Positions 1 to 64,000 of a stretch of 64,000 nucleotides of DNA are shown here, one piece after another (position 1 is the first letter of the stretch; each line of letters opens with the position of its first letter). Both the position numbers and the translations under genes were made by a program. Source of the DNA: Cristatella mucedo (taxonomy: Eukaryota; Bryozoa; Phylactolaemata; Cristatellidae); the NCBI GenBank assembly GCA_009760855.2, contig WPIO01000007.1, forward strand, positions 3,600,001 through 3,664,000. Reading direction: 5' to 3'. The notes beneath the pieces are model-generated. The model ran no database searches and had not been told where the DNA came from. It saw nothing but the letters and a program-made list of their open reading frames with translations.

Positions 1-159
1 TACAAGAATGCACTTCAGCAAACTTCAAGTATGTATCGCGATCTACCAAGGTTCAACAAGTTGGGATACAAGTCATTGGTGTAGATTTGTTGCTTCCGGT
101 TTACGTTCTGGTTAGACGTGGTTTGCATAACCATTTTTTCTTTCATGCGGAAGTCGTCA

Positions 160-652
160 GAACTTCTGATGCCAAAGTTCTAACACATTTGTCTTTCACA
201 CAGTACCCTAAACACATACTCGTTTGTCGGAAAAACTTTACAAGTATTTTCTTGCCATTCACCGTTAAAGTGAAGGGATGTGACGTCAGCCGGGAGTGAG
301 TTCAAGGCTTTCGGAGCATACGAACTGAAGTCGTCGTTGCGACGGTCACGAGTTAAAAGCCTAGCTGCAGATTTAAGCATTAGCTGTATACAAAGGCAGT
401 AAGACCTCAAATTAGTAATTTTAAAAAGTCACGACGGGATATCGTAAATACACGGATCAGCTTTGCTGCCACATCCACTATCAAAGCATGCTCCCATAAT
501 TTGCAGCGATGCGTAGCTGAGTAGAGAAAATCAACAGTCGAGCTGGTGTTGGCATCTAGCGAAACGCCATTTTGGAGTAGAACACCCAGATTATTCGCAG
601 ACGCTGCAGGAGATATTTTGGCCGAGACTACGTATACGGTAAGGGTTACCAA
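160..652 (-). pseudogene. LINE (CR1/L2-group) reverse transcriptase C-terminal relic
   Basis: Two minus-strand reading frames match the end of the LINE-A protein. The upper part reads SANNLGVLLQNGVSLDANTS, then SRRDFLKLL, matching SARNLGVIFQSDLSLDDHIS and SRLDFCNSLL. The lower part reads DFSSYAPKALNSLP, matching AFSSYAPTAWNSLP. Between them about 130 residues are missing, so there is a deletion near 405. The copy is old, with many substitutions. Confidence 0.7.
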
Positions 653-689
653 TTTATGAGTAAAGCCATTTTTTCCAAAGGCGTGTTAA

Positions 690-1770
690 CCTGGAGCAAT
701 GCAGTTAGCGCCGGACCTGCAAGAAACATCGATGCCTAACGAGATGGCGGCTCCAAAACCGATTTCGCGAACAGGCGTCGATGCTCTTAAGGTACGAAAG
801 AAAGAAACGGACGTCGGCGGCGCCTTCCTGGGACGTCGCGGGGGCTTTGGAGAGCTCCAACGATGGCGCACTCCTCGCCGACCACTTTTCGCGAAGCAAA
901 CGGACGAATCCGACCGACAGAGATCGCTTCATCGAGCCGCCTCGGTGGCTGCGCCGGTCGAAATTTCGCGGCCGCACCGCCCGGTCGGACGGCGCTGAGC
1001 CGCGGCGCGCGCCGAGCGTCAGACGACGTTTCTACCGTCAATGACCCACGACGACCCCGAGGCCGACTCGCAGGCGCGCCAGTTCGGCGCAGTGCGAAAC
1101 TGGCGCGCGAGCTCTGCTCGACAACATGCATCAGCCGGAAGGCTTGAAGGCGAGAAGCACCGGAAGCAGCAGGGTTTCGTCAGAAGCGGCTGCGCTCGCT
1201 CGCTCGCGCTCGGCGGCAGCGATGAGCTCGAGCGGCGGGCCTTTCGATGCGGCAGCTTTCGCCCCTTCAGCAAACGGCGGCCGCGCCGCTCGACGCCTGT
1301 CGGTACTCGAGAGATGGCGCCAAAGAGAGGCTGCGCAAGCGCGGACCGCAGGCTGTCATCTTATCTCGGACCGTCGAGGGAGGGAGAATAGCAGCTCCAC
1401 ATCGCGAGCGCCGCTTCAGGAGCAGCAAGATGCAGTGCCGCTTCGAGCGGCAGCGCGCTCGCCCGTCTGACTCAAGCGTGGCCGCCGGACGAGACCAAAC
1501 GACGCCCGCCAATCCTCTCCTTTAAGGCTTGGGTGATGAGGTTCCACTGGCGGCAATGCGTGACCAGCTGAGCGTAAAAGTCCGACCGAGTGGGAAAATT
1601 GGTATGGCGTCGTCTCTTGGCCGAACACTCGAGCACTCCGAGACTGGGTGAGACGAGCCGCGAGGAGGCGCGCAATGAACTTCTCCGGCCGGCACCTTCT
1701 CGACTTCAGGGCCGTCGCTGGTGACGTAGCAGCCACGAGTTTCGAGCCACAAGCTCGGCAGCTAATGCCT
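690..1770. other. CpG-dense block 1, no recognisable gene
   Basis: The composition shifts sharply to GC- and CpG-rich sequence between AT-richer flanks. Several overlapping open frames occur on both strands, as expected for GC-rich DNA, and none gives a protein I recognise. It contains an 11-bp inverted repeat at 1074-1108 (GCGCGCCAGTT arms). It may be a promoter-type CpG island or simply GC-rich accessory DNA. Confidence 0.4.
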
Positions 1771-2425
1771 ACGATAAAAAGGCTGTGCGCAGAGAGCCGG
1801 TTGCGCGTCGGTACATCGAGGCAAGCAAATAGTCCATCGCAAATAGTTTATCTTATTAAATAATATTTAATAGCAGTCCATCATATTAAATAAGCAAATA
1901 GTTCATCGTATTAAATTTCCCTAAAAAGAACAAGCATGTGAGTACGTACGCCTACGCGAACCACTAGTTTGTAGCGAAAATAGCTGCCCGGTACCTAGTG
2001 GGCCTTCCGAAAGCAGCTTGGACATTAATATTATAATAGGCATTTCCTTCTGCCCTTTCCCTTGAGATGTATGTAGAGCAATTCAAACCTCAAGGCGCGT
2101 TACCACTAACCATGTTATGCGCGTTCTATGCACTGTGTACGTTACTACTACCCATGCAGTCATGCTTCTGCCTTTACAGCATTTCACAAGTGTTAAGAGA
2201 TTAATTTCTCCGAGTGTGCTATGCAAATGTATTAATAGTATTATTTATTAAGGCTGCGATAGATCCGGTTTTTGCCGCGAGAGGCTAAAGCGTCTAAGCT
2301 ACGGTGAGGGCGTGGCATCGAAGCTTCTTGACTGAGTATACCCATAATTATTATGCTTATAACAATTATAACTCTAATCTTTTGTTCAGCATCCCAAAAG
2401 AATTTAACCTATCCTGGTTCTTTAG
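1771..2425. other. AT-rich spacer
   Basis: No gene or mobile element is supported here. From about 1825 to 1915 a short imperfect tandem repeat based on GCAAATAGTTCATCGTATTAA is visible. The remainder is unremarkable. Confidence 0.4.
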
Positions 2426-2429
2426 AGCT

Positions 2430-2697
2430 TGCTAAAATGAATCCATACGCAAGGATTAACGACATGCACGTAATCATGCTAAGACAAGAGCATACAAAAG
2501 TGAACAAGTATCGTACTTAGGCTAGCATGCTAAAGCTCATAAAGAAGACACTGCCGGCCACCGTTTATTAGAACCTAGGGCTAGTAATATGCACTGAATC
2601 ATGCGCACGCAAGCACGCGAAGCATACATGAACAGCAAAGCATAAGCTCACTGGGGCACAGGGAAAGCTGAGCGGAATAAATCATTCACGCGTGTAT
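2430..2697 (-). repeat. LINE-B 3' untranslated relic
   Basis: Stretches such as GCACTGAATCATGCGCACGC and the following AAGCATAAGCTCACTGGGGC resemble the region just 3' of the LINE-B reading frame at 21300-21430, 27950-28030 and 59990-60110. It is highly diverged and abuts a LINE-A fragment of opposite orientation. Confidence 0.5.
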
Positions 2698-3134
2698 CGC
2701 TTTTCGGAATCCAACAGTCTACCAATACCTCGTACAAACCTCAAATCCTTTGGAGACCGTGCATTTAGTTCGTACGCTCCCCCAAAGCCTGGAACTCGCT
2801 CCCGACTTGCGTCACGACATACCCTGACTTGACCACATTTAAAAAGAACTTGAAAACACATCTATTTAGGACAGCATTCAGTAGGTCCCTGTGATTTGTC
2901 CTTCATGGGCTTATGCGTGCTGACACTGTGCATGCTGCCACTAACCACACTTGCATGCTGACCCTGTGCATGTCACCCCTAAACATGTTATTCATGTTGT
3001 TTATCAAGCACCATATTACTCACCATTCAATCGCGCTTCCCTTTGCAGCAAATGTAAAGCGCGTAGAAAGAGATTGAGTTATCTGAGGGCGCTTTATCAA
3101 TTGCATTATTATTATTATTATTATTATTATTACT
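2698..3134 (+). mobile_element. LINE-A, 5'-truncated 3' fragment
   Basis: The fragment starts at the codons for RFSESNSL near the RT C-terminus and runs through the 3' UTR to the terminal sequence ending GGGCGCTTTATCAATTGCA and an (ATT)n tract at 3105-3133. Severe 5' truncation is typical of target-primed reverse transcription. Confidence 0.85.
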
Positions 3135-3740
3135 TGTGTGCGTGCTTTGCTTATTGGCACTGACGAAGGTTTAATATATATATATAATATTGCAACGCCA
3201 GTAAGATATTGGTCGCTTGCACTACCGTGTTTATTGGCCCACATACTTATTTCACGGTCTTACGTAATTTTCGTTCACAGGCCTTGGCCATGTGCTCTAC
3301 GAAGCTGCCGTCCCGTATGGGCCTTCCCTAAGAGGGCCACCAGGGTGGTAGCGAGACTTTCCATGTCATCTGGTGACTCGACAGAATGCCTCCTGAGTAC
3401 AAATACATCTGTTTTGGTTAAACTGGAAGAAACATTCGTCTCGTGATATATATAGCGTCCCGTTGACGCTGCACGCGAGGCTCCTGTACCTGTGGAGAGC
3501 TTGCTCGCGCAGCGTTCTGCCGCCGCCTCGACGGATGCTGCAGACGGTACCGCTAAACCACCGTTGCTACGCGGGTGGATTGGGAGGGTAAATCCTGCTG
3601 TGCGCTTGTTCTCGCTGACGCTGTATTAGCAGCGCTTGACCAGATTATCATAGCATAGCGGACGACCAGATTATCACTCGCGCACGGATTACCGCAGCGT
3701 TTCACCGACTGCTGCGGGCTATTCTTGTGCTTTGGGTTTT
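3135..3740. other. unassigned spacer
   Basis: Nothing is supported apart from a short (TA)n run near 3172-3188. Confidence 0.3.
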
Positions 3741-3742
3741 AG

Positions 3743-3800
3743 CCCGACGGCGGCGGCGGCGGCGGCGAGGGGCGGCGGCGGGGGCGGGGAGGGGGAGGTG
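3743..3800 (+). repeat. (CGG)n and G-rich tract
   Basis: About eight GGC units are followed by several runs of three to five G. The plus strand could form a G-quadruplex. Confidence 0.7.
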
Positions 3801-3938
3801 CTCGCTCGCACTTCACTACATTGATAGTGGGTTCGAGGCAGCGATGAAAGTTGCTAGGATTCCTCTATCGCTGGGTGTATGGAATGAAGCCGTTGCTGCT
3901 GAATCAACTGCTCTTGCTCGCTTCCTTGTGCGTGTGTG

Positions 3939-4089
3939 TCTCTCCGTCTGTAATTCCACAAAGCCGCGAGGACAAAGTGGATGAAATGCTGGAGAGTTTT
4001 TGTATAGCTCGCAAAGAGCCTATGCCTCTTTCGGTGCATGTACCGTAGCCAACGGACCTCAGCTCAAGCAACAAAGAGAAAGTGAGAAG
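3939..4089 (-). repeat. U1 dispersed repeat, copy a
   Basis: The plus strand reads CTCCGTCTGTAATTCCACAA then AGCC, and ends CTCAAGCAACAAAGAGAAAG. This is the reverse complement of the U1 copies at 24762, 39725, 46568 and 60205. It lacks the 5' part of the longer copies. Confidence 0.6.
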
Positions 4090-4559
4090 TTTATCTGAGT
4101 GGCGAGGGCAGTCGAGGAAGTGCGTCGAATGGAAGCAGCACTTCAGAATGGCTCGAAAGGATGTGCCACAGTCGACAGAAGAGAGCGCGTGTCTTTGCGT
4201 AAGGTTAATTAGCAGATCAGAGGTTTTTTATCTTCAACTAGATGACCACGTATGAGGAGTTCTATGTTGACATTCCCTGCGATTGATATCGCTTAAAGAG
4301 TTGGGCCGGTCGAAATTTTAGACTCGTAGCGAAAGATGAAGGCAGCCTTCATAGTTTGTGGAGAAGTCCCTCTTGCGGAGCGACAGAGCACGTCGCTCTC
4401 TGATGAGTATCGGCCCGCTACGAATGACTCGTAGCTAACGAATCTTTGCCACAGGACTCCTTTATTCGTTCCAGGCGTTCATACTGCTTGGCCACTTCTA
4501 GCTTCAATTTCTTAAAGGAAAAAGCCCCTCGTCGTCGGATGGCTGCTTAAAGCCGCTCA
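4090..4559. other. unassigned spacer
   Basis: I see no recognisable gene, repeat copy or TIR structure in this stretch. Confidence 0.3.
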
Positions 4560-5014
4560 TTACGGTTCTTTCTCTTCGCAGGCTGTCCTCCTCTTCGGGC
4601 CAGCAGCCCTTTCGAAAAGCAGCCGACTGACTTGCACTTCCGGCGTCGCGAGCCGAGTACTCGAGAAAGCGGGAGCGACGTGCGAAGAGCTGCTTTAATC
4701 GGTCTCCTTTCGCATACGACTCCCAGCTAACGAGCTTGAATCAGCGTACACGCGCGGCCTTGACCTTCCTTCACCAAACAGCACGCAGACGCCTCACCAC
4801 ACCGCCCGCGCTCGATGCGCAGCCGCAACGGATGAGGGAATCGGGCGAGGGCAGCGGCGGCGCGGCGGTGTCGAGTGCGCTGATTGGCCGGCTCCCTCGG
4901 CTGATCCTCCGCGCCGTCTCTTGAATGGGCGACGCTTGACAGTTGCGTCTAGCTCGTCTGTACCGGTTAGATGCCCGGGCTTTCGCTAATGTCGCGAGCG
5001 CGGACGCGCGAGCG

Positions 5015-5018
<4 letters not shown>

Positions 5019-5046
<28 letters not shown>
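5019..5046 (+). repeat. (GA)n microsatellite
   Basis: About 14 AG units in tandem inside CpG-dense block 2. Confidence 0.9.
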
Positions 5047-5047
<1 letters not shown>

Positions 5048-5642
5048 CCGATGGCGCGCAGTTATCGGATATGCCCCTTCGGTTTCTCCAGTCTTCGTCC
5101 TTCCGAGTGCGTACAGTAGGGAATATGCTAGGTGGGCGCTAGCGAGCCACGCACAGCAGTCGTCGCGCCTTGCTGCGGTCGGAGAGTCGCCCACTCAACT
5201 CACAAGCGACGTCGCAGGCGCGGCGTACGAGGCACCCCAGTTCACCGCGTGCGCTCGCGCGCGCGGGCCGGTAATTGCGTATGCGAAAATAATGCGGTTC
5301 GCGGTGAGCCAGAGCTGCGCGTGGCGTCAGCACGAGTCGGTGCGGCGGGACCGAGCAAACCGTTCATTTCGACCGCAGCGACGCGCATTAGGGGTAGATA
5401 ATGAGCGACCGCTCGCTGCTGCTCCATCTGAATTATTAGATATTCCCTAGCGTGGTCGGCCACAGCTTAGCGAACTGGCCGCTCGATCCCGCGTGCGAGC
5501 GAGCGTTGCGTCGCGTGCGCGAGCCTCTAGAGATGAATATCGGTAGGACGAAGAACCTCGAGGGGCCATCAGCAGTTTTGAGAGCAGCTGCTGCAACACA
5601 AAATGGTAACCTCCCTCATGCCCAGCCGAGCGGAAGGCAATG

Positions 5643-5680
5643 GCAGCAGCAACAACAGCTGCAAGCAGCAGCAACAGAGG
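5643..5680 (+). repeat. CAG/CAA triplet-rich tract
   Basis: Imperfect CAGCAGCAACAACAG-type repeats. They would encode glutamine in one frame, but no supported reading frame surrounds them. Confidence 0.5.
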
Positions 5681-5784
5681 CGACGGCGGGAGCAGTGTGT
5701 AGTAAACAGCGTTAGTCCTGGTCATTATGCGGCTGGCGCCTATCCTTCGTTTTTACTAGGTACGCACGACACCGACATCGCGTT

Positions 5785-7850
5785 TGCTTACAATAATAAT
5801 CACAATGCATTTGATATAGCACCCTCGGAGAACTCGAATCTCTTTTAGGGACTTTAAATTTGCTGCAAAAGGAGCGCGATCGAATGGTTAGTGGTAGCAT
5901 GCTCAATAAACAAAAAGAACAACATGGTTAGGGGCGACATGCTCAGGGTCAGCATGCAAATTTCGTAAGCAGCAGCACGCACAGTGTCAGCACACATAAG
6001 CACATAAAAGACGAATCACTGGAACCCACTAAATGCTGTGATAAATAGGTGCATTTTAGTTTCTTTTTTATCGCGGTCAAGTCAGGAGATGTCACGACGC
6101 TGGTCGAGAGTGAGTTCCAGTGTCTTTATAGGAGCGGTAGAAGGGAGACTGGGCTGAAGTTGCTAAAGTTCTCTTGGTCTATTGTGGCTTTTTTGGGTAG
6201 TGGTCTTACTACAGCCTTTTTGAAAGGTGCTGGGACATGACCTGAAGCTAATGACATATTTTTTCTGTTAGTTATGCATGGCAGCAGCAGATCAATGCAT
6301 CGTAGAAGCAAGACAGTTTGAAGAGGGCCCAGAGGACTAGTTGTCTTCTTTGAATGGGATATGAACTTGAAAATACAGGACGAGCTCACTAGTGACCTCC
6401 TCGAATGAAGACATTGAGGTGTTGCAAGGAATTGAGGGACGGGATCCCAGGGAGTATGCTGCCATCTTAGGGATTATCTCCCTGATCTTGTCTCTCTTGT
6501 TGACAAAGAGGCTAGAGAAGCAATCAGCTAGATCATCACATGGATCACTAGGTAAGGAGCTAATATGGGGAGCGGTTGAGGAAATGGTTGATCGTCGATA
6601 TCAAGATTTTTGGATTTTGCAGTTGTCATTCAACAGTGTTTTTATAGAAGCTAAACTTGGTCTTTGCTAGGATCGATTGGTACGATCTAATGTAAGATAT
6701 CTCCGTCTGTAACTCCACAAAGCCATAAGACTATGTGGGCGTTACGCAGGAGAGTTTTGTATAGCGCACTCACAGCCTAAGCGACTTTCGGTACGCATTC
6801 TGTAACCAACAGACTTCGATCTAAAGTAGTCCTCGCATGCCTGTCGATGGGCAGTCCTGATCTTGTGTATGTTTTTTCAAGCTTGCACGTAGTAGACCTA
6901 GCTAGTTTAGTGTCTCTGGTAAACCGTACGCCGTCTAGGTGAGGGAGCACAGTGCGCTTAGTCAGAGGTGCAAACTCGTCGAGCATGTCAGCTAGTGTCC
7001 TGTTGAGGCAATCTATCAATGATGACAGGTCGGAAGGAGGACTGAGCAGCCGAGGCGAAGCAGATATTCTCGCACGGACAGCATTGATGTCAAGGGTCTT
7101 GAGGTTTCGCGATTTACAGGTGATTTTAGATGAAGAGAAAGAGGGCACACGTTGTAGACTAAATTAGATTTGCATGTGGTCAGATAAGCAGGATTTGGTA
7201 GTAATTGGTGATGACAACGTGCAGTTGTATGAGAAAATTTGGTCGAGTGTGTGACCCTCGATGTGAGTAGGGCCACGCACATGAGCCACAAGAGACGATG
7301 AGTTAGTCAGTGCACGAAATTCAGTGCTAAAGGCGTCAGATGAGTTATCAAAATGAATGTTGAAATCACCCATAATGAGGAAAGATCGATTTCTGGCTCA
7401 CAGAATTGAAATGAGATCAGTGAAATCTGAGATAAAAGAGGACTTTGAACCTGGTAGGCGATAGACTACCGCCACCATCATGAGCTTGTTGTCGGGAAAA
7501 TTCAAGACAATAGGTTCGAAAGACTGCTTCGAGGGTACTTCAAATGGCTTGAAGTCAAATTTCGAGAACGTAATAATAGCAACTCCACCTCCAGTTTTGA
7601 TTAATCTAAGGATTTGAAAGAATGAGAAACCAGCAAGAAAAGTGTCTTTAATTGTCAGTCATTTTACGGATTGTAGCCAAATTTCAGTCAAGGCGAGCAG
7701 GTCGTGACCTTTTTCAGAAGTAAGGTCGCTTATTACTAGGAGTTTATTGCACATCGAGCGAGGATTCCAGAGAAAAGCGTTAAATTGGGTCGCCGGAGTT
7801 AAAACAATATTAGCTGATTTACCAGCCTCATTTGTATGGCGGCCGAAATA
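5785..7850 (-). mobile_element. LINE-A copy with 1.2-kb internal deletion and nested U1
   Basis: Read on the minus strand, this copy has the endonuclease region (WNPRSMCNKLLVISDL, LTEIWLQS, GGGVAII, MGDFNIHFDN, GHTLDQIFS), the linker, and the start of the RT ([20 protein letters not shown]). It then jumps to the 3' UTR and the tail near 5785. Most of the RT palm is missing, including GVPQGS and YADD. The junction at 6114-6120 is a CTGGAAC shared by both flanks in intact copies. A 126-bp U1 repeat with an 8-bp duplication sits at 6691-6816. Stops and frameshifts show it is dead. Confidence 0.85.
6691..6816 (-). repeat. U1 dispersed repeat, copy b, nested in LINE-A with 8-bp TSD
   Basis: Relative to the LINE-A copy at 52.5 kb this segment is an insertion. 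CGATCTAA flanks it at 6683-6690 and 6817-6824, so the boundaries are known. Read on the minus strand it runs from AAGTCTGTTGGTTACAG to ACGGAGATATCTTACA, and its 5' end is shorter than in other copies. Confidence 0.8.
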
Positions 7851-7990
7851 CAAAATAATGATATTAATATTTGTATATGTAATATATATAATATAATATA
7901 TATATATAATAATTGTATAACATTTGTATAGCGCCACAGCAAACTTAATCTCTTTCTAGGCACTTTACACATGCTGTACAGAAATTATTA
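7851..7990 (-). repeat. AT-rich tract and LINE/SINE 3' tail stub
   Basis: A TA-rich run occupies about 7870-7920. Next comes TGTATAGCGCCACAGCAAAC, then TTAATCTCTTTCTAGGCACT, which is the reverse complement of the tail shared by the LINEs and SINE-A. Only this stub is recognisable. Confidence 0.5.
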
Positions 7991-8559
7991 CCAAACGGTT
8001 GGTGGTAGTCGTACGCTCAGTCCGAAGGCGTTGACCTTGGCGGTAAATTTAGGCGTACGGCGGGAGGACAGTTTCGTCATCTGCGTACTTTCTGAAGTCA
8101 TTAGATGCCGTCCTGAAATTCACTTCGAAAAGCCAGCGCACCGGGCGAATGGAGGCACAGCGGCAAGTACGAGCGGCCGCTGGGCGCTCGCAACGGATGA
8201 CCCGAGGTGAAAAGGGTAAAAAGAGAACGCGAGTGGTCGTCTGTTCAGGTCAATGATCCTATTGTTCGGCATCGATGAGTCCTATTGTTCGGCATCGATT
8301 GAGTAGCCTTCTGTCCGACGACGCAACACCGGGACGGGTCGGGTCGTCGGGCTGTGGGCTCGCATTTGCCGCATACGCTCTATTCTGTTTGCCGCATACG
8401 TTTCGGGGCAGGCTTGAGAAGGTCGATGTACCTATACACACTGTGCGTCGAGTCAACTAGCAGGTCGTAGCAGCCGGGCCAACGTCAAACTGCGTGGGTG
8501 AGGCGAGTCGTCTTAACTGATGCTATATTAGCTCTTCACAGTCTCACAAATATTTGAGT
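7991..8559. other. unassigned spacer
   Basis: No supported gene or repeat. Around 8255-8300 the phrase CCTATTGTTCGGCATCGATG occurs twice in near-tandem. Confidence 0.3.
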
Positions 8560-8722
8560 TCTTTGAAGCGTTTCGCGAGGCCTCGACGTTCGACCTTCGA
8601 CCTCGACGTTGGAGCCAGCCAGCACGGCTTCTCGAGAATGCTCCCAAACTGAAGCTAGCACGAAGCGGCGCTGATTTGCACGCTTCATTTACAGCTTGCG
8701 TAAAGCGCCGACGAAGAGACTT

Positions 8723-8808
<86 letters not shown>
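8723..8808 (+). repeat. (CT)n microsatellite
   Basis: About 43 uninterrupted CT units. Confidence 0.95.
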
Positions 8809-8811
<3 letters not shown>

Positions 8812-9919
8812 AGCGCTATACAAATGTACTACTGCTATTATTACTAGAGCGTTCGCACGACTTCGTCGCGAAGACGGGGCGCGCGCCCGCGCTCCGGCGC
8901 GTGCAGTTTTTGCGAACCAATGGGAAAGCAGCTACTGGCTGCTCAGAGATTTTACAAGCGGCCGATTCGATCATCTGCGCTCGGCGAGCCGCCCGCGCGC
9001 GAACGCCCTCTGCAGTTGCGACGCCGCACATTGTCGACTCGGAAAGCTGGCCTAGTGCCCTTTCTTTCCTCCGATTTTCCCGCGATGGCCGCCTGCCGGA
9101 CGTCCGCCGCGCGAAGATCCTAGCGATTCGATTGGCTCGAGCGAGTCCGGCGCGGATTCGATCTGCCCCGCAGCGTGCCGGCCGCCCGCGGCGCCGCCAA
9201 GCCTCGCAGAGCTGCCGCGGCTAGCGCTCGTCGCCTAGGTCGGCAGAGGGGCCGCCGGGGCGGCGGCGGCGGCCATTTGGTAGGAAGACGAGCGAGTGGA
9301 CCAGACCGGGGCGTCGCCGTCGGGCCGAGCCGTCAGCGTTCGGCAGCCGCGGCGTCAAGGTGCACATGCCTACCGGCTAGCGCCGTGTGTCACAGCAGCA
9401 CTTGTCAGCTTTGTAGGCTAGGCGAGCCTTCGGGCGGTGCCATCTGGCTGCGAGCGAGCGAATTAAGCCAATTATTGGGGAACCTCGCGGTCGCAGCCGT
9501 GCCAATGAGCGGGAACCGGACGAAGGTCGCGAGCTAATGGAATTAGTAGGAGCGGCGGTGGCGGCGCGTCGAGCTGCTGTCGCGGTTGCGGCGCTAACCG
9601 GCGACCGCCACTCGGGAGTGCGACCGGAAGGGGAGCGATAGTCCGCAGGTGGCTATCGACGCGCGCGCGCCCGCCCGCGCGCGCCCGCAAGTCGCGGCGA
9701 TAAAGATCGGAGCGAGCGAGGCGAAGCGGCGACGAACAATTGCGGCGTCCGTCCGCGAGGCCCGCGCGAGCCGGCGCCCCGCTCTAAAATGGGCGGTGCT
9801 TCACACTTTTCCCGAAACCCTTTCCCGGCCGGATGGGGCGACAGAGTGCAGCGGTAGAGCTCGCGCCGGTCGGGCGCGTCGGCGGCGGAGGCGCGGTCTG
9901 CGGCCGGACGGATTCGCTT

Positions 9920-9943
9920 CGGCCGGCCGGCCGGCCGGCCGGC
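9920..9943 (+). repeat. (CGGC)6 tandem repeat
   Basis: Six perfect CGGC units, self-complementary on both strands. Confidence 0.85.
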
Positions 9944-10169
9944 AGCAGTCGGCCCGTGCGACGGATACGTCGACGTACGTCCCACCCACCACGTCCTGGC
10001 GGAACTGCGGCTCCGGCGAACTGGGCCACTTCGCCCGTAGGAAGAAGAGCGACTCTTGCGGCAGGCGCGCGCGCACGGAGCGTCAGCTGCACGAACGCGC
10101 CGCTTCGGCGGCTCCTGCCTGCACTGCTGACATCCGTTGGCCGCAAACGCCGCCGCGCACGGAGCGCCC

Positions 10170-10206
10170 GCTGCGCCAGTGCGTCCTAGCGACGCACTGG
10201 CGCAGC
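10170..10206. repeat. perfect 16-bp inverted repeat (hairpin)
   Basis: The arms GCTGCGCCAGTGCGTC at 10170-10185 and their exact complement at 10191-10206 are separated by CTAGC. No target duplication was seen, so it is listed as a structural repeat rather than a transposon. Confidence 0.8.
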
Positions 10207-10361
10207 TGGCGCCACGGAGCTGCGGCCGACAGGGTGGGGTAGGCGCGGCAGAAATGCGCGACGGCATGCCAACAGTAGTATATAGAGTGCGGCAGCGATG
10301 CGCGATCCCCGTAAATCGATACACAGGCACCGCGTTCATAGCGTAGAGCGGTCCATTAGAC

Positions 10362-10546
10362 CAGCGGTTCTCAACCTATGGGTAGCGACCCTTTTGGGAG
10401 TCGAATGACCCTTTCACAGGGGTCGCCTAAGACCATCGGTAAACGCGTATTTCCACTTGTACACAATAATTTTAGGGTTGGGGGTCGCCACAGCACGAGG
10501 AACTGTGTTAAAAGGTCGCGAGCATTAGGAAGGTTGAGAACCTCTG
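10362..10546 (+). mobile_element. SPIN-like non-autonomous hAT element
   Basis: The left end reads CAGCGGTTCTCAACC and the right end complements CAGAGGTTCTCAACC (14 of 15 match). The perfect 8-bp CATTAGAC duplication at 10354-10361 and 10547-10554 is the hAT hallmark. Internal phrases such as GACCCTTTCACAGGGGTCGC then CTAAGACCATCGG, and TAGGGTTGGGGGTCGCC, match what I recall of SPIN non-autonomous elements. SPIN is the hAT family known for horizontal transfer among tetrapods and some invertebrates, including a triatomine bug and a pond snail. There is no coding capacity; its transposase would come from elsewhere. The family name comes from memory; the TIR and duplication are read directly. 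Confidence 0.88.
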
Positions 10547-10921
10547 CATTAGACAGCCACAGATAGCTACGAGTGTACTGCACCGACCTCGTACGACTCA
10601 TTTCGAAATTGCGAAGCACGTCTGACTATAGATTGTATGAGCTGGGCTGTGCATGTCGCCTAACCGTAGATTTGTAAATAGCCAGTTCCTAATTAATATA
10701 CTTCGGAGACCGGGAATACAGTCAGCCCCCGACTTACGACGGTTCGACTTAAGAATTTCGGAGGTACAAGCTCACGCAAAAAATTGAAATTCCAAATATA
10801 CCCAAGAAGACTTTCAAAATTCGTACTGGTCAGTAGTTTGACACTGCCGCAAAAAGTATGGTGGAAATGCCGTCTGAAAGCTCTGTATTGTGGGTACTGA
10901 GGGCTATCTCTGAATTATTCG

Positions 10922-11036
10922 TTTAAGGTGCTCGCCCCGACCAAGGTCTGGCAGATGTCGTGGGCTCGAGCCCCGTAGCATATATGAAGCACCTGAAAAG
11001 AGATTAAGTCCTCTTAAGACGATATACAAATCAATA
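10922..11036 (+). mobile_element. SINE-A copy 1 (tRNA-derived), nested
   Basis: The head has TTTAAGGTGCTCGCC, followed by a B-box-like GGGCTCGAGCCCC. The tail reads GAAGCACCTGAAAAGAGATT, then AAGTCCTCTTAAGACGATA. Its 5' end is shortened, with the A box partly lost. Confidence 0.7.
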
Positions 11037-11093
11037 ATATATATATATCGAATATATATATATATATATCGAATATATATATATATATTCTCG
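11037..11093 (+). repeat. (TA)n tracts
   Basis: Three TA runs separated by TCGA, following the SINE tail. Confidence 0.85.
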
Positions 11094-11247
11094 AATTACG
11101 AAAAATTGACTTACGACGGGTTTTCCGATCTCTATCTATTTCGTAAGTCGGGGCTGACCGTAATCACTTAGGCTGCCCTAGTCGAGCTGATAAAGACTTC
11201 CGACAGTTCCATATGCATAGTAAAACATGCTTTTAAACTTGTATACA

Positions 11248-11251
<4 letters not shown>

Positions 11252-11280
<29 letters not shown>
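11252..11280 (+). repeat. (TA)n microsatellite
   Basis: About 14 TA units just 3' of the R2-type LINE on its coding strand. It may be the LINE's own tail. Confidence 0.85.
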
Positions 11281-11282
<2 letters not shown>

Positions 11283-11284
11283 GT

Positions 11285-13160
11285 TATATAGAACGCTTTA
11301 TTGAAAGTTTTTAACTTGTATGTATACATTAGCAGGCGGTGCCCTGTCCTGCAGGGGTCCCAGGTGCTACCCGGGCCTCCCGGTTCAGGAACAGGGACCA
11401 CACGGCTTCCGAGCCGGCAATAGCGTCGGAGACGCAGTGCCGCCTCTAAGCCATCCTCTCCGACCGTGAGATGCCAAGGTCGACCAGGCAAGATTCATAG
11501 TTTGGCCTTGAGCTGCCGAGAGCCCCGACCACGAAGGTCCTCACCACTGCCGACCGGAAGCCAGGGGTAAGAAAAGACCGGGTAATTGCAGCATATTTAT
11601 CGGTCTTGTTCCAGGCTGCCATAATCAGAGCATTCTCGCTGCCGTCGAACGGCACCGTCACATCAACGATTACCATATCGATGCCGTTGTCGATGACCAG
11701 GTCCAGCTTGAGACCCAGACCACCGGCAAGCGGGAGTGCGCGGCCTGCCGACATGCAGTTGAGCGTGGTACCCGGAAGAGCTCCGATCAGGCGGCCCAGA
11801 ACTAGGTTGTGTCGGGCCGTAATTGCATGCAGCATCGGTCGGCAGTGGCTCAGCACGTGGCAAGCGGTCTCTGCCTCCTTGCGGCATAGGCAGCAGCTGG
11901 TAACCGTGCCTGGGCATGCCCGACGTCTGGCAGCAGCCACGGGCAGAACGTCCAGGTTCGTGCTCGGTGCACAAACCACCAAGCCGCAACGACAGGCCAA
12001 TACCCGAGATCAAGAAGTGACTGTGGGCGGCGAATCTGTGCATGGCCAGGCAGCGGCTGACCCTGCTCTGTGCAGGCTGGTCCACCTAAGCACGGCCTTC
12101 CGCGGCCCTGGCGAACTCTCAAAGCTTCCGGGTGACCACTCGTGGCACGGTCCAGTGCTCGATGCCGTCATGGTCTGTGGACACAGCCAGCACGTCAGGG
12201 CCGGTCAGCGAGAGGCGACAGAAGAGCCGCTTGAGGCACTTACGCTCGTCCGACCACAGCGAGATCGGGTCAACCCGGATGCCAGAGCCGAAGGCTGCTG
12301 GGCTCAGGTATCGCGAACGCTCCTCATCAGACTGCGAGTGACATCCAAGTTGGCGACGGCGACGGCTCAGTCGAGTCTGTGACGGGCGACTCGGCGGACG
12401 CACGCGTCCGGCGAGCACAGCATGCGACAGGCTTACGCAGTACGTAGGATGGAGGCGTTTGTCCCGAAACGGATCAAGCCAAGCCCACCCGCAGAGGGCG
12501 AGGCGCAAACTGAAAATGCGCCGATGCAAAGTTCGGCAGACTGCACGCGAAGCGACATAGCTCCATCGGAGCCTTTTCGGCTGGCTCCAGAGCGGCCTTA
12601 GGCACAAGCCGCGAGCGACAAAGATAGTCGACCCGTGGCAGGAGGAAAGTCCGATAGGCGTCAAGGTTTTGCCAAGGGGCGAGAAAGCTGGCCTGAAGCA
12701 GGTTAATGTCTCTTGCAAGAGAAGAGCAGGCCTGCTCTATTTCAGCCCTAGGCTGCCCGAGACCCTGCGGGGCTCAAAGGTTGGCCACGGACTCGGTCTC
12801 GGACAGCTCGGGGATCCGCCTGTCGTGTAAGATGATTGAGGCGGGCAGGGCCTTCGCACCCTTGTGGGCGACGACACAGCACTTCGCTGGCCGGCCGGAA
12901 CTGCATTCCCAGCGTCGACGCAGCCTGTTCAGCTGCAGACACGAGGGCCTAAAGACTGGGAGACAGTGGAGAACAGACAGCCTGAGAACAGAGCTTTGTC
13001 AGCTGCCAAGACAAAGAACAATAGGGAGGTTCCGCCAATCCGGAAGCAGGACTCGTGCGTGCTGGCAGCGAGTCTGAAAACCGGTTACATCGCCAGATCA
13101 AAGAGAAACGGCGATAGAGGGTCGCCCTGCCGGACGCCGGCAGTCGTATGAAATGCCACC
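11285..13160 (-). mobile_element. R2/NeSL/Hero-type LINE, 5'-truncated, degenerate
   Basis: On the minus strand the copy starts inside the RT at TTAGVRQGDPLSPFLFDLAM, the motif typical of site-specific LINEs that carry a restriction-like endonuclease. The active-site region is damaged (FVLAADKALFS where F-ADD is expected). At 11446-12000 an open frame of 184 codons gives a zinc knuckle (CCLC...ETACHVLSHC, C-x2-C-x8-H-x4-C), AITARHNLVLGRL, and the endonuclease core LDLVIDNGIDMVIVDVTVPF followed by NKTDKYAAI. The final Asp-Val-Thr-Val and Lys residues are preserved. Stops and frameshifts separate the RT from this C-terminal part. The clade assignment is inferred from motifs. Confidence 0.85.
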
Positions 13161-14100
13161 AGCGTATACATATAACAGGTATTTAGAATATAAAACCTTG
13201 ATAAATACATATATTTCTTATATGCAGATTGATATAGATGCATATGCATAGATTTTTGTGCAAGTTTTAGGACTTGGGATTTTAGGTTTGCGAATTAAGG
13301 TTCATTGTGTAGGATTTCTCGGGTTTCTAGGGTTTACGATTCGATAGGGTTTACAGCTTATGGCCGTTGGCTACCATGTTCTGCTGTATTGTTGTTCCCG
13401 TGTGCTTGCATGCTAGTCTTTACTCGATTCAATGCATAGTCCTAAGCAGGACTTCTACTAACAAGAAGCCCTGAGCGCTTTCGTGTGTGCTTTTGTAAGC
13501 TTGTCGAGCATTAACTCTTAGCTAACGCTTCACTGGCTGCTGCGAGTTGTGAAGCGCGCGTGGATAGACAAAAGACATATTATTGCGGTTATTTGCATTG
13601 CTATCATGGTCCCTATTCTCGTTAGAGAAACCGCACTCTTCGTACAAGTACGTCGGCACATTAGTCTGTGGCACGATAGTCAGCAGCAACCTGTCGACCC
13701 GCAGCGCTTCGCTATGGTTATCTGCCACTGTACACTGTCTGAGATCTGTCCGCCACGAGAGGCATTGCCAAAAGCGGCGGGCACTCTCGGCGCGATAAGT
13801 CTACGTACTGGCCGCCGTCGATTGCTGCTGTGCAGTCTGACGCTTGGCATCACTCTCCGACCTGTCTCAGGCGACATGTCCGCCGCTACTCGTGCGCCCC
13901 CTGGTCAGACAGATGAGCAGTGCGTGGCGGTCCGTCCGTTGACGCCATTGCCATCAGGTAGGAATGGAGCTACACGGCTTTAGAAGCCAACGACTGCACC
14001 AGGGCAAGCTGACCTTTCTCTACCGCGGGGCACATTCATTCCTGGTTAGCCAGCGGGAAAGGCGGTGGGTGGTCCTAGCGACGGCGACGCCTGCTAGGCC
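13161..14100. other. unassigned region
   Basis: No recognised gene. A plus-strand frame at 13549-13983 (144 codons, MKRAWIDKRHIIAVICIAIM at its start) begins with a basic then hydrophobic segment like a signal anchor. The rest is not recognisable and I do not call it a gene. AGGGTTT-like phrases at 13320-13350 are too few to be telomeric. Confidence 0.25.
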
Positions 14101-14224
14101 TTGCTAGCCTTAGCGGATTTCGCATCCGGGCTTAACTTCTGCAGCTGCCTCTCCACGACCGGGTCTTCATTCGTGACTAACGGAGCTGGGCTGCCCCGAC
14201 AGCGGTTCGCAAGAGAGACGAGAC

Positions 14225-14408
<184 letters not shown>

Positions 14409-14764
14409 TTAGCTTTAGAGACTTCCGACCGACAGCTTTGTGCCTTGGGCTGGCTGGCCGGCACCGGATGGCGCGCAGTCAAGTGGAGAATGAGCTCAGA
14501 GCTCATTTTAGCTGCAAATGGTGATTATCAGCAGCAAATTGGAGCAACGTTAATTCTCTCTTCAAGTAATTGTGCTGCTTTAAGCAGCTCCCTCCGTAAT
14601 TTGCCGGCGACTCCGACTATTTTGTACTGACGGGCCTCCGGTCAAGCGATGCCCCGGCAGCGGCGGCTGATAGAGCACTTCTCCTGGCAGCTGCATAAGA
14701 ACCGCGTCAGACCTTTTTCTCTGCTGTGGGGGTGTTCACATGTACACACATGTCCACATGTAAA

Positions 14765-14790
14765 TACACACACACACCTACACACACACA

Positions 14791-14821
<31 letters not shown>

Positions 14822-14851
14822 GCGCACACGCACACACACACACACACACAC
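14765..14851 (+). repeat. (CA)n / (CG)n compound microsatellite
   Basis: CA runs flank a GC-alternating core at about 14806-14826. Both repeat types favour Z-DNA. Confidence 0.95.
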
Positions 14852-14929
14852 ATCAGCACGGCCGAAATGTATGTGGTATTGTTTTAATACAGGTGCGAGT
14901 GTAAAATAGTATTAATATAATATAATTCA

Positions 14930-15082
14930 TTGGCATAGCGCCCTAAGAGACTTAATCTCTACTCGGGCACTTCACATGTGCCACGGGGCTCGAGCCTACG
15001 ACCTTGATCCTCAAATAAATTCAGCTTGCCCTTGGTTCGAGCCAAGCACGTTAACCATTCGGCCAAGCCAGCGCGGCTTGAT
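14930..15082 (-). mobile_element. SINE-A copy 2 (tRNA-derived)
   Basis: On the minus strand the head reads TTGGCCGAATGGTTAACGTG, an A-box-like start. The B-box-like AGGCTCGAGCCCC and the tail GTAGAGATTAAGTCTCTTAG then GGCGCTATG follow. The arrangement equals the other SINE-A copies. Confidence 0.8.
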
Positions 15083-15467
15083 GCACCTCCCGATGAACAT
15101 TGACCTTTCACGATGGCGTTTATAACCTGCAGCCCCACTATCTGATTGTTGTATGGCGAGCTCTTAGTTTCTCAAAAACAGCGACTCTCGTGTAATGCTT
15201 CGATAATGTGGATGGTCCGGACGTCCGAGATGCTATTTAAAGCAATAAAGACGCGTACCCTGATGTTGTGCACACCCATACGCATACGCGCATGGAAGTT
15301 CTGCGGCATGGCAGTGTCAGAGTTCAAGGATTTTAGTGCTTTGCAAATGATTTCCCACACAAAATTCAAACAGCAACGTCATGCTACACAGTTATTTTGA
15401 AAATGCAGTCCGGCCGGAGGTGGCTGGACTGAGAGCTGGAAACTTCCGCTTCGAGCGGCGGCGGCGG
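15083..15467. other. unassigned spacer
   Basis: No recognisable gene or repeat copy. Confidence 0.3.

Positions 15468-15468
<1 letters not shown>

Positions 15469-15501
<33 letters not shown>
15469..15501 (+). repeat. poly-G run (33 nt)
   Basis: An uninterrupted G homopolymer follows a short (GGC)n run. It could form G-quadruplexes; its length is likely to be inaccurate in any assembly. Confidence 0.9.
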
Positions 15502-15502
<1 letters not shown>

Positions 15503-15604
15503 GGTGAGTGAGGGGGGACGATCGAGCAATCTTCGGTTACTGAGTCTGTGGTAAGAATATGAAATACCCGCTCGTTCATCAGAGCCCGTCACTCCGTCCT
15601 TTGG

Positions 15605-15760
15605 GGATCGTCCTTTGCATGTCTTATGCGTGCTGACATTTCGCACGTTACAGCCAAGCAATTGATATACTCACTTTGCAGCATATGTAAAGTGCCTGGA
15701 TCCGGATTTCGTTGACTTGAGAACTAAGCGAATGTCTTACAAATACGGTTACTATTATTG
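15605..15760 (+). repeat. decayed LINE-A 3' end
   Basis: TCTTATGCGTGCTGACATTT and, later, CACTTTGCAGCATATGTAAA then GTGCCTGG resemble the LINE-A 3' UTR and terminus. Divergence is high. Confidence 0.55.
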
Positions 15761-15954
15761 CCTATTGATCTACTGAGACCGACGTTCTCGGTTCAGTCCA
15801 CAGGACCTAAATCGTTTCATATGAATGAACATTTACACGCTCAAGTCGAATCCCTCAGTACAACCCGAAGGCATGCGTACGTTTGCTAAGTGCAACTGGG
15901 TGCCGAGCTTTATGCATAATGTCTGCAGTGGTCAGCTACCACAGAGTAGCAGAT

Positions 15955-16003
15955 AATAATAATAATAATAATGCTTTATCAAGTGCATTATTATTATTAT
16001 AAT
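15955..16003 (+). repeat. (ATA)n, LINE-A terminal stub, (ATT)n
   Basis: A stub ATGCTTTATCAAGTGCA identical to the LINE-A terminus lies between ATA and ATT repeats. It may be an extremely truncated LINE-A insertion. Confidence 0.6.
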
Positions 16004-16507
16004 TATGATTAGTATCTGCTGGTCAACTTACGGAGATATAGGGATGATTAACTCACACGCGAGCGGTCCACTGCAGATTGGTTCTTATATAGAGGGGGTT
16101 AGTGCATTCAAAACAGGTGCAGTTTCTAGAGCAATGAATAAGAGCTTCGTATTGGAACATGAGGCACGTCTGACACCCGAACTTTTAGACGCGCGATCGC
16201 AGACTCATGAGCACCCAAAAAATAGCGTGGTCGACACGCTGCCACTTAGCATGATCTCGCTAGGCGACGTAATCACGTGTACCTACTCATGTGCACTTTA
16301 TAGGAATGGAAAATATAGTGGCATCCTTATTACAGCAATGCGTTACTTCACAATTTCTCTCAGAGTCGGTGGGTTTTACATAGCGCCGCGCTGGGAGAAA
16401 TTAATCTCTTTGTAGACACTTTAAATACGCTTTAAGGAAGCGTGTTAACCGCTACGAACACGGCGTCAGCACGAAAGAAGTCTGGCTAGGCCTGGGATTA
16501 TGGCAAC
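16004..16507. other. unassigned; LINE/SINE tail stub at 16383-16435 (minus)
   Basis: A 136-codon plus-strand open frame (16005-16415) has no recognisable motif and ends in a minus-oriented tail stub, so I do not call it a gene. The stub reads ATAGCGCCGCGCTGGGAGAA then ATTAATCTC. Confidence 0.3.
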
Positions 16508-16672
16508 GCCGAGAGCTGGTTTGGTCCAGCGGTTAAGGTGCTCGCCCAGACCAAGGTCTGACTGAGGTCGCGGGCTCGAGCTCCGATGCATATTTGAAGC
16601 GCCTGAATAGAGATTAAGTTCTCTTGGGGCGCTATGTAAATGAATTATTATTATTATTATTATTATTATTAA
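16508..16672 (+). mobile_element. SINE-A copy 3 (tRNA-derived)
   Basis: The head TTTGGTCCAGCGGTTAAGGT is a clear tRNA A box, and GGGCTCGAGCTCC matches the B box. The tail GAATAGAGATTAAGTTCTCT then TGGGGCGCTATG ends in (ATT)n. The tail almost copies the LINE-A 3' end, so the LINE machinery probably mobilised it. Confidence 0.88.
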
Positions 16673-16926
16673 CGACAATAATGAAATTCGCTGCCCAAAC
16701 CAGGTGATGCGCCGAGCCGAGGAGTCGCTGACAAGCCACCCGCCTGCCATTGAGACAGACAGACAGGGTGGCAGCAAACCAAGGATGTTTAAACAAAACA
16801 TGAGCTGAGCTCCTCGAATCCTAAAGATGCTGCCGCCCTATGGGAGACTACGTTAGCAGACACCAGGCCAGCACAGAAGTAATAGAAATGCTAGCTAAGG
16901 ACCGTCGTAAGTCTGCCCTCAAGCAG
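16673..16926. other. unassigned spacer
   Basis: Nothing recognisable. Confidence 0.3.
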
Positions 16927-17940
16927 GTCGAATTCTCCCAACTCCCTTGCTGCATGCGTTGATGACATCCGCACATGGATGGCAGCAGGCTTTCTTAAAT
17001 TAAATGATGATAAGACCAACTTACTACTAGTTATGGGAAAAATAAGTGCGATTCAGACGTTGGAAAGGCTAGTGCTCAAAATCGGCCTTGCCAGCATATC
17101 TCCAATTGAATCTGCACGAAACCTAGGTGTCATGTTCCGAAGTGACCTTTCATTACACGACCACATCAGCTCCACAGTCAAGTCTGCCTACTTTCAGCTG
17201 CATAGCATTGCTAAAATTCTGGCTTGTTTAGACAGGGATACCACATCAAAATTGGTCCATGGATTGTTGACATCCCGTCTTGACTTCTGTAACTCACGTT
17301 TTCTGGTCTACCGGCCTGTGTACTCGGGCGCTTACAGCTGGTGCAAAACTCTGCAGCTAGGCTTGTCTGTCATGAGCATCGCAGTTGCCAAATCACACCA
17401 CTTCTCGCCGACCTATACTGGCTCCCAGTCAAGCAACGCATCGACTTCAAGATTGTGTCACTCCTTTTAGGTTCCATCATTCTTCGGCTCCAGCCTACCT
17501 ATCAGATCTACTGTTCCACCAGGCTAAGCATCGTACCACCCGCTTTTTGGAATCTGTAGCACGTGCAAACCTCAAATCCTTTGAAGACCGTGCCTTCGGT
17601 TCGTATGCTCCGAAAGCCTGGAACTTACTCCCGACTTGCGTCACGACATCGCCTGATTTGTCCACATTTAAAAAGAAGCTAAAAACGTATCTATTTATGA
17701 CAGCATTTAGTATGTTCTTGTTATTCGTCCTTTATGTGCTTATGCGTGATGACACTGTGCATACTGCCACTAACCGTACTTGCATGCCGACCCTGTGCAT
17801 GTTACCCCTAACCATGTTATTGATGTTTTTATTCAGCATACTACCCCTAAATATTCGATCGAGCTTCCTTTGCATCAAATGTAAAGTGCGTAGAAAGAGA
17901 TTGAGTTCTCTGCTATATCACGTGTATTATTGCTAGTATT
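16927..17940 (+). mobile_element. LINE-A, 5'-truncated copy
   Basis: The copy begins within the RT after the YADD motif, at the codons equivalent to SLAACIDDIRSWMAA. It runs through LKLNDDKTNLL, ARNLGVMF, SSTVKSAYFQLHSIAKI and FGSYAPKAWNLLP to the 3' UTR and a degraded tail. Frameshifts break it near 17300-17470. It is more diverged than the copies at 29, 51 and 62 kb. Confidence 0.88.
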
Positions 17941-18094
17941 GTTATGAGTGACTCATCCAAAGGAAACACTCTGGTCCGCTATACAAGGCTAGCGAAGGCA
18001 ACAGTGATTTCAGTTAAGTGCTAGAACGCAGTTCGTGCCTGGCACGATCGCTGAAAGTAGTAGCTGAAACGACTCTGACGTCTCTTAGAAATCT

Positions 18095-18140
18095 ACATCC
18101 ATCTATCTATCTATCTATCTATCTATCTACATCTATCTAG
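18095..18140 (+). repeat. (CTAT)n microsatellite
   Basis: About eight ATCT units, then a partial second run. Confidence 0.9.
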
Positions 18141-19443
18141 AAATCTTAGACATCTCTTAGAAGTTTAGGCGCTTCCACTGCCAGCAGAACGTACCTGCGA
18201 CGACGGCGAGAAAGAAGATAAGCAGGTAGACAAATTTGGGAAGAAATACTTTTTTCTCCGCTGCTGTTGGCATTTGGTGCATTTATTTCAAGCCGCACTC
18301 TCTTCATAGCCGACAGGCGGCGTGGTCCTTTACTGCACGCTCTGAGCTGCAGTAGCCCAGGTGGGTGGATTAGGCGCCGGGTGAAGAGAGAGGGGGCGTG
18401 CATCGAGCATTCCTTTAAAGCACTGCCAGTAATGCCGGACGCTTCCGACATGTTCTCTAGCAGCCAGGCAAGAAGGAGATGCAGGATAGGCAGCTCTGTG
18501 TATAAACTCTCGGCCATGTGCGCACTCATACACCGGCGGGTGTCGTAATGCACTGCTGCTAAGTGAATTCAGTCTCACGGCTGCTGCTAATCGTGGCGTG
18601 CACGAATGAAACAAAGATCTTTTAGTACTGCACTTGCTATCCTATGCTATTGTAAGCTGCAGCCAAAGTCTTCCATACGTTGAGCATTCTTTCGTGTCAC
18701 TCGGCTTGAAAGTAATTGGTGGAGTTCGTACGCTTGCACGGCATTGCATCTGTAAATGCCTAGATTCAGGTTGAGGGCTGATGATGGCAGGCAGGGGCGG
18801 AGCGAGAGGGCGTAGTCGGTTGCAGCTGCTCCGTAGGGGCGTGCCGCCTGCTCTAATTGCCTGGTTGGGTAAGTTCAGGATGCTGCTCCGTAAGAGATCT
18901 AATCCCCAATCCCGAAGTCTGTTCAAAACCGCCGAGGGCTGGCCATCGGAGGAGCCGTGGATTTCCGATTGACTATACTTTTCGCAGGCCAGATCAGACA
19001 GCTGAAGCAACCTAGAGCAGGATCGATCCCCTGGAGCCACATTTTGGAAGCCACATTCTCGGCCAATAACTCTGCCCTAACCAGGTTAATGACTCTAACC
19101 TTACTGCTTAGAGCGTAGCAGCCAGTAGATTCGTTAGCCGTTCAACTGCGAAAGTTTTGCACGTGACCGAGCCCTCTTAAGCCCAGTTAAGGTCAGTCAG
19201 TGAGCTCATGCAAGTGTCTCGTGCAAATACTGCAGCCTTTGGAGCTTATCGCAACAGATCTTCCCAAGTTCTATAGAACGTGGGGGCCGAGGCAAGGTTT
19301 TCCTTGACAGAGGTCAAGCAGCAAGTACGGGCCTCTTATTGCTTTAGACGCTCATATAGCAATGACAAAACATTTACACTACAAAGCGCTTAAGAGAGCT
19401 AAATTTCTTACTGGCTAAATCTCTTACTGGGTACTCTTAAGTA
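18141..19443. other. unassigned region
   Basis: Open frames of up to 135 codons exist on the minus strand (18146-18553, 18642-19040), but none shows a recognisable domain or a splice pattern. No repeat family was matched. Confidence 0.3.
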
Positions 19444-20085
19444 CAGTCGTCGCTCGCCACTTCGCGCTTCGACTTTAGCGGCTTCAATCAATCACGGTTT
19501 TTTCAATTATCTTCGTTAAAAAGTCGATCGAGACGGTGAAAATGATACAACGCACGCTCGTTTGTCTGAGTCAATTACACGCCCCTGCATCACAATTAAA
19601 ACTAAAATTGCTGTACGTACGGGCTGTTGGTCTATGTATTCGAGCACCCCTACAAATCCTTCAGCGTCAGGTGCAGCCTCATTGAGAGTCGTAACCTTGC
19701 TCTTCTTTGCCGTGCAGTACACCTCATCATCATCATCAAACAAATTGCACTATTTCACAAGTAAGTGGTTGTATGTAAAAACTGCGTGTGTTTAATTAAG
19801 TGTACACTAATAACAATACGATGTCTGTAACGTCTAATACGTCTTATCATCCCTTACTTTGTCTAATATATTGAGTTATACTGGTTTAATGGTGACTAAA
19901 AGGGTGTTATTTCATATTTAGAGAGCTTTAATAATGTTAAAACCGAATTATCTGATCGTGAACAGGTTTTCTATACTCTAGTTACGAAAATGTTCGATTT
20001 ATACATAAAGAATCGTACTTCACGGAAATTCGCCTATCGCGGCAGAGTCTGGAACAGATTACCCGCAGTAAATGAGTGACGAATT
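19444..20085 (-). mobile_element. Tigger-like TIR element, copy 1
   Basis: One end is CAGTCGTCGCTCGCCACTTC with TA outside. The other end complements a diverged form of the same TIR, also next to TA. It is the reverse-oriented relative of the element at 54944-55633, sharing ATCGCGGCAGAGTCTGGAAC internally. A 75-codon minus frame (19516-19743) has EAAPDAEGFVGVLEYIDQQP, which resembles the C-terminal tail of Tigger/pogo transposases. The catalytic core is absent. Confidence 0.7.
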
Positions 20086-20159
20086 TATGCTGTAATGGAA
20101 GCACATTTATTTTTTAGTTATTTAACATACGTCCACAATAAAATTTCAGTATTCATAAC

Positions 20160-20800
20160 TAAAGAAAGAGCAAGTCGTACGGACCAAACAAAGGCTGTGA
20201 GGAACAGGTTAGACTTTTAGCATCTTTTTAAATGTCGAATAGTCAGGAAATGACCAGATGTCGGTGGTTAGTGAGCTCCAGGCTTAGGAAGCATACGAAA
20301 GGAAGGCTTTGTTTCCAAGAGATTTCAGATTCACTTGAGGCATAAGAAAAATACCAAGAGTTAAGAAAGAGTTAAAGAGTTAAAGTAACCCTTCAGATAC
20401 CTGGAGGCAGGCTGGAGTACGAAAATGAAGAGACCTAAAGGTAGGTGACATCACCTGCAATTCGATTAGCTGGTTGATGAGACTCCGAATGTCGGTGATA
20501 AGTGGTGCACTGTTACAGAAGCCAAGTTCACGACAGACAAGCCTTGCTGTCGAGTATTGAACCCAATGTAACGGTCATATTGCTCAGGAAAACCTAAAAG
20601 CAGCTGCGTCTAGATGGGATGTCATGAATATATGGACCAGCTTAGTTGCTGTATTCGTATCTAGGCAAATCAAAAATAAATTGCAGAAAGTATGCACACT
20701 GGACTATATCCTTTAGAATCTAAATAGAACCAAGGGGCCAGTCACTCAAAAGCGTATGGCTAAAGGATACCAACAGTAGTAGTTTTCTGATTTTCTCCAC
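20160..20800 (-). pseudogene. LINE-B RT C-terminal relic
   Basis: Minus-strand translation gives fragments equivalent to QNSAARLVCR and YAPKAWNSL in altered form (for instance TARLVCRELGF). It lies just below a larger LINE-B copy and may belong to a separate insertion. Confidence 0.6.
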
Positions 20801-22181
20801 GGTAGCAACGCACTGGGTAAGTTAAGCTTATATTACTTAAAGCGCCTAGGAATAGCTCTGGTTGTTCCGCAGGGACGAGCCTTAACTATTTTGAATCACC
20901 TGCTATGGTTTTCTATTGCTGCGGTCAATCTCAATGTCATAGTCTTAATAAAATAATAATAAGATATTACTGTAGCCCAGTGATAAAGCTAAATCTCTTT
21001 CTAGCCATTCTATATATGCTGGAAAAGCATTGACCTCATCCTTCTTGGACATGTGAATCAAATGGGTTGGCCAAACTGCTCTATTAGGGTGAAATTTTTA
21101 AGAAACATCACAGCTTTAATATGCACCACTTTCTGAAAATTAGAACACGTATAATTACCATAATAGTTTTCTTAGTACTCTGATAGAGCCAAATCTGCAT
21201 CAAGGCGCTTTATGACCATATATAAGCAGAGTATCATCCTTATACGAGAATGTAAAAGCAGGCATCATGCTTAGAAAGAAACGCACACGAACACACTATA
21301 GACCTCGATGGTTATTAGAAGCTTTAGTTAGTAAGTATACACTGAATCGTGCACAAGTAAGCAAGCAAAGCATACAGGAAGAAAGATAAGTTCACTGGTG
21401 CGCATGGAAACGTTAACTGAATAAGTGTATCCTTAGTTGCTACTTAAATCATACGGGTAGCAATTGAATCCAGAAGCAATTTCCACGTTTCCAGTCCAGG
21501 AGAACTGAATGCCTGAACACCCAACTATTTCAATTTAGTGCTTGGCTGCAAGAGGCTAGCAGCCGAGGTGCTTGTGGTTTCCACAGCACCTCGGAGGAGC
21601 AAGGAGGTCGGATGAACAGCAAGAGTGCAAGTAAGTGAAGCGACCAACGAAGTAGGCCAAAGAGAGGCTTTGGACATAAATATTGCGATGTGTAGATATG
21701 CCGTTGAAGACAGACATAAAAAGCTGATTTTGCACTAGTTATGTGCAGTTATGGGCTCATGCCATGAGGTCCTGAACAAATGTACCTGCAAATGTAGATC
21801 TCACAAACGTCTGAACTAGTTTGACTATCGTACTCTTGTCTAAGCAGGACCTGATTTTGTCGATGTTACTCTGCTGAAAGTTAGCCGACTTGACAGTGAA
21901 GGCAGTGTGCTTATCAAGTGACAAGACGTTTTACTGCATCAAGCCCAGATTACGGACAGACGTCACTGGAGTGGTGCATGATAAACTATTTTTTGAGAAT
22001 GATGTCTTCCAACTTAAGCGTGAAACTAGGCTTGCCCATAACCACTAGGCAGGTCTCATCGTCATTACGATTCAGAAAACTTTGTGTTCGGCGATGAGGT
22101 TGATCATAGAGCATCATCACCGATCGATAGCGAAAAGAAGGAGCCTTTGACCGAACTCTGACGTACCCTATACTTTAAGCG

Positions 22182-22183
<2 letters not shown>

Positions 22184-22244
<61 letters not shown>
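22184..22244 (+). repeat. (TC)n microsatellite
   Basis: About 30 CT units inside the decayed LINE-B copy. Confidence 0.95.
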
Positions 22245-22248
<4 letters not shown>

Positions 22249-23268
22249 GATAGGCAGCCATTTTAATTTGCACCCGTCATCTCTCACTGAGCTAAGACTT
22301 AACGTAGTTAACAGCAGTGGCGGCGATCTCGAGGCGTGCCGACAGCCACTCCAGAAGGATCTTGAGGTTAATTTTGTACCATGCTTTTGAGAGATCTAGC
22401 AGAACTGGAAGTGAAGCCCTAACCAGGTCAGCCTTGATCAGAAGGTTATTATAAACCCAAACAGAGCAGCTTCCGAGGAGTATTTAGCTCCAAATTCCGA
22501 TTCCAACTTGCTGCAAACAAGATATCGTGAACTGGTGTCATCGATTGGCTGCTGGGCCATGACTCGTCTGAGTGTTTTGGATTATAATTGTAGAGGTGAG
22601 ACTGAACAAAACTTAACAAGGCTCTCGTGATCTGGGGTCAGCTTTATATTAAGTGGCCTGGTAACCGCTGTTTGTAGAGAAGCGTGGACTTTACCTGTAA
22701 GCGCGGACATTTTAAATATTGTTTATGCTGAGCACCAACAAGTCGACCTCTAGAAAATTTGGACTTGGATTAAATGAATCAATATGACCTACATTAGTTC
22801 TCGAATGCGAAGCGCTGGATATTGATTCCCGACTTTTTGGTGACTTTTTTCCAACCAATTTTTATAATTGCTATTTATTATTTATTTATTGCTTACTCTC
22901 TTTCAATAAGCCTTAAGCTAAAGAGCGCTTTGGCCAGGACGGGCCTGTCATTTAGCCAGAGATGCGAACTCATCGCTGGACGCTGGCTGCTATCGCCTTG
23001 TTGTAGCATTCCATTAAATAGGAGATTACGATGGGAGGGTCAAGTAGAAGGGCAGAGGATACAAGTTTGCTTAACACAGCAATAATGTCAAAAGATTAGG
23101 TTCCTTTAGTGACGTAGTCACCCTGCAATTGTGGATGCCGAAGCGTAAACACGTTCCAGTGATAATGAAATTCTCATACGATCAAATGTGCAGAATTTTA
23201 AGACAATACGAGCAGTCATTTAATTGCGGGAGGGGTTTTGACTAAGACAGTTCAAGCATGTTATAATA

Positions 23269-24057
23269 TGAGCTCGAAGACAGTGACCCGGGTTACCATG
23301 GTAACCCGTGTTCACGGACTATTGCAATAACTACCCGAGTATTGGTCCAACTGATGTGCAAATAGGCTAAAAATTTCAGGCTCGTCGAGTTCTATTCGTC
23401 AGCAGAAAGACAGCAATTTCGAAAACGATTATTTTTATTGTGCAAGTTCGCAGCGGCTGACCGGATCCAGAGCAATGATCCAGGGCTCGATCGCGAGAAT
23501 TGAGCCTATTTTTTCCAGAAATAGCTCAAGATTGGTGGCTGATTTGGGACCACCGCTAGTGCCTTCTTCGGGCGCCCCACAGAGCGTATCTGCCAGCCCG
23601 GAGCAGCCTTCTGCGCCGATGGTCTTTTCTCCCGCCACAAGTCTTCGCCATGCCGGATGCCGCGCCGACGGCGTGCCAATGTTGCGAGGCGAGCACTGGC
23701 GCCGCTATTCCGGACCTCCTGCATAATCTTTACAGACCAGTGGGTGGCAATAAAATTCCCGGGAAATGCTTCCAAGAACATGCACACCAGATCCATTGCG
23801 TTTTAAAGAACATCATTGTTAACATCCTGTATATCATCATTATAGTCAACCATAGCGTGCATCCTTTCATTGAGCTCTTGCGCACATAGTTCTTCAGATT
23901 GCTTCGACATGATTGTGACGGTGCTGCTCCTGAATCAGGTCAATGGCGTTTTTGACTTCAAAACGCTATATTTTTAGAGCAGCTATCAGCAAAATAAATA
24001 ATTAATTGCAATTTACTTGCGGAAATTTGGTAACCCGGGTTACCGCCACCGGGCTCA
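23269..24057 (-). mobile_element. candidate DNA transposon with palindromic sub-terminal repeats
   Basis: The 31-bp ends starting ATGAGC and finishing CCCGGGTTACCA align without gaps with six mismatches. The boundaries are placed so that TA flanks each side (23267-23268, 24058-24059). CGGGTTACCATGGTAACCCG (23289-23308) and GGTAACCCGGGTTACC (24029-24044) are perfect palindromes just inside. It interrupts the LINE-B endonuclease, which supports an insertion. A minus frame from the ATG at 23910 to 23506 is open apart from one in-frame TAA, and reads MSKQSEELCAQELNERMHAM, later ARRRRGIRHGEDLWREKRPS and SVGRPKK. I recognise no transposase in it. Superfamily unknown. Confidence 0.6.
23506..23910 (-). 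pseudogene. small basic protein of the palindromic transposon, one in-frame stop
   Basis: An ATG at 23908-23910 opens 35 codons, then a TAA. The same frame continues about 98 codons to TAG at 23506. The first part is acidic; the second is Arg-rich (LARRRRGIRHGEDL) with GRPKK, faintly like an AT-hook. GC content is higher than in the element's flanks. The function is unknown; it might be cargo or a degenerate DNA-binding part of a transposase. Confidence 0.35.
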
Positions 24058-24500
24058 TATATCAGATCAGATGGGCTATCAAATTGGATATTGAAATCAC
24101 CCAGAATAAGATGGTGGAAATTCCTTGTACAAAGAACTGGTATAAAATAATAAAATTCAGAGATGAAGCTATGATTGCTACCTGGTGGGTGATAAATTAC
24201 CCCCCATCGGTAACTTACCACTAGCTGGACATAAAATATATGATTCAAAAGGTTGTCATCAGCAGCCTTGAAAGGCACGTGTGCATGTGAATGAGATTCG
24301 GGTGAAAATGGCTTCTCAACCAGCAGATTTCAGTGATTTCGGAGTACAAAAAAGGAAGAACCACCTGGGGCAGCAGCGTCAATAGCTTACTATTTAGTTG
24401 ACTTCAGTCAAGTCTCTGTAACAGCGAAAATGTCAAGAGCTTCGTCTTACTAACAAATTCGTATCACCTTGCTAACAACTAGCAGTCTATGGCACAAATA

Positions 24501-24744
24501 GTACGCATTCCAGAGGCACAAGTTCAAAGTGGTCGCCGAGGTTAGCGTCGTCTGCGTCACTACTATATTAGCAATAGTAGTAGCAGTTCTGACGGGAGAA
24601 CGTAGCTAGTGGTTTTCTGCACCGGTTTCAGTCTCCTCGTACCCTCAGGTTAGTCAATATGGTCAATACGGTCAATAAATTCGTTTTTCCATTCCTTTTC
24701 TTAGAGGCATCTAACGACAAAAGCTTTTGCTCAGCAAGTCATTG
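24501..24744. other. unassigned spacer
   Basis: Nothing recognisable; possibly the extreme 5' part of the LINE-B copy. Confidence 0.3.
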
Positions 24745-25050
24745 ACTTCGTTAATCATTTTCGCAATCCCTACGCAACGACATTTTCTCTCCTGCTGCGG
24801 GTTCTGCCACATCTTTTCAGCCGTCCTGCACTGCTATTTCCATTCTATTCATTTTCTCTACTGCCCTCCTGACTCGATGCTTCTCACTTTCTCTTTGTTT
24901 CGTGAGATGAAGTCGGTTGGCTACCGTATTCACACAGAAAGCCTCTTAGACTTTGAGTTCGCGGAAGAAAACTCTGTTATACCCGCTCAGCCCTTGTGGC
25001 TTTGTGGATTTGAAGACAAAGATACATTAAATTACATTGTTTTTGGCCGC
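24745..25050 (+). repeat. U1 dispersed repeat, copy c (long)
   Basis: It shares with copies e and g the phrases TACGCAACGACATTTTCTCT, CTTCTCACTTTCTCTTTGTT, ATGAAGTCGGTTGGCTACCG, AAAGCCTCTTAGACTTTGAG and GTGGCTTTGTGGATTTGAAG. It ends near AGATACATTAAATTACATTG. Confidence 0.65.
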
Positions 25051-25217
25051 TCTGTAAATCGCGCGCATTTTATTGACCGCCCTGTTTTGTCCTAGGGGAT
25101 AATGCGCTTGCTTGTAATGACCAAACTGAGGGGCATTCTTATATCTAAAGTGCCGCTGGATTGAGACCAAGTTCGCTTAGGATGCTATAAAAACTACATC
25201 TGCCATATACATACATA

Positions 25218-25245
25218 TATATATTTATTTATTTATTTATTTATA
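25218..25245 (+). repeat. (TTTA)n microsatellite
   Basis: About six ATTT units after a short TA run. Confidence 0.85.
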
Positions 25246-27153
25246 TTTGCACAGCAGTAATTATACTAATATTTGTCTTGTCTTGGTTGGCTGTGGCTTA
25301 GCTCATTCATAAGCAATTAGATAGTTAACTACTATTGAAAATCGGATAAGACGACTCAGCATTCTTACAGCTGTACGACTGGAGCGAATCGGTCACAAGA
25401 AATGAAACAAGTTTGCCGCTGGCCTCCTCCGCTCGGACGTCAATTTTATCAGTAGGTGCTCGTGTGAACAGATGTGTGTTTAGCGATAACTTGTATGCAC
25501 AAACGGGCAAGGGTGAATAAGAAGGCCCTTGAGTCACGGGACGAGGTGATCCTTTGAAGAGACGATGCAGCGTCGTGCATTTCATAGGTGAGACACTTGT
25601 CGCTAGGTCTTAGCCTCGAGGTTAGGAGCTCGAGTTTCACAGAATGTGGGTTCAAGTCCCAATGCAGGCATTTCTTCATTGGCTGCAGCAAGAGAAGCCA
25701 AAGCGTAGACGACTGTTCTGTAGCAGTTCGAGCGTGGCTGCTAAATCTGCTTAAGGATTTCCGCCTTTTTGTTTTGAAGGAACGTGTACTTTGCAGAAAC
25801 TTGAGTATTAAGAAAATAATATACTTGTCCGACGATATCGTCGAAAGCAGAACAACATACCACTTCAAAAAGAGCTATTTTAGGAGCAGCCATGACCTGT
25901 CAAAAGCTGCAGCCATTGAGATGTTTCTGCCGCTTCTCGGCGATGGCCAGCAGCTGATCAGCATGGGAGCTCAACCTTTAGCATTCTGACGGGGCGTTCA
26001 GCTGGCCCAGACCCTGACCTCCTTGGACCTACTTATCAGACCTTCAATCAATGACCATTCGGAGCAAGGTCGTGCTTCAAACCCTTTCTTGGCTTAATCC
26101 TAAGTTACACTCTCGAATCTGCCTTTGAAATGTGTGACTGGCAGTTGCCGATGGCAATTAAAAACTGGTCTTGCATAAAACTGAAACAGCGCCACGGCTG
26201 TGATTCGAAGAAAACACGTGGATAGGTTTCTGCCGAAAAATGCGTGAAATAAATGCTTAATGAGAACAATCGCGGCACGTCTCTCACAAATTGAGCTCAA
26301 ATGACGCTTATTGTAGCAGCCATAGTTGTATCTTTGGTTGGCTGCATCTATATGTTAGCGTTATCCACACAACTGTCGTGCTTGCGGGTTCTTTTGTTCA
26401 ATCGCATTGCTAGAGTAAGCACAGTTCAAGGACAGCATTTACCAGTAGAGTAACCGACAGAGATCAAGCGACTGGTAAGGCACCAATAGTAAGCGTCACA
26501 TTAAGACTTTAAGGACAAGCTTTTGGCGGGGTAGGTATCACATACCTATACGTGCTTCCAGCATGGCAAACAATGCATGAACCGATTATCGGCTGACTAA
26601 AGAAGGCGCTGATTGCTGACACGGCACATAATGCGCACGTCAGTCCAAATATTTAGTGTCAGGCCAGGGACAGACATGTACTTGCGACAAGTGACAACAA
26701 AGTTGTGAAAGATAAGACACGGACGACGCATGCCGCTGGCATCCGGCTGCAGTTGCACAGATACTGTCCGCCCTCGGACGCCAGCTTCAAAGTAGAGAAG
26801 GAAGGAGACGGCGCTACCTTCACTTGGTGTCACTGTTTGAATTCTTCAGAGTGCGCGCATAGCGACAAGTGCATGCAGTCTGCATTTTGGTGACCCCAGC
26901 GCCAGCATAGGTGAAACTAGACCACAATGCAACAGTCGTTTGTGAATCACGCTGCGACTATTTCCTTCTCTTCTCGTGTGTATCGGTTGGACTCACCGCT
27001 TTTAACCAGCAGAGAATGCTCCGCGAGTCAGAAGCACTCCAATCCGGCTTATGATGGCCACTTGATTGTTGCCATTTCCATCGCTATCGACCACATTGGC
27101 AGAAATCTTCAAGCTTACGAAGACAATAAGTCACCAAACGAGCCCAAGTACCC
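25246..27153. other. region 3' of CATIP; possible degenerate tRNA-like repeat at 25597-25670
   Basis: No gene is supported. At 25597-25670 a plus-strand phrase with AGGTTAGGAGCTCGAG and GGGTTCAAGTCCC resembles a tRNA-derived head, but no tail was recognised. The part just below 27154 would hold the CATIP 3' UTR; no polyadenylation signal could be assigned with confidence. Confidence 0.3.
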
Positions 27154-27393
27154 CTAATTGGCATCTCGAACTGTCGTATTGACTCGGCTGGGAGGAAACG
27201 GGGTGGGCGCCGTCGACGTGGCATAAGGCTCCACGTCAATGAGCTTCACTGAGAACGAGGCAAAATATTCTGCGGCAAAGTTGAGAACGTCTTCGGGCTT
27301 TCGCAGTAGCAGGAACTGCATGAAGTCACTTAGCAGCGCTTTCAGCTCCGGATGGTGTCTTACGTACAGGGCATGGTCATCCTTCAGCTCATC
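27154..27393 (-). CDS. CATIP: CATIP terminal coding exon with RIIa-like end
   Basis: This exon holds 79 codons and a TAG stop. The acceptor is TTATTGCTTTTAG. The stretch HHPELKALLSDFMQFLLL followed by RKPEDVLNFAAEYFASF resembles the RIIa dimerisation/docking fold seen in cilium and sperm-tail proteins, here at the C-terminus. The last 30 or so residues are Pro/Thr-rich and look poorly conserved. No clear polyadenylation signal could be assigned below the stop. Confidence 0.85.
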   Translation of the reverse strand, partial: DELKDDHALYVRHHPELKALLSDFMQFLLLRKPEDVLNFAAEYFASFSVKLIDVEPYATSTAPTPFPPSRVNTTVRDAN

Positions 27394-27589
27394 CTAAAAG
27401 CAATAAGAGACAGTGTCGGGAACGCAATTACAATCCAAGAAAAACGGAGCGCATTGTCCGTTCTTTGAAAACCGATTCATAACACAGGCCGCCATGTATG
27501 CAGAGTACCTCAGTTATTGGCAGGCATAGCTATGTTGCCATTAAGAGTACATGCCCGGTGGCATTTAATTAATGAGTGCATAAAATGTT

Positions 27590-28650
27590 ACGTCGTTTGC
27601 ATAGCACCCTAAGAGAACCAAATCGCTATGCATGCACATTACAACTCGCTGCAAGAGAAGCAATAGCCAAGGGATTAATGGGTGCACAGTAATAATAGAT
27701 AATTATAACAAGTATTAAATGGTGATGATAATAACAATAAGTCGCACATATAGCATCTTAAGTGAAATTGACCTCGATCAGGTGTTTTACAACTCGCTGC
27801 AAGAGAAGCAATACCCAAGAGTTTATGAAATGCACAAAATATCAGGCTTAGACAAGAATACAAAAGCACACAAATGCCCTACTTAAATCAGCATGCAAAA
27901 AAAAACGCAGCTACACAGATCCACCCGCTAGTGGGATTCCTGGTTAGAGGTAACATGCACTTAATCATGCATAAATAAGTAGAAAAGCACGCAGGAACAA
28001 AGGCATCGGTTCACCAGATCGTATGGTAAGGTGAGCATCGTATCGTATCGTGAGGTAAGGTGAGCAGAACAGATACGTCATTAGCTGAGACTTAAATGGT
28101 GCAAATTGATTGCAAGGTGCAGGTTTTGGCAGAAGCCACCAGCGAGTTCCACACTTTCGCTGCATACGAAATAAAGACCCGATTCACAAAAGATTTCGAC
28201 TTAGTGCAAATGTACGGTGAGACGAATGGCAGCAGTGGAGCGATGAGGTCGGATGCGCGATGATAGTGCACAGGCAGGCTGTGCTGCAAGCGAGTGAAGT
28301 GACCTGTACACCAGAGGGATAATCTTGAAGTCAATTCGATGCTTGATAGGGAACCATTGAAGCTCAGACAACAATGGTGCGACTTGGCCCTTAGCCCATT
28401 GACGACAGACAGGACGAGCTGCTGAGTTTTGCACCAACTGCAGACGATCTAGGTTAATGGGGGAGTCCTGAATAAATCGGACTGCAGTAATATAGACGCT
28501 GTGTCATAAACGCGTCAACTAGTTTGGCTGTCGTACTCTCTTTTAAGCAGGCTCTGATTTTGGTAGTGTTCTATAGCTAAATGACGAGTAGTTTTGGAAA
28601 CGCACTCCCAGATTACGGACGTACTTCAATTGACATCACGTTAGGTAATC
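27590..28650 (-). mobile_element. LINE-B 3' part in CATIP intron
   Basis: Minus frames give QNSAARPVCRQWAKGQVAPL, LQWFPIKHRIDFKI and VYRSLHSLA, then a long 3' UTR with two copies of CAACTCGCTGCAAGAGAAGC, and the tail complementing TTTGCATAGCACCCTAAGAG. It is the LINE-B equivalent of the LINE-A C-terminal region. Frameshifts break it. Confidence 0.8.
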
Positions 28651-28673
28651 GCATGCGATTCGCAAAAAGGGGA

Positions 28674-28847
<174 letters not shown>

Positions 28848-29088
28848 CCGTCGAGCTCTTAAATCCGTAGTTTGTCAAGATCACGAGCTTACTCACCGTG
28901 TTTGCGATAGAAGTGTCACGGCCCGCTATGATTAGCCAGCCTGAAGTTGCTTAGCCGACTAGCGAGTAGCAAGCCAGAGGAGGCATATACCGATGGCTTG
29001 CACAACAGAGACAATATGCTTCGATGAACCTATCTGCTGCAACGAGCGCCTAGGCTTCGGTGTTTCTCCATGCCTATGTTAGTATAGC

Positions 29089-30845
29089 AAGTCCACTGGA
29101 CCCTATTCCCACTGTCCTGCTCCTACGTTGCATTGATCTGCTGCTGCCATGCATAACCAACATCATTAATATGTCATTAGCCTCAGGTCAGGTCCCAGCA
29201 CCTTTCAAAAAAGCTGTAGTCAGGCCACTTCTCAAGAAAGCGACACTAGACCAAGAGAACTTAAGCAACTACCGCCCAGTCTCGCTTCTACCATTCCTAT
29301 CAAAGACACTGGAACGGGTCGTGGCAGACCAGCTGAACTCGTATATCGAAACCTCACACCTTGCTAGTAAGTTCCAGTCTGGCTTTAGAGCTAATCACTC
29401 CACAGAGTCAGCATTGCTTCGGGTATACAACGACCTACTTAGGAATGCAGACATGGGTAGAGTGTCTCCTTGTTTTGCTCGATCTTTCGGCAGCTTTTGA
29501 TACCATCGATCACAAAGTACTTCTAGAGCGCCTCTCATCTCGCCTGGGCATCACTGGCACTGCTCTGCAGTGGTTCAGGTCCTATCTCAGTGGGAGACTC
29601 CAGAGTGTTGACGTGAATGGACAAAGATCATCTGAAGTACCTCTAAAATATGGAGTACCTCAGGGCTCTGTGCTAGGTCCGGTCCTTTTCACCGTTTATA
29701 CTCTCCCTCTCGCTGATGTGATTGCCAAGCACAATCTAGGCTTTCACTTCTATGCGGATGACACTCAGTTGTACCTTTGCTTTGATCCCTCCCAGCCTTC
29801 GAGCACCTCAAATTCTCTCAACTCACTTGCTGCATGCATTGATGACATCCGATCATGGATGGCAGCAAATTTTCTAAAACTAAACGATGATAAAACTAAC
29901 TTACTAGTTATGGGCAAACCTAGTGTTATTCAGAAATTGGAAAGGCTGACTTTCAAAATTGGCTCTGCCAGCATATCTCCAGTTGCATCAGCTCGAAATC
30001 TAGGTGTCATTTTCCAAAGCGACCTCTCGTTAGACGACCACATCAGCTCCACAGTCAAATCAGCCTATTTTCAGCTTCATAACATTGCTAAAATTAGGGC
30101 TTGTTTAGATAAGGATACCACGTCCAAGTTGGTCCATGCATTCGTGACATCTCGTCTCGACTTCTGCAACTCACTGCTTACTGGCCTACCAGCATGTGCG
30201 ATCGGGCGATTGCAGCTGGTGCAAAACTCTGCAGCTAGGCTTGTCTGTCGTGAGCGTCGCAGTTGCCACATTACTCCACTTCTCCCCGACCTGCACTGGT
30301 TACCAGTCAAGCAACGGATTGATTTCAAGGTTTTGTCGCTCACTTTTAGGTCTCTTCATTCTATGGCTCCAGCCTATCTTTCAGATATACTACCCCATCA
30401 GGCAAAGCATCGTACCACTCGCTTTTCGGAATCCAACAGTCTAGAAATACCTCGTACAAACCTTAAATCCTTTGGAGACCGTGCATTCAGCTCGTATGCT
30501 CCCACAGCCTGGAACTCCCTCCCGACCTGCATCAGAACATCCCCTGACCTGACCACATTTAAAAGAAACTTAAAAACATACCTATTTAGGACAGCATTTA
30601 GTGGGTCCTTGTGATTCGTCCTCGATGTGCTTATGCGTGCTGACACTGTTCATGCTGCCACTAACCACATTTGCATGCTGACCCAGTGCATGTAACCCCT
30701 AACCATGTTATTCATTTTGTTTGTTTTTCAAGCATGATTTTACTTACTATTCTATTGCGTATCACTTTGCAGCAAATGTAAAGCGCCTAGAAAGAGATTA
30801 AGTTCTCTGAGGGCGCTTTATCAAGTGCAATATTATTATTAATAT
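29089..30845 (+). mobile_element. LINE-A copy with complete RT palm, 5'-truncated
   Basis: It starts within the RT at [20 protein letters not shown]. The frame shows [76 protein letters not shown] and the catalytic GFHFYADDTQLYLC, and continues to the terminal FKRNLKTYLFRTAF. A 2-bp deletion near 29468 shifts the frame, so two frames (29060-29500, 29361-30614) must be read together. The 3' UTR ends GGGCGCTTTATCAAGTGCAA then (ATT)n. It sits in the last CATIP intron, in the opposite orientation to the gene. It is well preserved and therefore recent. Confidence 0.92.
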
Positions 30846-31257
30846 AGCGACCTGCTTACGACAAAGAGCTAATTGACATGGCCAACTCTAGCTAGCCAAT
30901 TGACACGCTTTCTTTCCAGTAAATGAGAAGCCTATGACGAGCCAAAAAGACACTTAGTTATTTTAGCGTGCTACATAGTGTTTTATTAGTAATATGACTG
31001 CTTTAAAAATTACCCGGTGGCTGCCCATTTCAATGGCCTGAGAAACATGCTCAGCCTTGAGTGCTCTGCATATCCGAAGAGTGCTTCAATTCACATGTCC
31101 GATGACGTCGCGTGCCTTGAAAGCATACCGCTTAGTAGTAGATTGAGACTGCACGATTGCAGTAGTAAAGCTTCAAGTGACTTGTTCATACAAAGTGCTT
31201 GAATTTACGATGCAAAATGCGACTGAACTCTCAGCCAGACTTAGGGGGACAGTGAAA
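30846..31257. other. CATIP intron, nothing recognised
   Basis: No repeat family or exon is supported in this part of the intron. Confidence 0.3.
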
Positions 31258-31392
31258 GGAAGAAAGAGTTTAATCTCTATTCAGGCGCTTCACATACGCC
31301 ACGGGGCTTGAGCCCACGACCTCGGTCATCAAAGACATTCACTTGACCTTGCTTGAGGCAAGCACCTTAAGCAATGGGCCAAACCAACACTG
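31258..31392 (-). mobile_element. SINE-A copy 4 (tRNA-derived)
   Basis: On the minus strand the head TTTGGCCCATTGCTTAAGGT, B-box-like GTGGGCTCAAGCCCC, and tail GCGCCTGAATAGAGATTAAA are all present. It lies in the last CATIP intron. Confidence 0.82.
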
Positions 31393-31959
31393 CATCGGAT
31401 CTGGATAAATAACTAACAGAAGTAGAGGACAAGTAGCAGCCAGGTGCAGGACTTGTGCTAGCAGCACATGTGCTAGCCAATAGTGCTTCCAGGTACCGCA
31501 GTAGCCGAGGTAAGATAACCCTATGCTCTTTGGACTGGAGAAAGTATAAGCCTGCGAATTCCCCCCTAGTCTTTTTCTCGGTCATGGCTGTCTGTTTTAT
31601 TGTTCAGAGCGTATCCCTTGGACAGTCATTTAGGGCCGAGAAAGTGCCCAACTGTAGACCAGATGGGCCAGCTATCTATCGCAGCGCAGAGCCGACAGCC
31701 GGCACCTGTACAGATCGCCGACCAGTGCCTGAACGATCGCGCACGAGAAAAACATGTGGAAAACAAGAAACTCTCACGAAACAGATCGAAAACAAGAAAG
31801 TATCGGGTCAGGCAGAGCAGGAAAAATTTTACAACAGAAGCGAAAGAGCATCGTCGATTCAGGTCAGCAGTAAATCTGACTGAGAAAGAGCATTCAATGC
31901 GGGATTTATTGTCATGGAGGCACAGTTGGAGCGCCTGCCAATGCCATAATGTCACTTGC
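31393..31959. other. CATIP intron, nothing recognised
   Basis: Plus-strand open frames here lack recognisable features. Confidence 0.3.
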
Positions 31960-32048
31960 CTTCCGGTCAAGAAATTTGGAGAACAGCTGGACATCGTCTT
32001 GCCAGTCAAGGGGAACCTTTGAAAACGTTGGTTTTGGAGGTTCCTCTT
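31960..32048 (-). CDS. CATIP: CATIP coding exon 'g' with GC donor
   Basis: This 89-bp exon completes a Glu codon and adds 29 codons, EEPPKPTFSKVPLDWQDDVQ then LFSKFLDRK. The acceptor is strong (CTTCCGTTGCAG). The donor reads AAG|GCAAGT, the canonical context of GC-AG introns; no GT in frame is available. FLDRK joins directly to DELKDDHALY of the last exon. Confidence 0.85.
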
Positions 32049-33289
32049 CTGCAACGGAAGGCGACAGTGTGTTCGAGGTAGCGCATAGCTTTTGGTCGGG
32101 CTGCAATCAGTGAGTCTGTCGCGAGAGCTTTGGCACCACAAAATACGAGATGCACTGCCGTCAGACTACCTAGGGCAAGTGGCACACTACGGTCCGGCTA
32201 ACAAAAACCCGGGCTGCCTAGCTGTTAGTTAAAATCGCCTCAGTCGGCCGTAACCAGTGTAGGGCGTGGTCCGGCTTCGAGGCATCTAGCAAAAACCAAT
32301 GGGTAGCCGAGCTTAATTAGAGCTGCGGGACACCAAGTCCTACGTTTGATGCATTCTAGGTTCGCCCTCGTCGGAGCCTCAACGGAATGGGCTGCACGTC
32401 TCGGGCCGGCAGGTTTTATTATACTCTATATAACGGAAGCCTCAAGCCGATCGCTCTGGCAGTGCACATCGAAAGCAAGGAAACTGGGAAAATCGACGCT
32501 GTCTAATCTTTTAAAAACTTCAATGCAGCCCAGCACCCGGGCACAACTGTTCGCCGGATCCTACGCCTCAGGTTTAGTGATAACGTAGCCAATATTTGCC
32601 ACGACTCAAATTGCCAGGCCATCACATTCGCCCGAACGTTTGGGCTAAGCGCGTATATTTTCTCCACGAGACTTTCTCTGAGAGGCGGCGCTATGCCTAT
32701 CTAGAATGATAAACAGTATTCCTCTTCGGCGTGCTGATTTCAATGCAGTGCTTCAAAAAAGGTATTCTTACTTTCTGAAGCACTTATACCTTTTGATCTA
32801 TCACTGGGGTAAAACTTGTAGCGAACCACTTTGAAGCCTGGCAGACCTGCATTGCATCACCTGCTGCTGCTTACGATTAACCTCTTATTTGACCTGTCTA
32901 CTATGTCACCTGGAGCTGTTGTTTCACCTGGTAGCTATTGTTAGAGGGCAAATATCAAGCCCCTAGCGGGCATCGAACCCGGAGCGGGAGACATTTCCCA
33001 CGTTGCTGACAGTGCGATGCTGAACTTGACATTAGGATCGCTCTGGCGGTAAATCATATTCCACCGTAGAGTTTAAAGCTAGTGCGTAAGAAAAAAAGAT
33101 TAATGCGGGTACAACAACCGCCGGGGGAATGTAGCACGGTCAGTGCTCAAGACAAGAAATGAATAAAAGGCTGCGCATGATCGGCTGAAGAGGTTGAACC
33201 CTGGCTTCTGACGTCGAAAGTGCATGACTTAGCCACTCGCTAAGCGAATGTCGCTAATGATAAAAAGCGAATAAGAATTCGTTTATCCG
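32049..33289. other. CATIP intron with two minus-strand tRNA-like phrases
   Basis: At about 32955-33030 and 33180-33250 the minus strand carries tRNA-like B boxes (CCGGGTTCGATGCCC and CAGGGTTCAACCTC) and, in the second, GAGTGGCTAAGTCATGC like an A box. No complete cloverleaf was convincing. They may be heads of old SINEs. Confidence 0.35.
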
Positions 33290-34700
33290 GCTGTCAGGCT
33301 GGCATCAGTTAAAATTCCTCGCCGCCTAAGCGCTCAGATGCCACCTGTGCGCTAAGCCGAGGCAGAGCACGAGCAGCCGGTGGCGGTTGCAAGGCAGAGT
33401 CAAAGCTAAGCAGGACGAATTGACCGAGGCGGCTTCGTGGCCAGCGGCTCATTCAACTGACCAGATGGCGCCGGCTTGGAAAGCAGCCCGGCGATCGATC
33501 GGCGGGAATCGAGGCCGATCTGAGGATTATTCCTTTACAGCCGATTCGGTTCGAGGCAGCGAATGGTCGCCGGTCACGCAAGCCGCGGTTTTCCTCCATT
33601 TCGACGGGCGGGTGTTTTCCTCCATTTCGATGGGCTCGGACTCGAGCCGGCTGACCGCGCCAGTTAACCAATTATTTCAACACTTAGCTATGGTAATTTA
33701 AGCAAGTAGCTCGGACCACGACTCCTGATTAGACAGCAATAACACGAATTTATCCACGTAATTAGTAATTAAGACTTGACATCTCCGGCTCGTAACTCGA
33801 GTGCTCTCGTCCAGCGGTTAACTCTTTTTTTCTTCAGCTGCCGAGGAACCGTAAGCATATTACTGCGTGCCTGCGTAGTGTCAGCTCCCTCCGGTCAGTA
33901 CCCCGGGGAATATTATAAGATGTGTCAGTAAACGGCGGCTGCAGCTAGAATAGTAGCCGGCGGTGTCAGCTTCTTTTCGCACTCGAGACAGCTGTGATTA
34001 CGAAACAGCGTACAGAATATTTTCTTTCTCTGCTGCTCAAGAACGCTCAAGTGTCCAACAGGGCAGCTGTGGCGGCAAAGACGTACGTGCAGCCAGCGCT
34101 GATCTGGATTGCTTCATGCTATCGAGTATGCCAAGGGTCTGCTAAGCATTGACTAATTAACTCGGACTTACTTTCCACGAACTCCCCCCGGAAAAGTCAT
34201 TAACAGACTCTAACAGACTATTGCATCTCGGCTTCTCACGCGGCTGCGAGTGCATCAACAGAAGTGGTTTTAGGAAAGCATCACCCGGCAGAGAATACAT
34301 TTGCAAGCGAAAAATTCACCCAGCGACGCTTTGCAGAAAGAAGTCAGTTCGGCGGGTGTGCGAAAGCAAAGTGCACTGCTCAAGTTTCCGACCGAGCCAG
34401 CTAAAACGCTCCGAGTTTGTTACAATACCGTTAGGATTGGGGTCAATTGTCGTGTGCAGCTATTGTGCAGTTCATTACCTACAAACACTTCCACGAGAGC
34501 CCCATTCGAGACGGCAGCGGCCGCGAAGCCTGTGACTTTCACCGGCGGCCAGTCTAGGCAATCGGCCGAGCTTCGGTTGCCTGCCGCTCCCCCTCGCCGC
34601 CGCCAATTGGTCAATCGGGCTTTTCTAGCAACGCGATACCGACCCTGCATAGAAGCTCGCCAGGACACAATCGTCGCCCAGACCTGAGCTAAAGCTCAAT
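33290..34700. other. CpG-dense block 4 (intronic)
   Basis: GC-rich sequence inside a CATIP intron. It contains a near-perfect duplication of GTTTTCCTCCATTTCGACGG around 33588-33632. No exon was recognised. Confidence 0.35.
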
Positions 34701-35500
34701 CTCTGAGTGCGGCTGCATTGTTTATGCGTGCTTGCACGGATTACACGTCGCCCGCCTGTCTGGTACCTCTGCTTCTAGTATACGCCGGCTGGTAATCTGG
34801 GATGCTCTCTAAGCTTCTTAAGTTTTTAACTCGTTTAGCAAATTAGAACCACCAGCGGTGAAAGTACTCCTAAATTGCCTTGCGAGAGAGTACTAGTTTC
34901 GCCACACGGAATCCAATTTCTTTCAAGAGCAACAAAAAGGCAGAGCATGCGTGTGTCAGACGTCTCGCTTAACCGTAGTTGCAACTCAATATGCAAAAGC
35001 TAGGAGAGTTAGGATCGGCTTCGCTGGGGTTTCCGATGCTTGAGAAAGCAGCCCAGAAATATTGCAGCCAGCCACTACTGAGCAACAAGTCTACACAATC
35101 GATTAAAACGATGCTTCCATCTTAATACCGCCTAACTTCCGACGGTTGTCACTTATCCAACAATAGACGTCTGCCAGCTTTTTTTCACCGGATCCCTAAG
35201 ACTCAAACAAAGACTTTGAGAGTGCAAGGAAAGTGACGACAGCATGCATTAAGCACCTACACGATGAATTCTGCCCAAGTGGAGTCACGAAAAAAAAACA
35301 GGAGAAAACTCGTCGGCGTTTAATGAAGCCATCGCGGGTATCCGCATCTGATATCTAATAGTCAAGCTGTCACAAGAACCGGTTTTTATTGTGTCTCCTT
35401 AACTCCCATTAAAAAGCTCATCTCGCTTCCTTTATAGCGTGTCGGCGGATAAACAATGAGAGAGCAGGTGAAATCTCGCCAGGTAGAAAATGATTTTGAA
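34701..35500. other. CATIP intron, nothing recognised
   Basis: No supported gene or repeat. Confidence 0.3.
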
Positions 35501-35893
35501 TCAACCAGAGAAGGAACTCTGGCCACCCTTAATGTTGATTACATCTATTAATTTGGTGGACTTGGTGGATGATACGCTGCATGGTACAAATGCGTATTCA
35601 ATTTTTAAGTAGCTTTTTGGACAAGGAATTTGGCCAAAAACATACTTCCCTTTGCGAACAAGAAAGTTTGGAGAGCACAGCTCAAGAATAAAAATTTTAA
35701 ATGAACGCAATTCGCAAAAGTAGCACCGAGAAGCACTCTGGAAAATTTTGCCAAAATCGAAAACAAACTGAGTGGTGACAGGTAAGCAAAAACTTTTAAA
35801 AATAATTCTACAGTCTATTTCCCGTAATAAAGCGTCTCCGACAGCCTTGGTGACGTTTTCTGTACGAACAAAAAAGAAGCTGGAAGCCTTCAA
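35501..35893 (-). CDS. hypothetical 130-codon open frame in CATIP intron
   Basis: The frame is open for 130 codons in AT-rich sequence and starts MKASSFFFVRTENVTKAVGD. It has several Cys and aromatic residues (RCYFCELRSFKIFILELC) but no domain I know. It has the same orientation as CATIP and lies in the intron between exons f and g. It does not fit the reading-phase chain of that gene, so it is either chance or part of an old mobile element. Confidence 0.15.
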   Translation of the reverse strand: MKASSFFFVRTENVTKAVGDALLREIDCRIIFKSFCLPVTTQFVFDFGKIFQSASRCYFCELRSFKIFILELCSPNFLVRKGKYVFGQIPCPKSYLKIEYAFVPCSVSSTKSTKLIDVINIKGGQSSFSG

Positions 35894-35921
35894 GAGAACC
35901 TAAACTAGACAAAAGGAGTAC

Positions 35922-36083
35922 TGTCTTTGAAGAGTTAACAAATGTCTTTTAAAAGTTAACAAAGACATTGAGACTACTACAGCATGTCAGCTAGGTACAA
36001 CTGAATGCGTGCAGGTTAACAAATGTCTTTGAAGAGTTAACAAAGACAGTGATATTAATGTCTTTGAAGAGTTAACAAAGACA
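35922..36083. repeat. repeated short hairpin unit
   Basis: The unit TGTCTTTGAAGAGTTAACAA followed by AGACA forms an 8-bp stem with a 9-nt loop. It occurs at 36023-36047 and 36059-36083, in altered form at 35943-35967, and partially at 35922-35939. A longer shared phrase, GTCAGCTAGGTACAACTG, follows two of them, so a unit of about 110-140 bp has been duplicated. Confidence 0.75.
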
Positions 36084-36885
36084 GTGATACTACTACAACA
36101 GGTCAGCTAGGTACAACTGGATGCATGGAGGTACGGGGATATGGTCAGATATCTGCCTTTATGTGTCTCCAAAAAGCCACGAGGACTGATTAGTTGTCAC
36201 ACATGAAGAGCGCTGCACAGAACACCTAAAGCCGAAATGTCTTTCAGAGCGCATTCAATAGCCATCAGCGCTCATTCAATGCAACAAAGTAACAGTCAGA
36301 TATATAGAAGAAGCATGGTATCAGTAAGCTTCGTAGTCCAGGAACGATAGAGCATCAACCCCTACCACGAACAGTCTTTAAGCGGATCAAAGGGCTGCTA
36401 ATTAGAAATGGCGATGCCAAGCGATGCAAATCCAATCAATCATCAGCATGAGATGTCTGGCTTGTATCAGCTCGTACGAGCGCGAGCAGCTGAGATCTCT
36501 TTATCTGCCGCTACAATCTTGAGAAGTAGTATGGACGCCCAGAATTTCGTATGCTGGGCAGATGCAAGCAAGGCAAAAATAGCAGCTAGCAGCCAATCGA
36601 CAGACATCCAAGCACGGCAAATGTTGGCTACGACTACTGCCTGTACAAGTTATATTCTAAATAAATCTTCGACACGGTACACCGAAAAGAGGGCGGCCGG
36701 GGCGGCTGTTGAGCGGAAGTTGAGCTCACTCGGCCTTCCTTGACGAATGGTCGTGTAGGTGATTAGATTGACGAGCAAAACTTACTTTCACGCGAGTGAA
36801 CAAACTGTTGATAGCACACAACAAGCACGTGAACTGCTGAACGAGGCATAAAATCAAATTAGGACTACTGCAGTCCTTTTAGTGA
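36084..36885. other. CATIP intron, nothing recognised
   Basis: A 111-codon plus frame at 36408-36743 lacks recognisable features. Confidence 0.3.
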
Positions 36886-36964
36886 TGCTATCGGGCAACG
36901 GCAACGATGTGGAAACCACGGCTTGATATTAGCCGTAGCATATTTATGACTTTGCCCGATAGCA
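36886..36964. repeat. 13-bp perfect inverted repeat with inner stem
   Basis: TGCTATCGGGCAA at 36886-36898 pairs with TTGCCCGATAGCA at 36952-36964. Inside, ACGGCT and AGCCGT can form a second stem around TGATATT. No flanking duplication is seen. Confidence 0.7.
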
Positions 36965-38496
36965 GAGGCTGATCAATCCCTTGCATTTATAGAAATATGA
37001 AACAAAGGCACTCTAACAGCAAGAATTCATTGATTGTTAAACGACGCGTATCAAAAGTAGCATAAAAGAGGCAGCGCCGGAAACCGAAGGGAGGTGCAGA
37101 TCACAGTTTTGCAGGTGAGAGTGCTTAATATTGACAATGCGAATATCCCTTTAATTGGAAGTAAAAAAGTGTTCAAGGTTTATATAGACGTTTTGCGAGA
37201 ACGGCTGTGTTAATCGTATCGGTTTACAAGTGGCTTGAAGGACGGGGATGTGTGGATTAATGGATCTAACGGCTTTTTAACGAGAGTCGTCTGAAGCGCA
37301 TCCACTGTCAACGTGGTTTGATTGGAGAGACATGAACAGATTGACTAATAGGCGCATGCATAGACATGGGCGGATAGAAAACCCTAAACCCAAACCCAAA
37401 ATAAACAGGACAGACGTTGGACATATGGATGGAGGTGGGGAAGCAGTTAAGCAGTTAGCAATTAAAATCAATATCCGAGGTCAGCTGCAAAGGGAGACTA
37501 CGGAGAATTTCAAGAAGTTTTCAACTTCCGACGCCTCAGAGGACATGTACTCATGTGAACAAATTCATGGTCTAGCCTGTCCATTAAATCTCGAGAGCTC
37601 ATCATTATACACCTGTATTTGTAATTGTGTGTGTTTACATATACTGTTCAAGCTAATATTCTGTCTAAATGGATAGAAAAGACGTATGAGCATAACTTAT
37701 TATTTTGCAATAAAGCAAGCTTGAGAAATTTTATTCATGACCAAAATATACAGTAAAGATATTCTTTTAAGTGTTTCACAATGAGTCTCGGAGGCAAGTA
37801 GCTGCCCTCGATTGTTAGCGAACATATTACAGCAGGTTCTATATTTGCAGCAGCTATGCAATAAAGCCTAATGGTCAAGTCAAAAGCAACCCGCAACAAG
37901 CTTGAAGTAGAGAAACAGCTAGTGCAGTGAGTTATGCTCTAAAACGTGGGTCATCTTTTTAAATAAAGCATATACTTATACTTGCAAATGTAATCGCTTA
38001 AAAGGTATTATACATTTCTTCAAAACACAAAAATAGATGCTAGTAACCATCTATACTACCCCATCCTGCTCCTGTGGGTGTATTTCTAGCGAAGCTAAAA
38101 TTCTTTAAATCGTCGATATCTGAGGAGCCATCATAAAATTATATTGTAACTTTTACATTTAGAAAGCTTTGATGTTTGTTGATTTATTGCCCCAAAGTAT
38201 AAGCTTTCACTGCTTATCAATGTTTAGAGCTAAATTAGGCTCAGTTCCTAGGCTCCACCTAGCTTTACTGGCAGACACGGGAGTTCACTAAAAAAAAGTC
38301 ACGTAGCATCAGGCCACTCTCCAATGAACATTCTGTCTCAATGAATACATGTCAGGTTTACTCTATTTTAACGGTATCAAACGCATATAAATACACTACC
38401 TATGTATATAGGCAGGTATAGTTTACAGTATTTATACTACTACTAGCAAAGTCAACACCTCAAGATTAATGTAAATAACGACCAAATCTTACAAAC
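36965..38496. other. CATIP intron, nothing recognised
   Basis: AT-rich sequence with no supported gene, SINE or LINE. Confidence 0.3.
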
Positions 38497-38573
38497 CTGT
38501 GATGAGTGGCTCTGGAACTGTAGTTATCCTCATTGTCACCGGCGATCCAACTTGTACACGGCTCGTAAGACGG
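38497..38573 (-). CDS. CATIP: CATIP coding exon 'f'
   Basis: This 77-bp exon supplies one base closing a Gly codon, then 25 codons RLTSRVQVGSPVTMRI...PLIT, then one base. The acceptor is TTTTTTCTTACAATTCAG. The donor ACAG|GTTTGT is weak at position +3 but is the only choice that keeps phase. The last base joins AA of the next exon to give Glu (PLITEEEPPKP). Confidence 0.85.
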
Positions 38574-38746
38574 CTGAATTGTAAGAAAAAATGCTGGACC
38601 AATGCAAGACTGCTTCATGCACAATTTCCAGGATTTGCAATTGTATAGTGTCAATGGCCTAGCGAGGTAGATCGCATTTTGTTGAGGCTATATCAGGTTG
38701 ACACAAAACTTATCATTCGTTTACCAGAGCTCTCATAATAACGTAC

Positions 38747-38871
38747 CCGAACTGATCAAAGTAAGATTGCCAAGTCGTGGGCAGGTCGTTGGGAGAGTGG
38801 ATCACCCTCTCAATGCCGGATACAAGAATGAATATATCATCAATTCCTTGACTTCGTTCCGCAAGTGGCTT
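38747..38871 (-). CDS. CATIP: CATIP coding exon 'e'
   Basis: This 125-bp exon gives 41 codons plus two bases: KPLAERSQGIDDIFILVSG, then IERVIHSPNDLPTTWQSYF, then DQF. A good polypyrimidine acceptor (TTTGCTTTCTGTAG) precedes it and the donor is GG|GTACGT. The GIERVIHS...TTWQSYF pattern matches my recollection of CATIP. It joins in phase 2 to the exon 173 bp downstream, completing a Gly codon. Confidence 0.85.
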
Positions 38872-39436
38872 CTACAGAAAGCAAACACGCACGGTCAAAT
38901 GAAATAATCGCGGGAAATCATCCCTGAAAGTATATCGCCGAACGGCAGGAAAGGCAAGTGATTGTTTGTGGAAAACCATAAACGTGATATTGCTCAATAC
39001 CAGGTCAATCTGCTTCACACTAGAAGGCCATTGTCTCGCATGCAGCGCCGTGCACCATTTGAGGTTCTCAAATTTTCCAGTTTAATTCTATGGAGGAGCA
39101 GTTTAATGTACACAGGTACAGGTATGTATATATCCTTCGGATGCTGCTAAGTGCTTACAGTTATCCGGAACCAGCTTCCGAGAAAAATGTCCTATTATCG
39201 CATCATTCTTTTTTCAAGCGATCAATGTTTCCCGACCAGTGTCTTCTAGTACAGAATAACCAATTACATTCTTTCTTGATTCATTTAAAATGCATGTCTG
39301 GAAGATAGCAAGGTACCAGTTACAAGGCTACTATGAAAAGTTACATTAAAAACGTCACAGCAACGGTTTTTCAGAATAAATGCACATCAGCGAGCAATAG
39401 CTGTGATATTTACGTATTGCGACACAATATCAATCC

Positions 39437-39700
39437 AATGATAATAATAATAATAATAATAATAACAATAGTAATAATACACTCGATAAAGCGCCCTCAG
39501 AGAACTCAATCTCTTTCTAGGCGCTTTACATTTGCTGCAAAGGAAACATGATCGAGTGGTGAGTGGTATCATGCTTGATAAATAACATGCATAACATGGT
39601 TGGGGTGACATGCACAGGATCAGCATGTAAGTGTAGTTAGTGGCAGCATGCAACAGTCAGCACGCATAAGCACATAAAGGACGAATCGCAGAGACGCAGT
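39437..39700 (-). mobile_element. LINE-A 3' UTR and tail, minus copy
   Basis: (AAT)n at 39439-39478 is followed by the complement of the LINE-A terminus (GATAAAGCGCCCTCAGAGAA) and about 200 bp of 3' UTR. At 39698-39728 a short piece of the same UTR, GCAGTATTTAGTGGGTCCCT then GTGATTCGT, follows in the opposite orientation. Confidence 0.85.
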
Positions 39701-39724
39701 ATTTAGTGGGTCCCTGTGATTCGT

Positions 39725-39910
39725 GCTCTCCTGTGCTCTCCTGACTCTGCTATGCTTCCTACTTTCTCTTTGTTGTGTGAGACGAAGTCTGTTGGCTACA
39801 GAATATGTGCCGAAAGTCGCTTAGGCTGAGAGTGCTCTATACAAAACTCTCCTGCATAGCACCCACATAGTCTTTGTGGCTTTGTGGAGATACTGACGGA
39901 GATGCAAGGG
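39725..39910 (+). repeat. U1 dispersed repeat, copy d
   Basis: It contains CTACTTTCTCTTTGTTGTGT, AGACGAAGTCTGTTGGCTAC, CCGAAAGTCGCTTAGGCTGA and TTTGTGGCTTTGTGGAGATA, in the same order as the other copies. Confidence 0.7.
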
Positions 39911-41600
39911 ATGTCACGATGCCAGTCGGTAGCAAGTGCTAAGCTTTGGGAGTATCAGTATTGAAGTCACGATCTCTAATAAAATTACATTGTTTTCCCT
40001 GACTACAGCACAGCTAAAAGACGAATCGGAGGAGCGGGTAGTACTGTGGAAACCCTGAGAAGTCAGTGTCTCCGAATGCTAAGTCAGAGTAAAGGAATGT
40101 TTTGGTCTAAAAGTAACAGATCCTCGATGACGATCTGCTCTTTGAAGGGGAGTCAATGCAGGTCTGTTCAAGTGCTTTAATTGCAGTTGCCACGCTCACG
40201 CTAGACAAGCTTAGCCACTAAGTTTTGCGCCAACTGTGTCATAACACATAGGAAGAAGATATGCAGGTGGGTAATTAGTTGCGAATGTCACAAATGCATT
40301 GACTCACTGGCTGTGGTATCTTTATATAAGCAAGCCCAAATGTTTGCAATGGTGTGAAGCTGAAACTAGGCGGTCTTAGCTGCAGAACTAACGTGGCCAT
40401 CTAGTAAAAGGTCATTTTGGAATGGGATATCCAGATTCCATGCAGAGGGTAAAGGAGATTACCAGCTGAGACCATTAAGTTTATGCAATCCATTTTTTGA
40501 GTGACACTGGATGTGTTCTAAACTATTAAGTTGGTTTATTTCATTCAACTTGAGAAAGATTGTTGCCATATGTTTTAATTTCAAAAAGACAAGCTGCAAG
40601 GGAGCTGAAGAGCTTGAGACGCTGAAAGGCAGAGACAAGTCATAGCACAAGTACAGCTGTTAAGTATCATCTACAACGAAATAAAAGCCTAGATTTCGCT
40701 TGGCGATTACATCGCCACAAGGGAGGGTATAGATGGTGAACAGAATTGGATCAAAAATGAATCCCTTGGGTGTTCCCTACTTTAGAAGTTTACTGCTTGA
40801 CCAGCTACCGTTCAAACCTGCATTCTAAAGTCTCCCACTGCCACAGGACCTGAACCGTTTCAGTGCAGTGTCAATTACGTCTAGGCAAGATGATAAGGCG
40901 CGCAAGAAGGACACGATCAATGGTATTTAAAGCTGCAGAGAACTACTAGTTGCAGAAGCTCTTTAGTGATTCAGGATTCCAGGGAAGGACACTATACACG
41001 CGCATAGTGCCAACTAGCTATTTGCTCGAAAACGCGAATAGAACTTGCAAAGTCTGAAACTTGGATGTAAGAGTTTGTCCGATCCTTGTAGCTCCTTTGA
41101 TAGAAGCAGCAGAATGGCGTTTGAGTGAAAATTTCCTAAGTTCTCCTTGTCTGGTATCGACTCCTTAATGAGCGTCCTGACAAAGCTCTCTTTGAAGGAC
41201 GCAGTAAAACAAAAGTCTTAGGCTAAGGAAATATGTATTATGTTAATTATGCAGGGCAGCGGTCAATCTAGCCATTTCGGACTGAAGGTGAGCTTGAGTT
41301 CCAGAGGGTTAGCAGTCTTCCTAGACAGATAGGTGAACTTTGAAATGAGTTCAGCAGGGGCAAGTTTGTAGGTGAACAATGAGGTAGAGCAAGGACCGGA
41401 TGCCGTAGGGTCCAGCAGGAATGAGCTAATCCTTGATGATTGGCTCCGATCTTGTATATTTTAGTAGTAGCAAGCTGTAAAAGATCAGCTAGATAGCCGC
41501 ACGGACCGTTTGGTATTGGGCTGACCTGGGAGTAGCTAAAAAGACGGCCAACAGTCGACATCAGCAATTTTTAATCGTTTATAGGAGATTCAACTACGTT
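39911..41600 (-). mobile_element. LINE-B decayed copy in CATIP intron
   Basis: On the minus strand the linker MLMSTVGRLFSYSQVSPIPN and CGYLADLLQ matches the LINE-A MLMSTINHLLNRSRISSLPD. The RT motif appears as GTPKGFIFDPILFTIYTLP and the catalytic box as GFYFVVDDT (YADD altered). The C-terminal part follows down to about 39911. Many stops are present. Confidence 0.78.
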
Positions 41601-42107
41601 CTTACTGAACCTACATTTGGCTATAATCACTAACATGTGATATGCTTCATTTTCAACTTACAGTATGCAAAGTGTTTAAGATTAGATTAAGACTATTAAT
41701 ATTAAGATTAAGATTTGTTTAAGATTAGATTATTAGATTGGTTTTCTTATGGCGCTATAAAACTGCTATATTATTATGATAATAGTGGCTCCTTGCCTCA
41801 GATGTCTGAGGTAGGTAGCTCTCTGGTACTGTGACCAACTAATACGGCATCGTTAGTATATTGAGACAGCCAACTTTCTGGTAAATACATGTGTGCCCAT
41901 ACCAGGAAGTCCAACACGGTAGCCAACGTATATTTTATATTTAAATTAAATAAACACATCTTGAGATATTTTGTTATAGATTTTAGGATTTAGGTTCAAG
42001 ATTTGGGGTATAGGATTAAGAGTTTGGGCGTAGGTTTTTTTATTTAATGTTTACAGATGCTGGCACCAAATTGAACTTCCAGCTATGGATAAAGTCCCCG
42101 TAGCTGC
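41601..42107. other. CATIP intron; LINE/SINE-like tail near 41665-41778 (plus)
   Basis: TATGCAAAGTGTTTAAGATT and, later, TTCTTATGGCGCTATAAAAC resemble a diverged LINE/SINE tail, with an internal AGATTA-rich expansion. The rest holds nothing recognised. Confidence 0.35.
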
Positions 42108-42262
42108 CCTCGTTTGGCCTAGGGGTTAAGGTGCTCGCCTTGATGACCGAGGTCAAGGTAAATGCATTTGATTACCTAGGTCATGGGCTCGAGCCCTGCG
42201 GCATATTGAAGCACCTGGATAGAGATTAGGTTCTTTTAGGCGCTATACAAATGATTTTTAAT
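42108..42262 (+). mobile_element. SINE-A copy 5 (tRNA-derived)
   Basis: The head GTTTGGCCTAGGGGTTAAGG is a good A box and GGGCTCGAGCCCTGC a good B box. The tail AGAGATTAGGTTCTTTTAGG then CGCTATACAAATGA follows. It lies in the intron below exon d. Confidence 0.88.
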
Positions 42263-42702
42263 TATTTATTTATAGCAGAAAGTTGGCATTCTTTGTGCAA
42301 AATGGCACCGTAAGAACTGCTGGGATATCACTGTGGATAATTTTTTGTATCTCTCCGCCACTCATACATTGTATGTTCATATCGCATTTACGTATAAGGC
42401 ACAGAGGCTGACTTTCTTACCTGTGTGTGCAGGTGTAACTTTGATCCATCTTTGGATCTTTATGAGGGAAGAGAAAATCAAAAATCATTAGTTTATTGAA
42501 AGAACTCTCACTATGCTTTGAACTTGCAGACGTGCGTGGAAGTAACTATTTTATTGTTTGTATGTGCATTCATCAGACCAGAAGCTATGACAGTGCTGCC
42601 GGCCTCTTGGATAAATCCTCGAAAAGCAGCCCACACAAATACCTTCCTTCTTTTACGCAGAGAGCTGAAAACAGAAAAATCCCCAAGTCTACTCGTACTT
42701 AC

Positions 42703-42806
42703 GTATGTGGTAGCACATAGGTTAGCATCGGCATCAAACGAAATCAGCTGACAGTCATCCGGCACACCTTTCTTTACAAGCAGCCTCAGCAGGAGGAGGT
42801 TGGATC
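42703..42806 (-). CDS. CATIP: CATIP coding exon 'd'
   Basis: This 104-bp exon supplies two bases of a Gly codon followed by 34 codons, SNLLLLRLLVKKGVPDDCQL through LCATTY. The donor is TAC|GTAAGT. The acceptor is GGTTAATGCTAG; an open frame continues upstream of it, but only this boundary matches the phase of the preceding exon. The leucine-rich core SNLLLLRLL is typical of the family. Confidence 0.85.
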
Positions 42807-43339
42807 CTAGCATTAACCAGAAAACTTCATCATCAGCGAGCGAGAATTGCATCACAAGCAGAAATTATGGCAGTTTCTCACTTGGCGCCAAATTTTTGGA
42901 CAAAAGAAGTCGAGAGGAAATTGCATATTGCCATTGTATATTTTTCTTCAACGTAGCACACACAAAATGAAAAACCACAAACCAAGGACTTCGTGTATGG
43001 TCAGGCATGATGGCTCATTCTTCATGAAAGCAGTGTAGCGAGGCGCTCCTTATACCCGGCATTTTGCATACAATGGAGTAATTTAAAAATTACCTGCAGC
43101 GTTAAAATTAAGTGCGCTCTTGCGATCACGATTACTGTGCTGCATCTCTTTCACCGACACCGACTGCCCACGGAAACGTAGATGGGGCACCTGGTAAGGG
43201 GGTCGGGATTTTCATGTACGGGCAACATCCGAAAATGAAGAAAGGTAATAGCAAACAGTCCTACCGTTTATTCGACACGCATTCGGTGGCTGCTAAACGA
43301 CTTGAAGTAGGACATAATTTCATCGTTGCTGACGATTCC
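42807..43339. other. CATIP intron, nothing recognised
   Basis: Several minor open frames, none convincing. Confidence 0.3.
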
Positions 43340-44800
43340 AGCTAGATCTTTCTCGATATACATAAAATCGCATCGTTGAGGTAATCGGCCCTCAGGGTCG
43401 TGCTCAAGCGAGTCTTTATAAACTGTAAAGCTTGGCAGACGGACTCGGCTGGAGCAGTCGACACTGACGGTGTCAGAATCAGGTGCACCAGTCAGAAGCC
43501 GGCCTTGCTTCGTCCGGACTGCACCAGCACAATGGAGAGTTGGGCAATGTGTTGAAACTTATCAATGTCTTAGCCATCTTCATTTCAATGAACATTTTAG
43601 GCAGCTGCTTCTTCAATAGGATTAGCTCCACTTCGGGAAAGTCCATGGAGTATAACCTTCCGGCGAGTTCTGAGAGTTGATAAAGGTAAGGGCAGCTATT
43701 TTATTCAGCGGCGATATGCACCAGTGGCCGCACCCAGACGGAGCATCTCCATTGACTCGTCGCCGGATCGGAAACTGAATTCCATGTGGACTGAGTGAGG
43801 GCTTGCATTAAAAAAAGTAACAAGAAGCTCTCCGTGCCTTCGACAGAACGGCGTGAGTGGGTGACGACTTCCAGCTGTGCTTTTGACTGCCACTGAGGGT
43901 TCTATCGATGAAAGCGGCACCAAAGTCGGTGTGCTTAAAGGATGGTCACGGAGAACTGTGCCATTGCACCCTAGGAACCTATCTATCATTTAGGGACGCC
44001 TCACCTCGATTGCTGAGCCGTGATGGCACACTAGGCAAGGTGGTTGCTTTTCACGACCTCGATCCCGAAGTCGTGGCTTCGAATCCTGCGGTTGGCGATC
44101 CTTTATTACCACTGCAAGCGGTGGTAATAGCGTACAGTTTCTTATGTTGCTACACAAAAGAGGCTGTTAAATCACCTAATATCTACTTATTGCCGCAGAT
44201 GAATTTAAATATACTAGCCCCATGTACACGTGGTCCTGTGTGCCTACTTGCTGAAGTCATTTCTCAAAATGCCTCTTCCAACGAATGCAAGCAGACCTGT
44301 GGAGTACATGGTAGCCGTACGGTACTCGGCCCACTGGTCCTCGATAGTGCCATGTATCCTGCACCCGACGCACGCGGAGATGAAGCACAACGGCCCACCT
44401 GCAGGTACGAATGACGGGTGTCGCCTACAATTTTAAGGCTGCGTGTCGACATTGGAGATCTTGATCCAGTATCTCGGTCAATGTCGCAACGAACTCCTGA
44501 AGGCGATTGCCCTGGAGGAAGTCTAATCCTTAATTGTACAGCTAGCATTTCATCAGCTCGTTGTTGGTGATGTTGTCGTACCATAATGACAGGAGTAACA
44601 TCATCATCTTTCGAGCAGAATTATGTCAGCCCAATCTGAACGTTAGTTCTTTGCAACGATCGTTTTGAGATCGATGATGGCACGGCCGCTCCCGGCGGTG
44701 ATACTGTTAATCTAGGCGACGATAGCGCAGCAGTAACCTCGGCACATTTGTCGTCACTCCACTTCAACTCCGTGGGAGAATCACGGTAGACAAATCTTAT
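43340..44800 (-). pseudogene. degenerate coding-like sequence in CATIP intron, unidentified
   Basis: The minus strand has long protein-like runs in shifting frames: SPTELKWSDDKCAEVTAALS near 44770, FLQGNRLQEFVATLTEILDQ near 44500, HMEFSFRSGDESMEMLRLG near 43770, QLSELAGRLYSMDFPEVELI near 43680, and DTVSVDCSSRVRLPSFTVYK then EHDPEGRLPQRCDFMYIEKD near 43400. Frameshifts and stops separate them, and a SINE-B copy (44014-44190) interrupts them. I recognise no family. A dead mobile element or a retrocopy is more likely than CATIP exons, since the phases and content do not fit. Confidence 0.35.
44014..44190 (+). mobile_element. SINE-B copy 1 (tRNA-derived)
   Basis: The head GAGCCGTGATGGCACACTAG and B box GTGGCTTCGAATCCTGC are followed by a conserved body (ACTGCAAGCGGTGGTAATAG) and the end GAGGCTGTTAAATCACCTAA. 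Slightly diverged. Confidence 0.85.
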
Positions 44801-45353
44801 TATTTAGCTGCTGTCTTGTTTCAGTCCAGCAGTAAGTTTATTTTATTATGTTAACAATCGGTCTGTGGTGCCACTTGCCCCCAACCATTACCTCATCAGC
44901 AATTAGGTTCCCAAGGGGGTAAGGCAGTTAGCGATTCCGGGAATCTGTAGCTGCATTTATTCGAGCGTAGCGAGGCTTATAAAAACTAAGTGGTCCTATA
45001 AAATACCCAAGCCCGTGCCCCTACCAGACTTCCCCTGTTCCCCAGTTCCTGCCCTGTCCTGATATAGGAGCGCCGGGGTCGCAGCCTCCCGCCCGCTTTA
45101 GGGAGAGAGGGGAGATTGCCTCATTGCTCACTACCTGGCTCGGCCACTGCTCGGCACTACGCCGGAAAGTCAAATGAGCCTGCCTTGACACCTTCTGCGC
45201 TCCTCCCAGACCCAATGAAATGCGGTTACCCTGAAAGTGATTGTTAGCATGGCTATGATTAGTTAAGCGAAGCAAATGCACCTAGAGCTGGATTACAGCA
45301 AGAATGGAATCTTAACAGCAGAACTCTCTGAAGAATCTGAAAGAGGCGATATC
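44801..45353. other. CATIP intron; GC-rich stretch at 45000-45280
   Basis: A minus frame of 86 codons lies in the GC-rich part; it has no recognisable feature. Confidence 0.3.
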
Positions 45354-45530
45354 GGTGAGCCGTGATGGCACACTAGGTAAGGCGGTTGCTTTCACGACCT
45401 CGGTCCCGAGGTCGTGGGTTCGATTCCTGCAGTGGGCGATTCTATATCGCCACTGCAAGCGGTGGTGACAGCCGTAAAGGCTCTTCTGTCGCTATACAAA
45501 AAGACGCTGTTTAATCAGCTAGGAATTATA
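45354..45530 (+). mobile_element. SINE-B copy 2 (tRNA-derived)
   Basis: The copy is complete: GGTGAGCCGTGATGGCACAC, then GTCGTGGGTTCGATTCCTGC (B box), the CACTGCAAGCGGTGGTGACA body, and CTGTTTAATCAGCTAGGAAT at the end followed by ATAAT-rich DNA. Confidence 0.92.
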
Positions 45531-45689
45531 ATTATAATAAAATTATATGAGGAACAAGCCTAGATCAATCTACATACAACCTTTGGTTGACAGGGCTGCA
45601 TGCCTCAGGGATATATCCCCGTAAAGCAAAAGCTGTGTGTGTCCTTTAAGCCATCGGAATCTGCTGCAGCGAGTGATAAACTGGATGTT

Positions 45690-46343
45690 TTTCATGCAGT
45701 CATTCGACTCAAATGGTCAATTTTCTTAAACTAAATGATGATAAAACAAAACTCCTAGCTATAGGCCACCCCAAGCGAGCAGCTTGATTAGCAGACTTAG
45801 CTCTTCTAATTGGTGATGCAGTAGTACGACTTTTGGCATGTGCTTGGAATGCAGGAGTCCTATCTGATAAGTGCTTAAAGTTTGAAAACTTTATTAGGAG
45901 GACCGTTTCCGCAGCTAGTCATCACATTCGATCCCTTTTAAGATTTGGGACTGTCTATCATTGTGGCTTCCTAAAAATCGTACTTGCTCGCTGGTTATGT
46001 TTAGATTGGACTAATCTAATTCAGTTTTGGCTGAGTTACAGAAAACAGCAATTAAGTCTCTGCAGATGGTGAAGAATAAGGCTGCAAGGCTAGTCAAAAA
46101 TCCCCGAGGGTTCAGATGTGTCTCCTTTGCTGCAGGAGCTGCAATGGCTCCCGGCTGATCAAGGATATAGAGCAAAATTCTCACCTAGACCCACAAGGGC
46201 AACCGTGGCTAGGCGGCTTCATATTTAGCTGACCGGCTGCAACATTCGCAGCCTCCCCCTGCCCTCAGGGCCTCTATGGACAATAAATCAGCTTTTTCAT
46301 CCCAACGCTTAAAAGCCATGGCGACTGAAGCTGTTGCTTTACA
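45690..46343 (+). pseudogene. LINE-B-like RT relic, plus strand
   Basis: It includes FLKLNDDKTKLLAIGHPKRA, AGVLSDKCLKFENFIRRTVS and LLQELQWLPAD, which match the post-catalytic RT segment (NDDKTNLL...GVIFQSDLSL...LHWLPVK). Stops and shifts break it. A SINE-B copy begins immediately after. Confidence 0.7.
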
Positions 46344-46344
46344 G

Positions 46345-46515
46345 GTGAGCCGTGATGGCACACTAGATAAGGCGGTTGCTTTCACGACCTCGGTCCCGAG
46401 GTCGTGGGTTCGATTCCTGCGGTGGACGATCCTTTATCGCCACTGGCGGTGATAGCCGTAAAGGCTCTTCCGTTGCTATACAAAAGGAGGCTGTTTAATC
46501 AGCTAGGATTTATTT
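46345..46515 (+). mobile_element. SINE-B copy 3 (tRNA-derived)
   Basis: The same structure as copy 2: head GGTGAGCCGTGATGGCACAC and B box GGGTTCGATTCCTGC. The body has lost the GCAA of the CACTGCAAGCGG block (CACTGGCGG). It ends at CAGCTAGGATTT and runs into (TTTA)n. Confidence 0.92.
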
Positions 46516-46541
46516 TATTTATTTATTTATTTATTTACAGG
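46502..46541 (+). repeat. (TTTA)n microsatellite
   Basis: About eight TTTA units form the tail of SINE-B copy 3. Confidence 0.9.
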
Positions 46542-46567
46542 TCCTAGACTGTGTAAATCAGTTCCAC

Positions 46568-46850
46568 AATTCTTACGCAACGACATTTACTCTCCTACTG
46601 CCGACTATGGCACATATCTTTCAGTCGTCCTGATCTACTACTTCCAGGATACTCACTACCTCAACTTCTTTCCTGTCTCAGCTATGCTTCTCACTTTGTC
46701 TCTGTTGTTGTTAGATGAAGTTTCTCGGCTAACGTATGTATACCGAAAGCTGCGTAGGCTTTGAGTGCGGTGTAGAAAACACCCACTTAGCCATTGTCGC
46801 ATTTCGGAGATACGGATGAAGATACCTTACTTTAAATTACACGTAAATAT
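46568..46850 (+). repeat. U1 dispersed repeat, copy e (long)
   Basis: It begins with CTTACGCAACGACATTTACT and continues through CTTCTCACTTTGTCTCTGTT, TACCGAAAGCTGCGTAGGCT and GGAGATACGGATGAAGATAC. It ends about 90 bp from CATIP exon c. Confidence 0.68.
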
Positions 46851-46941
46851 CTTGCGCCACCTAGGTGTGCCGATTGGGTGGCTTTGTGCGGCTCTTGTTT
46901 CGTAGGGGCGGCTCATTTGCGTAATCGAAACTTTGAAGTAC

Positions 46942-47002
46942 CTTCGGATATGAAACCCTTCATGTTCTCTTTTGGAAATCCCGTAACGGTTCTCTGTGCT
47001 TG
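46942..47002 (-). CDS. CATIP: CATIP coding exon 'c'
   Basis: This 61-bp exon encodes QAQRTVTGFPKENMKGFISE plus the first base of a Gly codon. The acceptor is TTTTGTTGTAG; the donor is GAAG|GTACTT. It lies 159 bp from the previous exon. The split Gly is completed by the next exon to give FISEGSNLLLLRLL, a strong phase check on both boundaries. Confidence 0.8.
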
Positions 47003-47161
47003 CTACAACAAAATAAAATGGATTTACATGAGTGAAATACTCATGTATCATTGTAACGCAAGCACGCACGTACAGGCTCCTGCACGCCCGTACAGGCCCC
47101 GTGCGTAAAGGCAGGCGATCCTGAACTCGGTTAGCAGATAAAGGATATAAATGGCACTTAC

Positions 47162-47248
47162 CTCTCCTTGAGTTACCACTCTGGTTACAACATACTCGTT
47201 TCCTTGCATGACGATAAACGTCTTCTTATCAAGGGGATGGTTCTCCAG
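47162..47248 (-). CDS. CATIP: CATIP coding exon 'b'
   Basis: This 87-bp, 29-codon exon starts and ends in phase 0. It encodes LENHPLDKKTF...VVTRVVTQGE. The acceptor is a TTTTTTAG tract and the donor is GAG|GTAAGT. It follows directly on HEYVK of the preceding exon, so the joined protein reads HEYVKLENHPLDKKT. The intron separating them is 8.7 kb and carries two SINE-B copies, LINE-A pieces and a Tigger-like element. Confidence 0.85.
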
Positions 47249-47671
47249 CTAAAAAATTTGTTTAATAGCATTAGTCATGCATTAATAAGCCTGAGATGTC
47301 AAATACAATCCAACGACCAACGGTGCAGAAAAATAGTAAATAAACTATCCGACGTTTAGCGGCTAAAATAGAAAATAGTTGGTAAATATAACGGGGTTTG
47401 GCAGAAAAGTATCACGGGAATAGCCAGAAGGCGCTACTGAGCCGCAGAACTTTAATGCCATCACGAACCTATGCGCCTGGCAGCATACTACATCAGCCTC
47501 AGCTAAAAATGGCTGGTCCGGCAGGAAGACGGTTCAGCTTTCCTTTCCTTAAAAGATTCTTCCCTTAAAATAAGTCTACAAGTGTATTGACTGCCACTCG
47601 GCTAAAATTCTTCCACCGTCTCGCGTTAGGTACGCTGATTTGCAGGAATGACATGAAAACGCATCTGTCTT

Positions 47672-48003
47672 ATAATAATAGTAGTATAATAACAGTGCAC
47701 TTGATAAAACGCCCTCAGAGAACTCAATCTCTTTCTAGGTGCTTTACATTTGCTCCAAAGGGAAACGCGATTGAATGGTGAGTAATATCATGCTTGATAA
47801 ACAACATGAATAACATGATTAGGGGTGGCATGCACAGGGTCAGCATGCAAGTGTGGTTAGTGGCAGCATGCACAGTGTCAGCACGCATAAGCACATCAAG
47901 GACGAATCGCAGAGACCCACTTAATACCGTCCTAAATAGATGTGTTTTTAGGTTCTTTTTAAATGTGGTCAAGTCAGGGGAAGTTCTGACGCAAGCCGGG
48001 ACT
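47672..48003 (-). mobile_element. LINE-A 3' fragment, minus
   Basis: An AAT-rich start, the complement of the LINE-A terminus (GATAAAACGCCCTCAGAGAA), the whole 3' UTR and the last codons (TFKKNLKTHLFRTVLS) are present. The RT itself is missing through 5' truncation. Confidence 0.88.
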
Positions 48004-48300
48004 TGAAGGCAACTTTACTCAACAGCACACCTATCCGACCTCATTGCTCCTCCAGTGTGCTCTCGAGCCATCTTCTCCCCAGTATTTTGTCATCTCGCAC
48101 CTCCTAGCATTAAATTGAAATCTTCTGCTGATAAAATCTTCAGTGAGTATTCACCGAAAGTCTTAAACTTGCTTCTCGCTACGATCACTATCTGCGATAA
48201 TTTGCATTTATGTCTTAGCTAAAGACTCACATGTTCTCGTCAGCTTTCCCTTTGCCCACTAAATCAGACTTTTTCGTTCCTGTGTGTTTTTCACACTAAC
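48004..48300 (+). pseudogene. LINE-B C-terminal relic, plus strand
   Basis: The plus frame reads HLSDLIAPP, then KSSADKIFSEYSPKVLNLLL, matching the LINE-B phrases SDLIAPLLPF and KSFVNRVFISYAAKVWNSL at 28.1-28.3 kb. It abuts a LINE-A fragment of opposite orientation. Confidence 0.6.
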
Positions 48301-48424
48301 TATGCATTACTCAGCGCAGGCTACTAGCCAGAGGTCCTACTAACCGGTGGCCATGAGTGTCTTCATGGCCAAAGCCTGATATTTTTTGGCTACTGCAAGC
48401 TTGATAACGTGAATATTACTAGCC

Positions 48425-48516
48425 CTTGGTTATTGATTCTCTTGAGGCGAACAGCAAAGCACCTGGGTAGAAATATACCTCTCTTAGGGCACTATACAAA
48501 CGACACATTATTATTA
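48425..48516 (+). repeat. LINE/SINE-A tail stub with (ATT)n
   Basis: AAGCACCTGGGTAGAAATAT then CTCTTAGGGCACTATACAAA precede ATTATTATT. The remainder of the element is not recognisable. Confidence 0.5.
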
Positions 48517-48964
48517 ATATGTGTATCGTGGCAATATTTTAAGCATCTCTCACAAGCACAAGCAAGCGACCAGTAACATGCAGCATTGAGATCCCATTAC
48601 TCACAGCTGATAGAAATTGCCGAAAGTAGTACATGATATTTAACTACCATGCTCTCACAGCTAAATAAGCTGAAAGCTGACATACTTCTTTCCAAAGGCA
48701 ACAAAATTAATTTTCTATTCCTGAATGATTGGGTGCAAGAGATCGTATGGAGTCAGACTCACTTTTTAGCAAGGCAATAAATGTTAAAATAATAATACAA
48801 TGGGCTGGCAATGTGCAGTATTCTCAATTGATTTTCATAATAACAAGCGGTGTTCAACTGAAAAATCGGATGTGACTGCTTAACGTGGGACTTATGTAGT
48901 TCATTGAAAATATATTGGTAATTTAGCCAAGCAGTATTTCTGGACTTGAGCGAGGAGCCATGAC

Positions 48965-49128
48965 AAGACTGATTGTTAAGATCTTAGCTCAAGTGTAAGG
49001 TGCTCGCACTTCACAACCCAGGCTGTGCGGTCAAGTCCCAAAGCATGAAAGCCTTTATTGCTCACTGAAAGCAGTGATGGCTGTGATATTCTTCTGCAGC
49101 TACATAACGGAGGCCGGTTGATCAATCG
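48965..49128 (+). mobile_element. SINE-B-like, diverged copy
   Basis: TGTAAGGTGCTCGCACTTCA, a weak B box (GCGGTCAAGTCCC), CACTGAAAGCAGTGATGGCT and AGGCCGGTTGATCAATCGAC follow the SINE-B order with many changes. Confidence 0.55.
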
Positions 49129-49348
49129 ACCTTTACTTTAGATCCTTGAGTAACTTTCAAGCAGAGTATAGAAAACCCTTAGCCCTCAAGAGCAAGTCGT
49201 AAGCTAAGCTAACAACCACTGATTAACCCTTCCCTCAAAGCCTTCGTACAGTAGTCTATACGCGAAATTCTGGTTATCTCTCTGCTTCCAAGGAGGGTTG
49301 AGGACGGCTAAAGAGGCATGTTAGCAGCAGATAAATAAATAAATAAAT

Positions 49349-49517
49349 CCTAGCTGATTAAACAGCCTCTTTTGTATAGCGACAGAAGAGCCTTTACGGC
49401 TATCACCACCGCTTGCAGTGGCGATAAAGGATCGCCCCACCGCAGGAATCGAACCCACGACCTCGGGACCGAGGCCGTGAAAGCAACTGCCTTACCTAGT
49501 GTGCCATCACGGCTCAC
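49349..49517 (-). mobile_element. SINE-B copy 4 (tRNA-derived)
   Basis: The minus strand carries the full SINE-B head GTGAGCCGTGATGGCACACT, B box GTGGGTTCGATTCCTGCGGT and body. AAATAAATAAAT precedes it on the plus strand (its tail). It forms a head-to-tail pair with the next copy. Confidence 0.92.
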
Positions 49518-49690
49518 CAAATTCTAGCTGCTTAAACAGCCTCTTTTTGTATAGCGACAGAAGAGCCTTGACGGCTATCACCACCGCTCGCAATGGCGAT
49601 AAAGGATCGCCCACCGCAGGAATCGAACCCACGACCTCGGGACCGAGGTCATGAAAGCAACCGCCTTACCTAGTGTGCCATCCGTTAGTC
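49518..49690 (-). mobile_element. SINE-B copy 5, tandem partner of copy 4
   Basis: A second full-length SINE-B in the same orientation, joined to copy 4 with almost no spacer and without its own long A/T tail. The very start of its head is altered (ACTAACGGATGGCACACTAG). Confidence 0.9.
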
Positions 49691-51429
49691 ACAAATCCCT
49701 TCCGACAGGCCAAGTGTGTAATAACAGCATATACTCATAAGGACTCACACGACAAGCGATGACAGCAGCATTTAAATGTGTCATGTAAAATAAGATGTAC
49801 TCGGGCCGGTCTAATATTGAAAATGCAAGAAAGAGTATACATCGTCTTTTTAAAGATTGTATGAAGTGCTTAGGTGTAGGCAGAGTCATACTATAGATCT
49901 TGTCTTTGTTGCTTTCGCTTATATCTGTTGCGTGCTGGCAAAGTAGAACCTTGGGCAGCCATTGTATATCTGTGCACGAGCTTCGTGTGCAGCGTGTGTT
50001 TCTGAGCGCATGAGCGATTAGGCTTGGCTTCGCGTATAGGCGTCATTCGCATGTGTGGGTGTGTCCATGCTTCCGTGCATGCATGTGCGCACAGTGTTGT
50101 GCATTTGTTTAGGCCTTCGCGAAAATGCATTCGCTTCGGTGCATTCTGCAGTGTCTGTTCGTGAGTTTGTGTGCGTGCCTGTGTGCATGCAAGCTTTGAG
50201 AAACAGTTTGTGGGGTTTCTTCAGTTTCAATCGAGTACCCGTATTGAACAACAAAAGGATAAAGGTGAGCTCTAAGAAAGTTCTAGCTTCTTGATGTAGT
50301 ATCTTGACCGCTCGTGCGTTGGTCCAAACCTAGCGCTGTAGTGCCTGTTGGCATTTGTCTAGACGCTGGTTCACACATTTTGATTTACTACTCAATACTG
50401 CAAACTTGGCTGTAACTGAAAGTCGTTCTGATGACTGCAGCGGCTTGGCGGCATTTTAAGAAAATTCTCTTCACTCGTAGAATTTATAAATGGTTACAGC
50501 TATGATAAAGACCTCAGGACTGCTCTATCAAATGGGCGGGCATCACTCTTGCTCGAAGAAGATATCTTAAATCGAGAATAGAACAAAAGTAAGCCAAAAT
50601 AGGTTAACAGGGCAGGCCATGTATTATCTCGGGGAACAACTTCGTGCAATGACCTTGTTGTTATGGGCCTCACCATGTGTTAACACTTATTCTGACCCTT
50701 AATGTTTCGCCTGGTTTGAATTGTTTTTGTGCTCGCTTGGCAATATTTCAAAATGAAGCTTAGCCGTTTCATTCATTCATTTTAGTCATTCTTAGACTTT
50801 GACTAGTAACAAATTATGGAAACTGATATCAACTTCCGGCGCTTACTATTGTAGTACAGCAAAGGTCAATCGTGTAGGCTGAGGTCACAAGAAACGGTAT
50901 GTAGTCAGAAACTTGCTCTGTAGACGGCTTAGCTGTATTTTAAATCTTGGCAGGTGCGGGTGGCATCTAACACGGTGATCTTTTAAGGTTCTCTTACGCC
51001 CTACAAGCTATGAAGTCATAATATCCATTTTAGAGAGAACCGAAGTTGGTCTAGTAGTTTCTTGCAAGGCCTTGGCATGTAATAATAGTGGCGATGGACA
51101 AGTGAAGTCTGTCTCTCGTCAGAAAAAAGAGCAAGAGAGTCTTACAATTTAATGAGGCATCGTGTATTTTAGCGAAATCAAATGAAATGGACGTCGCCAA
51201 ATGAAAGAACGTCAGCGGTAGCTTACTGGCTAGTGTGACGGATTCTAACCGTGGCGCATAAGAAATTACGTGCCTATGGACATCTAAACGCTTATTGCTT
51301 CGGGCTGCTGGGTCTCCCACGCCGGTGGCTGCCTTAGCTACGCCGGCGGCTAGTAACCTGCTTGTTAGTTATGATCGTCAGCAGCTGTTATCGCTTCGTC
51401 ATCACAGATGAAATGCATTCCTAGATATT
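49691..51429. other. CATIP intron, nothing recognised
   Basis: Includes TGTG/TGCATG-rich sequence near 50040-50180. No LINE, SINE or exon is supported. Confidence 0.3.
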
Positions 51430-54400
51430 AATGTGGTTGTTAAGATTCATGAACTATGCATTAACAAAAGAAAAGCACCCTGTAGCCGCCGCGGTGGCCG
51501 GAACCGCCAGCTAAGATGCCGCTCGTTGGGCAGGAACTGCGAGCTGAGTACCCGCTCGTTTGGTATTCCTAGCATTGTCTCGAACCGCTCAGCACGCTCC
51601 CCCACATGCATCACTGTAAATCTCTCTAACTTAGTGGTCATCAGGCCTGTTGTAACTCCATCGGCCAGACTTAACGCTTGCCTTTGGAATCCTCGCTCAA
51701 TGTGCAATAAACCTCTAGTAATAAGCGACCTTATTTCTGAAAATGGTATCGACCTGCTCGCCCTAACAGAAACTTGGCTGAAATCGATCAATCAAAACTG
51801 GAGGTGGAGTTGCTATTATCGTGCGCTCGAAATTCAACTTCAAGCCATTTGCGGTACCCTCGAAGCAGTCTTTTGAATCAATTGTCTTGGTCTCACCCGA
51901 AAACAAGCTACCGATAGTGACAGTAGTCTATCGCCCACCAGGTACCAAATCCTCCTTTATCTCAGATTTCTCCGATCTCATTTCGATTCTGTGTGCAAGA
52001 AATCGATCCTTCCTCGTTATGGGTGATTTCAACGTTCACTTTGATAACTTATCTGACGCTTTCAGCGCCGAATTTCGTGCATTGACTGACTCATTGTCTC
52101 TTGTGGCTCATGTGCATGGCCCTACCCACATCAAGGGTCACACACTCGACCAGATTTTCTCATGCAACTGCACTTTGTCATCACATATTATTCCCAAATC
52201 CTGCTTATCTGACCACATGCAGATCTCATTCAAACTACAGTGTGTACCCACATCCTCTTCTAAAATAACCTGTGAATCGCGAAACCTCAAGACCCTTGAC
52301 ATCGATGCTGTCCGTGCGAGAATATCTACTTCACCTCTGCTGCTCAGTCCTCCCTCCGATCTGTCATCATTGGTAGATAGCTACAACACGACACTAGCTG
52401 ACACGCTCGACGAGTTTGCACCTTTGACAAAGCGCACTGTGCGCCCCCGCCCAGACGGCCTATGGTTTACCACAGACATTAAACTAGCAAAGTCTACTAA
52501 ACGAAAGATATCTGGACTAACTGTCCATCGACAGGCATATGAAGACTACTGTAGGTCGTACCAATCGATCCTGGCAAAGGCCAAGTCTAGCTTCAATAGA
52601 AACATTGTTGAATCACAGATGCACAATCCAAAAATGCTGATGTCAACAATAAACCATCTCCTCAACCGTTCCCGGATTAGCTCCTTACCTGATATTCCTT
52701 GTGATGATCTAGCCGATCGCTTCTCTCGATTCTTTGTGCAGAAAATAGACAAGATCAGGGAATCCATCCCTGCGATGACAACCTCCCCACTAGAATGCTG
52801 TTCCTCGGTTCCTGGCTGCACCTCAATGTCTGCATTTAAGCAGGTCACTAGTGATCTAGTCCTAAAGTTCGTATCTCAATCAAAGAAGACAACAAGTCCT
52901 CTGGACCCTGTTCCCACTGTCCTGCTCCTACGTTGCATTGATCTGCTGCTGCCGTGCATAACTTACATCATTAATATGTCATTAGCCCCAGGTCATGTCC
53001 CAGCACCTTTCAAAAAAGCTGTAGTCAGGCCACTTCTCAAGAAAGCCACACTAGACCAAGAGAACTTTAGCAACTACCGCCCAGTCTCCCTTCTACCATT
53101 CCTGTCAAAGACACTGGAACGGGTCGTGGCAGACCAGCTGAACTCATATATCGAAACCTCACACCTTGCAAGTAAGTTCCAGTCTGGCTGTAGAGCTAAT
53201 CACTCCACAGAGTCAGCATTGCTTAGGGTATACAGCGACCTACTTAGGAATGCAGACATGGGTAGAGTGTCTCTGCTTGTTTTGCTCGATCTTTCGGCAG
53301 CTTTTGATACCATCGATCACAAAGTTCTTCTAGAGTGCCTCTCATCCCGTCTGGGCATCACTGGCATTGCTCTGCAGTGGTTCAGGTCCTATCTCAGTGG
53401 GAGACTCCAGAGTATTGACGTGAATGGACAGAGATCATCTGAAGTACCTCTGAAATATGGAGTACCTCAGGGCTCCGTGCTAGGTCCGGTTCTTTTCACG
53501 GTTTATACTCCCCCAAATTTTCTAAAACTAAACGATGATAAAACTAACTTACTAGTTATGGGCAAACCCAGTGTGATTCAGAGATTGGAAAGGCGGACTC
53601 TCAAAATTGGCTCTGCCAGCATATCTCCTGTTGAATCAGCTCAAAATCTAGGTGTCATATTCCAAAGCGACCTCTCGTTAAACGACCATATCAGCTCCAC
53701 AGTCAAATTGCCTATTTTCAGCTTCATAACATTGCTAAAATTCGGGCCCTTTTAGAGAAGGATACTACGTCAGAGTTGGTCCATGCATTCGTGACATCCC
53801 GTCTCGACTTCTGCAACTCACTGCTTACTGCCAAACCAGCATGTGCCATCAGGCGATTGCAGCTGGTGCAAAATTCCGCAGCTAGGCTAGTCTGTCGTGA
53901 ACGTTGCAGTTGCCACATTACTGCACTTCTCGCCGACCTGCACTGGCTACCAGTCAAGCAACGGATTGACTTCAAGGTTTTGTCGCTCACTTTTAGGTCC
54001 CTTCATTCTATGGCTCCAGCCTATCTGTCAGATATACTACCCCATCAGGCCAAGCATCGTACTATCCGCTTTTCGGAATCCAGTAGTCTAGAAATACGTC
54101 GTACAAACCTTAAATCCTTTGGAGACCGTGCATTTAGTTCGTATGCTCCCAAAGCCTGGAACTCCCTCCCGACCTGAGTCAGAACATCCCCTGACCTGAC
54201 CACATTTAAAAGGGACTTAAAAACACTTATTTAGGACAGTATTTAGTGGGTCCCTGTGATTCGTCCTTGATGAGCTTATGCGTGCTGACACTGTGCATGC
54301 TGCCACTAACCACATTTGCATGCTGACCCTGTGCATGGCACCCCTAACCATATTATTCATTTTGTTTGTTTTTCAAGCATGATTTTACTTACCATTCAAT

Positions 54401-54490
54401 TGCATTTCCCTTTGCAGCAAATGTAAAGCACCTAGAAAGAGATTAAGTTCTCTGAGGGCGCTTTATCAAGTGCATTATTATTATTATTTA
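51430..54490 (+). mobile_element. LINE-A, longest copy (endonuclease and RT, YADD deleted)
   Basis: The copy starts with a frame (51433-51876) containing NACLWNPRSMCNKPLVISDL and ALTETWL. About 65 bp are missing near 51797, shifting to the main frame (51821-53755, 644 codons). That frame encodes the rest of the endonuclease (VVYRPPG, VMGDFNVHFDN, GHTLDQIFS, CLSDHMQI), then the linker and [54 protein letters not shown]. At about 53513, 159 bp are missing in frame, removing the FYADD catalytic box. A 1-bp loss near 53709 and a stop near 54176 follow. The 3' UTR ends in GGGCGCTTTATCAAGTGCAT and (ATT)n. It lies in a CATIP intron, opposite in orientation. Confidence 0.92.
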
Positions 54491-54943
54491 CTATTGAATA
54501 GCGATGTCCTGGGCCCGAACTCAGCTGGTGTCATAATATTTTGCCGGTGAGATAACCTCGGCATAGCCCCATTTAATGCAGTGATTTCACGGAGTAAGGA
54601 TGACAGCAAACTGCAAGGATTCAGGCTCATTTTAGACGCCTAAAAGCTATTCCATGTCTGCCCGCTTACTCTTTGCTTGTTATGGTCACCCTGTGGCTGC
54701 TTAGCAGTTCAATACCATATTTACCTGTAGCAACGCCAGATTGACGGAGCGATATGCTGAGTAACTCATGACATAGTCTATGCGTGATTAATTCAAAGGC
54801 TTACTACCCTTGATAACTTTAATATACTAATTAGTCGTGCGACAATATCCGTCATTCGGTCCTATGTTGGTCAAGTAGCTGGGACAATAATGGCCGGTTT
54901 AGACGTACAGAGAGTAGTTCTGTCCCATAGTGTCGTGCATATA
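54491..54943. other. CATIP intron, nothing recognised
   Basis: No supported feature. Confidence 0.3.
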
Positions 54944-55633
54944 CAATCGACCCTCGTTTATCGTGGTTAATCCGTTCCAGACTCTGCCTCGATAGCTGAA
55001 TTTCCGCGAAGTAGGATTTTTTTAAATCAAATATTTTCGTAGTTAGAGCATAGAAGACCTGTTTACTACACTCTAAATCCCGTTTTTAACATTATTAGAG
55101 CCCTCTGGACATGAAATAACACCCCTTTATTCACCATTACACTCGTATTACCAAATATATTAGACAAAATACGAGAAAATAAGACATATTTAACGTTACA
55201 AACATCGTATTGTTATTATTGTATATTTTTAATTGCACACACAATTATTACGCACAAACACCAAGCTATGAAAATAGTGTGTTTGGTGATGAAGCGATTA
55301 AGATGAAGAGATGCACAGCACAGCAAAGAAGAGCAAGGTTACTGCTCCTCTGAAGGCCCGACTTCAGTAGGAGAGTCTTCAGGTGGTGCAGTATCTTCAA
55401 CGGGTGCGTCGTCGTCTTCTTCCGTGTTCCAAACGTACAGTAATTTTATTTTAAAAACGTACAGTAATTTTAATTTTGTACTACAGGGGTGTATAATTAA
55501 CTCAGACAAACGAGCGTGTGCTGTATCATTTTTACTGTCTCGATCAACTTTTTAATGAATATACACGTATTTCAAAAAACCGCAGTAGAGTGAAGCCGCG
55601 AAAGTCGAAGCGCGAAGTGGCGAGGGACGACTG
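54944..55633 (+). mobile_element. Tigger-like TIR element, copy 2
   Basis: The ends CAATCGACCCTCG and (complement) CAGTCGTCCCTCG, with TA outside each (54942-54943, 55634-55635), define the element. Near 55280-55370 the plus strand keeps a short piece homologous to the transposase-tail-like frame of copy 1 (shared AGCAAAGAAGAGCAAGGTTAC phrase, one base trimmed at each end in the diverged partner). It has no catalytic domain. It lies 285 bp below CATIP exon a. Confidence 0.72.
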
Positions 55634-55917
55634 TACATTGGTTTCTTACACAACCTTAGCCTGCATTATTAAAGCAAGTAAAACCTTTTACTGTGTTTTG
55701 GGGAAGATAAGAATAATAGCTCATAAAAGAACAATACTAATAATATTATCCAAATCTGAACTCATTAATTAATCAGTTCCGTAAATGGTTGGTATGTTAA
55801 TGGGTAGGATCCAATTTTATATGCAACGATCAATCGTAGATAAGGTGCAATCCAGCAGTGTGCACATTGTTGATTCATCACAGGCAGACCTACATCTGTG
55901 ACAGGATTTTCACTCAC

Positions 55918-56159
55918 CTTCACATATTCGTGATGCTGCTGTTCGATTGTCTCTAGAGTTTTCGAAATGTACGCTATTATGGACGTTCCGCAAGGCACTC
56001 CATCAATAGAGCCGTGACTGTTAGCATGTACCAGGAAACAATCTTGGTCCTGTCGCTTTGCTAACGAAATCGTCACGCTGAACTCGCCTAACTCCTTGCC
56101 TGTGTCTGAGACAGTTACCAATTTGTCGTCAAATAATATATTCTGAAAGTCGCTTTCGC
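55918..56159 (-). CDS. CATIP: CATIP coding exon 'a' (most 5' exon found)
   Basis: The exon encodes 80 residues starting at ESDFQNILFDDKLVTVSD and ending LETIEQQHHEYVK. Its donor is near consensus (AAG|GTGAGT). An acceptor-like TTTGCTTTAG precedes it and leaves a split first codon, so at least one upstream coding exon is expected. Alternatively the in-frame ATG whose first base is 56190 could start translation (MGYLHIHFALG), with no splicing. I prefer the splice because the homologous part of the family has residues before this point. The CGTS and EQQHHEYVK stretches are the strongest family marks. Confidence 0.85.
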
Positions 56160-56774
56160 CTAAAGCAAAATGGATATGCAAGTAACCCATACGTTACTAA
56201 TAAAACTGTCAACCATCGTGACCAAAATGAGACTCATTGTAAGAAATATACGCAGTTTCCTTAGCCACTGTCTTGTTTAAGTAAATCCTGTGATAGACAG
56301 AGTTAATTGCCACAAGACCGAACTGTAACTATCTACCTTTTACCCTTACGATTGACCCTATTGAAGTAACGATAGTAAGAGGAAACAAGGCACACATCCT
56401 GAGGTCGAACACGCCCTTTTCAATAGTTAGATTTACTAGCAAACGGTGGTGCCGCTAAGCTCTGAATCTGGGCATTGATAAATCCGAACTTATGCTGGCA
56501 AAGATTTGCTTATGCAACACCTATGGTAGGTGGTATGTTTGGCAATTATTATATAATCAAAAATATCATTCATGTATATAGCGCCCTGAGAGTGCCAACT
56601 TAATCTAATGACATCTGCTAGACCGTTTTATTAGTATTGCATATCTTGAAATCAAGAAAAGAGATGAGAAAAACGTTACATCTAGAGTCGTGATACGACT
56701 TTTAAAGACACTAAAAGCTCAGTGATGGGACAGATATCGCTTGAATATGAATATCCATTGGAAAGCCTGGGTTA
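56160..56774. other. upstream of CATIP exon a; tail stub at 56576-56620
   Basis: No exon for the missing N-terminus was recognised. A minus-oriented LINE/SINE tail stub reads ATATAGCGCCCTGAGAGTGC. Confidence 0.35.
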
Positions 56775-56990
56775 ATAATAATAATGATAATAATAATTCA
56801 CTTGATAAAGCGCCCTCAGAGAACTTAATCTCTCTCTAGGCGCTTTACATTTGCTGTAAAGTGAAATGCCATTGAATGGTAAGTAAAATCATGCTTGAAA
56901 AAAATAAACGAAATGAATAATATGGTTAGGGGTGACATGCACAGGGTCAGCATGCAAATGTGGTTAGTGGCAGCATACACAGTTACAATA
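56775..56990 (-). mobile_element. LINE-A 3' fragment, minus
   Basis: An AAT-rich tail, then the complement of the LINE-A terminus (GATAAAGCGCCCTCAGAGAA) and the 3' UTR down to TGGTTAGTGGCAGCATACAC. It is truncated before any coding sequence. Confidence 0.85.
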
Positions 56991-57164
56991 CAATCAGAAG
57001 AATGAAGCAGCTGCTAAAATTGTATGCCGTTAGCTTTTAGCTAAGATTTATAAACCTCGCGAAACATTTCATAAATAAAAATCCCATAAAAAGTGCACAC
57101 ATTAAAACTACATATCTTGAATCAGCCGTTTCTTATTAAAGGTAATCAAAATAATCAAATTTTT

Positions 57165-57235
57165 TACAGTGGCCTAAGGGAATTAAATCTCCTAATAGGA
57201 ACTGTAAATGCGCTGGTAAGAACGTGTGTCAAATT
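57165..57235 (-). repeat. LINE-B-type tail stub
   Basis: TTTACAGTGGCCTAAGGGAA then TTAAATCTCCTAATAGG resemble the complement of a LINE-B 3' end. Confidence 0.45.
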
Positions 57236-57287
57236 AATAGTGATAATATGCACAATTTGAGCACGCATATGTACGTATGTATATATT

Positions 57288-57410
57288 TATGTATCTCCGT
57301 CTGTAACTTCACAAAGCCATAAAGACCGTGTGTGTATGTGTTACTCGGCCGAGTTTTGTCTATAGATCACTCAAAGTAAAAGAAGCTGTCGATATGCATT
57401 CGGTCGCCAA
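57288..57410 (-). repeat. U1 dispersed repeat, copy f
   Basis: TATCTCCGTCTGTAACTTCA then CAAAGCCATAAAGACC match the complement of U1. The other end stops near GATATGCATTCGGTCGCC. Confidence 0.65.
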
Positions 57411-57954
57411 AATACTTCATTTCAGTTTAGGATCTGCGGAGCAAAAGCTTCATTTCACGACAGACTTCACAAGCACACAAAGGGTTGTTCAAATGGATGG
57501 AGTAAATGCGGGAGCACACTGACTGAAGGCACCACCCCTAAGGATTTCAAATATGGGTGCAACTAAGCAAACGGAGTGACAGGAGCAAAGAGTGGTACGA
57601 TGCAAAAGTCCAATGAGGAAGCGTTTCCCATAGGTTGACCGGAGCATGATTTTTATCACTGTTATTTAATTACGTATTCAGACGCTGTGATCATTATTTT
57701 TCAGTGGAACGGATAAAAATGAGGAGAATGTGGCAGACGGTATAAACTGCAGTCTGCAAGGCGTTGAGTCATTGCGGCTGCGCCTTTTCGCAGGTATACC
57801 CTTAGATGCATTAGATGCATGGTCTTTAGTTCTGGTCTTTAGTTTAGGTCTTCAGTTCTTGGTTCTCCTTAGATGCATGGTCTTTCACTTTTAAATTAAA
57901 TATCGTGTACCCACAATTTTGGGTGATTTTTCTAAGCGCATAACAATAAAAAAT
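57411..57954. other. unassigned spacer
   Basis: A short tandem of GGTCTTTAGTT-like phrases with TTAGATGCATGG lies near 57800-57875. Nothing else is supported. Confidence 0.3.
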
Positions 57955-59560
57955 GTTTGCATAGCACCCTAAGAGAACTAAATCACTTTCTAGGCACTTT
58001 GCGTATGCTATTTGGGAAGCACGTGAATTGCTTAGTGATAACACGCAAAGTGTCAGAGTACTTATACGCATAAAGAACAATTGAAAAAGACAATAAATTC
58101 TGTAAGGAATGTGTGAGTTTTCAGCTTCAACCTTGATGTCGTTAAGTTAGGATGTGTCGCGATGTCATTAGGGAGTGAGTTTCAGGCTGTGGGAACATAT
58201 GAAGTTATGGCGCGGTCCCGAAAGGATGGTTAAAGGCACATATAAACGACTTGAGTCAAGAGAGCTGGAGGTACGATGCTTGATTACGTACACTCCGGGT
58301 AGGTATTCCAGAGCAAGAAATGTAGAGACCTAAAAGTGAGGGAGAGAACTTAAAGTCAATATCCTACTTGATAAGGATCAGGGTAAGGTAGGTGAGACGT
58401 TGTGCTATATGGGAGTCGCCATGCCACGTTCACGACAAACTACGACAGCTGCTAGTGTTGCACCAACTGTAAGCTTCTTTATGCACAGGCAGGAAAACCT
58501 GCGAGTAGTGAATTATAAAAGTTAGAACCAGATACCACGAATGCATAGACCAGCTTAATACGGTATCCTTGTCTAAGAAGGCCCGAATTATTTTAAAGAT
58601 AGGCAGACTTGACAGTGAAGCTGATATAGTTAACTAGTAAATCAATTTTAAAAGGACAAACAGATTGCGTTCAGAAGATATAGGAGGTAGACAGGCAGCA
58701 CCCATTTTGACGGACAGGTTTTCCTATTTCTGAGTAATCCTCTGTTTGCCCATAACTGATAAGTTGGCTTTATCGTCATTATATTTGAGAAAGCTTGATG
58801 CCGTCCTTAAAGTGTTCATTTCAGCAATATATGCTGTAAGAGAGTTGGGGGAGTTCGACGTGTTGAAAGGCAGGGATCCATCAAAGATGAGATACCATGT
58901 GTGTGTTTCATTTGCATAAAGATGAAAGCCTCGATGTCGTTAGGCGATTGCATCTGTAAGAGGAAAAATATAGATAGTGAAAAGAAATGGACCGGGGGTC
59001 AATCATACTCTAAAGGCTCCCGGATGACATTTGCCCTTTGATATCAATACTCTGAATTATTCGACTGAGATATGACCTAGACAATTGCAGTTCAGAGAAG
59101 GTCGTTGTGGACATGTAGTTCTTTTAGGATGCGATCCAAATGTCTCAGTATCATCCTTATTATAAAACTGCTATATTCTGAGGAGTGATTTGCTCTAAAC
59201 CCTAATTGGAACTTACTGTCAAGGCTTAAGTTTTGTTATAAGATCTGGTCTGCCCATCACATTGCAGTGTCTGATAGGAATGGCATTAGGGGGAGTAGGC
59301 AGAAGTTGCCAAATTTTTCCTGGTTTATTGTTGCCTTCTTAATGAATGGCCTAACAACAGCCTTTTTGAATAATCAGGGGCAAGACCGGAGGCTGAGGAC
59401 ATAGCTATTACGCTAATTATGCAGGAAATCTATGCACTCAGAAATAGAACATTAGGCAAGAGGTCATGAGGTCTAGGAGTCTTCTTAGACTAGGAGATGA
59501 GCTTCAAGATGAGGACACTAGTGGCAGGCTAGAAAGTATATTTTGAAGTCTGGTGGGATG
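57955..59560 (-). mobile_element. LINE-B decayed RT copy
   Basis: On the minus strand the order is that of the RT and 3' end: a catalytic-box relic GFHLYANETHTWY (YADD changed to YANE) near 58915, then the C-terminal region and the tail complementing TTTGCATAGCACCCTAAGAG at 57955. Upstream RT sequence reaches about 59560. Stops throughout. Confidence 0.75.
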
Positions 59561-59593
59561 CTACCCTGTAAAGGACTCGGTGATCACGCCGAG

Positions 59594-59745
59594 GTGGTTT
59601 GGCCCAGTGGTTTAAGTGCTCGCCTTTACCGACCGATGTCAAGGTGAATGTATTGTATGACCGTGGTGGTGGGCTTGACCTTCTTGGCATACGTGAAGCG
59701 CCTGAATAGAGCTTAAATTCTCTTTGGGCACTAAACACTGGAATT
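59594..59745 (+). mobile_element. SINE-A copy 6 (tRNA-derived)
   Basis: The head GGTTTGGCCCAGTGGTTTAA then GTGCTCGCC, a weak B box (TGGGCTTGACCTTC) and the tail GCGCCTGAATAGAGCTTAAA then TTCTCTTTGGGCACTA are present. More diverged than copies 3 and 5. Confidence 0.78.
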
Positions 59746-59859
59746 GTATTAATTTATTTATCTTGTTGGAAAAGAAACTGGAAAAATGGCCTTCTGACTA
59801 CATGAATCGATAGGTCCTTCGGATGAAAATACGCAGGAGAACTACATCTTTACCCGGAG

Positions 59860-61230
59860 GCTTTATAACAAGCAGCAAGAGAATCAATAGCCAAAGGCTA
59901 ATGACATGCACAGCATCATGTTTAGAAAAACATACATAAGCATACAAGTGTCACGCTTAGGCCAGCAACAATAGCACACAAATTGACACTCAGGCTACCG
60001 ATTAGTAGGACCTCTGTTAGTAGCATGCACTAATCATGCACAGGTATGCACCCAAAGCAGACAGATACAAAAATGATAAGTTCAGAGGGGTGAAGTGAAA
60101 GCGAAACTGAACAGGCGCATCTTTAGCTGGGACTAAATTATATAAAGTCAATGCTGGTGAAGTCGGAAGCAAGTTCCAGACTGTCTTTGGAGCTCACTTC
60201 CACAAATGTTATGCCACGACATCTTTTCTTCTACTGCTGCCTGTAGCATATGTTGTGTAGCTGCTTATCTTGTCTAGCTGCTTTTCTCGTCCTTAGCTGC
60301 TATTTCCACGCTAATCACTTCCTCGGCTGCTCTGATCACTGCCTCAGCTCTGATTCTCACTTTCTCTTTGTTGCATGAGATGACGTTTGTTGGCTATCGC
60401 ATGCATACCGAAAGCCGCTTAGGCTTTGAGTGAACTATAGAAAACTCTCCTGCGTAACACCCACTTAGTCCTTTTGATTTTGTGGAGTTTCAGACGTAAA
60501 TACATTACATCACGAACCGAAATCCAGATATCCCAATATTGTTTTCAGCGATAACATTGGGCCAGAGGGAAAGTGTAGACAGTGAACAGAAAGAAAGAAA
60601 CCCTGGGGTACACCTTACTTTAAGGGCTCCCGTATGACTAACCGCCATATTCATCTACAGTCTGACATCTCTCACTAAGAATGGACCTAAAACTATTTTG
60701 CATTGTGCCAGTGATAGATACCTACGAGTGTTGAGAAGTGCTCTAAAAGGATCTTGTGGTAAATCGTGTGTAGTGCAGTTGAGAGATCTGTGAGCTACCA
60801 AAGAGAGCCTGCTGTGATGAGAACTGTTCAGAAAATCACTTCTACCCCGAAGCAGAGCAATTTCTGGGGCATGATAGCTCCAAATCCCGATTTGAACTTG
60901 TAACTAAGATCTGATGAACAGATGTACTCGTTTACCTACAGAGGGTCACTAAACGCATAAGTGTCTAAGATTATAATGGTAGAACGCAATTCAGGACAAA
61001 ATTTACTTGGGCTCTCAAGATCTTGGGTTGGCTCTTTAAAGATTGACCTGAAAGCAGCTGTCTTAGAGGGGCAGGGACTTCACCGGAAACGAGCTACACA
61101 TTTACGATATTTGTTATATTGGGCATCAGCAGGTTTACGCATCTTATAAGGAAAACTGTTGGGACAGGGTGAAGAAGACTAGTAGTCTTTTTAGCGTGGA
61201 AAAAATGTACCATGAGTTCACTGGAGACAG
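59860..61230 (-). mobile_element. LINE-B decayed copy interrupted by U1
   Basis: The 3' UTR lies at 59860-60190. RT sequence at 60510-61230 includes DLSTALHTIYHKILLEHF, matching [20 protein letters not shown]1 repeat occupies 60205-60505 in place of the missing C-terminal half. Confidence 0.7.
60205..60505 (+). repeat. U1 dispersed repeat, copy g (long)
   Basis: It begins near CACAAATGTTATGCCACGAC and includes CTCACTTTCTCTTTGTTGCA, CGTTTGTTGGCTATCGCATG, ACCGAAAGCCGCTTAGGCTT and TTTTGTGGAGTTTCAGACGT, ending at ACATTACATCA. Confidence 0.7.
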
Positions 61231-61245
61231 GCTTTTGAAAAATAA

Positions 61246-61330
61246 TATGCATGCATGCATGCATGTACGTATGTGAGCATTCTTACACGCACGCATAAAT
61301 GCATGCATACATGTATGTGTTTAGGCATTA
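61246..61330 (+). repeat. (ATGC)n-like simple repeat
   Basis: ATGCATGCATGCATGCATGT is followed by related TGTATG phrases. Confidence 0.7.
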
Positions 61331-61919
61331 CATGTATGTACTTCTGCCTGCAACGTATAAAACTACAAACGATAAGTGTGCTTAATTCTGGAGAATACAT
61401 TCCTTAATGCCCCTTATTAGCAATTCAAATTTTCACAAAACGGTCACGATAGAGCTTCAAGTCACAGAAATTGCATATTATTTCATCCATATGAAATGCT
61501 GCATGGTTTGAGGCATAAGTATTCGCAAATACTTTCACTTAAGAATTTAGAGCTAGATCGCCAGTAGCCTGGGGCAAAGCCTATGAGGGATTTAGCATTT
61601 CTTAGACGGTTCATCACAATATGTAAAATTGTATATGATAAGTGGTGACTCCATTATTATTATTCCGTCAATCGTATCACTGCACCGCACTGACTGAAGT
61701 AGAGAACTCACACTACAACACACTTGGTGTGCGGACTCCACGTCCGGTCAGAACTAGGTAGTAAACACAGCGCTCGTAACTGTACTAGTCTCAGCTGACG
61801 CGAGCCGAATACTGGTGACGTCTGAACCTTGTAGCACGGCTTGTGACGAAGAGCGCTCATAACTTAACGTATCAAGTCCGTATCCATAATTTGGACTAGT
61901 ATATTTGGCAGCAGCGGAC
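61331..61919. other. unassigned spacer
   Basis: No recognised element. Confidence 0.3.
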
Positions 61920-63885
61920 GATTACTGATGATCCTTGTGATGATCTAGCCGATCGCTTCTCTCGATTCTTTGTGCAGAAGATAGACAAGATCAGGGAATC
62001 CATCCCTGCGATGATAACATCCCTACTAGAATGCTGATCCCCGATTCCAGACTGCACCTCAATGTCTGCATATAAGCAGGTCACTAGTGACCTAGTCCTG
62101 AATTTCGTATCCCAATCAAAGAAGACAACAAGTCCTCTGGACCCTATTCCCACTGTCCTGCTCCTACGTTGCATTGATCTGCTGCTGCCGTGCATAACCA
62201 ACATCATAATTATGTCATTAGCCCCAGGTCATGTCCCAGAACCTTTCAAAAAAGCTGTAGTCAAGCCACTTCTCAAAAAAGCTACACTAGACCAAGAGAA
62301 CTTTAGCAACTACCGCCCAGTCTCCCTTCTACCATTCCTGTCAAAGACACTGGAACGGGTCGTGGCAGACCAGCTGAACTCGTATATCGAAACCTCACAC
62401 CTTGCTAGTAAGTTCCAGTCTGGCTTTAGAGCTAATCACTCCACAGAGTCAGCATTGCTTAGGGTATACAACGACCTACTTAGGAATGCAGACATGGGTA
62501 GAGTGTCTCTGCTTGTTTTGCTCGATCTTTCGGCAGCTTTTGACACCATCGATCACAAAGTTCTTCTAGAGCGCCTCTCATCTCGCCTGGGCATCACTGG
62601 CCCTGCTCTGCAGTGGTTCAGGTCCTATCTCAGTGGGAGACTCCGGAGTATTGACGTGAATGGACAGAGATCATCTGAAGTACCTCTGAAATATGGAGTA
62701 CCTCAGGGCTCCGTGCTAGGTCCGGTTCTTTTCACGGTTTATACTCCCCCTCTTGCTGATGTGATTGCCAAGCACAATCTAGGCTTTCACTTCTATGCGG
62801 ATGACACTCAGTTGTACCTTTGCTTTGATCCCTCCCAGCCTTCGAGCACCTCAAATTCTCTCAACTCACTTGCTGCATGCATTGATGACATCCGCACATG
62901 GATGGCTAAAACTAAACGATGATAAAACTAACTTACTAGTTATGGGCAAACCCAGTGTTATTCAGAAATTGAAAAGGCTGACGCTCAAAATTGGCTCTGC
63001 CAGCATATCTCAAGTTGAATCAGCTCAAAATCTAGGTGTCATATTCCAAAGCGACCTCTCGTTAGACGATCATATCAGCTCCACAGTCAAATCTGCCTAT
63101 TTTCAGCTTCATAACATTGCTAAAATTCGGGCTTGTTTAGATAAGGATACCACGTCCAAGTTGGTCCATGCATTCGTGACATCTCGTCTCGACTTCTGCA
63201 ACTCACTGCTTACTGGCCTACCAGCATGTGCCATCAGGCGATTGCAGCTGGTGCAAAATTCCGCAGCTAGGCTAGTCTGTCGTGAGCGTCGCAGTTGCCA
63301 CATTACTGCACTTCTCGCCGACCTGCACTGGCTACCAGTCAAGCAACGGATTGACTTCAAGGTTTTGTCGCTCACTTTTATGTCCCTTCATTCTATTGCT
63401 CCAGCCTATCTGTCAGATATACTACCCCATCAGGCCAAGCATCGTACTACCCGCTTTTCGGAATCCAACAGTCTATAAATACCTCATAAAAACCTTAAAT
63501 CCTTTGGAGACCGTGCATTTAGTTCGTATGCTCCCAAAGCCTGGAACTCCCTCCCGACCTGCGTCAGAACATCCCTTGACCTGACCACATTTAAAAAGAA
63601 CTTAAAAACACATTTACTTAGGACAGCCTTTAGTGGGTCCCTGTGATTCGTCCTTCATTTGCTTGTTCGTGCTGAGACTGTGCATGCTGCCACTAACCAC
63701 ATTTGCACGCTGACCCTGTGCATGGCACCCCTATCCATGTTTTTTCATTTTGTTTGTTTATCAAGCATGATTTTACTCACCATTCAATTGCATTTCCCTT
63801 TGCAGAAAATGTAAAGTGCCTAGAGAGAGATTGAGTTATCTGAGGGCGCTTTATCAAGTGCATTATTATTATATTATTATTATTA
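61920..63885 (+). mobile_element. LINE-A, 5'-truncated copy with full RT motifs
   Basis: Starting at the linker (equivalent to PCDDLADRFSRFFVQKIDKI), the copy holds [73 protein letters not shown] and the catalytic FHFYADDTQLYLC. An 11-bp deletion near 62907 then shifts the frame, and the remainder is read at 62795-63478 up to a stop after SESNSL. The 3' UTR and the terminal GGGCGCTTTATCAAGTGCAT then ATT repeats end at about 63885. Nearly identical to the copies at 29 and 51 kb. Confidence 0.92.
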
Positions 63886-64000
63886 CAGGCATTTAACGGC
63901 GGCCATGACGTACATCAAAAACTCTGCGGACTTAACCTCAAACCAGCTCCAATGCCAACGCTGAGTCTGGAATCCCAACTGCCACCCTATCTCAGGGACC
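63886..64000. other. window end, unassigned
   Basis: The last 115 bp after the LINE-A tail has no recognised feature. Confidence 0.3.

What the first reader, a model, noticed from the sequence alone, without database searches (positions are those of the whole stretch)
10354..10554. SPIN-like hAT element with perfect 8-bp duplication
The sequence shows 15-bp inverted ends (one mismatch), an exact CATTAGAC duplication and interior phrases matching my memory of SPIN non-autonomous elements. SPIN is a well-known case of recent horizontal transfer among tetrapods, with copies reported in a triatomine bug and a pond snail. Finding it beside invertebrate-type LINEs makes this genome a possible further host. 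Whether the transfer is new cannot be judged here.
Basis: partly seen in the sequence, partly recalled or inferred. Interest (0 to 1): 0.8.

Follow-up and report, generated by a model that had tools for sequence, protein, structure and literature searches.

The report
SPIN transposon copies in bryozoan-like genome
A short "jumping gene" of the SPIN family, best known for moving between unrelated back-boned animals, is present in roughly a thousand copies in an invertebrate genome whose closest named relative is a bryozoan (moss animal), which widens the known reach of this cross-species DNA traffic.

Summary
Bases 10362-10546 are a 185-bp non-autonomous hAT element with 16-bp inverted ends (one mismatch) and an exact CATTAGAC duplication. 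The 572-Mb genome holds 1,140 matches to one internal 20-mer, against 2 for the control. One check needs no memory: the only protein hit to the translated element (6 candidates) is a Myotis bat gene model, 23/30 residues; the consensus scores 28/30. Exact duplications fit nnnTAnnn in 11 of 11, the target of the SPIN relative TcBuster (PMC3499496). A 1,123-bp relative has SPIN ends around what looks like a broken transposase end. The host is a lophotrochozoan whose CATIP gene groups with the bryozoan Watersipora (100/98). Near-identical non-coding DNA in such distant animals is best explained by horizontal transfer; donor, date and species are unresolved. This is a new host record for a known family, probably in a further phylum.

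The parts
10354..10361 (.). left target-site duplication CATTAGAC (fits nnnTAnnn)
   Evidence: exact repeat of 10547-10554; TA centre as in TcBuster target sites (PMC3499496 passage)
10362..10377 (+). 5' terminal inverted repeat, 16 bp
   Evidence: 15/16 paired with 10531-10546
10362..10546 (+). SPIN-type non-autonomous hAT element (185 bp); orientation as in the recalled SPIN_NA consensus
   Evidence: multi-copy family; 16/184 differences from the 187-bp genome consensus; consensus 167/171 to recalled SPIN ends
10378..10530 (+). non-coding interior with subterminal repeats of the type GGTCGC / GCGACC and GACCCTTT (inferred transposase-binding sites)
   Evidence: GGTCGC at 10421, 10483, 10514; GCGACC at 10385; GACCCTTT at 10387 and 10407; direct repeats
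10531..10546 (-). 3' terminal inverted repeat, 16 bp
10547..10554 (.). right target-site duplication CATTAGAC
55900..56160 (-). host gene CATIP, N-terminal exon (host marker, not part of the element)
   Evidence: Pfam CATIP_N 3.3e-35; tblastn
47162..47248 (-). CATIP exon (host marker)
   Evidence: tblastn
46934..46996 (-). CATIP exon (host marker, approximate ends)
   Evidence: tblastn
42703..42777 (-). CATIP exon (host marker, approximate 5' end)
   Evidence: tblastn
38722..38871 (-). CATIP exon (host marker, approximate ends)
   Evidence: tblastn
38498..38596 (-). CATIP exon (host marker, approximate ends)
   Evidence: tblastn
31960..32061 (-). CATIP exon (host marker)
   Evidence: tblastn
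27157..27393 (-). CATIP C-terminal exon with RIIa-like domain (host marker)
   Evidence: Pfam RIIa 1.3e-5; tblastn

Best explanation
The feature is one decayed copy of a SPIN-type MITE: a hAT element of the Buster group that lost its coding middle but kept both ends. A transposase made elsewhere by a full-length SPIN bound the 16-bp ends and the GGTCGC-type subterminal repeats, cut the element out, and inserted it with an 8-bp stagger at an nnnTAnnn site, which left CATTAGAC on both sides. SPIN entered this lophotrochozoan (bryozoan-like) lineage by horizontal transfer, amplified in a burst to roughly a thousand copies, and has since decayed. Shown here: anatomy, copy number, star-like divergence of the copies compared, target-site preference, a larger relative with what looks like a transposase remnant, and near-identity to vertebrate-type SPIN. 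Inferred: trans-mobilisation, the binding sites and the horizontal route. Not shown: an intact transposase, donor, direction or date.
For: Ends and duplication. 581+559 matches to an internal 20-mer against 1+1 in the control; 40 scored of 2,052 first-look candidates, all 40 matching at 84-100%, the 100% being the window. Forty-copy consensus; mean divergence 6.0%, pairwise 11.1%, about twice that, so star-like. Duplication exact in 11 of 40 and within one mismatch in 30 of 40, with TA central in 11 of 11 exact ones. Sole protein hit (of 6 candidates) Myotis myotis, E 1.8e-4 for 5.8 billion sequences, 23/30 residues; consensus 28/30. A 1,123-bp relative at C5:384414-385536 with exact CACTAAAT duplication, SPIN 5' end (consensus 1-91) and 3' end (107-187, 90%), and a broken coding stretch between. 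Host CATIP trees.
Against: No SPIN reference sequence could be fetched, so DNA identity rests on recall, tested only indirectly by the bat protein over 30 residues. The 40 copies were the best matches to this copy, hence biased to young ones; nine full or nearly full-length copies taken from the exact 20-mer list are 6.0-18.9% from the consensus, median 9.2%, and only one of the nine shows an exact 8-bp duplication at the ends called there (GGCTATGG). In 10 of the 40 copies the duplication differs by two or more bases. No intact SPIN transposase was found; the remnant has no Pfam hit at E up to 1 and its Buster likeness is recalled. None of 53 hAT loci fetched had SPIN ends within the fetched stretch (30 of 3.2 kb; 20 of 6.2-7.3 kb; 3 of 4.6-5 kb, where two chance-level 12-bp matches, E 0.31, were all). 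Horizontal transfer was not tested by comparing rates of element and host genes.
Confidence: 0.88

Rival explanations
1. An ordinary lophotrochozoan hAT (Buster) family, inherited vertically, that shares only the terminal motif with SPIN.
For: hAT elements with similar ends are common in animals (recalled). A SPIN-like hAT with about 1,000 copies exists in the snail Biomphalaria (PMC5440852, passage), so a lophotrochozoan reservoir is possible.
Against: The match to vertebrate-type SPIN runs through 171 non-coding positions at 97.7% (recalled reference), and 30 residues match in the bat. Neutral DNA would not stay so alike over the lophotrochozoan-vertebrate split (inference).
Confidence: 0.08
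2. Contamination: vertebrate DNA in the assembly.
For: None found beyond the likeness to vertebrate SPIN itself.
Against: Copies lie on many contigs of up to 24.8 Mb. The window copy sits on the same 12.8-Mb contig as a lophotrochozoan CATIP gene, about 17 kb away. Copies have drifted independently.
Confidence: 0.01
3. SPIN came into this lineage not from a tetrapod but from another invertebrate (for example a snail) or from an unsampled common donor, with tetrapods as fellow recipients. This is a variant of the best explanation, not exclusive of it.
For: SPIN-like or related hAT elements are reported in Biomphalaria and Lymnaea (passage in PMC4344730 that speaks of hAT transposons), both lophotrochozoans.
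Against: Nothing here tests direction; no named SPIN sequences could be compared.
Confidence: 0.4

Closest known systems
SPIN_NA (SPACE INVADERS non-autonomous, hAT, Buster group) of tetrapods
   Same: Ends and flanking interior (consensus 167/171 to recalled ends); 8-bp duplication; MITE build
   Different: Host is a lophotrochozoan; consensus starts CAGC where the recall has CAGT, and differs at three further recalled positions; the middle (about 16 bases) was not recalled and so not compared
SPIN_NA_12_RP / SPIN_NA_13_RP of Rhodnius prolixus (named in PMC11614815, passages)
   Same: SPIN in an invertebrate, read as horizontal transfer
SPIN-like hAT of Biomphalaria glabrata, about 1,000 copies (PMC5440852, passage)
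   Same: Lophotrochozoan host, similar copy number
   Different: Mollusc; the one mollusc pairing tested for the present host is rejected by CATIP (Haliotis+Gigantopelta, p 0.0037); sequences not compared
OC1 (OposCharlie1), e.g. in Tasmanian devil, triatomine bug and planaria (PMC3621081, passages)
   Same: hAT MITE of similar size spread between distant animals
   Different: Separate family; not compared by sequence
TcBuster (Tribolium; PMC3499496, passages)
   Same: nnnTAnnn target sites; Buster family shared with SPIN
   Different: Separate family, not compared by sequence

Membership tests
hAT superfamily | 8-bp target-site duplication next to short inverted ends | tested here: met
   Exact in 11 of 40 copies, the window's included, at most one mismatch in 30 of 40; in the later sample 1 exact of 9 at the ends called there and 1 exact in the longer element
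Buster group of hAT | duplications of the form nnnTAnnn | tested here: met
   11 of 11 exact duplications, plus GGCTATGG and CACTAAAT; rule from PMC3499496
SPIN | high nucleotide identity to SPIN consensus over ends and interior | tested here: met
   167/171 to ends recalled before the consensus was built; the reference is recall, not a database
SPIN | same sequence present in a known SPIN host | tested here: met
   Myotis myotis model P0243: 23/30 residues for this copy, 28/30 for the consensus, 29/30 for the recalled SPIN end; Myotis as SPIN host is recalled
SPIN | MITE derived from a longer element with transposase | tested here: inconclusive
   1,123-bp relative with both SPIN ends and a broken coding stretch; remnant not recognised by Pfam
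SPIN | intact or near-intact SPIN transposase in the genome | tested here: inconclusive
   PF05699 and PF14291 searches scored only part of the candidates (150 of 766; 150 of 237), and the 53 loci fetched lacked SPIN ends; the direct search did not complete
SPIN | horizontal transfer: element closer than host genes, patchy distribution | not testable with these tools
   no other animal genome could be searched; inferred from non-coding identity alone

The most novel reading that the evidence does not exclude
SPIN invaded Bryozoa (or its close kin, such as Entoprocta), a phylum of sessile filter feeders, and amplified there to roughly a thousand copies. The SPIN pandemic would then not depend on blood feeding or parasitism, and water-borne routes (shared habitat, viruses, snails or trematodes) would need to be considered.
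Probability: 0.6. Interest if true: 0.68.

Novelty: new member of a known kind. Interest (0 to 1): 0.55.

Why it matters
SPIN is one of the textbook cases of DNA transposons jumping between distant animals, and the route is unknown. For SPIN itself, the invertebrate hosts in the papers seen here are a blood-feeding bug and freshwater snails. A further lophotrochozoan lineage, probably of another phylum, with roughly a thousand copies and a measurable age spread gives an extra point for dating and for testing whether host-parasite contact is needed. The genome is assembled, so the test is a matter of computation.

Tried and rejected
Scans of public viral contigs with three SPIN patterns, of prokaryote contigs with one and of viral contigs with the LINE protein found nothing; these collections are not of animal genomes, so this says little. 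Full-text search for six SPIN oligonucleotides found no paper; an earlier one was swamped by a 10-mer. Pace 2008 and Gilbert 2012 are not held and Gilbert 2010 was not seen; the id tried was not held either and may not be that paper. What I say of them is recalled or second-hand.

The young 640-aa hAT family was considered as the driver of this MITE and rejected: no similarity of the 30 fetched 3.2-kb loci to the MITE consensus. A second hAT family (GTF2IRD2-like by recall; L098/L099, 94.8% alike over 2.7 kb) was rejected for the same reason, apart from a chance-level 12-bp match in each (E 0.31). A tick or mollusc host was my first guess. The best named hit, Haliotis, suggested mollusc, but the trees do not support that.

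Reading the 40 best copies as typical was rejected after sampling by exact 20-mer: they are the younger end of the family.

Full report
What was reported.

The observation. It is there. The element proper is 10362-10546, 185 bp. Its ends pair over 16 positions with one mismatch, and CATTAGAC lies directly on both sides. Searching the window for an exact 8-bp repeat flanking 16-bp inverted ends with at most one mismatch gives this element only; 100 first-order Markov windows give none. Relaxing to four mismatches still gives only this element in the window, and 4 hits in the 100 controls. The window has no second copy. Inside, GGTCGC occurs three times, GCGACC once and GACCCTTT twice, a pattern of subterminal repeats of the kind hAT transposases bind (general knowledge; binding not tested).

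Copy number. A DNA search gave 2,052 first-look candidates, of which 40 were scored; all 40 matched, 84-100% identical, the 100% being the window itself. A pattern count of one internal 20-mer with up to two mismatches gave 581 forward and 559 reverse matches, against 1 and 1 for the pattern read backwards. So there are roughly a thousand copies; more diverged ones, with three or more changes in the 20-mer, are not counted.

Consensus and age. I fetched the 39 other scored copies with flanks and built a majority consensus of 187 bp from all 40: CAGCGGTTCTCAACCTGTGGGTCGCGACCCCTTTGGGGGTCGAACGACCCTTTCACAGGGGTCGCCTAAGACCATCGGAAAACACGCATTTCCACATTTTGCACACAATAATTTTATGGTTGGGGGTCGCCACAACATGAGGAACTGTATTAAAGGGTCGCGGCATTAGGAAGGTTGAGAACCACTG. 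The window copy differs at 16 of 184 positions (8.7%). The 40 copies average 6.0% from the consensus (range 3.2-9.6%; L047 compared over 137 positions only), 5.3% outside CpG and 11.0% at CpG sites. Pairwise divergence averages 11.1%, about twice the distance to the consensus, as expected from a burst. These 40 are biased, being the best matches to one copy. Ten further places, chosen by me from plus-strand rows among the exact 20-mer matches that were listed, gave nine full or nearly full-length copies at 6.0-18.9% (median 9.2%) and one longer element. Typical copies are therefore older than the first 40 suggest. No neutral rate is known for this host, so I give no date.

Target sites. Of the 40 copies, 11 have an exact 8-bp duplication, 19 differ by one base and 10 by two or more; in one of those ten (L047) the 3' end was not recognised. 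All 11 exact ones have T at position 4 and A at position 5. Among the nine copies sampled later only one duplication is exact at the ends called by local alignment (GGCTATGG); it too has the central TA. This is the nnnTAnnn target reported for TcBuster; the same paper places SPIN in the Buster family (PMC3499496, passages).

Is it SPIN? No SPIN record could be fetched. I used two routes. I had already seen the window copy, so its agreement with that copy (82/91 and 73/81) could be biased. But the genome consensus was built only later, and it agrees with the recalled ends at 88/91 and 79/80: where the window copy differs from the recall, the consensus mostly sides with the recall. Second, without any recall, I searched two translated frames of the window copy against 5.8 billion proteins (the tool considers only proteins of 0.55-1.75 times the query's length; 6 candidates shared words). 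One came back with E at most 0.01: an uncharacterised Myotis myotis model, E 1.8e-4, 23 of 30 residues; the second frame does not match it. Myotis bats are classic SPIN hosts (recalled). The consensus matches that bat stretch at 28/30 and the recalled SPIN end at 29/30, which also speaks for the recall.

A longer relative. One sampled place (L101) matched consensus 1-91 and then left it. Fetching what follows (L111) showed the SPIN 3' end (consensus 107-187, 90%) about 950 bp further on. The element is C5:384414-385536, 1,123 bp, with an exact CACTAAAT duplication on both sides. Between the ends is a stretch of coding character ending ...KYRSRLIVEDDLRCALAKTAPRISDLMRNKESQPSP, which looks to me like the C-terminus of a Buster-type transposase. 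That is recall; Pfam gave no hit at E up to 1 and the PDB only an unrelated zinc-finger protein at E 0.53. Its longer 3' region agrees with a longer recalled SPIN 3' end at 111 of 129 positions. This is the expected parent type of the MITE, itself shortened and broken. An intact transposase was not found. PF05699 gave 138 matches among 150 scored of 766 candidates, 55 of them with the same score of 76.8 bits, from a young family; PF14291 gave 46 among 150 scored of 237. None of the 53 loci I fetched carried SPIN ends within the stretch held (30 of 3.2 kb; 20 of 6.2-7.3 kb; 3 of 4.6-5 kb with two chance-level 12-bp matches). The direct search with the remnant did not complete.

The host. The window carries the gene CATIP on the minus strand, eight exons or parts of exons between 27157 and 56160, on the same contig as the element. 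The closest protein is an unnamed one, P0123 (93% over 339 columns); the closest named one in the search list is Haliotis rubra at 73% over a quarter of the query. In trees of 51 and 38 proteins the window groups with P0123 and, next, with the bryozoan Watersipora subatra at 100/99 and 100/98. Beyond that the trees differ: this trio joins four annelid-side rows at 92/81, it does not. Forcing the window next to Haliotis+Gigantopelta is rejected (p 0.0037), next to Capitella+Paralvinella (0.0088), next to Lingula and an unnamed protein (0.024) and next to Owenia (0.040); next to the two nemerteans it is not (0.059). The groups were named after the first tree had been seen, Watersipora has a long branch, it is one gene and one named bryozoan, and entoprocts and phoronids are not among the named rows. 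I take the host as lophotrochozoan with near certainty and bryozoan (or near kin) as likely. A LINE protein in the window has a 95% relative over 56% of the query on a 1.5-kb metagenome contig (P0002), which did not name the animal.

Horizontal transfer. Non-coding DNA that agrees at about 98% between a lophotrochozoan consensus and vertebrate-type SPIN cannot plausibly be inherited from their common ancestor (inference; the vertebrate side is recalled plus 30 bat residues). Direction and donor are open. Published invertebrate hosts that I could read about are Rhodnius (PMC11614815, passages), Biomphalaria glabrata with about 1,000 copies of a hAT of significant identity to SPIN (PMC5440852, passage) and, second-hand and as hAT transposons, Lymnaea stagnalis (PMC4344730, passage). 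A related hAT, OC1, is listed for planaria (PMC3621081, passages). A search for papers holding four of six terms including bryozoan, SPIN and hAT listed 20 of 1,268, all with zero occurrences of bryozoan; 13 papers combine bryozoan, transposable element and genome assembly (listing only). Of these I looked into the one on a bryozoan genome (Flustra, PMC13326412, passages), which holds no word beginning with hAT. Within these searches I found no report of SPIN in Bryozoa; the library lacks most subscription papers.

Verdict. The class is known; the host record is probably new and, if the host is a bryozoan, extends SPIN to a further phylum.

Noticed in passing
window 10719-11160: A second inverted-end element just downstream: CAGTCAGCCCCCGACTTACGACGG... 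with a degenerate match at the other end, TA on both sides, 442 bp; looks Tigger/pogo-like by recall.
   Followed up: partly
G000, e.g. L048-L077: A very young hAT family with an open frame of up to about 640 aa (ZBED1/Ac-like by recall): 55 of 138 PF05699 matches have the identical score of 76.8 bits. No SPIN ends in the 30 fetched loci; probably recently or still active.
   Followed up: partly
L098 929-3634 and L099 1382-4095: Another hAT family (GTF2IRD2-like by recall) with long open frames, two copies 94.8% alike over 2.7 kb.
   Followed up: partly
window about 2700-3130, 16900-17950, 29050-30840, 51780-54490, 62040-63890 (+) and 5870-7660, 47670-48010 (-): Several copies or pieces of one CR1-like LINE (name by recall; RVT_1 and endonuclease domains in the copy at 51782-53752), up to about 96% alike; a 95%-identical relative sits on a 1.5-kb JGI metagenome contig (P0002).
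   Followed up: partly
window 27157-56160 (-): Host gene CATIP spread over about 29 kb, with introns holding several of the LINE pieces.
   Followed up: yes
window 49345-49682 and 45364-45527: A tandem pair of a 174-bp unit with an inverted relative nearby; by eye the unit holds a tRNA-like stretch and may be a SINE, though ARAGORN calls no tRNA in the window.
   Followed up: no
window 8500-10350: GC-rich stretch (63% in the 8-10 kb bin) directly upstream of the SPIN copy, possibly a CpG-island-like promoter of an unidentified gene.
   Followed up: no
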